A stretch of DNA of 39,479 nucleotides from an uncultured Roseburia sp. (lineage in GTDB: Bacteria; Bacillota; Clostridia; Lachnospirales; Lachnospiraceae): contig CALWHT010000012.1 of the NCBI GenBank assembly GCA_944380515.1, positions 1 to 39,479 of the forward strand, in the 5' to 3' direction. Made by a program: the position numbers and the translations under genes. The notes under the pieces are model-generated. The model saw nothing but the letters and a program-made list of their open reading frames with translations. It was not told where the DNA came from and searched no databases. Below are positions 1 to 39,479 of this stretch, in pieces. Within the stretch, counting starts at the first letter, position 1. Each line of letters starts with the position of its first letter.

Positions 1-2
1 AC

Positions 3-143
3 GAGACGTATCACAGGGCCTGGGAGAATGAGGTGATACAGGAGTTTGCCAATCTGCTGGTCGGGCGCGGCTACGTGGAGAAAAAACGCCGGGGTTTGAG
101 GATTTATTATATGGCGCTTGGCGCGGACTGTGAATGTGAATAG
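3..143 (+). CDS. C-terminal fragment of an unidentified protein
   Basis: An open frame runs from the left edge to a TAG at 141-143 and gives the last 46 residues of a protein whose start lies outside the window. The tail contains a GRGYVEKKRRGLRIYYMAL stretch, a basic turn followed by a beta-like strand, which could be the wing of a winged-helix regulator. That is only a resemblance. The final residues (GADCECE) include two cysteines. I do not recognise the family and assign no function. Confidence 0.45.
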   Translation, partial: ETYHRAWENEVIQEFANLLVGRGYVEKKRRGLRIYYMALGADCECE

Positions 144-276
144 ACAGATGCAAAAATGCCGCTACAATAAGGTAGATTTTTGATTGCAGTTGTTGTAAGA
201 TGAAGGTGGAGGCTGCGTGGAATCCGTCAGGGATTTTACGTTGTGCCCCCAAATGACTGCAAAGGAGAGCGGCGGC

Positions 277-1404
277 ATGAAAAAATCCGTAAAATATCTC
301 AAAATTTTCTGCAATCTCGTTGTGGCGGCACTGGTGATTTTTTGTGTAATATTTGTGCTGCCGAGGGTTCTGGCATACTTTATGCCGTTTGTGGTGGGGC
401 TTGTGCTGTCTCTGATTGCCAATCCGGTAATCAAGTTTCTGGAAAAATGGATTAAGATAAAAAGAAAGTACGGCTTCGTTATGATGATTATTCTGGTCAT
501 CGGCGGAATCGTGCTTATTTGCGATGCGGTCGGTTCGGCTCTGTGGGAAGGAATCCAGAGCTTTATGGAGTATCTGCCGACGATGTACAGCAATGCGGGA
601 ACGGAGCTGATGGAGGCGGGAGCTGGTCTGGAAAAGCTTTTCAGCCGGATTCCCATTCTGGCGGACCTGGACTTTGCAAAGCTGGAAGAAATGATTCAGA
701 ACTTTCTAAACGAATTGATGTCCGGCTCCGGGGAAACGACAATCGTGTTTCTGGAAAACGCGGCCAAGGGAATTCCGAATATATTTGTCAGCTCGATCGT
801 GGGGCTGCTGGCGACGTATTTTTTTATCGTAGACAGGGAAAAATTATTGAAAATGCTCAGACAGCATATTCCGGAATCCGTGCGGGAAAAGTCCGGAACC
901 ATGTACCGTCAGGTTTTAGGCGTTGTGGGCGGATATTTTAAAGCGCAGTTTAAAATTATGGGTGTCATCTATGTAATTCTGCTGATTGGGCTTGTGATGC
1001 TCGATGTGGATTACGCGTGGCTGATTGCCTTTGGCATAGCCCTTCTTGATATGCTGCCCGTGTTTGGGACAGGCACCGTGCTCTGTCCGTGGGCTGTGGT
1101 CAAGCTGTTTTCCGGAAGCTATATGACTGCCCTCGGTATGCTGATTCTTTATGCGGTGACGCTCATCGTCCATCAGCTCATTCAGCCGAAGCTCGTCGGC
1201 GATTCCGTCGGCATGGATCCGTTTGCCGCGCTTTTTTTCATGTATATCGGTTATCGGGTCAGTGGCGTCGCGGGTATGGTATTTGCGATTCCGATTGGGA
1301 TGATTCTGATAAATGTATACCGTGCGGGCGCTTTTGACACTCTGATTTGGTGCATTCGGGAAGTGGTAAAAGACTTTAATGAGTTTCGGCGGCTGCGCCC
1401 ATAG
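277..1404 (+). CDS. AI-2E family transporter, YtvI-like membrane permease
   Basis: A 375-residue polytopic membrane protein. Two hydrophobic segments lie within about residues 10-50 and a third near 65-90. A soluble stretch of roughly 80 residues follows, then a C-terminal membrane block. The conserved AI-2E/PerM motifs DMLPVFGTG and QPKLVGDSVGMDP are present. The spacing and sequence are closest to the sporulation-associated YtvI branch of Firmicutes. Family members are proposed exporters of small molecules or ions, but the substrate of this branch is unknown. The ATG at 277 is preceded by AAAGGAG, whereas an in-frame upstream GTG at 217 lacks a comparable site, so 277 is chosen. The next gene is separated by 127 bp and appears independent. 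Confidence 0.85.
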   Translation: MKKSVKYLKIFCNLVVAALVIFCVIFVLPRVLAYFMPFVVGLVLSLIANPVIKFLEKWIKIKRKYGFVMMIILVIGGIVLICDAVGSALWEGIQSFMEYLPTMYSNAGTELMEAGAGLEKLFSRIPILADLDFAKLEEMIQNFLNELMSGSGETTIVFLENAAKGIPNIFVSSIVGLLATYFFIVDREKLLKMLRQHIPESVREKSGTMYRQVLGVVGGYFKAQFKIMGVIYVILLIGLVMLDVDYAWLIAFGIALLDMLPVFGTGTVLCPWAVVKLFSGSYMTALGMLILYAVTLIVHQLIQPKLVGDSVGMDPFAALFFMYIGYRVSGVAGMVFAIPIGMILINVYRAGAFDTLIWCIREVVKDFNEFRRLRP

Positions 1405-1531
1405 GCAAATCGTACGAAAGTCACAGTTTTTTTGCCATTCTTACGAAATTAAGTAGAAATTTCTTCCAATTTGTTGTAAAATATACTGTGTTGCATAGAA
1501 GGCGGGCAGAAAAGAGAGCATTAGAGGAAAT

Positions 1532-2476
1532 ATGAAAATATCGTTGATTATTCCCTGCTACAACGAGCAGGAGGCTTTGCCGATTTTTTACGGGGAAACG
1601 AAAAAGGTCATGGAATCCATGGCCTGTGATTATGAGCTTATTTTTGTAAATGACGGTTCGAAGGATGGAACGCTGGCGTTGCTAAAGGAGCTGGCGGACG
1701 CAGACGAACATGTATCTTATATCGGATTTTCCAGAAATTTTGGGAAGGAAGCCGCAATGTATGCCGGCTTCTGCAACGCGGGGGGCGATTATGTGGCCGT
1801 GATGGATGCGGACATGCAGGACCCGCCGTCGCTGCTTCCGCAGATGCTTGAGATCCTTGAGACGGGCGAGTACGACAGTGTGGCGACCCGCAGGGTGACG
1901 CGCAAGGGGGAACCGAAGATCCGCAGTTGGTTCGCCAGAATGTTTTACCGCATTATCAATCATATTTCGGACGCGGATATTGTGGACGGTGCCAGGGACT
2001 TTCGGCTGATGAAACGGAGCATGGTGGACGCCATCGTCGCGATGGGAGAATACAACCGATTTTCCAAGGGGATTTTCGGGTGGATTGGTTTCCGCACCTA
2101 TTGGCTGCCGTATGAGAATGTCAACCGGGTGGCAGGAGAGACGAAGTGGAATTTCTGGAAGCTTTTTAAATATGCGATTGACGGCGTGATTAATTTTTCA
2201 CAGGTGCCGTTAAGCATCGCTTCCTGGTTTGGAATGTTTATGACCGTTGTCGCATTTATCGCAGTTTTATTTATTGTGATACGAAAGCTGGTATTCGGAG
2301 ATCCCGTGGACGGATGGGCTTCTACCGTATGCATTATTACGCTGATTGGGGGGATACAGTTATTTTGTATGGGAATCATGGGGCAGTACATTGCCAAGAC
2401 CTATATTGAGGTGAAAAAAAGACCCCATTATATTGTATCGGAAAGTAATATAGATGAAATGGAAAAGATAAAGTAA
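1532..2476 (+). CDS. GtrB/DPM1-like GT2 polyprenyl-phosphate glycosyltransferase
   Basis: A 314-residue family 2 glycosyltransferase. The N-terminal GT-A domain shows IIPCYNEQEALP, the FVNDGSKDGT nucleotide-binding loop and a DADMQD metal motif. Two transmembrane helices follow at about residues 228-256 and 264-288. This is the layout of GtrB and YkcC-type enzymes, which transfer a sugar from a nucleotide donor to undecaprenyl phosphate on the cytoplasmic face. The lipid-linked sugar is then flipped, often by a GtrA protein, and used to decorate surface polymers. A GtrA homologue lies at 11371-11802, so the two may act together although they are not in one operon. AGAGGA precedes the ATG. A terminator follows at 2534-2571. 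The sugar cannot be read from the sequence. Confidence 0.88.
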   Translation: MKISLIIPCYNEQEALPIFYGETKKVMESMACDYELIFVNDGSKDGTLALLKELADADEHVSYIGFSRNFGKEAAMYAGFCNAGGDYVAVMDADMQDPPSLLPQMLEILETGEYDSVATRRVTRKGEPKIRSWFARMFYRIINHISDADIVDGARDFRLMKRSMVDAIVAMGEYNRFSKGIFGWIGFRTYWLPYENVNRVAGETKWNFWKLFKYAIDGVINFSQVPLSIASWFGMFMTVVAFIAVLFIVIRKLVFGDPVDGWASTVCIITLIGGIQLFCMGIMGQYIAKTYIEVKKRPHYIVSESNIDEMEKIK

Positions 2477-2533
2477 GTTGAAAGTCTTGCGTTTCATAGA
2501 ATTTCGTAGAAAATAAATTGATTGAGAGAAGTG

Positions 2534-2571
2534 GCAGGGCTGGACTGAATCCAGACCTGCTTTTTGTTTTT
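2534..2571 (+). terminator. Rho-independent terminator after the GtrB-like gene
   Basis: A hairpin GCAGGGCTGGA / TCCAGACCTGC with a short loop is followed directly by TTTTTGTTTT. It sits 57 bp after the GtrB-like stop and 41 bp before the regulator start, and so separates the two genes. Confidence 0.8.
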
Positions 2572-2612
2572 ACTGTATGGATAAAATTTGCGAAGTAGTT
2601 GGGTGAGAGAAA

Positions 2613-3524
2613 ATGGCAATTTACATGGTAGGCGATTTTATTAGGGAGAAAAGACTGCGTAAGGGGTATACGCAGGAGGAGGTAAGCTTTGGTATCTGCA
2701 CAACGGCATCGTTGTCGAGAATTGAAAACGGGTTGCAGATGCCCGGAAGGTACATGCTGGATAAGCTGATGGAGCGTCTCGGCTACGAAAACAGCGTGTT
2801 TGATATGTTTGTGAGCAAGGAGGACATGGAGCTTTACGAGACGGTGCAGGAGATGGTCCGAAACATCGCCGATGACGATTATGACGAGCTGGAGGTCCAG
2901 ATTGCCAAAATGGAAGAACTGACGCAGAATGCGCCGAAGCTGGAGCAGCAGTATTTGATATTTGCCAAGGGTCAGTTAAAAAAGCATCGGGGCGGGGAGG
3001 CAAAGGAGGTTATGGATTTGTATATGCAGGCAATCCATATCACGCTTCCGGAGTTTGATGGGAAAACGCCGCTTCACCAAAATCTTCTGACGTTCGACGA
3101 GATTACGATTATTAATAATATCGCCATGCAGTATGCAAGAGAAGAAAATTTTGAGGATGCATTGAGGCTTGGTTTCTGGCTGAAAGAATACATGGAAGAA
3201 AAAATGATGGACGGAAAACAGAAGGCTGTAAAATATCCAATGATTGTTTTTAATATGAGTAATTGGCTTGGAAGAGGAGAAAGATTTTCCGATGCTTTAA
3301 AGATGGCTGATACCGGAATTGACTTTTGTATTAAATATGTGAGCTGGCAACAGTTGCCGAAGTTATTGTTTAATAAAGCCTGTGCGTTAGCAGAATTGGG
3401 AAGGAAAGACGAGGCGAAAAAGTTTTTTACACAGTCGGCAGTTCTGTTTGAGTCGACAGGGCAACATGGAAATAAACAGATAACGGTCGACTGGTGTAAA
3501 AACAAATATCAGATTGATATTTAG
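2613..3524 (+). CDS. XRE-family regulator with TPR-like helical domain (Rgg/PlcR-like architecture)
   Basis: A 303-residue protein. Residues about 7-60 form an HTH_3 domain with the pattern REKRLRKGYTQEEV then LSRIENGLQMP. The remaining 240 residues are helical and resemble the tetratricopeptide-type repeat domain of Rgg, PlcR, NprR and TprA proteins. In those families the helical domain binds a small secreted and re-imported peptide and so switches DNA binding. GTGAGAG precedes the ATG. The context fits this idea: a 44-codon gene for a signal-peptide-bearing product lies convergently and overlaps this gene's stop (3521-3655). The second half of the gene is visibly more AT-rich than the first. 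The likely targets are its own region, the peptide gene and perhaps the TIR-KAP unit downstream; that is inference. Confidence 0.85.
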   Translation: MAIYMVGDFIREKRLRKGYTQEEVSFGICTTASLSRIENGLQMPGRYMLDKLMERLGYENSVFDMFVSKEDMELYETVQEMVRNIADDDYDELEVQIAKMEELTQNAPKLEQQYLIFAKGQLKKHRGGEAKEVMDLYMQAIHITLPEFDGKTPLHQNLLTFDEITIINNIAMQYAREENFEDALRLGFWLKEYMEEKMMDGKQKAVKYPMIVFNMSNWLGRGERFSDALKMADTGIDFCIKYVSWQQLPKLLFNKACALAELGRKDEAKKFFTQSAVLFESTGQHGNKQITVDWCKNKYQIDI

Positions 3525-3655
3525 AGGGTTTCAGCAGAGTCGCTCAGGATGAAGCAGGGAGCAATTCCATAATTATCGGCAGTCATCTGGGTCAGGCCGA
3601 AGGAACCTGTAAGCAAGAGTGCGCATAACATTACAGCAAAGATTTTTCTTTTCAT
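3521..3655 (-). CDS. Small secreted peptide (44 aa), candidate pheromone precursor
   Basis: The minus strand encodes 44 residues beginning MKRKIFAVMLCALLLTGSFG, a textbook Sec signal peptide with a basic n-region and a hydrophobic core at residues 5-17. Cleavage after Gly20 or Ala26 would release about 24 or 18 residues, ending ILSDSAETL. The start is supported by GGAGG at 3663-3667, 7 bases upstream. Its stop codon overlaps the stop of the XRE-TPR regulator on the other strand, so the two genes are convergent and inseparable. Regulators of this architecture are commonly paired with short exported peptides such as PapR, SHP or Phr. An alternative is that this is a truncated relic of a larger small-secreted-protein family. 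The coding evidence is good and the pheromone role is inferred. Confidence 0.7.
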   Translation of the reverse strand: MKRKIFAVMLCALLLTGSFGLTQMTADNYGIAPCFILSDSAETL

Positions 3656-3757
3656 TTTTCTACCTCCAGGGTGATACATAATTTTTTTCATTGCGGGCTG
3701 CGTTTGATTCGCAGCTACGTAACGATGAGTTCATCTTAAGGGAAAGAATTAAATTAG

Positions 3758-3803
3758 ACCATTCGATATGGCGTAATTTGCAGGTTACATCATATCGAAT
3801 GGT
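3758..3803. repeat. Perfect 13-bp inverted repeat, operator or hairpin
   Basis: ACCATTCGATATG at 3758-3770 is repeated exactly in inverse orientation at 3791-3803. An inner GTAA/TTAC pair (3773-3776 and 3785-3788) extends the possible stem. It lies between the secreted-peptide gene and the TIR gene, 102 bp upstream of the peptide start codon and 104 bp upstream of the TIR start codon. It could be the operator of the XRE-TPR regulator, an RNA hairpin in either leader, or the remains of a small mobile repeat. The flanks are AT-rich; TATAAT reads on the minus strand at 3824-3829 with no good -35. Confidence 0.7.
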
Positions 3804-3906
3804 TATTTTTACATATGTAGTATATTATATGATTGATAAAAAGCAGGCCGTACCCTGCCGGCAGGCGGCGTGGGGGTAGCAGAAGAAAAGAGGAGTAAAC
3901 AGGAAA

Positions 3907-4497
3907 ATGATTTTGACAAGCGGTTATTTAAGAGCGTCGGCGAAAACAAACAATTTGAATGAGAAAGCAAAACAGGAGCGTGTTCGAAAACGGAATGAGG
4001 CCTTAAACAAGAAAAAGGGCAGGTATGATATTTTCCTGTCCAATAATTTTCTGGGCGGTGAGGAGCTGTTTGCATTGGTAAGATTGTTCAATGAATCGGG
4101 CTATTCCGTGTATACGGACTGGCAGGACGAAAAAACAAATCAGCCGGACATTACGGCGGACGCCGCGAGAAAGCTGAAAACTGGGATGAACCGCTGTAAG
4201 GGGCTTTTGTATATGACTGCGGAAAGCAAGGCGGCATCCGGCTGGTGCCCGTGGGAGCTGGGATATTTTGACGGGGCCAGCCGGGGACGGTGCTGTGTGT
4301 TCCCGATTTTGAAGGAGCCGCAGGTTTCCTTTGAGGGCGAGGGCTATCTGGGGATTTATTCTTACCTGGGTTATAATTTGCAGGACACCCTCGGAAACTG
4401 GGATTTCTGGGTGCATAAGCCGTGCGGGGAGCGCGTTATGCTCTCGAAATGGCTGGCGCATGAGCAGCCGCTTTGGGAGAAAACAATGAGAATTTAG
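3907..4497 (+). CDS. TIR-domain protein, putative NAD-consuming defence component
   Basis: A 196-residue protein with a basic, helical extension of about 38 residues and then a TIR domain from residue 40. The domain shows YDIFLSNNFLG (strand A and loop), FNESGYSVYTDW, GLLYMTAESKAASGW and WELGYFDG. Glu117 in the PWELGY motif aligns with the catalytic glutamate of NAD-cleaving TIR domains. Prokaryotic TIR proteins of this type hydrolyse NAD or convert it to cyclic ADP-ribose signals in Thoeris and related systems. AGGAG lies 11 bases before the ATG. The KAP NTPase gene begins 86 bp later on the same strand, suggesting one operon. The TIR-family call is strong. The activity and the defence role are inferred from family and neighbour. 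Confidence 0.85.
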   Translation: MILTSGYLRASAKTNNLNEKAKQERVRKRNEALNKKKGRYDIFLSNNFLGGEELFALVRLFNESGYSVYTDWQDEKTNQPDITADAARKLKTGMNRCKGLLYMTAESKAASGWCPWELGYFDGASRGRCCVFPILKEPQVSFEGEGYLGIYSYLGYNLQDTLGNWDFWVHKPCGERVMLSKWLAHEQPLWEKTMRI

Positions 4498-4583
4498 CGG
4501 ACATGGCACAGGAGGGATAAGCCGCGAGGGGGCGGCGTCCCCGTTTGGGGTCATACAAAAGCAGAAGAATTGAGGTGCACCTT

Positions 4584-7040
4584 ATGAGAACTGTTAAACC
4601 CATCCTGACCAAACTGATATACGCGTTTCTGATTTCCGCCGTGCTGTTCCAGACGATTGCCTTGCCAGTAAGCTTTTACCTTCTGGTTCTTGTGGCGGTA
4701 TGGCTTTTGCTGCTGCTGTATTACGGGAACAAAAAGAACGGCAGCTGGTTTGTTGGAGTATTTGCGATAAATGTCGGAAATCTTGCCGCCTATGTTGCGG
4801 TGAAGGCGTTGGGCGGCGGCTCCCTGACCGCGGCGCTCAAAAACGGACTGCATATTTGTCTGCTGGTGATTTACGGGGCGGAGCTCCTGTGGGCGGCATA
4901 TCTGCTGTTTTCGGCCCGTGGGAGCAAGCCGCGGGAACCGGAGCAGACCTGTCTCCCCGCAAGAAAATACGATGTGGAGAGAATCTTGTACTATTTGGAG
5001 TGCGTGGATATGCTCGGCATCAATGCCGCCTGGGGCAGCGGAAAAACCTTTGTGCTGGAACAGCTGGTGAAGCGGCCGGAGATACAAAGCGCCTATGAAA
5101 TCATTTGGATAGACCTGCTGACCTGCAATATGGACGAAATCGAGCAGCTATTGTTAAACGAGCTGGAACGCATCCTCACCCGCCACGGGATTTTTTCGAA
5201 ATATGCGGGAAAGCTGCGCCGGATGCTGGAAAAAGGAACCTTTTTAAAACAGATGCAGAACCTTCTGTTCCCGCAGAGCACCTCACTGTCCGAAGCCTTT
5301 GCGGGCTTTGGGAAGGATGTGCGTAAGCTGGAAAAAGTGATTCTTGTTATTTATGAGGATTTGGACCGAATCTCAAATCCGGACACCGTCAAAAAATTAT
5401 TTTCTATTTCCGAAAAGCTGGCAGGCGGGAAAATAAAAGTTATTTATCAGTATGAAGAAGAAAACCTAAAGAAGCTGGGGTTTGAAAGGGATTATCTGGA
5501 AAAATATATACCGTATATCGTGAACCTTACGGAAATGAAGCTGCAGGACATTGCCGCGGGCTTGTGGGAGGAATTAAACATGGCTTCGGTGGGGGTGGAG
5601 CCAAAGGACATTGAGCATATACAGGAAGAAAGCAGAGTGTGGGAGGCAAACGGCGTGCTTGAGGCGCTCGGACTGAACGGGGAAATTTCCATCCGCATTC
5701 CCAATGTGAGCGTGCGCAAGGTAAAGGAGTTTCTGACGGAGCTTAAGGTATTTCTTCGGGAAAATCCAAGGTATCGGGACAAAGCGTATCAAAAGACGGT
5801 CATCAACTTCTTGTTCCTGAAGCATTTTTATTATGAAAAATACCGGATGCTCACCATTGAGCATGGGCTTGTGGAGACAATGACCTTTCAGTGGAAAGAT
5901 AAGGAATATACGCTGCCGCAGCTTCTGGCGGAGCGGGAGCGGCAAAAAGAAAATAGCTCGGAGGGGATTTCGGAGGAGAATTTGCATGAAATATTCCGGC
6001 AGCGGGAAAATGTCGAAAGCCTGGCGCTTCTGATGTGGTTTGGCTATCATTTCGATGTCCGTGAGCCGGAGAGAAACCGGGAGAGCATTGCAAACGAAGC
6101 TGTATCGAACCTATTAAGACGGAATGAAAACGAGCGGAAGGACCATATTATCTGGAATATGCTGTGCAGCGGGAAATCCGAATACAGCGACATGGAACAC
6201 GTCGTGAACCGGATGGCGGAGGAGGTGCTTGCAGAGGACACGAAAGAAGCGCGCAAAACCGCCTGGCGTAAGCTTTTGGAGGATATGTCTCACGAAACGG
6301 AGAGATGGCGCGGCACCCGGACCATTTTCCGGTGGGGCCTGGATGACTTCCTGCCTGTTTTTCAGGCGTTCCGTGTATGTGGGAGAAGTCCCGAGGAATG
6401 GATAAAGCTGCTGGATTTTTATTTTGAGGTGCGGTGCCCCGAAAAGGTGTCTGTGGAGCTGACAGAGCTTTGGAATTATTGCGACATCAGTTCAAGGAAG
6501 GTATACATGAAGATCATTTCCCAGTTTAATCAGTTGGAACGCCGCGGAAATATGAACCGGCAGAAGGGTTATCGGAAATTTTTAAAAACCTGTTTACGGA
6601 AAGCGCTGGAATGGGATTCTCATTACAGCTTTGATTCCTGGAAGCTGGAATTTGAAAATGAATTTGACGATCATGTGGAGTGGATTGTCGGTGTGCTCGG
6701 AGAACTGGCAGATAGGCTGCGGCAGACATGCGATAAGGAATATCTGATTACATCCGGCAAAAAAGACCTCGCGCAGATAATCGTATTTATCGAAAATAAT
6801 ATGGCGATGCTCACCCTTTCGGAGGAAGAAACGGAGCGAAGACCGCAGTGGAGATGGGAAACCAAAAGCGTGCGCGAGAACCAGGCGGACTATGATTATC
6901 TGGTGTCTCTTATGGACGAGCCGGAAAAATTTAAGGAGCGGCTGGAGGAGTGCTATCTTGCCGAAAAAATCAATCCGCATGAGGCGGCGGAACTGCAAAG
7001 GAGCTTTTCGGAGCGCCGCAAATCCCCTGAATCAAATTGA
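4584..7040 (+). CDS. Membrane-anchored KAP-type P-loop NTPase, TIR partner
   Basis: An 818-residue protein. Four hydrophobic segments lie at about residues 8-27, 30-47, 54-75 and 89-110. A KAP-like NTPase domain follows with Walker A AAWGSGKT (lysine 154) and Walker B VILVIYEDLDR (252-262), where KAP proteins typically have a DDLDR motif. The C-terminal 550 residues are charged and helical without a recognised domain. KAP NTPases occur in phage exclusion (PifA) and in other conflict systems. In the canonical form the membrane helices are inserted between the Walker motifs, whereas here they precede Walker A. The ATG at 4584 follows GAGGTG, and a TTG at 4545 has no ribosome site, so 4584 is chosen. 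The gene is probably co-transcribed with the TIR gene. The product may sit at the membrane and sense or execute the response. Confidence 0.75.
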   Translation: MRTVKPILTKLIYAFLISAVLFQTIALPVSFYLLVLVAVWLLLLLYYGNKKNGSWFVGVFAINVGNLAAYVAVKALGGGSLTAALKNGLHICLLVIYGAELLWAAYLLFSARGSKPREPEQTCLPARKYDVERILYYLECVDMLGINAAWGSGKTFVLEQLVKRPEIQSAYEIIWIDLLTCNMDEIEQLLLNELERILTRHGIFSKYAGKLRRMLEKGTFLKQMQNLLFPQSTSLSEAFAGFGKDVRKLEKVILVIYEDLDRISNPDTVKKLFSISEKLAGGKIKVIYQYEEENLKKLGFERDYLEKYIPYIVNLTEMKLQDIAAGLWEELNMASVGVEPKDIEHIQEESRVWEANGVLEALGLNGEISIRIPNVSVRKVKEFLTELKVFLRENPRYRDKAYQKTVINFLFLKHFYYEKYRMLTIEHGLVETMTFQWKDKEYTLPQLLAERERQKENSSEGISEENLHEIFRQRENVESLALLMWFGYHFDVREPERNRESIANEAVSNLLRRNENERKDHIIWNMLCSGKSEYSDMEHVVNRMAEEVLAEDTKEARKTAWRKLLEDMSHETERWRGTRTIFRWGLDDFLPVFQAFRVCGRSPEEWIKLLDFYFEVRCPEKVSVELTELWNYCDISSRKVYMKIISQFNQLERRGNMNRQKGYRKFLKTCLRKALEWDSHYSFDSWKLEFENEFDDHVEWIVGVLGELADRLRQTCDKEYLITSGKKDLAQIIVFIENNMAMLTLSEEETERRPQWRWETKSVRENQADYDYLVSLMDEPEKFKERLEECYLAEKINPHEAAELQRSFSERRKSPESN

Positions 7041-7065
7041 AAAATCCCCTATTCTCTGGTATAAT
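7037..7065 (+). promoter_or_regulatory. Sigma-A promoter with extended -10
   Basis: TTGAAA at 7037-7042, a 17-base spacer and TATAAT at 7060-7065, with TG at 7057-7058 forming an extended -10 box. The -35 overlaps the stop codon of the KAP NTPase gene. It should drive the surface-protein gene at 7114. Confidence 0.85.
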
Positions 7066-7113
7066 CAGGAAAAAGGTCAAAAAGTGCGGATATGAGAATG
7101 GGAGGAAGGAATA

Positions 7114-10100
7114 TTGAAAAAAAGGTGTCTTGCGGTATTGCTTGCTATATGTGTAACATTAGGTACTGTTTTATGTCCGATGGAGGGTACTGTTGCGTAT
7201 GCCGCGGAAACGGGAGAAACGACGGAGACGGACGATACAGATACGGTATCCACAGAGGATGATTCCACGGAAATTCTTTCCATGGAAATTCTTTCCACAG
7301 AAATTTTTTCCACGGAAAGCGATATCACCGAAAATAATTCTGCGGAAAACGATACCATGGAAAATAATTCCACGGAAACGGTTGACGTGGATGAGACGGA
7401 GAAAGTGACCGGGGAAACAGCGGAGACCGAGACCGGGGAAACGACGGAAACAGCGGAGACCGAGACCGTGGAAGCGACGGAAACAGCGGAGACCGAGACC
7501 GTGGAAGCGACAGAAACGGCAGAGCCTGAGACAGAAGAACTGTCTGAGCAGCCGGAAACAGAGCTGGTATTGCCTACGGGACTTATGCCGATGGAGACAA
7601 AAACAGTTTCCGATATTGCCGTGGAGGATGTCTATGAGATTTCCGACGATGGAATCGAAGTATATGCTGATTTAAAATCTGCGGTGGTATACGATTCCGA
7701 GTGGGACAAATACAGCAGCTATTATTTTTATAATCAGATGGATGAAGCGCAGAAGGAATACTGGGATGCGTTAAATGCAGTATGTTCCAAATATCTTACG
7801 ACGCAGGCGGATGCAGCTTATAATGCGACGTATGACGCATATTATACCGATTTTGTGGCATCGACGGAGCTTAGCAGAAGCGAGATGGATACGGTATACT
7901 ATATTTTCAAATATTCCAATCCGCAGTACTACTTTTTGAACAACTATAAATGGAGCACCGGAAGCGGAGCACTGGCGTTTGGTGTATACTCTGCGTTTGG
8001 GGACGGTTCCGCGCGCGCTGCGGCGACAAGCGCTGTAAAACAGCAGGTTGACGCATGGCAGAGCCAGATTAATGCGTGCACGACGGACGAAGCAAAGGTT
8101 CGTCTGATCCATGACCTCATTGTAAATAAAGTAGAATATAACTGGGATCTTTATAACAGCAATTTTGCGGACGAGGATAGTCAGTATTCGCAGTCGGCAT
8201 ATAGTGTTTTTTGTACGGATTTGACGGTCTGTGCGGGGTATGCGCAGGCGTTTGAGATGATGTGCAACGGTTCCGGCATCGACGCGGTCGCGGTGACAAG
8301 CGCGGGGCATGAGTGGAATAAAGTAAGGATCAACGATTCCTGGTATAACGTGGATTGTACCTGGGCGGATCAGAGTACCTGTATTTACTATAAATACTTT
8401 GAGCGAAGTGATTATTATTATGACGTTAATGACCAGGAACAAAACCATGTCGAGGAAAGCTTCTGGGAGGGGTATTTGCCGACCTGTTCGCTTGACTCCG
8501 GCGCATCGGATTTTGCGCCGGGTACGCTGCCTGCAATTACGCGGACCACGGCGGCGCCCGTTATTACACAGGCGGCAAATGCAGGCGGCTGTACAGTGAC
8601 GATTACCAGCGCAACGCCCGGCGCGTTCATTTATTATACGCTCGACGGTACAGCGCCATCAGCGGCTTTCTCCAAAAGCAGCCTTTATAAGGGAAGCTTC
8701 CAGGCACCCGGCGGTGTGACGGTTCGGGCGATTGCGGTGCGGGATACTTACTGGGACAGCAGTGCGGTAAGTGAGCAGCTTAATTCCAATATTTATTATC
8801 AGATTACCTACGAGGGAAACGGCGCGACTTCAGGCAGCATGAGCGCACAGTCTGTCGTTGCGGGAGGTTCTGCATCGCTTGCGTCCAATGCGTTTCAAAG
8901 AACGGGATATACCTTTTCGGGCTGGAACACCAGGGCCGACGGAAGCGGTACCGCTTATTCCGATGGACAGGTTATTTCGGGGATTACAGGCAACCTTACG
9001 CTCTACGCCCAGTGGAAGCTGACAAACTATACCATCACCTATCATCTTGACGGCGGGGAAAACGGCAGCAACCCTTCGACCTATACCTACACGACAGCGC
9101 TCATCACGCTCAAGGACGCGACAAGGACGGGCTATGATTTTGCGGGCTGGTATTTCGACAGCGCGTACACAATGAGAGTGACGCAAATTGCAAGTGGAAG
9201 CATTGGGGACAAGACGCTGTACGCGAAGTGGACGCCTCACGAATATAAGATTACCTTCAACGGAAACGGAAGCACCAGCGGAAAAATGAGCTCCATGACC
9301 GGGAGGAAATACGGAACCAGCTACACCCTGACCGCGAATGCCTTTAAGAAAAAAAGCTATACCTTCACGGGCTGGAATACAAAGAAGGACGGAAGCGGGA
9401 AGAGCTATTCCAACAGGGAGAAGGTAAAGAACCTGACCTCAAAGGACGGCGGAAGTGTGACGCTTTACGCGCAGTGGACGAAAACAAAATACAAAATCAC
9501 CTATAAGCTGAACAGCGGAAAGAACAACAGCAAAAACCCGTCGACCTATACCTATACGACAAGCACCATCACCCTCAAAAATCCTACAAGAAAGGGCTAT
9601 GATTTTGCGGGCTGGTATTCTGACAGCAAATATAAGAAAAAGGTGACGAAGATTAAAAAGGGAAGTACCGGAAACAAGACGCTGTACGCGAAGTGGACCC
9701 CTCACAAATATAAGATTACCTTCAACGGAAACGGAAGCACCAGCGGCAAGATGAGCGCGATGACGGGGAAGAAATACGGAACCAGATACACCCTGACTGC
9801 GAACGCCTTTAAGAAAAAAGGCTATACCTTCACGGGCTGGAATACAAAGAAGGACGGAAGCGGGAAGAGCTACTCCAACAAGGAAAAAATAAAGAATTTA
9901 ACCTCAAAGAGCGGCGGAAGTGTGACGCTTTACGCGCAGTGGAAGAAAACGAAATACAAAATCACCTATAAGCTGAACAGCGGAAAGAACAACAGCAAAA
10001 ACCCGTCGACCTATACCTATACCACGAAAACCATTACGCTGAAAAAACCGACAAAAGCCGGATACAGATTTGTCGGCTGGTATACCGACAGCAAGTACAA

Positions 10101-10173
10101 AAATAAGGTGACGAAGATAAAAAAAGGAAGTACCGGAAAAATTACACTGTATGCAAAATGGAAAAAAGTATAA
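7114..10173 (+). CDS. Secreted transglutaminase-like protein with InlB/Listeria-Bacteroides repeats
   Basis: A 1019-residue exported protein. A signal peptide occupies residues 1 to about 31. A strongly acidic Thr/Glu-rich region follows (32-155), with repeated ETAETETVEATETAE-like units. The transglutaminase-like domain has Cys373 in VCAGYAQ, His399 in GHEWN and Asp414 in NVDCTWAD, a complete Cys-His-Asp triad. A chitobiase-type C-terminal-like module lies at about 484-556. Six repeats with the GW...G...Y and LYAxW pattern fill 563-1019. The last four repeats are lysine-rich. Such proteins process or cross-link peptides at the cell surface, and the repeats probably bind the wall or ligands. 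No LPXTG anchor is present. The start is TTG with GGAGG upstream. The gene has its own promoter. Confidence 0.88.
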   Translation: MKKRCLAVLLAICVTLGTVLCPMEGTVAYAAETGETTETDDTDTVSTEDDSTEILSMEILSTEIFSTESDITENNSAENDTMENNSTETVDVDETEKVTGETAETETGETTETAETETVEATETAETETVEATETAEPETEELSEQPETELVLPTGLMPMETKTVSDIAVEDVYEISDDGIEVYADLKSAVVYDSEWDKYSSYYFYNQMDEAQKEYWDALNAVCSKYLTTQADAAYNATYDAYYTDFVASTELSRSEMDTVYYIFKYSNPQYYFLNNYKWSTGSGALAFGVYSAFGDGSARAAATSAVKQQVDAWQSQINACTTDEAKVRLIHDLIVNKVEYNWDLYNSNFADEDSQYSQSAYSVFCTDLTVCAGYAQAFEMMCNGSGIDAVAVTSAGHEWNKVRINDSWYNVDCTWADQSTCIYYKYFERSDYYYDVNDQEQNHVEESFWEGYLPTCSLDSGASDFAPGTLPAITRTTAAPVITQAANAGGCTVTITSATPGAFIYYTLDGTAPSAAFSKSSLYKGSFQAPGGVTVRAIAVRDTYWDSSAVSEQLNSNIYYQITYEGNGATSGSMSAQSVVAGGSASLASNAFQRTGYTFSGWNTRADGSGTAYSDGQVISGITGNLTLYAQWKLTNYTITYHLDGGENGSNPSTYTYTTALITLKDATRTGYDFAGWYFDSAYTMRVTQIASGSIGDKTLYAKWTPHEYKITFNGNGSTSGKMSSMTGRKYGTSYTLTANAFKKKSYTFTGWNTKKDGSGKSYSNREKVKNLTSKDGGSVTLYAQWTKTKYKITYKLNSGKNNSKNPSTYTYTTSTITLKNPTRKGYDFAGWYSDSKYKKKVTKIKKGSTGNKTLYAKWTPHKYKITFNGNGSTSGKMSAMTGKKYGTRYTLTANAFKKKGYTFTGWNTKKDGSGKSYSNKEKIKNLTSKSGGSVTLYAQWKKTKYKITYKLNSGKNNSKNPSTYTYTTKTITLKKPTKAGYRFVGWYTDSKYKNKVTKIKKGSTGKITLYAKWKKV
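9241..10170 (+). repeat. Tandem 465-bp repeat inside the surface protein gene
   Basis: Bases 9241-9705 and 9706-10170 are two copies of a 155-codon unit, each holding two InlB-type repeats. Long stretches are identical, for example the segments beginning at 9481 and 9946. The high nucleotide identity points to a recent duplication. The copies diverge mainly at their 3' ends. Confidence 0.85.
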
Positions 10174-10201
10174 AATACGATAGTAATATATGCATAAATG
10201 G

Positions 10202-10210
10202 TGTTATAAT
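10202..10210 (+). promoter_or_regulatory. Extended -10 promoter for the DUF3048 gene
   Basis: TGTTATAAT gives a perfect -10 hexamer at 10205-10210 with an upstream TGn extension. No convincing -35 is seen at the right distance. It lies 51 bases before the chosen TTG start. Confidence 0.6.
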
Positions 10211-10260
10211 AAAGAAGCAGTGCCCTTTGGCATAAAAATATACAGTGAGAGGTATTGAGT

Positions 10261-11349
10261 TTGAAAAAGAGAATGGTTTTATTGGCAGCGACGTTGTCGA
10301 TGGCGGCTTTTATGGCGGCATGCGGCGACAAAAATGCTGACGAGGCAGCAGTGGATAATGCTGCGGGGACAGAATCGGTTTTAGGGACGGAGCAGAACGA
10401 GAGCGAGGAGATACTTCCGGAGGGCATGTACCGCAGTGAGCTTACGAATGAGCTGATTGACGAGAGTCTCAAAAATCAGCGGCCAATCGCGGTTATGGTG
10501 GATAATGAGTCAATTGCGCTGCCGCATTACGGGCTGACACAGGCGGATGTGGTCTATGAGATGATGAACAGCACCTTAAACGGCAGAATTACCCGGTTTA
10601 TGGTTTTGGTGAAGGACTGGGAGAAAATTGAGCAGCTGGGAAGCATAAGGAGTGTGCGGCCGACAAACGTGTTGATTGCGTCTGAGTGGAACGCGGTTAT
10701 CTGCCATGACGGAGGTCCTTTCTATGTGGACGCATACATGGCGGACCCGAGCGTGGATAATTTCAGCGGAACCTTTTCCCGTGTGGATAACGGCAAGCCG
10801 AGGGAATATACCGAATACATCCTTCCGGGAGATTTGGAGAAGAACTTTGAAAACTCAGGCGTTTCCAGAGAATATACCTCCTATTACGAGGGACCTCATT
10901 ACCAGTTTGCAAACGAGGACAACCCGGTGGATTTGACGGGGCAGGCGAACGTCATTGAAGCGAACCTCGTAGATTTGCCGTTCCCGCATAACGAATCCCT
11001 TTTGGAGTACAATGAGGACGACGGACTTTACTATTATTCGGAGTACGGCGAGCCGCATTTGGATCCGGGCAATGATAACCAGCAGCTTGCATTCAAAAAT
11101 CTTCTGATTCAGAGCTGCGGTTATACGCAGTATGACGAACACGGCTACATGATTTTTGACTGTGTGAGCAAGGGTTATGGCTATTATGTCACCAACGGCA
11201 AGGCAATCTATGTATCCTGGGAGAAGACAAGCATGACCTCCCCGACACGTTATTACGACATGGACGGCAATGAGATTACGCTGAACACAGGCAAGACCTA
11301 TGTCGGCTTTGTTCCGGTGGATGACTGGGAGGATCTGGTAATCGAATAA
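10261..11349 (+). CDS. DUF3048 (YerB-like) lipoprotein
   Basis: A 362-residue exported lipoprotein. The signal peptide ends in the lipobox MAAC with the lipidated cysteine at residue 21, followed by an acidic Asp/Glu/Ala-rich linker. The DUF3048 N-terminal part contains RPIAVMVDN, QADVVYEM and the GSIRSVRPTN signature. The C-terminal part has YVSWEKTSMTSPTRYYD and a GKTYVGFVP end typical of DUF3048_C. The family is a conserved extracytoplasmic lipoprotein of Firmicutes with unknown biochemical function. AGAGG lies 8 bases before the TTG at 10261; an in-frame TTG at 10255 is too close to that site. The gtrA-like gene follows by 21 bp and is probably co-transcribed. Confidence 0.88.
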   Translation: MKKRMVLLAATLSMAAFMAACGDKNADEAAVDNAAGTESVLGTEQNESEEILPEGMYRSELTNELIDESLKNQRPIAVMVDNESIALPHYGLTQADVVYEMMNSTLNGRITRFMVLVKDWEKIEQLGSIRSVRPTNVLIASEWNAVICHDGGPFYVDAYMADPSVDNFSGTFSRVDNGKPREYTEYILPGDLEKNFENSGVSREYTSYYEGPHYQFANEDNPVDLTGQANVIEANLVDLPFPHNESLLEYNEDDGLYYYSEYGEPHLDPGNDNQQLAFKNLLIQSCGYTQYDEHGYMIFDCVSKGYGYYVTNGKAIYVSWEKTSMTSPTRYYDMDGNEITLNTGKTYVGFVPVDDWEDLVIE

Positions 11350-11370
11350 GCAGAGAACAGGAAAAGACAG

Positions 11371-11802
11371 ATGATAGAACAAATAAAAACACTGCTGGAA
11401 AAGTATAAAGCGATTATCCTCTACGGAATTTTCGGTGTGCTTACAACGCTTATCAATATCGTGGTCTATGAGGCCTTTTATCGGTATGTCGGCTGGAGCA
11501 ATGTCGTGAGCAATATCGTCGCCTGGGTTGCGGCGGTATTGGTTGCGTTTGTCACAAATAAGCTGTGGGTCTTCGAGAGCAAAACCACAGAGAAAAAAGC
11601 GCTTATGTTTGAGATTACATCCTTTTTTGGGTGCAGGCTCGCGACCGGGGTTCTGGATTTGGCGATTATGTATGTGGCTGTGGACGAGATGGCGTTAAAC
11701 AGCACATTGATGAAATGTATTTCCAATGTGATTGTCATTATTGTCAATTATATAGCCAGCAAACTTCTTATTTTTAAAAACAGTGGAAATGCCAAGGCAT
11801 AA
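11371..11802 (+). CDS. GtrA family membrane protein
   Basis: A 143-residue protein with four predicted transmembrane helices and the GtrA signatures YGIFGVLTTLINIVVYEAF and AFVTNKLWVF. GtrA proteins are proposed flippases for undecaprenyl-phosphate-linked monosaccharides and work with GtrB transferases, one of which lies at 1532-2476. The protein has the usual family length. It ends the unit that begins with the DUF3048 lipoprotein, and a strong terminator follows immediately. The biochemical role remains inferred from the family. Confidence 0.85.
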   Translation: MIEQIKTLLEKYKAIILYGIFGVLTTLINIVVYEAFYRYVGWSNVVSNIVAWVAAVLVAFVTNKLWVFESKTTEKKALMFEITSFFGCRLATGVLDLAIMYVAVDEMALNSTLMKCISNVIVIIVNYIASKLLIFKNSGNAKA

Positions 11803-11804
11803 AA

Positions 11805-11846
11805 GAATCCGTTATCAGACAAAGGCTGATAGCGGATTCTTTTTTT
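11805..11846 (+). terminator. Rho-independent terminator after gtrA-like gene
   Basis: GAATCCGTTATCAG and CTGATAGCGGATTC form a 14-bp stem (one G-T pair) around a 7-base loop, followed by a run of T. It starts 3 bases after the stop codon and separates the lipoprotein-GtrA unit from the polysaccharide locus. Confidence 0.92.
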
Positions 11847-11988
11847 GGAACTTTTGGGAAAGTAAAAATTTCCGTTTCAAAACACCCTGTTTTGCGGTAA
11901 AATAAAGATGACTGAAAATTGCGGCACTGCGTTCGTTCCGGCAAAACGGGAACTGGCGGAGGCCGCGGCTTGGATTGGAGACGAAATT

Positions 11989-12693
11989 GTGAAGAAACAA
12001 AATGCAGCAGACAGGGAGTATGATGTGCCGGAGCTGATACGCCTGAATTTAAAGGTGTGGTGGCTGATGATTCTTTTTGCTCTGGCGGGGGCGGCGTTTC
12101 TTGGCGGGTATAAATACCTGTCGAACCGTTCCTATGTATCGGAAAAAAATTATGAAGAAGTATACCGGGTGACGGCGTCCCTGTATGTCAGGGAATATAA
12201 CGACGAAGCCGCGGCGGTGCGGATTGGGACACTGATTAAGACGGCGGACAGCCGCAGCGCCTGGCAGAGGTTTTTGGAACGGACAGGCTATGATTTGGAA
12301 TATGTAGGCTATCAGCAGCTGTTTGACCTGCTCGAGGGGGAGTCCTCGGACATCGTGACGGTGTATGTGGGCTACCCGGCGGAATACGGAGGCTTCTCGA
12401 TTCCGGACGAGGAGGCGGCGCTTGTATTTGCGGATGATGTGATAGCGGCAATCGACGAGACGATGCAGGAAATGGTGGGAGAGGACTGCTTTGATATTCT
12501 GGATGAGCCGTACGTGGCGGAGCCGACGAGAAGGCAGCTCGCATATGCGCCCTCCGAGGAGGAATTCCGGGAGGAAATCTTAAAGGCAGCGACTGCCGGT
12601 CTGGTGTTTGGTGTGATTGTGGAGGTGACCCTTTATACCGGCTTTTTGCTGCTTCGCGGCAAGGGCGTAAGGGAGCCGGAGAAAGAGGGCTGA
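11989..12693 (+). CDS. Wzz/YveK-like chain-length determinant protein
   Basis: A 234-residue protein with two membrane helices, one at about residues 22-42 and one near the C-terminus (about 203-223), enclosing an extracytoplasmic alpha/beta region. This is the topology of Wzz, CpsC and YveK polysaccharide co-polymerases, which set chain length. The sequence match is weak, and the call depends on topology and on the Wzy-like gene only 3 bases downstream. The GTG at 11989 has TTGGAG 8 bases upstream. An in-frame ATG at 11908 overlaps a likely promoter (TAAAAT at 11898-11903) and has no ribosome site, so the GTG is preferred. This is the first gene of a four-gene unit. Confidence 0.65.
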   Translation: MKKQNAADREYDVPELIRLNLKVWWLMILFALAGAAFLGGYKYLSNRSYVSEKNYEEVYRVTASLYVREYNDEAAAVRIGTLIKTADSRSAWQRFLERTGYDLEYVGYQQLFDLLEGESSDIVTVYVGYPAEYGGFSIPDEEAALVFADDVIAAIDETMQEMVGEDCFDILDEPYVAEPTRRQLAYAPSEEEFREEILKAATAGLVFGVIVEVTLYTGFLLLRGKGVREPEKEG

Positions 12694-12696
12694 CGG

Positions 12697-13884
12697 ATGG
12701 ACAAAATAAAGGCGTTTTGCAGGGACAGGGATTGGGAGGCCGTCGGAGAGCTTTCCTTTTATGCCTACTTTGCAATCAACATATTGATGAAGGCATTCTC
12801 CTATGACCACGGGGATAACATATATAAATGCTTTTTTTATACGGCGATCATCTTTTGGATCATAAAGCTTTTGACGACCAGGTACACGCTGCGGGAAGTG
12901 TTCTGGATTGCGCTTCTGCTGTCGGTGGGCGTGATGCTGTCGGTGGTTACAAGGCAGAATATGTGGCTTCTTTCCATTATGACCGTCATAGGGATGAAAA
13001 ATTGCCGTTTTTGGCTGCTGGTCCAGCTTGCGGTTTCTATACGGACGCTTTCGCTCATCGTGCTGACCGTCGGGGCGGCGGCTGGCATTTACGATATCGG
13101 TCTTCAGACCACGCTCGATTCCGACTATGTAGAGACGAAGGTTTACGGCTTTGCGATGGGGGAGCCGAATACCGCCTATCTGACCGTTTTTCTGGCATTG
13201 ATGCTGCTGCTGTACTACTATTATGACCGGCTCAATATCATATGGTTTGTGGGAACCTCGGCTGTGGCGCTGTTTTTTTATAAATTTACGCTCTGCCGGA
13301 CCGGAGTACTGGTGTTTTTCTTCTGCTGGGCGCTCATTCTGTTTGAAAAATGGGTGAAGTGGAGGAAAGCCATGGCGGTACTGGCGCTGTCCGTCCCGGT
13401 CGGCGGCATCTTCAGCCTGGTGATGATGCTCCTTTACGACGGGGAGAACGCGGTCATGAGCCAGATTAATCATCTGGTTTCCGGAAGGATTTACATTATG
13501 AATACCTATTTTAAGGATCAGGGGATTTCCCTGTTTCCGCGGACCCAGGAGGTTTTTTACACAAGCTATCACGGGCTGATTGACAACAGCTATATGTTCG
13601 TGTTCCTGTATGGCGGGGTATTGGTGGCGCTTTTTTTCTTCTGGATTATCTGCCTGACACTGTACCGCCTGTATCGGAACGGTTTTTATAAAGAGCTTGT
13701 CATGACAGGGACAATGGCGCTCTACGGCGTGCTTGAGCAGTTTGTGCTGAACGGGTTTATGAACATATTTCTGCTGCTCTGCGGCATCCTGCTCTATCCG
13801 TCCCTGCTGTCTGCGATTGAGCGTCCGGCGGGGGAGGGGCGCGGCAGGCACGTCCGGCGGAAGGAAGTCCCGGCGAAAAAATAA
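12697..13884 (+). CDS. Wzy-like polysaccharide polymerase
   Basis: A 395-residue protein with about ten to eleven hydrophobic segments and a longer extracytoplasmic loop containing SGRIYIMNTYF and the HGLIDNSYMFV motif. This loop pattern, an SGR followed some 40 residues later by xDNSYxxxxxxxG, is typical of Firmicute O-antigen/capsule polymerases. The enzyme would join undecaprenyl-PP-linked repeat units at the outer face of the membrane. Sequence identity in this family is low, so the call rests on topology, motif and position between a Wzz-like gene and a glycosyltransferase. AGAGGG precedes the ATG, and the gap from the previous gene is 3 bases. The C-terminus is a basic tail. Confidence 0.75.
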   Translation: MDKIKAFCRDRDWEAVGELSFYAYFAINILMKAFSYDHGDNIYKCFFYTAIIFWIIKLLTTRYTLREVFWIALLLSVGVMLSVVTRQNMWLLSIMTVIGMKNCRFWLLVQLAVSIRTLSLIVLTVGAAAGIYDIGLQTTLDSDYVETKVYGFAMGEPNTAYLTVFLALMLLLYYYYDRLNIIWFVGTSAVALFFYKFTLCRTGVLVFFFCWALILFEKWVKWRKAMAVLALSVPVGGIFSLVMMLLYDGENAVMSQINHLVSGRIYIMNTYFKDQGISLFPRTQEVFYTSYHGLIDNSYMFVFLYGGVLVALFFFWIICLTLYRLYRNGFYKELVMTGTMALYGVLEQFVLNGFMNIFLLLCGILLYPSLLSAIERPAGEGRGRHVRRKEVPAKK

Positions 13885-13907
13885 TTTGACAGATTGGAAA
13901 CAAAGAG

Positions 13908-15029
13908 ATGAAAAAAACGATTTACGTGCTGAATCAGAGACAGGGGGAGACCTGTGACGCGGCGGGAAAAGCCATGCGGGACGTATTTGCGGTTCTTGCC
14001 CAAAAAGGGGCAAGGGTTATCTGGAGCGTGCCAAAGGGGTGCAGCCGTTATCTGAAGATTTTGGATTTGCCGTATCTTTTTATGTTTTTGCTGCTGCGGG
14101 TGGGAAAAGGGGACGTTGTATTTTATTCGATTCCCGAAAATTACCTGAAAATCAGGCTGCTGAAGCTGGTGCGTGGGATAAAAAAATACACCATGCTCTG
14201 TTTTATCAACGATTTGAACGAATTCCGTTATGACGGGACGCCGCAGGGAAGCGGGGAGAACCCCGGAAACGGGAAGGAGCTTTCGGCGCTTATGGCGGCG
14301 GATAAAATCCTTGTACCGAACCAAAACACGGCGGAAATGTTAAGAAAGGCGGGCGTGGCGTCGGAGCTGATTCCGGTAGGCATCTGGGATTACCTGATGA
14401 CGGAGGAGCAGAGCCGGGCACTGGCACAGGCGCAGGAGAAAGCGCAGCGGGAGAAAATGGCGCGGGGCGCGGCTCCTGCGGGGGAACCGGAGACGGCGGA
14501 TGCGCCAGCAACGGAGCAGGTCAGAATCGCGTTTGCGGGCAATCTGAACAAGTCGGAATTTTTATCGGTGATGGAGGTGCCGGCGGGAATCAGTATGGAG
14601 CTTTGGGGCAGGCTGGATGAGGAAAAAGAAAAAACGCTCCCGTCCGGCTGCCATTATCACGGCGTGCTTTCCTCCGATGAGGTTCCGCTTGCCGTCTGTG
14701 CGATGGATTACGGACTCGTTTGGGACGGAGCGGGCAGGGACGGGATAAAGGGAGGACTGGGGGAATACCTTCGGTATAACAATTCCCATAAATGCGCGCT
14801 TTATCTGGCTTCCGGCATTCCGGTGATCGTGTGGAGCGAGTCCGGAATGGCGCGTTTCGTATCGGAACACGGGTGTGGGCTTATGATTGAGCGGCTCGGA
14901 GAGCTGGAGGAAAAAATCAAAAACGCGGATTACAAAGAATTAAAGCGGCGGGCGCTTGCGGCCGCGCCGAAGCTTCGGGCAGGCTATTACCTGGGAAAGG
15001 CGCTTGATACGGCATTGAACGATCAGTAG
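13908..15029 (+). CDS. Gtf3/beta-1,6-galactofuranosyltransferase-like glycosyltransferase
   Basis: A 373-residue GT-B-like protein. The N-terminal half has ENYLKIRLLKLVRGIKKY and a DLNEFRY segment. The C-terminal half has the family's donor-binding signature YLRYNNSHKCALYLASGIPVIV. This pattern is shared by Gtf3-type glucosyltransferases and by proteins annotated as beta-1,6-galactofuranosyltransferases of Firmicutes. A stretch rich in Ala, Gln and Glu at about residues 165-205 looks like a flexible insert between the two lobes. The enzyme probably extends the lipid-linked repeat unit on the cytoplasmic side. It is 23 bases from the Wzy-like gene and 23 from the acyltransferase. Donor and acceptor are not determined. 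Confidence 0.75.
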   Translation: MKKTIYVLNQRQGETCDAAGKAMRDVFAVLAQKGARVIWSVPKGCSRYLKILDLPYLFMFLLLRVGKGDVVFYSIPENYLKIRLLKLVRGIKKYTMLCFINDLNEFRYDGTPQGSGENPGNGKELSALMAADKILVPNQNTAEMLRKAGVASELIPVGIWDYLMTEEQSRALAQAQEKAQREKMARGAAPAGEPETADAPATEQVRIAFAGNLNKSEFLSVMEVPAGISMELWGRLDEEKEKTLPSGCHYHGVLSSDEVPLAVCAMDYGLVWDGAGRDGIKGGLGEYLRYNNSHKCALYLASGIPVIVWSESGMARFVSEHGCGLMIERLGELEEKIKNADYKELKRRALAAAPKLRAGYYLGKALDTALNDQ

Positions 15030-15052
15030 GATACAAAAGATGGAGGAGAGCT

Positions 15053-16087
15053 ATGAAAAAGAAATACTATTTAGAGGCGGTCAGGATTCTGGCGATTTTG
15101 CTTGTCATGTATAACCATTCGGCGGCGTTTCTGTCGCTTGCGGATAAGAGCGGCCTGGAATATGTGCTTTCCTTTTGCCTGACCTTTGTCTGCAAGGCTG
15201 CGGTTCCGCTTTTTTACATGGTATCGGGCGCGCTGCTTTTGGGCAAAAACGAAAGCTTCCGGGATTTGTTCCGAAAAAGAATCCTGCGCATGATTCTGGT
15301 CATCGTTCTTTTCTCATTTTTATACTATCTGAAGCTCGTGCTCAAGGGGGAGCGGGCATTTACGCCGATTTCCTTTTTGCTGTCGCTGCCGTCGGATCTG
15401 GTGTATCTGCCGTACTGGTATCTTTACAGCTATCTCGGCGTGCTCACGATACTGCCTTTCCTGCGTCCGCTGGCACAGAACCTGTCAAAAAAAGGTTTCT
15501 TTTATCTCATTGCGCTGCAGCTTTTGTTTGACGCGGGAAAGTTTACGGCATGGTACTTCTGGGGCTACGGTCTGTGCGGCTATTACAATTTCAGCGGCCT
15601 GTTCCAGTACGTGATTTTTTATCCGCTGATTGGATATGGGCTGGACCGTTATGTGGCGGAGACCCGCTTCTTTGAGTGGAAAAATGTATTGCGGAATGTG
15701 TGCGCGGCGGCATCCGTCATACTGACCTGGGCGATTGTATACAAGGATTACCTCTCGGTGGGACAATACCAGGAGACCTACGTCGGAACCTGGCTTTCCG
15801 TGCCGACCATCGTACTTTTCCTCAACGCGAAAATGCTGTTTCGTGAGGAGCGGCTCTCGGAGCGGGCGAAAATGGTGCTTTCCCATGTCGGGAGCTGTGT
15901 GTTCGGCATGTATCTGCTCGACGGCTTTATCGGCACGGGCGGCAGGCTGGACGTGGTGTTCCGCACGATATCCCCGTTCACCGGTTTTATTCTTGCGTAT
16001 GTGATAGAGATTTTCATTGCGTTCCTGATTCGTCTGGCGGTTGCAACGGTATTAAAAAAGCTCCCGGTATTCCGGAAGCTTCTCTGA
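15053..16087 (+). CDS. Membrane acyltransferase (Acyl_transf_3 family)
   Basis: A 344-residue protein with about ten membrane helices. The first helix carries EAVRILAILLVMYNHS, including the arginine and the conserved histidine of the acyltransferase-3 family, and the second contains PLFYMVSGALLL. Family members transfer acetyl or other acyl groups to surface sugars from acyl-CoA. GGAGGAG sits just before the ATG. It is the last gene of the Wzz-Wzy-GT unit and converges with another acyltransferase gene on the opposite strand after only 8 bases. Its likely job is to O-acylate the polysaccharide made by this locus. Confidence 0.87.
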   Translation: MKKKYYLEAVRILAILLVMYNHSAAFLSLADKSGLEYVLSFCLTFVCKAAVPLFYMVSGALLLGKNESFRDLFRKRILRMILVIVLFSFLYYLKLVLKGERAFTPISFLLSLPSDLVYLPYWYLYSYLGVLTILPFLRPLAQNLSKKGFFYLIALQLLFDAGKFTAWYFWGYGLCGYYNFSGLFQYVIFYPLIGYGLDRYVAETRFFEWKNVLRNVCAAASVILTWAIVYKDYLSVGQYQETYVGTWLSVPTIVLFLNAKMLFREERLSERAKMVLSHVGSCVFGMYLLDGFIGTGGRLDVVFRTISPFTGFILAYVIEIFIAFLIRLAVATVLKKLPVFRKLL

Positions 16088-16095
16088 CAGAGCAG

Positions 16096-17151
16096 TTATT
16101 TTTTTTCAGTGATAAACCAGCCCAGCAATTTGTGCGCGAGGGCAAGACAGAAAGGATAGACGGCCGATACCAGGTCGTCTATTTTTTGTGCCACCCATGG
16201 CTCAAGCCGCCCGACGGTTGCCTTGCGCACCTCGTTTAGGAGGATGGCGATTGCCATGATTAAGAGCACGTAGCCGACTGCGAGAAACACCAGATACCAG
16301 GAGCCAGCATAGGGCGCAAAGTCAAAGTGCCGCAGTAAAAATGTCTGAATCGTTCCGTCCAGCACGTAGATGGCAAGGACGCTGCCCGCGGCGCGGTTGA
16401 CGGCGCGGCTCTGGAAGGAAAGCTCCCGGAACAGCAAAAGCAGCAGGACGGAGCCTGCGATAATAAAAATCGAGCAGTCCCGGCAGAAGGTGGTGTAGAG
16501 CTTGCCGCGCAGAAACGTAAGGGCGCTGTCGGCGGCAAACACAAAGCCGATACAGAGAACAAGACCGAGCGCAAGCCTGCGGCAGTCGTGGGAACGGTTA
16601 TGATACAGCGCCAGATAACGTCCGAGCAGGTAGATGACAACCATGTGAACCAGCCCCTTGCCGCCGTCCTGCATAATATCGTAGAAGCCGAAGGTCGGAA
16701 CCACGGAAAACAAAAACAGCAGGACAATCAAAAGCTTCCGGAACGTCTCCTTTGAGAGCTTTTCGGGAATCCTGTTTAAAAACGGCGCGAGAAAGCACAA
16801 AAAGAAGTAGCAGCTGATAAACCAGTAGTATCTGGAAATCACCGGGATACAGGACTTGATCAAATCCTTGATACCGAAATCCCCGACAGCGAGCGTGCCG
16901 CACAGGGTAAAAAAGATGACCATCAAATCAAGCCGCACCAGCTTTTTGAAATCAAAGCGGATGCCGAAATAGCCCGAAATCAGAATAAAGCAGGTCACAC
17001 CCATGTTAAACACGGAGTTGACAAGAACATGGATTTCCGTATTCAAAAATGACACCGACGTGTCGATTCCGCCGAAGGTGTGCATCATAAGGATTCCGAA
17101 AATGCACAGCAGACGCAGCAGTTCGAAATTTGAGGAACGTTCTTTTGCCAT
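16096..17151 (-). CDS. Membrane acyltransferase (Acyl_transf_3 family), minus-strand unit
   Basis: A 351-residue polytopic protein starting with NFELLRLLCIFGILMMHTFGG, the first-helix motif of acyltransferase-3 proteins with its conserved arginine and histidine. Further signatures include NMGVTCFILISGYFGI and a paired-helix C-terminal block. It is probably an O-acyltransferase for a surface glycan. The ATG at 17151 has GGAG 6 bases upstream; a TTG four codons earlier overlaps the ribosome site and is rejected. It is the third gene of a minus-strand unit with the two enzymes at 17173-18198 and 18213-19166. It differs clearly in sequence from the acyltransferase it faces at 15053-16087, so they are not recent duplicates. 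Confidence 0.85.
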   Translation of the reverse strand: MAKERSSNFELLRLLCIFGILMMHTFGGIDTSVSFLNTEIHVLVNSVFNMGVTCFILISGYFGIRFDFKKLVRLDLMVIFFTLCGTLAVGDFGIKDLIKSCIPVISRYYWFISCYFFLCFLAPFLNRIPEKLSKETFRKLLIVLLFLFSVVPTFGFYDIMQDGGKGLVHMVVIYLLGRYLALYHNRSHDCRRLALGLVLCIGFVFAADSALTFLRGKLYTTFCRDCSIFIIAGSVLLLLLFRELSFQSRAVNRAAGSVLAIYVLDGTIQTFLLRHFDFAPYAGSWYLVFLAVGYVLLIMAIAILLNEVRKATVGRLEPWVAQKIDDLVSAVYPFCLALAHKLLGWFITEKK

Positions 17152-17172
17152 AATCTTCTCCAATCTGTTTTG

Positions 17173-18198
17173 CTATTGCTTTGCGGACGCGTGACGTCTG
17201 ATTTTCAGACGCTGCTGCCATTTGGTGTTGCCGTGCTTTAAATCCGCAAGCTTTCCGCGGCATTTTAAAAGGTAGGTCACAAATTTCGCGTGCGCGGAAT
17301 AGGACTGGTTTTCGTAAATGCCCTCCATAAAAATCTTGGTAATATCCACGAAGTGAAGGTTTAAAAACCAGGTCTTTTCATGGCCGTCAATGGTATAGCA
17401 GTAGGGCTTTCCGTTTTCCCAGTGCAGGTTTTTCACGCTTAAACGGCGGATATATTCGTACTGGTGCTCCAGATAGCCAGAGGATTCCCCGACAGAGTTG
17501 TCGAACACACAGTGATTTGCGTCGTCCTTTAAGAGGTTTAAATATTCTCCCTCGGGCAGGGATTCCACCCACAGGTGCAAAAGCGCCATTTCCCCGACAC
17601 CGCCGTACATGCCGTATTTTCTGTGAACGTCCCACTTTACCATCAGCCTGTCCTTGTGGTTTGTATACATGTCAATGCAGAAGTCCGTAAATTCCCGAAG
17701 CCCCTCAATCGTAAAATAGGAAAAGCCGGCGCAGGTCTTCCATTTCAGCCCGTTTCCCTTTTCCAGCATCGGGAAATCCTGCAAAAGCGGCGTTTCCGCG
17801 GCAACCTTGCAGCGGGAGAACGGCTCGTATTCGCTGACGTTTAAATACAGGAGCACGTCGCTGTCGATAATGACGCAGCGGTCGAAGCCGTTTCGCTCCA
17901 GATATTCCAGAATCAGAAAGAAACGTTTGAAAATGCCCTCCGCCCAGGCATCGGGGTAGTAGGAGAGATTTTCAAAGACCGCGTGGAAGCGTTTCCACTT
18001 CTCCGTGATGAAATCATCGGCGTTGTGCCAGTCGTCACACCACGCCTTGTTGTATTGGTCTCCCAGGAGCACGACCTTTTCGTTGTATTTTTTCGCCTGC
18101 GCGATACAGTACTTTAAGTATTCCTGATTCTTTTTGCCCGCAGCCTGGGCCTTTTCTCCGGTTTCATGGTGAACCATGACAGGAATGATATGATTCAT
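17173..18198 (-). CDS. Putative GT-A-like glycosyltransferase
   Basis: A 341-residue soluble protein. It starts with a short strand and hydrophobic core (IIPVMVHH). The motif VIIDSDVLLY at residues 109-118 supplies Asp112 and Asp114, a DxD-type metal and nucleotide-sugar site. Late histidine-containing strands (FLNLHFVD) resemble the end of GT-A domains. Many uncharacterised enzymes in capsule clusters have this shape. GGAGG precedes the ATG at 18198. The gene lies between a GT-D-like glycosyltransferase and an acyltransferase on the minus strand, supporting a role in side-chain synthesis. I do not recognise a specific family, and neither donor sugar nor linkage can be given. Confidence 0.6.
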   Translation of the reverse strand: MNHIIPVMVHHETGEKAQAAGKKNQEYLKYCIAQAKKYNEKVVLLGDQYNKAWCDDWHNADDFITEKWKRFHAVFENLSYYPDAWAEGIFKRFFLILEYLERNGFDRCVIIDSDVLLYLNVSEYEPFSRCKVAAETPLLQDFPMLEKGNGLKWKTCAGFSYFTIEGLREFTDFCIDMYTNHKDRLMVKWDVHRKYGMYGGVGEMALLHLWVESLPEGEYLNLLKDDANHCVFDNSVGESSGYLEHQYEYIRRLSVKNLHWENGKPYCYTIDGHEKTWFLNLHFVDITKIFMEGIYENQSYSAHAKFVTYLLKCRGKLADLKHGNTKWQQRLKIRRHASAKQ

Positions 18199-18212
18199 AA
18201 TAACCTCCATTG

Positions 18213-19166
18213 TTATTCTTTTTTCCAGTAGGTGCCGCCCTCAACGTCCGCGCTTCCGCTCGGAACCTCGCTGCGCAGCGGGTAATGCCAGTAATCGTTG
18301 TACATGGCGACGATATCCGGCTCCTCCTCGTCCCAGCGCCTTCCCTTTAAGCCGAACAGAATCTGCAGGCAGCCGCCCAGGTGGATGGCGCCTTTTCCGA
18401 GCTTTTTGATGTGCGCCGCCAGTGGAAAGCCGTAGGCGCCGCAGCCGATTAAGGCGATGTCAAAATCAATTTTTTCACATTCCCGGCACATCCATTCCAG
18501 CGCGTCAAACCAGGTTGCAAAGCGGGGATCCACGGCGTCTCCCGCCGTCTGTACCGCCTTTAGCGTTTTTAATTCAAATTTCGGCAGGATGGACGTACCC
18601 GGAAAGAGCTTGTCATAATTTTCATACTGCTTTTGAATCGAAGCCTCGAAGGGGTGGATGACCAGCACCTTCTTGCCCTCCAGTGCGGCGGACCAGGGAT
18701 TTTGGCACCGCCATGGCTCAATGGAAATGAGCTTACAGGTGGCCTGCAGATCCTTACAGTACTTTTTGATATAGTAGTCCTCACAGGCATTCTGCCAGAT
18801 GCCCAGGATATCGGTCTGTCGGCAGGCGTCCTTCATGACCTCGTTAAAGCGGGGCAGCAGCGAAGTGTCGTTCGGAAAAAATCCGGCACAGGTGCAGAGC
18901 TGCTCGCAGGCCTTCTGCTGCTTGCCGTTTAAGTGAAATTCCGCCGTGCGCATGTTAAACAGCTCGACGGCGCCGAAACGTCCCATCATAAAGGGCGTTC
19001 CCGCGGTGATAAGCTCCGCGGTCAGGCGGTTTGCCGCCTCCGTGTCAAGAAACGGCTTTCCGACATAGTGGCGGTAGAGCCAGTCCGACTCCGGCGCTTT
19101 GGCGCGCAGCCGGTTCCGCAGGGCGTATTTAAACTGATAGTAGGAAGCTCCGATAATTGTACCCAA
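18213..19166 (-). CDS. GT-D-fold glycosyltransferase-like protein (DUF1792-related)
   Basis: A 317-residue protein with PFMMGRFGAVEL at residues 58-69, matching the glycine-and-glutamate signature of GT-D-type domains. The C-terminal part contains IALIGCGAYGFPLAAHIKKL and HLGGCLQILFGLKGRRW. This pattern is familiar from uncharacterised polysaccharide-locus proteins. GT-D enzymes transfer hexose to growing glycans. The proposed start is TTG at 19166 with AAGGA about 11 bases upstream; no internal ATG before residue 60 offers a better start. A promoter at 19219-19246 on the same strand serves it and the two genes downstream. The fold assignment is from motif memory, so it is moderate. Confidence 0.62.
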   Translation of the reverse strand: MGTIIGASYYQFKYALRNRLRAKAPESDWLYRHYVGKPFLDTEAANRLTAELITAGTPFMMGRFGAVELFNMRTAEFHLNGKQQKACEQLCTCAGFFPNDTSLLPRFNEVMKDACRQTDILGIWQNACEDYYIKKYCKDLQATCKLISIEPWRCQNPWSAALEGKKVLVIHPFEASIQKQYENYDKLFPGTSILPKFELKTLKAVQTAGDAVDPRFATWFDALEWMCRECEKIDFDIALIGCGAYGFPLAAHIKKLGKGAIHLGGCLQILFGLKGRRWDEEEPDIVAMYNDYWHYPLRSEVPSGSADVEGGTYWKKE

Positions 19167-19218
19167 TACGAATCCAATCCTTTCTTAAACATCAATAAAC
19201 AGAAAATGACTACTACAT

Positions 19219-19246
19219 CATATAACAAGGCTTTCCGCAGTGTCAA
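19219..19246 (-). promoter_or_regulatory. Minus-strand promoter of the three-gene glycosyl/acyltransferase unit
   Basis: Reading the minus strand, a perfect TTGACA (19241-19246), a 16-base spacer and TATATG (19219-19224) with an upstream TGT extended -10. It lies 53 bases before the proposed TTG start at 19166 and is back to back with the plus-strand promoter at 19300-19328. Confidence 0.75.
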
Positions 19247-19299
19247 GGAAGAACGCCTTTTTCCCGGATGTTTCCGTGGATATTTGGGGATTTTCAAAA

Positions 19300-19328
19300 T
19301 TGACAATGCAGGGGAAAACCTTTATAAT
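19300..19328 (+). promoter_or_regulatory. Perfect consensus sigma-A promoter of the fucosyltransferase/ABC unit
   Basis: TTGACA at 19300-19305, exactly 17 bases, then TATAAT at 19323-19328: both hexamers match the consensus completely, the only such case I found in the window. The start codon of the first gene follows 41 bases later. No internal terminator is evident before the next promoter region, so it may drive 19370 through 28493. Confidence 0.92.
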
Positions 19329-19369
19329 TTTTGTGTCTTTATATAAAAATGGAATGAATTGAGGCTGTG

Positions 19370-21127
19370 ATGAAACGAACATATAAAATTTTCTGGATTT
19401 TGGTCATTGGACTGATTCCGCTTTTGCCGCTTTCCGGGCTTTTGTACAGCGTGGATGTAAGCGACGTGGGCTTTAATCTGAATCAGTATCGGTTCTGGCT
19501 TTCGGATATTGACAGTATTTATCTGCCGTTGTTTTTGACGGACGTGCTGGGCGGCGTGCTGTTATGGCTGCTGTCAGTGCTGCACATACCGGAATATCTG
19601 GGGATGGAGCTGGCGTGGGCGGCGGTCTGCTGGTATCTGTGCTTTCTGGCTTACCGGCTTTACCGCAGATACCGGGATGATTCGCTGGTGCTTCCGGCGC
19701 TCGCGCTTGCCATGCTGCTGGCGAAGTGCAATTTCCATTTCTTTATCTATAATACTGCGGTTGCGTTTATGGCGCTGACCGGTCTTTATTTTCTGGTGCG
19801 GGCGGTCAACGACAAAAAGCCGTGGCTGCTATCTTTTGCGGCGGCGTTTTTTGTGCTGGCATCCCTGTGCAAGATATCGGCATTGATGCAGTTTGCCGTG
19901 TTTGCGGTGCTGTTTTACGACGTGTACCGGAAACGGGACGGCAGATATTTTGTCAGTCAGCTTGCATACTGTGTGCTCGGCTTTGTGTGCAGCGCCGGAC
20001 TCGGAGCGCTGCTTTTGCATGCCACCTGCGGCATCGGCACTTACGCGCAGATGGTGGTTGAGATGTTTTTCTACGCGGGCAATTCCAACGACGGACACAC
20101 CATCGGAAATATGATCGTCATTAACGCAAAGGGGACGCTGCGCGGGCTTTTGCTGCTTGCGGCGCTGTGGGTTTTGTATCTGGCGGCAAGAAAAATCAAA
20201 GCGCTGGCTCCGGTTGTACGGTTCGGGGCGCCCGTCGCTGCCGTGCTGCTTTTGCTCGGCAAACTCTTCGGAGCAGACGGACTTCCTGTTTTAAGAACTG
20301 TTTACGGGATTCTGGGTGGTTACTTAAACGCACTTTCTGTTCTTGTGGCGCTCATATATGTCTGCGCCTTCCTGATCTGCAGGGACAAGTCATATTCCGA
20401 AGAATTTAAGGTTTTTGCGGTGACGGCGGGAGCGCTGACCGTGCTGATGCCGATTGGCTCAAATGTCGGAATTACGCATATCTGCAACGAGTTTTTCATG
20501 GCGCTGCCGTATATTGCAATCTGTATCGGAGATCGTCTGCGCAGGGCAAACGCGCGCCGGAGATTTTGGACGGTATCCGGGGAAAAGGCGCAGGGACGTC
20601 TCAGGAGTATGTTTTGGCCGCTGCCGTCCGCCGGGACGGTGCTCACCGTAGTCTGCGGGGCATGGTGTATTTTGCTGGTGGGCTGGCAGAGCCTTTATAT
20701 GACAAGAGCATACGCAGCGGACACAGAGCCGATGCAGCAGTTTACGCTCCCGGAACTTCGCGGAATTTCTTATGATAAAAATTTCGTGGAGCAGCTGGAG
20801 GAAACGGTTGGATTTTTAAAGCAGTATGAAGGGGATGGACAGTCTATGGTAGTCTGCGGGGCCGTTCCGATCCTCCATTATCTTTCGGATATTCCACCCT
20901 ATATCGACGGCTGCGGCGGCTGGCTGGAGACGGACTATGTGACGGCGGAGGAAATTGCACAGCAGCTTTCGGCCGCGGAGGATTATCCGGTTGTGGTGTT
21001 CCGCAGCGGGGCGCTGGCGGAGCCGGATGAGAAAACGCAGACGGTGCTGGAATTTGTCCGGCAGAACGGTTACCGTGAGGTGTTTGCGAACGGAACCTAT
21101 GAAATCTACAGCAGAGACGCGGAGTGA
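19370..21127 (+). CDS. GT-C-like polytopic membrane glycosyltransferase
   Basis: A 585-residue protein with roughly eleven membrane helices followed by a soluble C-terminal domain of about 150 residues. After the first helix a loop carries DVSDVGFNLNQY, whose acidic residues sit where GT-C glycosyltransferases (ArnT, PMT, GT39/GT83 relatives) place their catalytic acid. Such enzymes use polyprenyl-phosphate sugars as donors on the outer face of the membrane. The GtrB-like enzyme at 1532-2476 could supply a donor of that kind, though this is speculation. The ATG at 19370 has GAGG 5 bases upstream and is preferred over the GTG just before it. It is the first gene after the consensus promoter. 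Confidence 0.65.
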   Translation: MKRTYKIFWILVIGLIPLLPLSGLLYSVDVSDVGFNLNQYRFWLSDIDSIYLPLFLTDVLGGVLLWLLSVLHIPEYLGMELAWAAVCWYLCFLAYRLYRRYRDDSLVLPALALAMLLAKCNFHFFIYNTAVAFMALTGLYFLVRAVNDKKPWLLSFAAAFFVLASLCKISALMQFAVFAVLFYDVYRKRDGRYFVSQLAYCVLGFVCSAGLGALLLHATCGIGTYAQMVVEMFFYAGNSNDGHTIGNMIVINAKGTLRGLLLLAALWVLYLAARKIKALAPVVRFGAPVAAVLLLLGKLFGADGLPVLRTVYGILGGYLNALSVLVALIYVCAFLICRDKSYSEEFKVFAVTAGALTVLMPIGSNVGITHICNEFFMALPYIAICIGDRLRRANARRRFWTVSGEKAQGRLRSMFWPLPSAGTVLTVVCGAWCILLVGWQSLYMTRAYAADTEPMQQFTLPELRGISYDKNFVEQLEETVGFLKQYEGDGQSMVVCGAVPILHYLSDIPPYIDGCGGWLETDYVTAEEIAQQLSAAEDYPVVVFRSGALAEPDEKTQTVLEFVRQNGYREVFANGTYEIYSRDAE

Positions 21128-21212
21128 GCGGAAGGGAACAGATGAATATGCTTGCAAACCGTATCGGCAGCGTTTATAATAAAAAATTCGAAAACAGGAG
21201 AGAACGGCGAAG

Positions 21213-22046
21213 GTGATAGTAGTAAAAATAGGTGACGGCATGGGCAACCAGCTCTTCAATTATGCCTGCGGCTACGCGGCTGCAAGACGGGAGGGCGAGG
21301 GGCTTAAGCTGGACATTTCCGAGTGTGACAATTCAACGCTGCGGGATTTTGAGCTGGATAACTTTCATCTGAAATACGACGCAAAGGAGTCTTTTCCCAA
21401 TCGTACCTTTTGGCAGAAGGCCTATAAGGCGCTGCGCCGGGCAGTCAAATACCGTGTGATCAAAGAGCGTGAGGTCTATTTAAACCGGAACGGGAAATAT
21501 GACGTGAATGACATTGACCCGAGAGTGTATGAAAAAAAACGGTTCCGCGATAAATATCTCTACGGCTACTGGCAGCATCTTTCATATTTCGAGGAATATT
21601 TAGACGAGATTACCGAAATGATGACCCCGGCCTATGAGCAGAGTCCTGTGGTACGGTCGTTGATGGAGGAATTTCGGACAACGCCGACCTGTGCTGTCCA
21701 TGTGCGGGGCGGGGACATTACGGGGCCGGGCAGGGAATATTTTGCCCATGCCCTGGAGCGGATGGAGCGGGAAAAGCCAGGGCTGCGCTATCTTGTGTTC
21801 ACCAATGACGCCAGGAGGGCCAAAGAGGCGTTGGGAGACGGCATGGAATTTGTCTCCGCGCTTGGCAGCTTTTCGGATGTGGACGAGTTTTTCCTGATGT
21901 CCTCCTGTCAGAACCAGATTTTATCGAACAGTACCTATTCCACCTGGGCGGCGTACCGAAACCGCAATCCCCATAAGACGGTGATCATGCCGCAGGATAT
22001 TTTAAGCGGGCGGATGCGTCAGAAAGACTGGATTGTCTTAGAATAA
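21213..22046 (+). CDS. GT11-type alpha-1,2-fucosyltransferase
   Basis: A 277-residue protein of the usual bacterial GT11 length. The N-terminal motif GDGMGNQLFNYACG (residues 7-20) matches the GT11 pattern GxLGNQMFQYA. The donor-binding motif is HVRGGDIT at residues 163-170, where GT11 enzymes usually have HVRRGDY, so the second arginine is a glycine and the tyrosine an isoleucine. Later motifs YLVFTNDA and LSNSTYSTWAAY also fit. It would move L-fucose from GDP-fucose to a galactose-type acceptor. GDP-fucose is made by the genes at 29558-32934. The start is GTG with AGGAG 12 bases upstream. The ABC flippase follows by 13 bases. Confidence 0.85.
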   Translation: MIVVKIGDGMGNQLFNYACGYAAARREGEGLKLDISECDNSTLRDFELDNFHLKYDAKESFPNRTFWQKAYKALRRAVKYRVIKEREVYLNRNGKYDVNDIDPRVYEKKRFRDKYLYGYWQHLSYFEEYLDEITEMMTPAYEQSPVVRSLMEEFRTTPTCAVHVRGGDITGPGREYFAHALERMEREKPGLRYLVFTNDARRAKEALGDGMEFVSALGSFSDVDEFFLMSSCQNQILSNSTYSTWAAYRNRNPHKTVIMPQDILSGRMRQKDWIVLE

Positions 22047-22059
22047 GAAAGGGTTAGCT

Positions 22060-23805
22060 ATGGTAGGTTTAATTAAGAGCGTATTTAAAGTATTTGACGG
22101 AAAGCAGAAGCGGAATCTGGTCGGGATGGCATTCCTGATTCTGATTAATTCCGGCGTGAGTCTTTTGGGAGTCAGTGTTTTGCTGCCGTTTATCCAGGCG
22201 GTTATGAGTCCGGAGGAGCTGCTGGAAAACGACATCATCCGATGGGCCTATGATTTGCTGGGGCTTAAAAACACCGACCAGCTCATCATTGCGCTGGCGA
22301 TCGGGATTATGATTGTGTATGTTGCCAAAAACGGCTTTATCATCTTTATGAACAATATGCAGTACCGTTTTTCCTATTACGGCAAGCGGGAAATGCAGGA
22401 CCGCCTGATGAAGTATTATATCCGCAAGGATTACACGTTTTTCTTAAACCACAACAGCGCGGAGCTGATGCGCGATATCAACACGGACCCGGAAATGTTC
22501 TACGCGGCGGTGTTAAATATGCTCCAGCTTGCCTCCGAGGTCTGCGTGAGCGGTATCATGGTGCTTTTCCTTGTTGTCACGGACCCGTTGATCACGCTGG
22601 GCGTTGTGCTGGCGATGGCGGTGATGGTGCTTTTGTTCCTGAAAAAATTAAGAAGAATCCTGGCGGGCTTCGGGGATGACCGCAGAAAATACAACGCCAA
22701 TATTTTGCAGTGTATGCAGCAGGCGTTCGGCGGGATTAAGGAGATTAAGATTGCCAACCGCGAGAGCTATTTTGAGGGCGAGTTTATCAAACAGAACGGC
22801 CTTTACACCTACGTGATCAAGCAGAATTCGTTTTTAAGCTCGGTGCCCAAGCCCATTATGGAAGCACTCTGTATTGTCGGCCTGATGGGGGCGATTATTG
22901 TGGAAATCAGCATCACAAGCACGAACCCGGCAGAATTTGTGGGAACGCTGGCAGTGTTTGCGGCGTCTGCGTTTTATCTGCTCCCGTCCGCCAATAAAAT
23001 GGCGGAATACTTGGCGTCCATTATCCACAACGGCGTCGTGATCCGCAAAATCGGCGAGGAATACGGAAAAATCCGCGATATGGATCTGGAGCAGACAAAA
23101 GAACAGAATTATTCCCCGGTTTCCCTGGAAAAGGAAATCCGTGTGGAGGATTTGACCTTCTCTTATCCCGACGCGGAGGAGCCGGTGCTTTCCCATGTCA
23201 ACGTGACGATTCCGAAAAACAAATCGGTGGCATTTATCGGGCCTTCCGGCGCGGGAAAAACGACGATGGTGGATTTGATTCTCGGTGTATTAAAGCCGCA
23301 GGAGGGAAAAATAACCGTGGACGGCAGAAATATCAGCGAGTCGTACCGGGGCTGGCATGATAAGATTGGCTATATCCCGCAGACCATTTACATGCTCGAC
23401 GATACCATCCGAAACAATATCGCGTTCGGAAAGGGAGAGGATGTCCGGGATGAGGATATCTGGGAAGCGCTGCGCCAGGCACAGCTTGACGAATTTGTGT
23501 CGTCGCTGGAGGACGGGCTTGACACGATGATCGGCGAGGCCGGCGTGCGCCTTTCCGGCGGACAGCGCCAGAGGATCGGCATTGCAAGGGCGCTGTACCG
23601 CAAGCCGGAGGTACTGGTGCTCGACGAGGCGACCTCCGCGCTTGATACGGAGACGGAGGCGGCGGTGATGGAGGCGATTGACGGACTTCAGGGCACGCTT
23701 ACCATGCTCATTATCGCGCACCGGCTCTCTACGATTAAAAACTGTGACATGGTGTATCACGTGGAAAACGGCGGTGTGACGCGGAAGGAAAAGGAAAGCA
23801 TATGA
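22060..23805 (+). CDS. ABC half-transporter, MsbA/PglK-type lipid-linked glycan flippase
   Basis: A 581-residue fused exporter. Six membrane helices occupy about residues 18-330. The nucleotide-binding domain has Walker A GPSGAGKTT near 394-402, the signature LSGGQRQ at 498-504, Walker B VLVLDEATSALD from about 518 and an H-loop histidine at about 554. All catalytic elements are intact, so a homodimer should be active. The size and position between two fucosyltransferase genes fit PglK-like proteins, which flip undecaprenyl-PP-oligosaccharides. No Wzx is present in the window, so this is the best candidate for that step. The last 4 bases overlap the next gene. Substrate identity is inferred from context. 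Confidence 0.88.
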   Translation: MVGLIKSVFKVFDGKQKRNLVGMAFLILINSGVSLLGVSVLLPFIQAVMSPEELLENDIIRWAYDLLGLKNTDQLIIALAIGIMIVYVAKNGFIIFMNNMQYRFSYYGKREMQDRLMKYYIRKDYTFFLNHNSAELMRDINTDPEMFYAAVLNMLQLASEVCVSGIMVLFLVVTDPLITLGVVLAMAVMVLLFLKKLRRILAGFGDDRRKYNANILQCMQQAFGGIKEIKIANRESYFEGEFIKQNGLYTYVIKQNSFLSSVPKPIMEALCIVGLMGAIIVEISITSTNPAEFVGTLAVFAASAFYLLPSANKMAEYLASIIHNGVVIRKIGEEYGKIRDMDLEQTKEQNYSPVSLEKEIRVEDLTFSYPDAEEPVLSHVNVTIPKNKSVAFIGPSGAGKTTMVDLILGVLKPQEGKITVDGRNISESYRGWHDKIGYIPQTIYMLDDTIRNNIAFGKGEDVRDEDIWEALRQAQLDEFVSSLEDGLDTMIGEAGVRLSGGQRQRIGIARALYRKPEVLVLDEATSALDTETEAAVMEAIDGLQGTLTMLIIAHRLSTIKNCDMVYHVENGGVTRKEKESI

Positions 23806-24638
23806 GTGGATCAATGATAATCATAGAGCCGTGCGCGGGACTCGGAAACCGGCTGCTGGGGCTTGGCTCCGCCTATGCGGTGGCACAGAGGCTGAACCGG
23901 AAGCTGGTTGTAATGTGGAAGCGGGAGGTCGGCTGCAATATCCGTGCCGACGAGCTTTTCGCGTTGCCGATGGAGGTCGTGGAAATCTGCGAAAACGGCT
24001 TTAAAAAGGAGCCTTTGGGCCAGCTTAAGGGAAACTACGAAAAGAAAAAATGGCGGAGCCGTGCCGGGCGATTCCTGGAGTGCGACGATGTGGAGCGCAT
24101 CAAAGAGGAGCAGGGCTATGAAGGGCTGTTTCGCGTGATTGAGGGGGAACCGGTCATTTATATGAAGTCCTTTGGCCCCGTCTGCGAGGTGGATGCACAG
24201 AGCTTTTCCTTCTTAAAGCCGAGCCCTGCGATTGAAAAAAAGGGCGCGCCGCTGTTTGGGAAGCTTGACGCGCATACCATAGGCGTGCATATCAGAAGGA
24301 CCGACCATACCGAGGCGATTGCCAACAGTCCGCTCGAACTGTTTGTGGAAAGAATGAAGCGGGAGCTGAGCGGGGATGAAAAGGCGTCCTTTTTTGTGGC
24401 GACCGATGATGTGACGGTGCGCAGGGAGCTTTGCGAAAGACTGCCGGAAGCACGGCTGATTTTCCCGGAATCCGGCGTGGTCACAAGGGATTCCAAAGAG
24501 GGGATCGAGGAAGCGCTCGTGGAGATGCTGGCGCTGTCAAAATGCAGAAAGATTTTGGGGAGCTATCACAGTACATTCAGCCTTCTGCCCTCCTATATCG
24601 GAAATATTCCGTTGGAGACGGTGTCGGCGGTGAAATAG
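23802..24638 (+). CDS. Fucosyltransferase-like protein (NodZ/O-FucT superfamily)
   Basis: A 278-residue protein with AGLGNRLLGLGSAYAVAQRL near the N-terminus and GVHIRRTDH at residues 161-169. The HIRRTD motif is the GDP-fucose-binding signature shared by the alpha-1,6 and O-fucosyltransferase group (GT23, NodZ, GT65/68), and a later FFVATDD strand is also typical. It is likely a second enzyme using GDP-fucose, with a linkage different from the GT11 enzyme at 21213-22046. The ATG overlaps the ABC transporter stop (ATGA), and AAGGAAAAGGAAAG lies just before it, so translation is probably coupled. Acceptor and linkage are unknown. Confidence 0.72.
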   Translation: MSGSMIIIEPCAGLGNRLLGLGSAYAVAQRLNRKLVVMWKREVGCNIRADELFALPMEVVEICENGFKKEPLGQLKGNYEKKKWRSRAGRFLECDDVERIKEEQGYEGLFRVIEGEPVIYMKSFGPVCEVDAQSFSFLKPSPAIEKKGAPLFGKLDAHTIGVHIRRTDHTEAIANSPLELFVERMKRELSGDEKASFFVATDDVTVRRELCERLPEARLIFPESGVVTRDSKEGIEEALVEMLALSKCRKILGSYHSTFSLLPSYIGNIPLETVSAVK

Positions 24639-24644
24639 GGAAAG

Positions 24645-25379
24645 ATGATGGAATTAGAGAAATGTAATATTTTGGGGACGGATATTCTCGTCACGAATAT
24701 GCAAAAAACAGTGGCGTTGATTGAGCATGAGCTTGATGCGCTTCGGGGCAGCTATATCTGCGTGGGAAATGTACACACCACCGTCATGGCGCATGACGAC
24801 GCTCACTATCATAAGGTGCAGCAGGAGGCGGCGTTTGTCCTGCCGGACGGAAAGCCTCTGTCCGTATACAGCAGAAAGCACGGATTTTCGGAGGCGGAGC
24901 GGGTGACAGGGCCGGATTTGATGCTGGCGCTCTTTGCCAGGGATAACGGACTGCGGCATTATTTTTACGGCAGCAGGGAGGAAACGCTCACGCTGCTTCG
25001 GGAAAAGCTGACGGAGCAGTACCCGCATCTTCAGATTGCCGGGATGGTATCGCCGCCGTTCCGCGCGTTAAGCAGCGAGGAGGACGAGGCGGCGGTCGAA
25101 GAAATCAACGCGTCAAAAGCCGATATTATCTGGGTCGGGCTTGGCGCGCCCAAGCAGGAAAACTGGATGTACGAGCATAAGGGCAGGGTCAGCGGCGTGA
25201 TGATAGGCGTCGGCGCGGGCTTTGATTACCATGCGGGCAATATTAAACGCGCACCGGCATGGATGCAGAAATTGAGCCTGGAGTGGCTTTACCGTCTGCT
25301 GCAGGATCCGAAGCGTTTATTTAAACGTTATTTTGTAACCAATACCCGCTACCTGTGGCTGGTGCATAAAGAGAAATAG
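24645..25379 (+). CDS. WecG/TagA/CpsF family glycosyltransferase (GT26)
   Basis: A 244-residue enzyme of standard family length. It shows NVHTTVMAHDD, a VLPDGKPL segment with the conserved aspartate, RVTGPDLM, FYGS followed by a helix, IIWVGLGAPKQENWMYEH and GVGAGFDYHAGNIKRAPAW. The C-terminus (LEWLYRLLQDPKRLFKRYF) is the membrane-binding appendage typical of TagA. Family members add the second sugar, such as ManNAc, to an undecaprenyl-PP-linked first sugar at the inner membrane face. This indicates that repeat-unit assembly begins on undecaprenyl pyrophosphate; the initiating transferase is not in this window. The hairpin-rich region follows immediately. Confidence 0.9.
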   Translation: MMELEKCNILGTDILVTNMQKTVALIEHELDALRGSYICVGNVHTTVMAHDDAHYHKVQQEAAFVLPDGKPLSVYSRKHGFSEAERVTGPDLMLALFARDNGLRHYFYGSREETLTLLREKLTEQYPHLQIAGMVSPPFRALSSEEDEAAVEEINASKADIIWVGLGAPKQENWMYEHKGRVSGVMIGVGAGFDYHAGNIKRAPAWMQKLSLEWLYRLLQDPKRLFKRYFVTNTRYLWLVHKEK

Positions 25380-25404
25380 GAGCGCGCTTAGGATTGGAGG
25401 ATAA

Positions 25405-25546
25405 GTGTGAAAAATAAGCTCGATAGCTTATTTTTCACACGCAAACTTGTTTGCGTTGGCTATATTGTGCCGGAGCGTCACAAATAAGCCCTGATGGCAG
25501 ACGCAAATTGGAGATTTGCGTCGCCCCGTCGCGTAAAACGCTCCGG
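25405..25546 (+). promoter_or_regulatory. Hairpin-rich leader with interchangeable inverted repeats
   Basis: Four perfect inverted repeats in 142 bases: 25405-25420 with 25425-25440 (16 bp); 25439-25446 with 25449-25456 (8 bp); 25500-25508 with 25514-25522 (9 bp); and 25470-25478 with 25538-25546 (9 bp), the last enclosing the third. Arms share sequence: ACGCAAA occurs at 25439 and 25501, TTTGCGT at 25450 and 25515, and AAATAAGC at 25413 and 25482. Alternative pairings are therefore possible. The last arm ends 2 bases before the ribosome site of the AsnB-like gene. It may be a switching leader or a palindromic repeat element. I recognise no known riboswitch. Confidence 0.65.
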
Positions 25547-25559
25547 AATGGAGATTAAA

Positions 25560-27437
25560 ATGTGCGGAATTTACGGTGTGATTAACCGAAAAGTAGACAA
25601 AGAGCTGGCAGTCAGGTGTCTGGATACGATGATCCACAGAGGGCCGGACGGCTCCGGGCTGTGGCAGGAGGACGGCGTGACCTTAGGGCACAGGCGGCTT
25701 TCCATTCTGGATTTGTCGAGCGCCGGAAGCCAGCCGATGTCCTATGCCGGCGGGCGCTATCAGATGACCTTTAACGGTGAGATATACAATTTTATCGAGA
25801 TTCGGGACGAGCTTGTGAAAAAAGGGCATACCTTCCGCGGAAACAGCGATTCCGAGGTCATTCTCGCCGCGTTCTGCGAATGGGGAGAGGACTGTGTGAC
25901 GCGTTTTAACGGCATGTGGACCTTTGCGATTTGGGACAGGGAAAATAAGTCCCTGTTCCTCTCGAGGGACCGCTTCGGCGTCAAGCCGCTGTTTTACGCC
26001 GAGCTGCCGGGAGGTGGACTTGCCTTTGCATCGGAGATGAAAGCAATTCTGCCTCTGCTTGATAAGGTAGAGCCGAATCGGGAGATGTTTGCGCGCTATT
26101 TTGCCGACAATCATTACGAGTCGCAGCCGGAGTGCCTCATTCGCGGCATCAGGCGCTTCCCGGCAGGGCATAACGCGTGGGTGAGGGACGGGAAGCTTAC
26201 CTTAAAGCGCTACTGGAATACGCTCGACCATCTGATTGAGACGCCGGACTCCTACGAGGAGCAGGTGGAGCAGTTTCGGGAGCTGTTTTTGGATGCCTGC
26301 AAAATCCGCATGCGAAGTGACGTGACGCTGGGCACGGGACTTTCCGGGGGGCTTGATTCCTCGGCCGTCATCTGTGCCATGTCGCATATCTCAAAGCATG
26401 TCTCCGACGAGCGGGTCAATGATGACTGGCAGCACGCCTATGTGGCATGCTTCCCGGGAACCGATCTGGACGAGACGAAATACGCGAAGCAGGTGACGGA
26501 TTTTCTCGGTATTCCTCATACCTTTATGAATGTGGACACCGCCGTTTCGGAGCGGGAGTTTTTGCGGCAGCTTTATTGCTTTGAGGAGCTTTGGGGCAAT
26601 CCGCAGGTGCCGATGATGGAGCTCTACAAAAAAGAGCGGGAGCTCGGGACGACGGTTTCGCTCGACGGGCACGCGGCGGATGAGCTGTTTGCCGGTTACG
26701 GGTTTGACGTGTTAAAGGCATACCCTGACGCCAAAAACAAAGCGGAAATCGACATGATTACCACGGCGTATTTAAACCAGAACGCCGAGGACGGCGTGAG
26801 CCCGGATTCCGCGGAGTTTAAAAAGCAGCGCGGCAGGCTGTACCGGAGCTATATGGCGAAGTACCGCCTCAAAAAGCTGCTGGGAAAAGAGGATGTCAAA
26901 AGCGCCTATGCCGGTCATCCCAACTGGAACCGGCTGGATAACCTCAATAAGACGCTGTTTGTCTCCACACATGAGACGATATTGCCCACGCTGCTGCGCA
27001 ACTACGACAGGGACAGCATGGCGGCGGGCGTGGAAATCCGCATGCCGTTTCTGGATTACCGGATTGTGGAGTTTGCGTTTTCCATCGGCTGGCGCTCCAA
27101 GCTGCACGGCGGATTTTCCAAGTCGATTGTAAGGGATGCCGGGGCGGCGTTTATGCCGAAGGAAATTGCCTACCGCAGGACAAAGCTCGGCTTTAACGCG
27201 CCCATTCTCGACTGGATGAGAGGGCCTTACCGTCAGTTCTTTGAGGATACCGTGGCGTCGCAGGCATTTGCGGACTGCGCGCTGATTGACAATCCGGCGC
27301 AGGTGCGTGAGGATTTAAAGAATTTTCTCGCGGGGGAAAACGCGACCTTCCATCAGGCGGCGGATATCTGGAACAGGATTCAGCCGTATCTGTGGGAGCG
27401 GGCGCTCATAAAGCAGGATTGGAAACAGGGGGCTTAA
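25560..27437 (+). CDS. AsnB-like glutamine-dependent amidotransferase (asparagine synthetase family)
   Basis: A 625-residue protein. MCGIYGVI at the N-terminus supplies Cys2, the nucleophile of class II glutamine amidotransferases, which fixes the start at 25560 with TGGAG 6 bases upstream. The glutaminase domain covers about 1-200. The ATP-pyrophosphatase domain has SGGLDSSAV near residue 262 and RMPFLDYRIVEFAF later. Asparagine synthetases make asparagine from aspartate, but relatives inside O-antigen and capsule loci (WbpS-type) are thought to amidate sugar uronic acids. The setting among glycosyltransferases, with a UDP-glucose dehydrogenase gene downstream in the locus, favours that second role. 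It is preceded by a hairpin-rich leader and followed without a gap by an acyltransferase. Confidence 0.88.
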   Translation: MCGIYGVINRKVDKELAVRCLDTMIHRGPDGSGLWQEDGVTLGHRRLSILDLSSAGSQPMSYAGGRYQMTFNGEIYNFIEIRDELVKKGHTFRGNSDSEVILAAFCEWGEDCVTRFNGMWTFAIWDRENKSLFLSRDRFGVKPLFYAELPGGGLAFASEMKAILPLLDKVEPNREMFARYFADNHYESQPECLIRGIRRFPAGHNAWVRDGKLTLKRYWNTLDHLIETPDSYEEQVEQFRELFLDACKIRMRSDVTLGTGLSGGLDSSAVICAMSHISKHVSDERVNDDWQHAYVACFPGTDLDETKYAKQVTDFLGIPHTFMNVDTAVSEREFLRQLYCFEELWGNPQVPMMELYKKERELGTTVSLDGHAADELFAGYGFDVLKAYPDAKNKAEIDMITTAYLNQNAEDGVSPDSAEFKKQRGRLYRSYMAKYRLKKLLGKEDVKSAYAGHPNWNRLDNLNKTLFVSTHETILPTLLRNYDRDSMAAGVEIRMPFLDYRIVEFAFSIGWRSKLHGGFSKSIVRDAGAAFMPKEIAYRRTKLGFNAPILDWMRGPYRQFFEDTVASQAFADCALIDNPAQVREDLKNFLAGENATFHQAADIWNRIQPYLWERALIKQDWKQGA

Positions 27438-28493
27438 ATGAAACGATACAAGTATCTGGATATTGCGAGGGGAATCGGCCTGCTGCTGGTGATTATCTCC
27501 CATAGCTGCGGCTTAAGCTCCTATCTGATCAATTATTATATACCGTTGTTTTTTGTGGTTTCGGGCTATATCTACAAGCCGGGCAGGAGCTACGGGGAGA
27601 ATATCGGCCGCAAGGCAAAGCGCCTGTTAATCCCCTATTTCGGGTACAGCGCCGTTCTGCTTGCCTTTTATGCGCTGATGGGGCGCTCGATGCGCGAGAT
27701 GGGGGAGTCCGTATTCGGAGTTCTCTATTCCCGTTACTGCCTGTACGATACGACCACGCACACGGACAATGTCTATCTGTTCACCGTGGCAAACGGGGCA
27801 ATGTGGTATCTGACGGCGTTTTTCGTGACAAGCCTTGTCTATCATCTTGTGATTGACCGCTGCCTTGCCAGCCGGAAATTTCTTTTGGGCTGTGCGGCGG
27901 TCCTGATTGCGGTTACGATGGCGCTTGCCGAGCTGCCGGTGCTGCTGCCCTGGAGTCTTGATATTGCCTGTGTCGGAGCGCTGTTTATGATCGTGGGGAC
28001 ACTTTTGGGACGGGCGGAATTTTTTGAGCGGAAATGGAACCTGACGCTGGTGCTCGGCGTATTGGCGGCCTATCTGCTGCTCAGCTATGTCAATCCGGGC
28101 ATCAATATGTCCATCCGTGAATTCGGAATCTACGGCGCGCTTAGCGTACCGTGCTTTATCCTAATCGGCATTGCCGGTTCCGTGCTGTGCATCTGGCTCG
28201 GAAAGCTGATCGAGCGCAGCATCGTGGGCAGGGCCATGGCTTATATCGGGCAGAATACCATTGTTCTTCTGGCGTTCCATATCCTTGGCCTGGAGCTGTT
28301 TGAGGCGGTTGCCGCAAAGTTTGTCTCCATTCCCGCGCCGGGCAGTACTACGGCGTCCGGGATACTGTGGTTTACGGTATACCACGCGGTGCGCATCACG
28401 GCATCGGTGTGCGGCTGCCTCGTGCTCGGAAAGCTTCTGGATCTGGTGCGGCGCCTGCTTTCCGGAAAAATCCGCACAAAAAAGACCGCATAG
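27438..28493 (+). CDS. Membrane acyltransferase (Acyl_transf_3 family)
   Basis: A 351-residue polytopic protein with YLDIARGIGLLLVIISHSCG at the start, including the family's arginine and histidine, then IPLFFVVSGYIYKPG and a basic loop GRKAKRLLIPYFGY, all typical of WcaI/OafA-like sugar acyltransferases. The ATG directly follows the stop of the AsnB-like gene, which implies translational coupling. This is the third acyltransferase of the locus and the last gene of its unit. The AraC regulator gene converges on it with 4 bases between. The likely product is an O-acetyl or other acyl group on the polysaccharide. Confidence 0.87.
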   Translation: MKRYKYLDIARGIGLLLVIISHSCGLSSYLINYYIPLFFVVSGYIYKPGRSYGENIGRKAKRLLIPYFGYSAVLLAFYALMGRSMREMGESVFGVLYSRYCLYDTTTHTDNVYLFTVANGAMWYLTAFFVTSLVYHLVIDRCLASRKFLLGCAAVLIAVTMALAELPVLLPWSLDIACVGALFMIVGTLLGRAEFFERKWNLTLVLGVLAAYLLLSYVNPGINMSIREFGIYGALSVPCFILIGIAGSVLCIWLGKLIERSIVGRAMAYIGQNTIVLLAFHILGLELFEAVAAKFVSIPAPGSTTASGILWFTVYHAVRITASVCGCLVLGKLLDLVRRLLSGKIRTKKTA

Positions 28494-28497
28494 GCGG

Positions 28498-29427
28498 CTA
28501 CCAGCGCTTCCGGTACTCGGACGCCGTGCAGCCCTCCATTTTTTTGAAAACCTTATTAAAATAGCTTGGATCATCAATGCCGCAGAGCGCCGCGATCTCC
28601 TCGATGGAAGCATTGCTGTAGCGCAGCAGCTCTTTGGCATTGGTGATTTTTTTGGCCAGAATATACTGGATGACGGTTGTCCCGAATTCTTTTTTAAATT
28701 CCCGGGCAAGATAATACTTACTGATATAGAATTGCTCCGACAGAAAATCCAGAGAAATATTTTCCGTGTAATGACTGTCGAGATAGCGGGCGATATTTTT
28801 TAATTTGTCGCTTAAGGCAGAGTCGGAATGTGTCCCGTCGCTGTTCTCGGTGCATAAAAGCGTCAGAATATCCACAATCTGGCGCGCGGTCAGAAGGTCG
28901 GTGTCATCGGTCTTTTCCTCGTGACAGCGGATAATGTCCTGGATGGCCGCGGTCAGTTCCGCAAGGTGCGCCGAGCGGAAATGCCAGTCGTGCTGTTCGG
29001 AAAAGTAGCTGTAATAGGCCGCCGCCTGCGGGCCGTTGAAATGGATCCATAAAAGCTCCCATGGGTCGTCTTCGCTGCTGATGTGGGTGTATTCGCTCAG
29101 GCAGTCCAGAAAAAAACAATCGCCGGGGTTTGCGGGGCAGGAAGCCAGCCCTTCCTCCGTCCGGGACTGTCCGTGCGGCTCTCCGTCCGTTTTCGCCTGC
29201 GCGCGGGGAGGACGGTAGGATACCTCGCCGCTGCCCGAGAGCACGATCAGAAACAGGTAGGACGAAAGACCGCTGCGTCTGCTCAAATGGGGCTTCAGGC
29301 TTTTTAAATACCCTGCCTCCTGAATGTAGAAAAAATTTTCGCGGATAAACAGGGAGGGTGTGTGAATGACACGTCTTGTATTGGTGACCTCTGAAGTTTT
29401 GTATTTTTCAAAGAATGATTTTTCCAT
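28498..29427 (-). CDS. AraC-family transcriptional regulator
   Basis: A 309-residue protein. The N-terminal half is a cupin-like sensor (SSYLFLIVLSGSGEVSYRP; ELLWIHFNG), interrupted by a polar insert at about residues 77-95. The C-terminal 100 residues hold two helix-turn-helix motifs: LDFLSEQFYISKYYLAREFKK and IEEIAALCGIDDPSYFNKVFKK, the classical AraC pattern. Such regulators usually sense a sugar or related metabolite. It is transcribed away from the GDP-fucose genes and shares their upstream region, so it may control them. No ribosome site precedes the ATG, and a promoter (TTGAAT, 17 bases, TATTAT) ends only 6 bases before it, which suggests a leaderless message. Confidence 0.9.
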   Translation of the reverse strand: MEKSFFEKYKTSEVTNTRRVIHTPSLFIRENFFYIQEAGYLKSLKPHLSRRSGLSSYLFLIVLSGSGEVSYRPPRAQAKTDGEPHGQSRTEEGLASCPANPGDCFFLDCLSEYTHISSEDDPWELLWIHFNGPQAAAYYSYFSEQHDWHFRSAHLAELTAAIQDIIRCHEEKTDDTDLLTARQIVDILTLLCTENSDGTHSDSALSDKLKNIARYLDSHYTENISLDFLSEQFYISKYYLAREFKKEFGTTVIQYILAKKITNAKELLRYSNASIEEIAALCGIDDPSYFNKVFKKMEGCTASEYRKRW

Positions 29428-29433
29428 AGCAAT

Positions 29434-29462
29434 ATAATACTATTTTTAGGCAAGATATTCAA
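29434..29462 (-). promoter_or_regulatory. Promoter of the AraC gene, leaderless arrangement
   Basis: On the minus strand TTGAAT (29457-29462), a 17-base spacer and TATTAT (29434-29439). The start codon begins at 29427, so transcription would start at or next to the ATG. Confidence 0.6.
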
Positions 29463-29490
29463 TTGCAAAAATGAAAAAATTAGATTAACC

Positions 29491-29519
29491 TAGACAACGG
29501 TTTCGAAATATGTTATCAG
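29491..29519 (+). promoter_or_regulatory. Promoter of the GDP-fucose operon
   Basis: TAGACA at 29491-29496, 17 bases, then TATCAG at 29514-29519 with TG at 29511-29512 as an extended -10. It lies 39 bases before the gmd start codon. The weak -10 fits a promoter that needs an activator, such as the neighbouring AraC protein. Confidence 0.55.
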
Positions 29520-29557
29520 CAAAATAATTATAGAACAGGAATCAAAGGAGAGATGAG

Positions 29558-30592
29558 ATGAACAAGAAAGCATTGATTACAGGCGTCACGGGACAGGACG
29601 GAAGCTACCTGGCTGAGTTTTTGCTTGAAAAGGGCTACGAGGTGCACGGCATGGTGCGCCGCGCTTCCACGGAGAAGCGGGAGAGAATCGACCACCTGGA
29701 GGGCAATCCGCATTTTCATGTACATTACGGCGATTTGTCCGATTCCATGAGCATTATACGTCTGGTTGGAGACATAAGACCGGATGAGATTTATAACCTT
29801 GCGGCGCAGAGCCATGTGGGCGTCAGCTTCGACGTTCCGGAGTACACGGCAGACGTTGTGGCAACCGGGGTGCTCCGGGTGCTTGAGGCGGTGCGCATGT
29901 GCGGGTTGGAAAAGACCTGCCGGATTTATCAGGCGTCTACCTCGGAATTATACGGACGAGTGGAGGAGGTTCCGCAGCGGGAGACCACGCCTTTCCATCC
30001 GTACAGCCCTTATGCGGTTGCCAAGCAGTACGGCTTCTGGATTGTGAAGGAGTACCGTGAGGCATATAATATGTTCTGCTGCAGCGGCATTTTATTCAAC
30101 CATGAGTCCGAGCGCCGCGGCGAGACTTTCGTGACAAGAAAAATTTCCCTGGCGGCGGCGAGAATCGCGCAGGGAAAACAGGACAAGCTGTTTCTTGGAA
30201 ACTTATCCTCCCTGCGTGATTGGGGCTATGCAAAGGATTACGTAGAGTGCATGTGGCTGATTTTACAGAATGACAGGCCGGAGGATTTCGTCATTGCGAC
30301 CGGCGTGCAGCATTCCGTGCGCGAGTTCTGCGAATATGCGTTCCGCGAGGTCGGCATCGAGCTGGAGTTTCGGGGTGAGGGACTGCACGAGGTCGGCATT
30401 GACAAGGCGACCGGCAGGGTTCTCATCGAAGTATCGCCGGAGTTCTACCGTCCGACCGACGTGGTCAACCTCTGGGGAGACCCGACCAAGGCGAAGACAG
30501 AGCTTGGCTGGGATCCAATGAAGACCACGTTCGAGGAGCTGGTAAAAATCATGGTGAGACATGATATGGAGCTGGTAAAGAACGAGCGTTAG
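29558..30592 (+). CDS. gmd: GDP-mannose 4,6-dehydratase
   Basis: A 344-residue short-chain dehydrogenase-type enzyme. The nucleotide-binding motif is [20 protein letters not shown] (residues 8-27). The catalytic set is visible as STSE at 127-130 and YAVAK at 152-156 (Tyr152, Lys156). [10 protein letters not shown] is the usual Gmd substrate-binding strand. It converts GDP-D-mannose to GDP-4-dehydro-6-deoxy-D-mannose, the first step to GDP-L-fucose. AAGGAGAG precedes the ATG. The GDP-fucose synthase gene follows immediately, and manC after it, so the three form a complete branch from mannose-1-phosphate. The fucosyltransferases at 21213 and 23802 are the expected consumers. Confidence 0.96.
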
Positions 30593-30605
30593 AATGGAGA
30601 ATGAT

Positions 30606-31550
30606 ATGATGGAAAAGGATGCGAAAATCTATGTGGCGGGACACCGCGGAATGGTCGGTTCCGCGATTGTCCGCCGGTTGGAAAAGGAAGGCTATCACAA
30701 TATTATTACGAGAACCCACAAGGAGTTAAATCTCTGCCGCCAGGCCGAGGTGGAGGAATTTTTTGCCAAAGAAAAGCCCGATTATGTGTTCCTCGCTGCG
30801 GCGAAGGTGGGCGGAATCATGGCAAACAGCGAGGCGCTTGCCGATTTTATGTACGAGAACATGGTGCTTGAGATGAATGTGATCCACGAGGCATGGAGGA
30901 ACGGCTGTAAGAAATTAATGTTTCTCGGCTCCTCCTGCATTTATCCGCGCATGGCGCCGCAGCCGATGAAGGAGGGCTGCCTTTTGACCAGCGAGCTGGA
31001 AAAGACAAACGAGGCGTATGCGCTGGCGAAAATCAGCGGCCTCAAATACTGCGAATATTTAAATAAGCAGTATGGGACAGACTATATTTCGGTGATGCCG
31101 ACCAATCTTTACGGGCCGAACGACAACTACCATCCCGAGCACAGCCACGTGCTTCCGGCGTTGATCCGCCGTTTCCACGAGGCGAAGGTATCAGGTGCGA
31201 AGGAAGTGACCTGCTGGGGAACCGGCACGCCGCTGCGTGAGTTTTTGTACGTGGATGATTTGGCGGACGCCTGCGTTTATCTGATGAACAACTACAGCGG
31301 CGACGAGACCGTGAACCTTGGAACCGGCAAGGAGCTGACCATCAGGGAACTGACGGAGCTGGTCGCAAAGGTGATCGGTTATACGGGCGAAATCAAATGG
31401 GATACGTCAAAGCCCGACGGAACGCCGCGCAAGCTGCTTGATGTGAGCAAGCTTGAGAGCCTCGGCTGGAAATATAAGACCGAGCTGGAGGACGGAATCC
31501 GCCTTGCCTATGAGGACTTTCTGAATAACCCGATGCGGGCGGAGCGGTAA
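30606..31550 (+). CDS. fcl: GDP-L-fucose synthase
   Basis: A 314-residue epimerase-reductase. [16 protein letters not shown] at residues 10-25 is the NADPH site. GSSCIYP at 108-114 and Tyr138-x3-Lys142 (YALAK) give the catalytic serine, cysteine, tyrosine and lysine. It converts GDP-4-dehydro-6-deoxy-mannose to GDP-L-fucose. A first in-frame ATG at 30594 overlaps the only ribosome site (GGAG at 30596-30599), so 30606, 6 bases beyond that site, is the better start; 30609 is also possible. The gene is coupled to gmd, 13 bases upstream. The gene symbol fcl (also wcaG) follows the enzyme family. Confidence 0.95.
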
Positions 31551-31590
31551 AAGAACAGAGGATAGCAGGGCCTCAGAATGGAGGAAAATT

Positions 31591-32934
31591 ATGTACATTG
31601 TATTATTATCGGGCGGGTCCGGAAAGCGGCTCTGGCCGCTGTCGAACGACCTTTGCTCCAAGCAATATATCAAACTGATGAATCCGGATGAGGCGGCGGA
31701 AATGGAGAAAAAAGAAAAATGCTCCATGCTGCAGCGTGTGTTCGGACAGCTGAAAGCCGCCGGACTTTCGGAAAATACTATCGTGTGTGCCAGTGACGCA
31801 CAGGTAGAGCTGATTGAGAGTCAGCTGGACGGGGCGGCGGAGGTGGCGGTAGAGCCGATGCGGCGCGATACCTTCCCGGCGGTTATGCTCTCCTGTGCAT
31901 ATCTGCTGTCCCGGAAGGGAGCAGGGACGGACGACGTCGTTGCGTTTCTGCCCGTAGACCCTTATACGACCATTGAGTTTTTTAACCGGATTAAAAGGCT
32001 TGGAGCCTATGTGAAGGAGAGGGAAGGAGTCATCGGTCTGCTGGGCGGTGTGCCGACCTATCCTTCCACGAAGTACGGCTATATCATCCCCGAGGGCGAG
32101 GACAAAGAGCCGCTCGCGGTGAAGGGCTTCCGTGAGAAGCCCGACGAGGCGACCGCGGAGGAGCTTGTGAGCAGCGGCGCGCTTTGGAATTGCGGGGTGT
32201 TCTGCTTTAAGCTGAAAATGGCGGAGCAGTGGCTGCAAAAATACGGTGTGCCGGCGGATTACGACGCGATGGTGACAGGATATGAGAAGCTGCCGAAAAA
32301 AAGCTTCGACTATGAGGTGCTTGAGCACTGGAAGGATATCATAGCGGTAAAGTACGATGACATCTGGAAGGATCTCGGAACCTGGAACACCCTCACGGAG
32401 GAAATGCCGGAAAAGAGTATCGGGGATGTGACCTGGGACGGAACCTGCGAGAACAGCCACGCCATCAATGTCCTGGGGATTCCGATGGTCGTGATGGGCG
32501 CCAAAAACATGGTGATCGCGGCTTCGCATGACGGTATTCTGGTGGCGGACAAGCACCAGAGCTCCTATATCAAGGACTGTCTGACTAACGTTCCCGACGA
32601 ATCGAGATTCGAGGAACGCCGCTGGGGAACCATTAAGACGATTGACGCGAACGAGGACGACGGGACAAAGAGCGTGACAAAGAGAGTCAAAGTAATAGCC
32701 GGAAAGGCAATGCCCTGCCATATGCATAAAAGCCATACGGAGACGGTCACCGTGATTTCCGGTATGGGCAAGCTCATCCTGGAGGGCACGGAGGTAGATC
32801 TGCTGGCCGGCTCCACAGTCAGCATCGCTGCGGGGAAAAAACATGCCATCCGTGCGGTCGGTTCGGATTTGCGATTGATCGAAGTCAGCCTCGGTTCGAC
32901 AGACGATGATGAAATAGTACTTGAAGACTGCTGA
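31591..32934 (+). CDS. manC: Mannose-1-phosphate guanylyltransferase with C-terminal cupin
   Basis: A 447-residue protein. The nucleotidyltransferase domain begins with LLSGGSGKRLWPLSN (residues 4-18) and has GFREKPDE around the sugar-phosphate site. The C-terminal part is a cupin (MPCHMHKSHTETVTVISG, then AGKKHAI), the mannose-6-phosphate isomerase-like domain of ManC/CpsB proteins. The protein is slightly shorter than the 470-480 residues usual for bifunctional enzymes, so isomerase activity is uncertain. It makes GDP-mannose from mannose-1-phosphate and GTP, feeding gmd and fcl just upstream. GGAGGAAA precedes the ATG. No terminator follows, and a possible promoter for the BlaI gene overlaps its end. 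Confidence 0.92.
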   Translation: MYIVLLSGGSGKRLWPLSNDLCSKQYIKLMNPDEAAEMEKKEKCSMLQRVFGQLKAAGLSENTIVCASDAQVELIESQLDGAAEVAVEPMRRDTFPAVMLSCAYLLSRKGAGTDDVVAFLPVDPYTTIEFFNRIKRLGAYVKEREGVIGLLGGVPTYPSTKYGYIIPEGEDKEPLAVKGFREKPDEATAEELVSSGALWNCGVFCFKLKMAEQWLQKYGVPADYDAMVTGYEKLPKKSFDYEVLEHWKDIIAVKYDDIWKDLGTWNTLTEEMPEKSIGDVTWDGTCENSHAINVLGIPMVVMGAKNMVIAASHDGILVADKHQSSYIKDCLTNVPDESRFEERRWGTIKTIDANEDDGTKSVTKRVKVIAGKAMPCHMHKSHTETVTVISGMGKLILEGTEVDLLAGSTVSIAAGKKHAIRAVGSDLRLIEVSLGSTDDDEIVLEDC

Positions 32935-32991
32935 AAATCAAGGTATAATTTGTAAAAAATTATTGAAAGCAAAGAAAAAAAATGTTATGTT
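32921..32991 (+). promoter_or_regulatory. Tandem promoters of the BlaI/BlaR1 unit
   Basis: The first promoter is TTGAAG (32921-32926), 17 bases, TATAAT (32944-32949). The second is TTGAAA (32963-32968), 17 bases, TATGTT (32986-32991) with TG at 32983-32984. The second would start transcription near 32998, inside the operator dyad at 32996-33021. Confidence 0.6.
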
Positions 32992-32995
32992 TGTT

Positions 32996-33021
32996 ACAGA
33001 CGTAGTGCGCACTGCGTTTGT
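32996..33021. promoter_or_regulatory. Operator dyad for the BlaI-type repressor
   Basis: A 26-bp dyad, ACAGACGTAGTGC facing GCACTGCGTTTGT, with only two mismatched positions per arm. The outer ACA and TGT match the TACA/TGTA theme of BlaI/MecI operators. It sits between the -10 box and the ribosome site of the repressor gene, as expected for autorepression. Confidence 0.7.
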
Positions 33022-33038
33022 GGAAAGGAGTAAGATTC

Positions 33039-33413
33039 ATGGAAACGAACGATATTTCTGCATGCGAAAGACTCGTTATGAAGGTTATATGGGATTCTCC
33101 GGAAGAATTGGCCTTACAGGATGTCCTGACGAAGGTGAACCAGGAGAACGGCAAGAGCTGGAAGCCGCAGACGGTTTCTACGTTTTTGGCGAGACTGGTG
33201 AAAAAAGGCTATCTGACGGCACAACGCAGAGGCAGATATTCCTATTATCACGCGGCGGTGAGCAAGGAAGAGTTCTGGAAAGCTACCGTAAATGAGAACG
33301 CGAAATTTTTTGCGCAGGGCGATATGGTTGCTTTTGCCTGTCATCTGTGCGAGAACGCACTTTCAGAAGAAGATATAAGGAAGCTGAAGAAGAAATTAGA
33401 TGAGATGGAGTAG
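33039..33413 (+). CDS. BlaI/MecI-family repressor
   Basis: A 124-residue winged-helix protein. Helices ACERLVMKVIWDSPE and LQDVLTKVNQENGKSWKPQTVSTFLARLVKKGYL match the BlaI/MecI DNA-binding domain, followed by the wing RRGRYSYYHAAV and a C-terminal dimerisation helix pair. These proteins repress their own operon until the partner protease is activated. AAAGGAG lies before the ATG at 33039; an upstream GTG-like start at 33018 overlaps the operator and is rejected. Its end overlaps the BlaR1-like gene by 14 bases, so the two are co-translated. The dyad at 32996-33021 is the likely binding site. Confidence 0.92.
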   Translation: METNDISACERLVMKVIWDSPEELALQDVLTKVNQENGKSWKPQTVSTFLARLVKKGYLTAQRRGRYSYYHAAVSKEEFWKATVNENAKFFAQGDMVAFACHLCENALSEEDIRKLKKKLDEME

Positions 33414-34815
33414 TCAACTGTTTTTTGCAATTCTCATTGCCATAGTGACCGGAACCATTGCAAAATTGTTCTGGGAAGCAGCAAGGGTTTGGATTGCCGG
33501 GCGCAATCCAAAGCTTGCTTATCAGATGCTACGCGTCGTATGTATTCTGTACATCTTTCCATTCGCTTATATTGGTATTCAGCTTACGGTCAGGGACGGT
33601 TATATACAGACAGACGATATCTGGCAGATGAATTTTATGGCGACTGACATCGTGAATCTGCTGCTTGGTACGGCCGGTTTCGTATGGATCGGATTGTCAA
33701 TCGGGTGTCTCGGGCAATATGCCCTGCAAAGCATGCGCTGGAACCGGCAGTTTTGGGACAGTATTCCGGTGGAGGATGAAACGGCTCTCGTGGAGTTCGC
33801 GCGGGCCAAAAAGAAGCTCGGCATGCACAGAAAGGTCGGGCTTTATTACAGTCCAAAGATTACAAGCCCGATGGTGATCGGCTTTTTCCGGTTTCGGATT
33901 TTGCTGCCCATGCGCAGTTATTCGGCGGAGCAGCTTCGGGTTGTCTTTTACCACGAGCTGACGCACTGCAAACGCTTTGATATTTTTTATAAGGTTTGCA
34001 GTGTCTATATCGGTATGCTTCAGAATCTGAGCGGTCATGCCAATCAGATGCTGGAGGAGCTGGAATACTGGGGAGAGTGCAGCTGCGATATCCGCGCGGT
34101 GGAAGCCATGTCGGACGAAATACCGGCAAAGCGTTATTTTGAAGTCATTCTTGAAATTATGGGAAACAGGCCCAAGATGCGTGAAAATAATCATATTTTT
34201 TCAAAGCTTTATGAGAATCAATTGACTCTGGAAAGGAGAATAGAGTATATGAAAAAATATATGAGCATCAGCAGGCTGGCGAAGAGGGCGTCATTTCTGT
34301 TGGCCTTCGGCGTTGCCATGATCAGTGTGACAACCGCGTATGCGGCGGGCGCGAAGCTGGCGGAGGTACATGATAATGTCTATAAGAGCATGGAGACCAC
34401 CTTGGAGGAAACCATGGCGGATGTCGAGCTGGAGGAGCATTATCTGTACCCGGAGGATGACGACACCTATGACAGGATCGTGTATGCGAATCCGGAGCTG
34501 GAGGATGTCATGCCGCTGCTGGATGCGAACGAGATGGCGACCTTCAACTGGACGGTGACGCCGGACACCAGGCATGTGTCGAGCAAATTTTATGTCAAGA
34601 GCGGGCAGAATATCAGTATTTCCGCGTCGGCTATACCGGCAGGTCAGACCTACTGGATCGGCATTATGGATTCGTCGGGTGTTGTGCGCTATGTCGAGGG
34701 AACAGGTTCCTTGGGTCACACTTTTTCCATCAGCGATTCGGGTAACTACCGCGTGCTGGTGCAGAACCGCGGCACGAAAGACATCACCGCGAGCGGCAGT
34801 TATTATTACTATTAA
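33400..34815 (+). CDS. BlaR1/MecR1-type M56 sensor protease with a non-penicillin-binding sensor domain
   Basis: A 471-residue membrane protein. Several N-terminal helices surround a cytoplasmic zinc protease loop with HELTH at residues 185-189 and a downstream GECSCDIRAVE containing the expected third ligand. The last helix lies at about 297-316. The external part is only about 155 residues: an acidic stretch (LEEHYLYPEDDD) and then a beta-sandwich resembling bacterial pre-peptidase C-terminal domains (SKFYVKSGQNISISASAI; YRVLVQNRG). The penicillin-binding domain of true BlaR1 is missing, so beta-lactams are unlikely to be the direct signal. Known relatives cut their BlaI-type repressor when activated. 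The ligand here is unknown and could be wall or glycan material. Confidence 0.87.
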   Translation: MRWSSQLFFAILIAIVTGTIAKLFWEAARVWIAGRNPKLAYQMLRVVCILYIFPFAYIGIQLTVRDGYIQTDDIWQMNFMATDIVNLLLGTAGFVWIGLSIGCLGQYALQSMRWNRQFWDSIPVEDETALVEFARAKKKLGMHRKVGLYYSPKITSPMVIGFFRFRILLPMRSYSAEQLRVVFYHELTHCKRFDIFYKVCSVYIGMLQNLSGHANQMLEELEYWGECSCDIRAVEAMSDEIPAKRYFEVILEIMGNRPKMRENNHIFSKLYENQLTLERRIEYMKKYMSISRLAKRASFLLAFGVAMISVTTAYAAGAKLAEVHDNVYKSMETTLEETMADVELEEHYLYPEDDDTYDRIVYANPELEDVMPLLDANEMATFNWTVTPDTRHVSSKFYVKSGQNISISASAIPAGQTYWIGIMDSSGVVRYVEGTGSLGHTFSISDSGNYRVLVQNRGTKDITASGSYYYY

Positions 34816-34831
34816 TCAGAGAGAAAACAAG

Positions 34832-34857
34832 AAAGAGGCCGGGGCCTCTTTCCTTTT
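34832..34857. terminator. Terminator between convergent genes
   Basis: AAAGAGGCC and GGCCTCTTT form a 9-bp stem with a tight GG loop (8 bp with a 4-base loop is more realistic), followed by CCTTTT on the plus strand and rich in T on the other strand. It lies between the BlaR1-like gene and the MBL gene and may work both ways. Confidence 0.75.
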
Positions 34858-34893
34858 GAAAAATAAAACTACGTTCATAATATTTTGCCGGAA

Positions 34894-35814
34894 TTATTTC
34901 AGGGTGACGGAATTCGGGGCGGTGCGAAAATCAAGTACCGTCCCGTTTTTCTGCAGATCCTCTTTCAGGGTGCTGGCCGGGAAATCGGCATTGTCCGTGA
35001 TGGAGGAGGGGGCGTCGATAAAATAGACGGACGCACCCGTTGCCTCGTAAAATTCATTCGAAAACGACCAGTTTCCGTGGTGTCCGGTCTGAACATAATC
35101 GCAGCTTATGCTGTCACGGTAAGCGGACAGCAGCGTATCGTTCATGTCGTACTTGATATCGGAGCAGAAAAGCATACTGCTGTTTTCACTGCTGATTTTA
35201 AAGAGCAGCGAGGCGTTGTTCTGGTAATCCTTTTCGTCCCCTACCGCGGCAAGGACAGTGTCGTCGTAAGCGTTGTAGACGTCGAGCGTCAGCCCGCAGA
35301 GGGACAGGCTGTCCCCGCGCTTTAGGTGGGTGAGGTTGTCAGCCCCCTCCGTTAAGGCGTGGTAGGTCTCCATGACGGTAATATCGTCGTAGGGCTCCCC
35401 GGAGGCCTCAATAAAATCGTAGTCAAAGCCGTTGTCGTAGATGGCGCGGATGGTGATGTCCCCCGGATTGGCGTAAATCTCATTGAACGCGCCGGCATGG
35501 TCCTGGTGCGGATGAGAGATAATCCAGGCGTCCACTACATTGCCGTGCTCCGCAATAACGCTGCGGACGGCATCGGAATTTTCTGCCCAGCCTCCGTCGA
35601 TAATAATAAGGAAATCGTCGTTTGCGATCGTATAGAAGGTTCCCTGCACCCCCGTGGCATCCGGATATTGGGTCACCACATATTCGGCGGACGTATCGGG
35701 AAGATAGCCGGTGGAGTCCATGCGGCTGCGCAGGGAAAAAAAGTAAGCGGCCGAAACAAGCGCTATCAGGCAAACCGCCAGAAGTCCGGCGGATATCAGA
35801 GTTCGTTTTTTCAT
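34894..35814 (-). CDS. Membrane-anchored MBL-fold metallo-hydrolase (ComEC-C-like)
   Basis: A 306-residue protein. An uncleaved N-terminal helix (residues about 5-27) should place the domain outside the cell. The metallo-beta-lactamase fold shows IIIDGG, then SHPHQDHAG with His101, His103, Asp105 and His106, FCSDI at the later metal site, and TGHHGNWS with the final histidines. The closest shape is the C-terminal hydrolase domain of ComEC-type proteins and related secreted MBL proteins of Firmicutes, several of which are phosphodiesterases. The physiological substrate is not evident. CAGGAGGT precedes the ATG. It shares an upstream region of about 140 bp with ugd on the other strand. Confidence 0.85.
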   Translation of the reverse strand: MKKRTLISAGLLAVCLIALVSAAYFFSLRSRMDSTGYLPDTSAEYVVTQYPDATGVQGTFYTIANDDFLIIIDGGWAENSDAVRSVIAEHGNVVDAWIISHPHQDHAGAFNEIYANPGDITIRAIYDNGFDYDFIEASGEPYDDITVMETYHALTEGADNLTHLKRGDSLSLCGLTLDVYNAYDDTVLAAVGDEKDYQNNASLLFKISSENSSMLFCSDIKYDMNDTLLSAYRDSISCDYVQTGHHGNWSFSNEFYEATGASVYFIDAPSSITDNADFPASTLKEDLQKNGTVLDFRTAPNSVTLK

Positions 35815-35955
35815 AGTCGTCTACCTCCTGCTGATACCTTACCAGAAAAGGACAGGCTTGTAAATCGGGAAACACTCTCTTGCACGAAATCCCATAAGAT
35901 GGTAGTATAAGATGATGTGAAAAAATATTCGTTTGAGAAGGACAGGGGGATTACC

Positions 35956-37140
35956 ATGAAAATTGCGATTGCGGGAACCGGTTATGTCGGCTTATCGAAC
36001 GCTATTTTGCTGGCACAGCACCATGATGTTACGGCAGTAGATATTATAGAAGAAAAGGTGGAGATGATTAACCGGAGGAAATCTCCGCTTGTGGATAAGG
36101 AAATCGAGGATTACCTTGCCAATGTGCCGTTGCGCTTAACGGCGACGACAGACGGCACAGGCGCATACCGGGAGGCGGAGTTTGTGATTATCTCCACGCC
36201 GACCAACTATGACGAAAAAAAGAATTATTTTGACACCTCATCGGTAGAGTCGGTTATGGAGCAGGTTCTTGCGGTCAACCCGAACGCGGTGATGGTCATA
36301 AAATCCACGATTCCCGTGGGCTATACGGAGTCGGTCTGTGAAAAATACCATACGGAGCGCATTTTGTTTTCCCCGGAATTTTTGCGGGAGGGACAGGCGT
36401 TAAAGGACAACCTTTATCCGTCCCGGATTATCGTAGGCTCGAAGGCGGGAAATGAGGAGATGAAAAAGGAGGCCCGGCGCTTCGCCGGTCTTTTGCAGGA
36501 GGGCGCCATCAAGCAGGATATCCCGACGCTGTTTACCAACCTCACGGAGGCGGAGGCGGTCAAGCTGTTTGCCAATACCTATCTGGCGCTTCGGGTTTCC
36601 TTCTTTAATGAGTTAGACACCTTCGCGGCGATGAAGGGGCTCGACGCGAAGCAGATTATCGAGGGCATCGGTTTAGATCCGCGTATCGGAAACCACTACA
36701 ACAATCCTTCCTTCGGCTACGGCGGCTACTGTCTGCCGAAGGACACCAAACAGCTTCTTGCCAACTACGACAGTGTGCCCAACAATATTATGGGGGCAAT
36801 TGTTGACGCGAACCGCACGAGGAAAGACTTTATCGCCGAGCAGATTTTAGAGCGGGAACCGAAAATCGTCGGCATCTATCGTCTTGCGATGAAGGCAAAT
36901 TCCGATAATTACCGCCAGAGCTCGATATTGGGCGTCATGGAGCGTATCCGGGGCAAGGGTGTGGAGCTTGTGATTTATGATCCGAGCTTAAAGACGGATA
37001 CCTTTGAAAATTCCAGGGTAATCAATGATTTTGATGAATTTTGCCGGATGAGCGACGTGATTGTGGCAAACCGGATGGATGAGATGTTAAAAAACGTACA
37101 GGATAAGGTATATACAAGGGATATTTATTTCAGGGACTGA
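35956..37140 (+). CDS. ugd: UDP-glucose 6-dehydrogenase
   Basis: A 394-residue enzyme of the short bacterial Ugd type. [20 protein letters not shown] at residues 4-23 is the NAD site, and STPTNYDE and KSTIPVGYT are family motifs. [20 protein letters not shown] is the central strand-helix region, and Cys259 in YGGYCLPKD is the catalytic thiol. It oxidises UDP-glucose to UDP-glucuronate in two NAD-dependent steps, so the polysaccharide probably contains glucuronate or a derivative. The ATG at 35956 follows AGGGGG; an in-frame upstream GTG at 35917 lacks a site. It begins a four-gene unit that ends with a GT2 enzyme. Confidence 0.95.
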
Positions 37141-37155
37141 TTGGAAAGGCGCCAG

Positions 37156-37944
37156 ATGGATGCACATAAATTTTTTGTGGAAAAACTGAGATTTCATTTG
37201 AGCGAGGAAAATACGCTGGTATTTGTAGGCTGGTTTTTCGACGGAAAGGTGAAGGGCCATGCGCTTATCGTACGCCTCGACGGGGAGGAGCTGCCGCTTC
37301 GGATGACGGTCAATGAGGGGGCGCTCGTCCGGCAGAAGTATCTGGGCGGTATCAACGAAATCAGCGAGGAGGCCGTCGGAGTCACAGCGCTTCCGGAAGA
37401 CTGGAGAGAAAAAAAGCGGCTCGTGATTTATTCGGAATTTGAGGGAAAAAGAAAAAAGGCCTGCGGCATTTCCGTAAAAAAACTGCGGAAACTGGAAGGA
37501 AGCCTTGAATATTATATCGAAAGCTGCCGCAGGGACGAGGATTCCCTGACGGTCACGGGCTGGTGCATGGGGGCGGGAGAGGTCAAGCTTTATCTCCTTG
37601 ACGGCAGGAAGGAGGCGCTTCAGGCAAAGACCGAGCATTATTACCGCAGAGACCTGATCGGAGTGTTCCCGGAGAGCGACAGAAATGCAAAACCCGGCTT
37701 TCTCCTGCACGCGAATCTTCCGAAGGAGCTGCGCGGGCGCCGGTTTTATCTGGAGATGCGCAACGCCGAGCACTATTCCTTCGTAAGGCTGAAAAAATGG
37801 GACGACGGGACGTTTTGGCAGTTCCTTATGGAAAAGGCGGGGGACACCGTGCGCTATTTTCGGAGGAACGGTCTTGCCGCCACGCTGCATAAGATTCGCA
37901 CAAAGCTGGCTCGGCAGCCGCGCGGCAATCGCCGCGATACCTGA
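37156..37944 (+). CDS. Accessory two-domain beta protein of glycosyltransferase loci
   Basis: A 262-residue soluble protein. Two similar beta-rich segments, one with LVFVGWFFDGKVKGHAL and one with LTVTGWCMGAGEVKLYL, share a core of strand-GW-strand. The C-terminus is a basic amphipathic helix (AGDTVRYFRRNGLAATLHKI). In other Lachnospiraceae-like loci this arrangement is seen fused in front of GT2 domains, where the helix forms the linker. Here it is a separate protein, with a GT2 gene two genes later. It may bind the glycan or dock on the transferase. GGAAAGG lies 6 bases before the ATG at 37156. The fusion comparison is from memory of the family. Confidence 0.5.
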   Translation: MDAHKFFVEKLRFHLSEENTLVFVGWFFDGKVKGHALIVRLDGEELPLRMTVNEGALVRQKYLGGINEISEEAVGVTALPEDWREKKRLVIYSEFEGKRKKACGISVKKLRKLEGSLEYYIESCRRDEDSLTVTGWCMGAGEVKLYLLDGRKEALQAKTEHYYRRDLIGVFPESDRNAKPGFLLHANLPKELRGRRFYLEMRNAEHYSFVRLKKWDDGTFWQFLMEKAGDTVRYFRRNGLAATLHKIRTKLARQPRGNRRDT

Positions 37945-37966
37945 AGAAAGAGAGGCGGATGTTCCT

Positions 37967-38167
37967 ATGATGAAAGTGTTTATTTGTCCGGCATGCGGCT
38001 GGATGAGGGTCGTATCGAGACGGAAGGACGTGGAATGTTTTAAATGCGGGGAAAAGCAGATGACTCTCGCAAAGGTGGATTTTGAAAAATATACGTCCAT
38101 GTCAGAGGAAGAACGGAAAGACTATGCCGATGGATGGCTTTATATCCATCAGAAAGCGAAAAACTGA
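37967..38167 (+). CDS. Small zinc-ribbon protein (66 aa)
   Basis: A 66-residue protein with ICPACGW and ECFKCGE: four cysteines (7, 10, 24, 27) arranged as two CxxC pairs with 13 residues between, a zinc ribbon. The rest is a charged helical tail (SMSEEERKDYADGWLYIHQ). AGAGG lies about 11 bases before the ATG at 37967; the next codon is also ATG. It sits between the accessory beta protein and the GT2 enzyme, and the spacing (22 and 20 bases) shows one operon. It may regulate or scaffold the enzymes. No specific function is known to me. Confidence 0.65.
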   Translation: MMKVFICPACGWMRVVSRRKDVECFKCGEKQMTLAKVDFEKYTSMSEEERKDYADGWLYIHQKAKN

Positions 38168-38187
38168 AACAGTTAGGCGGAGGTTTC

Positions 38188-39144
38188 ATGGCGGAGGTTA
38201 CGATCATCATTCCGAATTATAACGGAAAAGCATTACTGGAAAATTGTATCAGGACGCTGGAGAGGCAGACCTGCCAAAACTTCCGGCTGCTCGTGGTAGA
38301 CAACGGCTCCACGGACGGGAGCGCTTCGGTGTGCTCGGAGACGCTCGACATGGAAGTCATTGCCCTAAGCGAAAATACCGGTTTCTGCGGCGCGGTCAAT
38401 CTCGGCATCCGCCGTTCGGATACGCCCTATGTTCTTCTGCTGAACAACGACACAGAGACAGACGAGCGCTTTGTCGAGGAAATGCTAAAGGGCATCAAAA
38501 AATCAGACCGGATTTTTTCGTGCGGTGCGCAGATGCTCGACTTTCGGAGACGGGATGTCATAGATAATGCGGGAGACCTCTACACGCTGTTCGGATGGGC
38601 GGTGGCAAGAGGAAAGGGGAGACCGGCGGCTGATTTTTCGAAGGAGAAGGATGTCTTTTCCTGCTGCGGCGGCGCGGTCATTTACCGGAGAGAGCTGCTT
38701 CTGCGGACGGGATTTCTGGATGAACGGCATTTTGCCTACCTTGAGGATGTGGATCTGGGCTACCGCGCCAGAATCATGGGCTATCGGAACCGCTACGTTC
38801 CGGCGGCAAAGGTGTATCATGTGGGCAGCGCCACGACCGGAACCCGTTATAACGAAAAGAAGGTCTACTTTGCGGCGCGCAACTCCATGTTTGTCATTTA
38901 TAAAAACATGCCGCTGCTGCAGCTCTTCTTCAACCTTCCGTTCCTGCTTGCCGGAGTCCTTATAAAGTGGCTCTTTTTTGTGAAAAAAGGCTTTGGGAGA
39001 GAGTATCTTCGGGGCATTGGGGCGGGGCTTGCGGGCTGCCGCTCCTGTACGAAGGTACGCTTTGTGCCCGGACGCCTGTGGCGTTATGTAACCCTGGAAT
39101 GGGAGATTTTTGCAAATATATTTCGTCTGTTTTCGGGTGCCTGA
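38188..39144 (+). CDS. GT2 glycosyltransferase, rhamnosyltransferase-like
   Basis: A 318-residue enzyme. The GT-A core shows VTIIIPNYNGKALLENCI, LLVVDNGSTDGS, NTGFCGAVNLGI and the metal motif LLNNDTETD. The acceptor region has FLDERHFAYLEDVDLGYRARIMGY, and HVGSATTG follows. This set is typical of WbbL/RfbN-type rhamnosyltransferases and related GT2 enzymes. A hydrophobic stretch near residues 246-268 (LLQLFFNLPFLLAGVLIKWLFF) probably anchors it at the membrane. The ATG at 38188 has GGCGGAGG just before it. Earlier in-frame starts overlap the zinc-ribbon gene and are rejected. The sugar is not certain, and no dTDP-rhamnose genes are in the window. Confidence 0.87.
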   Translation: MAEVTIIIPNYNGKALLENCIRTLERQTCQNFRLLVVDNGSTDGSASVCSETLDMEVIALSENTGFCGAVNLGIRRSDTPYVLLLNNDTETDERFVEEMLKGIKKSDRIFSCGAQMLDFRRRDVIDNAGDLYTLFGWAVARGKGRPAADFSKEKDVFSCCGGAVIYRRELLLRTGFLDERHFAYLEDVDLGYRARIMGYRNRYVPAAKVYHVGSATTGTRYNEKKVYFAARNSMFVIYKNMPLLQLFFNLPFLLAGVLIKWLFFVKKGFGREYLRGIGAGLAGCRSCTKVRFVPGRLWRYVTLEWEIFANIFRLFSGA

Positions 39145-39270
39145 GGGGGAAAACCTTTTGATACTCAAAGAAAAATAAAGAAATAATTAAGAAATTGTGA
39201 CAATCGTTTTAAGAAAAATAAGTTGTGCTTTCTGGAAAATTCCCATCTTTGACAGTTGAAAAGAAAAATG

Positions 39271-39308
39271 AGTGCCACAATCCTTGAAAATACTGGGGTT
39301 GTGGCACT
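39271..39308 (-). terminator. Terminator hairpin of the transposase gene
   Basis: AGTGCCACAA (39271-39280) pairs with TTGTGGCACT (39299-39308), extended by a G-T and two G-C pairs. On the minus strand it is followed by a T-rich tract (ATTTTTCTTTTC). It lies 31 bases after the transposase stop. Confidence 0.75.
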
Positions 39309-39339
39309 TCGCGCTCTATACTTGAAATATAGTAATGTT

Positions 39340-39477
39340 TTATCTTCGCTTGCTTTTTTTCTGAATCTCTTTCATTTTGCGTTTTGTTATAAATTGATAG
39401 TCTGTACGGAAACCACATGCATCATGAAGTTCATCCGTGATCCTTTGACGTTCATATACCGGCATAAAGCCTTGTTC
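39340..39477 (-). CDS. C-terminal end of a transposase (IS1634-like), cut by the window edge
   Basis: The minus strand carries an open frame entering from the right edge and ending at TAA (39340-39342), giving 45 residues. The sequence ITDELHDACGFRTDYQFIT and the basic end KMKEIQKKSKRR resemble the C-termini of IS1634-type transposases. The rest of the gene is outside the window, so intactness cannot be judged. It means an insertion sequence lies immediately downstream of the polysaccharide locus. The 195 bp between the GT2 stop and this gene hold the terminator hairpin and presumably one IS end, but I could not define the terminal repeat. Confidence 0.6.
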   Translation of the reverse strand, partial: EQGFMPVYERQRITDELHDACGFRTDYQFITKRKMKEIQKKSKRR

Positions 39478-39479
39478 TT

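Follow-up and report, generated by a model that had tools for sequence, protein, structure and literature searches.

A TIR gene and a membrane KAP NTPase gene in one inserted block of an uncultured Roseburia: probably two separable candidate defence genes rather than a fixed pair

PifA of the F plasmid is a KAP exclusion protein, and the KAP family was reportedly described by Aravind in 2004 as carrying segments inserted into its NTPase domain. Tmn, a defence protein of the KAP family of NTPases, inhibits T2, P1, phiVi and phiX by a mechanism which the accessible part of its description calls unexplored (PMC11846954). KAP NTPases and TIR domains are also listed, in the accessible part of one source, among the targets of diversity-generating retroelements, and not as a gene pair. 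A literature search, partial in its coverage and therefore weak evidence of absence, found no description of a TIR plus KAP system.

The window studied here, a stretch of 39,479 nucleotides from an uncultured Roseburia sp. (contig CALWHT010000012.1), encodes a TIR protein followed by a KAP NTPase, which an initial annotation had read as a candidate antiphage pair. Both reading frames are present on the plus strand where that annotation placed them, the translation confirms Glu117 inside PWELGY, and the 86-bp gap between the genes is reproduced when KAP starts at the ATG at 4584, a start read by eye as likelier than the TTG at 4545 that opens the mechanical ORF. The features on which the comparison draws are the following:

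2477..7113, + strand: inserted block of HTH, TIR and KAP genes between pgfS and a transglutaminase/List-Bact-repeat gene (ends approximate)
2613..3524, + strand: HTH + TPR regulator, RNPP-type, 303 aa (HTH_3 2e-8, RNPP_C 6.8e-7)
3907..4497, + strand: divergent ThsB-type TIR protein, 196 aa (PADLOC ThsB models, 8btn_B match)
4255..4257, + strand: codon of Glu117, the putative catalytic glutamate, in PWELGY (E in 16/16 aligned relatives, the window and sister genome G338)
4554..4555, no strand: site of an 8003-bp integrase-bearing insert in G338 (comparison of the window with G338)
4584..7040, + strand: membrane KAP NTPase, 818 aa (PF07693 match, family alignments)
4593..4910, + strand: four N-terminal transmembrane-like segments, residues 4-109, ahead of Walker A (hydrophobicity, AlphaFold model)
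5025..5048, + strand: Walker A, AAWGSGKT, from residue 148 (W150, G151, G153 and K154 invariant in 18 rows)
5352..5369, + strand: Walker B, YEDLDR, from residue 257 (E258, D259, D261 and R262 invariant in 18 rows)

The check proposed for a two-gene system was a conserved neighbourhood of both families, and this is largely absent. The TIR profile matched in 2/28 KAP loci, which are the same locus in the window and in its sister genome, where the two genes lie 8 kb apart; the KAP profile matched in 0/15 TIR loci. Likewise, a single-sequence TIR search over the ORFs of the window and of L003-L024 found the window TIR alone. The independent loci behind these counts are few (about 20 KAP rows and 15 TIR loci), since L008/L009/L018, L011/L015 and L013/L014 are near copies and the 28 KAP loci thus represent fewer independent cases; the KAP tree of 20 rows includes near copies as well. 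The test left out L003 and L004 (repeats of L015 and L016 with equal scores), L044 (on the contig of L023) and the distant L049, whereas the partial KAPs of L018, L023 and L024, the weak match of L043 and the broken KAP of L051, which is described only, are to be read as such. L005 and L128 appear to be one genome, whose TIR was reached by L128 only. With these counts, and with the locus split in the sister genome, a conserved TIR-KAP operon was rejected. In G338, the 8003-bp insert, which carries an integrase and a SIR2-nSTAND gene, parts TIR from KAP, and both frames are open. The dN/dS values between the window and the sister genome (0.147 for TIR, 0.178 for KAP) indicate purifying selection; together with homologues elsewhere, they imply that neither gene is a chance ORF. 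The corresponding value for the HTH regulator is 0.10.

The block itself is an insertion. In genome G303 the transglutaminase match starts about 26 bp past pgfS, that is, the flanks adjoin without the block, and in the window and G338 the HTH, TIR and KAP genes stand between them. That all three share this block in each of the two genomes carrying it counts against separability. A foreign composition of the two genes was considered and rejected, as their GC contents (TIR 0.50, KAP 0.49) resemble those of neighbouring genes and give no signal. The window is otherwise mostly a surface-glycan region, with two acyltransferases, an asparagine synthase and a nucleotidyltransferase among the ten proteins scanned, and it also encodes a PgfS-like glycosyltransferase. 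No promoter or terminator was found in the 86-bp gap by a consensus scan, which says little for the promoter because the region yields 7 promoter matches against 6.5 in shuffles.

The initial annotation was right that the downstream gene encodes a four-TM P-loop KAP NTPase with Walker A and B: PF07693 (KAP_NTPase) scores 26.8 bits against a curated cut-off of 20, and four hydrophobic segments precede Walker A. The AlphaFold model places helices at these N-terminal segments with low confidence (pLDDT 52-69 in ten-residue blocks of residues 1-110; overall mean 75.9). The window KAP has no transmembrane-like segment between Walker A and B; in the KAPs of L006, L017 and L022 a single hydrophobic stretch lies in that interval (scores of 1.64-1.8 against a threshold of 1.6). 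Across the KAP relatives, from 20 loci and further ones, the upstream genes vary, with same-strand gaps of 12-131 bp:

gap about 30 bp: JetD, part of a Wadjet JetA2B2C2D2 set
gap 14 bp: PIN_12
gap 12 bp: HsdS-like gene, named by eye
gap 17 bp: gene for a 300-aa product without a Pfam match
gap 131 bp: Fic+HTH

Even between the closely related Treponema KAPs of L010 and L020, the PIN gene is present in one and absent from the other. The relatives in L008, L011, L021 and L022 have, by eye, no recognisable direct upstream partner or neighbours that seem unrelated to defence. KAP relatives occur in 0.5-1% of genomes, the window's own genome included, and none was found in 50,697 phage records. A phage-borne origin of KAP was rejected on these records and on two scans of viral contigs, the first of which held no relative and the second the distant L049. 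A plasmid-borne KAP was likewise rejected, as 2/72,556 plasmid records, both examined, gave partial matches of 26-28% identity.

The upstream protein, annotated as a TIR domain, belongs to the ThsB type. Seven PADLOC ThsB models match it (best PDLC00422, E 4.5e-38, residues 6-192), and a further match is to the solved TIR 8btn_B (E 1.5e-26, or 2.2e-55 with a seven-row profile); the ORF has no Pfam match at E 0.1, and a structure model from a three-row alignment was poor (pLDDT 41.9) and was set aside. Phe43 and Glu117 are both retained, but one His and one Asp present in 16/16 relatives are missing, and other residues kept in 13-15 of 16 are changed too; the changed positions include 46 and 50. 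The 16 relatives include L133_4842, a distant TIR of a second type, which the profile used for the pairing test omits. As these conserved residues are missing despite Glu117, NAD cleavage by the window TIR is not to be presumed.

The relatives of this TIR keep other company. A second TIR is present in no fewer than 10 of the 15 TIR loci, often next to a SIR2, caspase or TPR gene or a small membrane gene. For example, SIR2 lies nearby in L131 and L135 (annotated) and in L033 and L034 (by eye), a caspase in L114, and TPR genes in L115 and L133 (annotated) and L130 (by eye). In L129 a 117-aa PDC-M50A protein follows the relative of the window TIR, and the PDC-M50B model matches the second TIR of L034. 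Plasmid records with a TIR relative number 71, of which 11 were examined. Across the window's whole genome, at E 0.01, neither SIR2_2 (PF13289; positive in 2/14 control genomes) nor caspase (PF00656; positive in 1/14) has a match, and the genome has no ThsB_TIR match that could partner the window TIR.

The account that we favour, with somewhat better than even confidence, is that the block holds two separable probable defence genes, a solo membrane KAP and a divergent ThsB-like TIR, and no fixed pair. The KAP is best read as a member of a so far unnamed family of single-gene, membrane-anchored KAP NTPases. Such a protein would most likely sense an infection product or membrane damage and could form ATP-dependent oligomers by way of its AAA-like core and the large helical C-terminal part, after which its N-terminal helices may disturb the membrane or block phage growth, as with PifA and Tmn. 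The gene would spread as a unit and come to lie downstream of a wide variety of genes, with several defence genes among them. The TIR would be a diverged ThsB-family sensor or NAD enzyme, here without the second TIR and the SIR2, caspase, TPR or small-membrane gene of most examined relatives. A defence role is plausible for both proteins from the neighbourhoods of their relatives, so this half of the original proposal stands and the two-gene half does not.

A rather unlikely alternative is a lineage-specific Thoeris-like system, in which the TIR detects phage and KAP is the membrane effector replacing SIR2, caspase or TM-macro, the signal being perhaps an ADP-ribose messenger or direct contact. 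The ThsB-family relatives do adjoin varied genes, PDC-M50A among them, one inserted block holds both TIR and KAP, and in a genome lacking the SIR2_2, caspase and ThsB_TIR matches KAP is the nearest candidate effector; a diffusible messenger would also tolerate the 8-kb split. However, the pairing test gave no second independent case, other lineages have KAP without this TIR, and the lost His and Asp, with the changes at less strictly kept positions, speak against it. A composite is just as doubtful: the TIR, without its usual partners, would act here on KAP by messenger or contact, and the KAP family would be an add-on effector acquired independently at the 3' ends of operons (Wadjet, restriction, PIN, Fic, TIR).

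It is improbable that KAP is instead a membrane-bound oligomerising sensor which activates an interchangeable upstream enzyme (TIR, PIN, Fic or others), in a split system of the STAND or RADAR kind. Different enzyme genes do lie 14-131 bp upstream in several lineages, and in the accessible part of one report a TIR senses capsid and recruits another TIR (PMC12578639). A Foldseek search of the KAP model against the PDB placed RdrA of RADAR first (E 3.3e-6, 869 alignment columns), with other matches to AAA/STAND ATPases including Avs5 and Avs3; yet the TM-scores with RdrA are 0.21-0.28 and the rmsd 15-22 A, so that the match indicates class and not kinship. Moreover, the KAPs of L008, L011, L019 and L022 have no enzyme gene directly upstream, and Wadjet and type I restriction are known to function without a KAP. 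A role outside phage defence, in membrane stress or surface polysaccharide with the TIR adjacent by chance, is very improbable: the window is largely a surface-glycan region, the surroundings of L021 look glycan-like by eye and some relatives lie in surface-glycan or housekeeping surroundings, but others are located within or next to Wadjet, PIN, SIR2, nSTAND and (by eye) restriction-like genes, and the low frequency and inserted block fit accessory defence genes.

The tempting two-gene reading is thereby corrected, and the better question is about these membrane KAP NTPases as a coherent family. Should KAP protect by itself, it would be a new defence made of one gene; should the upstream gene be required, KAP would be a plug-in effector at the membrane, common to unrelated systems. 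The TIR offers a test case for whether a ThsB-family protein that keeps the glutamate, with other conserved residues changed, can still be under selection.

Among the known systems, Tmn resembles the window KAP in being a single KAP NTPase with membrane segments, but the accessible part of its description, the sole basis of this comparison, gives it two unusual TM domains (PMC11846954) against four segments before Walker A here. PifA and QatA are KAP-type NTPases in PADLOC. At E 0.1 their models match neither the window KAP nor the Wadjet-linked KAP of L042 nor those of L010, L050 and L006, unlike the distant KAP of L049, which matches both PifA (2e-33) and QatA (4.8e-12); the family escapes these models, and its members are found downstream of Wadjet, PIN, Fic, restriction-like and TIR genes. 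With Thoeris the window shares a ThsB-family TIR with Phe43 and Glu117, but several residues conserved in ThsB are changed, and it differs from types I and IV in its genome's lack of SIR2_2, caspase and ThsB_TIR matches and in having KAP as the neighbour. PDC-M50 adjoins or matches TIR relatives, with no KAP involved there, and PDC-S20 has a short Walker A stretch in common with the window KAP (25 residues, E 2.7e-4). RdrA of RADAR ranks first among PDB structures for similarity to the KAP model, with a weak global fold match.

The initial annotation's observation that a TIR gene stands next to a KAP gene in the window holds, with the former fitting ThsB models and the latter passing the Pfam cut-off. 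The proposal that the two constitute a two-gene antiphage system is not upheld: a profile search found a TIR of this family in 2/28 KAP loci, which are one locus shared by the window and its sister genome G338, and the KAP profile found a KAP in none of the 15 TIR loci. We lean, without great assurance, towards a solo membrane KAP defence NTPase next to a diverged ThsB-like TIR. The window's genome is 3.07 Mb in size, and the locus reads as follows.

217-1404: ytvI-like gene
1532-2476: PgfS-like glycosyltransferase
2613-3524: HTH-TPR regulator
3907-4497: TIR (PADLOC ThsB models; solved TIR 8btn_B), upstream of KAP on the same strand
4584-7040: KAP, after a gap of 86 bp
7114-10173: transglutaminase protein with List-Bact repeats
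thereafter: DUF3048 and GtrA genes

The large transglutaminase protein has six List-Bact repeat matches, and 5' of its gene lies a promoter-like site (7037-7065, 11/12 matches). The pgfS gene directly adjoins the transglutaminase gene in one genus genome (G303) and DUF3048 in others (G301, G318, G302, G355); therefore, the HTH, TIR and KAP genes look like an inserted block of ~4.6 kb common to the window genome and G338. The site is variable, because other genes intervene between pgfS and DUF3048 in G325, G347 and G348.

The adjacency of TIR and KAP is not conserved across genomes, and in G338 itself the pair is split. The window DNA aligns with G338 over 1-4555 and resumes at 4554, with an insert between.

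L040 (the G338 locus) 3284-11286: insert of 8003 bp in the TIR-KAP gap
adjoining TIR: tyrosine recombinase (PF00589, 1.6e-43)
after the recombinase: aminotransferase-like gene (by eye)
next in order: SIR2-nSTAND protein of 1196 aa; protein with an FkbM methyltransferase match

This integrase-bearing insert with its SIR2-nSTAND gene is possibly a small mobile defence element. Both TIR and KAP frames remain open in G338 despite it, and dN/dS between the window and G338 is 0.147 for TIR and 0.178 for KAP. Close copies within the genus (n=62) occur only in these two genomes (TIR 91%, KAP 94%); among named records the closest match of the window KAP is an uncultured Roseburia MAG (94%). A TIR-to-KAP pathway specific to the lineage appears rather unlikely.

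The window TIR, which PADLOC ThsB models cover over most of its length, has no Pfam match at E 0.1. It retains Phe43 and Glu117, both present in 16/16 relatives, and several other residues are replaced in the window and G338: His and Asp (16/16 relatives) by Asn46 and Gly50, Arg (13/16) by Gln79, Thr (15/16) by Ala86, Arg (14/16) by Gly93, and Glu (15/16) by Gly146. Relatives were found in 3/62 genus and 4/397 family genomes (E 1e-3; own genome counted). Of the 15 TIR loci, 10 also have a second TIR, of a different type (phmmer, three queries), as do L114 (by annotation) and L130 (ORF read by eye). Other genes adjoining TIR relatives encode SIR2 (annotated in L131 and L135; by eye in L033 and L034), a caspase (L114), TPR proteins (annotated in L115 and L133; by eye in L130) and a 117-aa PDC-M50A protein (L129); for the Priestia locus L117, the annotation shows neither a second TIR nor a known effector. 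In the window genome, PF08937, PF13289 and PF00656 had no match at E 0.01. At 5992-7641, the viral contig L129 carries a phage-borne, Thoeris-like module of TIR, PDC-M50A protein and second TIR.

KAP relatives occur in 6/62 genus genomes (two weak or partial) and 3/299 family genomes, and at E 1e-20 in 3/391 class and 2/398 phylum genomes (own genome counted throughout). One class genome has a broken copy; in G642 the gene (L051 7685-9849) is broken into several pieces. Searching a collection of species genomes with a pair of short peptide patterns, which restrict recall, gave 20 KAP loci from Lachnospiraceae, other Clostridia, Halanaerobium, Propionispira, Treponema and Fibrobacter. The genes upstream of KAP in related loci are diverse.

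L042 (G327), 4912-15371: Wadjet JetA2B2C2D2 set (top PADLOC matches, E 1.2e-133 to 0), JetD last, same strand; gap ~30 bp
L010 (Treponema): PIN_12, same strand; 14 bp
L020 (Treponema): HsdS-like gene (by eye), same strand; 12 bp
L016: 300-aa gene without Pfam match, same strand; 17 bp
L013: Fic+HTH, same strand; 131 bp
L012: DUF6765, same strand; 165 bp; SIR2_2 gene further downstream
L015: 531-aa gene without Pfam match, same strand; 218 bp
L006: 193-aa gene without Pfam match, same strand; 176 bp
L021: glycan-type gene (by eye); 88 bp

Further upstream of KAP in L050 are McrBC-like genes (by eye; the PADLOC match is a type II restriction enzyme) and a DUF1643 gene. An nSTAND protein lies downstream in L053 and ~1 kb upstream in L019; inspection of the KAP surroundings in L008, L011 and L022 gave no recognisable partner. 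The closely related KAPs of L010 and L020 both lie by restriction-like genes (by eye); in L010 a PIN-domain gene separates KAP from the HsdS-like gene, and in L020 it is absent. About 1.6 kb downstream of KAP, L016 encodes a 495-aa protein (6795-8282) with an SpbK-like TIR (PADLOC 4.9e-59), another TIR than the window's. In the KAP tree, differing upstream partners sit on separate branches, several deep nodes being weak (0.52-0.75). The reading that KAP activates swappable enzymes is improbable, and a role outside defence has only a slim chance.

The window KAP has four hydrophobic segments at residues 4-109, ahead of Walker A (148), and the stretch from there to Walker B (257) contains none. 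Among 16 aligned KAPs, at least four segments precede Walker A in 10, three in 4, two in L013, and one in L007, whose ORF is shorter.

Thoeris effectors include SIR2 (type I), TM-macro (type II) and caspase-like (type IV) proteins (PMC12847820). In a staphylococcal system, a capsid-sensing TIR recruits another TIR, the signal maker, and Phe faces the catalytic Glu (PMC12578639). For KAP, a sequence search of solved structures gave none close (best E 0.16). Its AlphaFold model (mean pLDDT 75.9, pTM 0.62; 18-row alignment) has AAA and STAND ATPases as PDB neighbours; RdrA of RADAR is top with E 3.3e-6, although TM-scores are near 0.26 and the rmsd is large. PifA acts in phage exclusion, and Tmn-type NTPases may cooperate with other systems.
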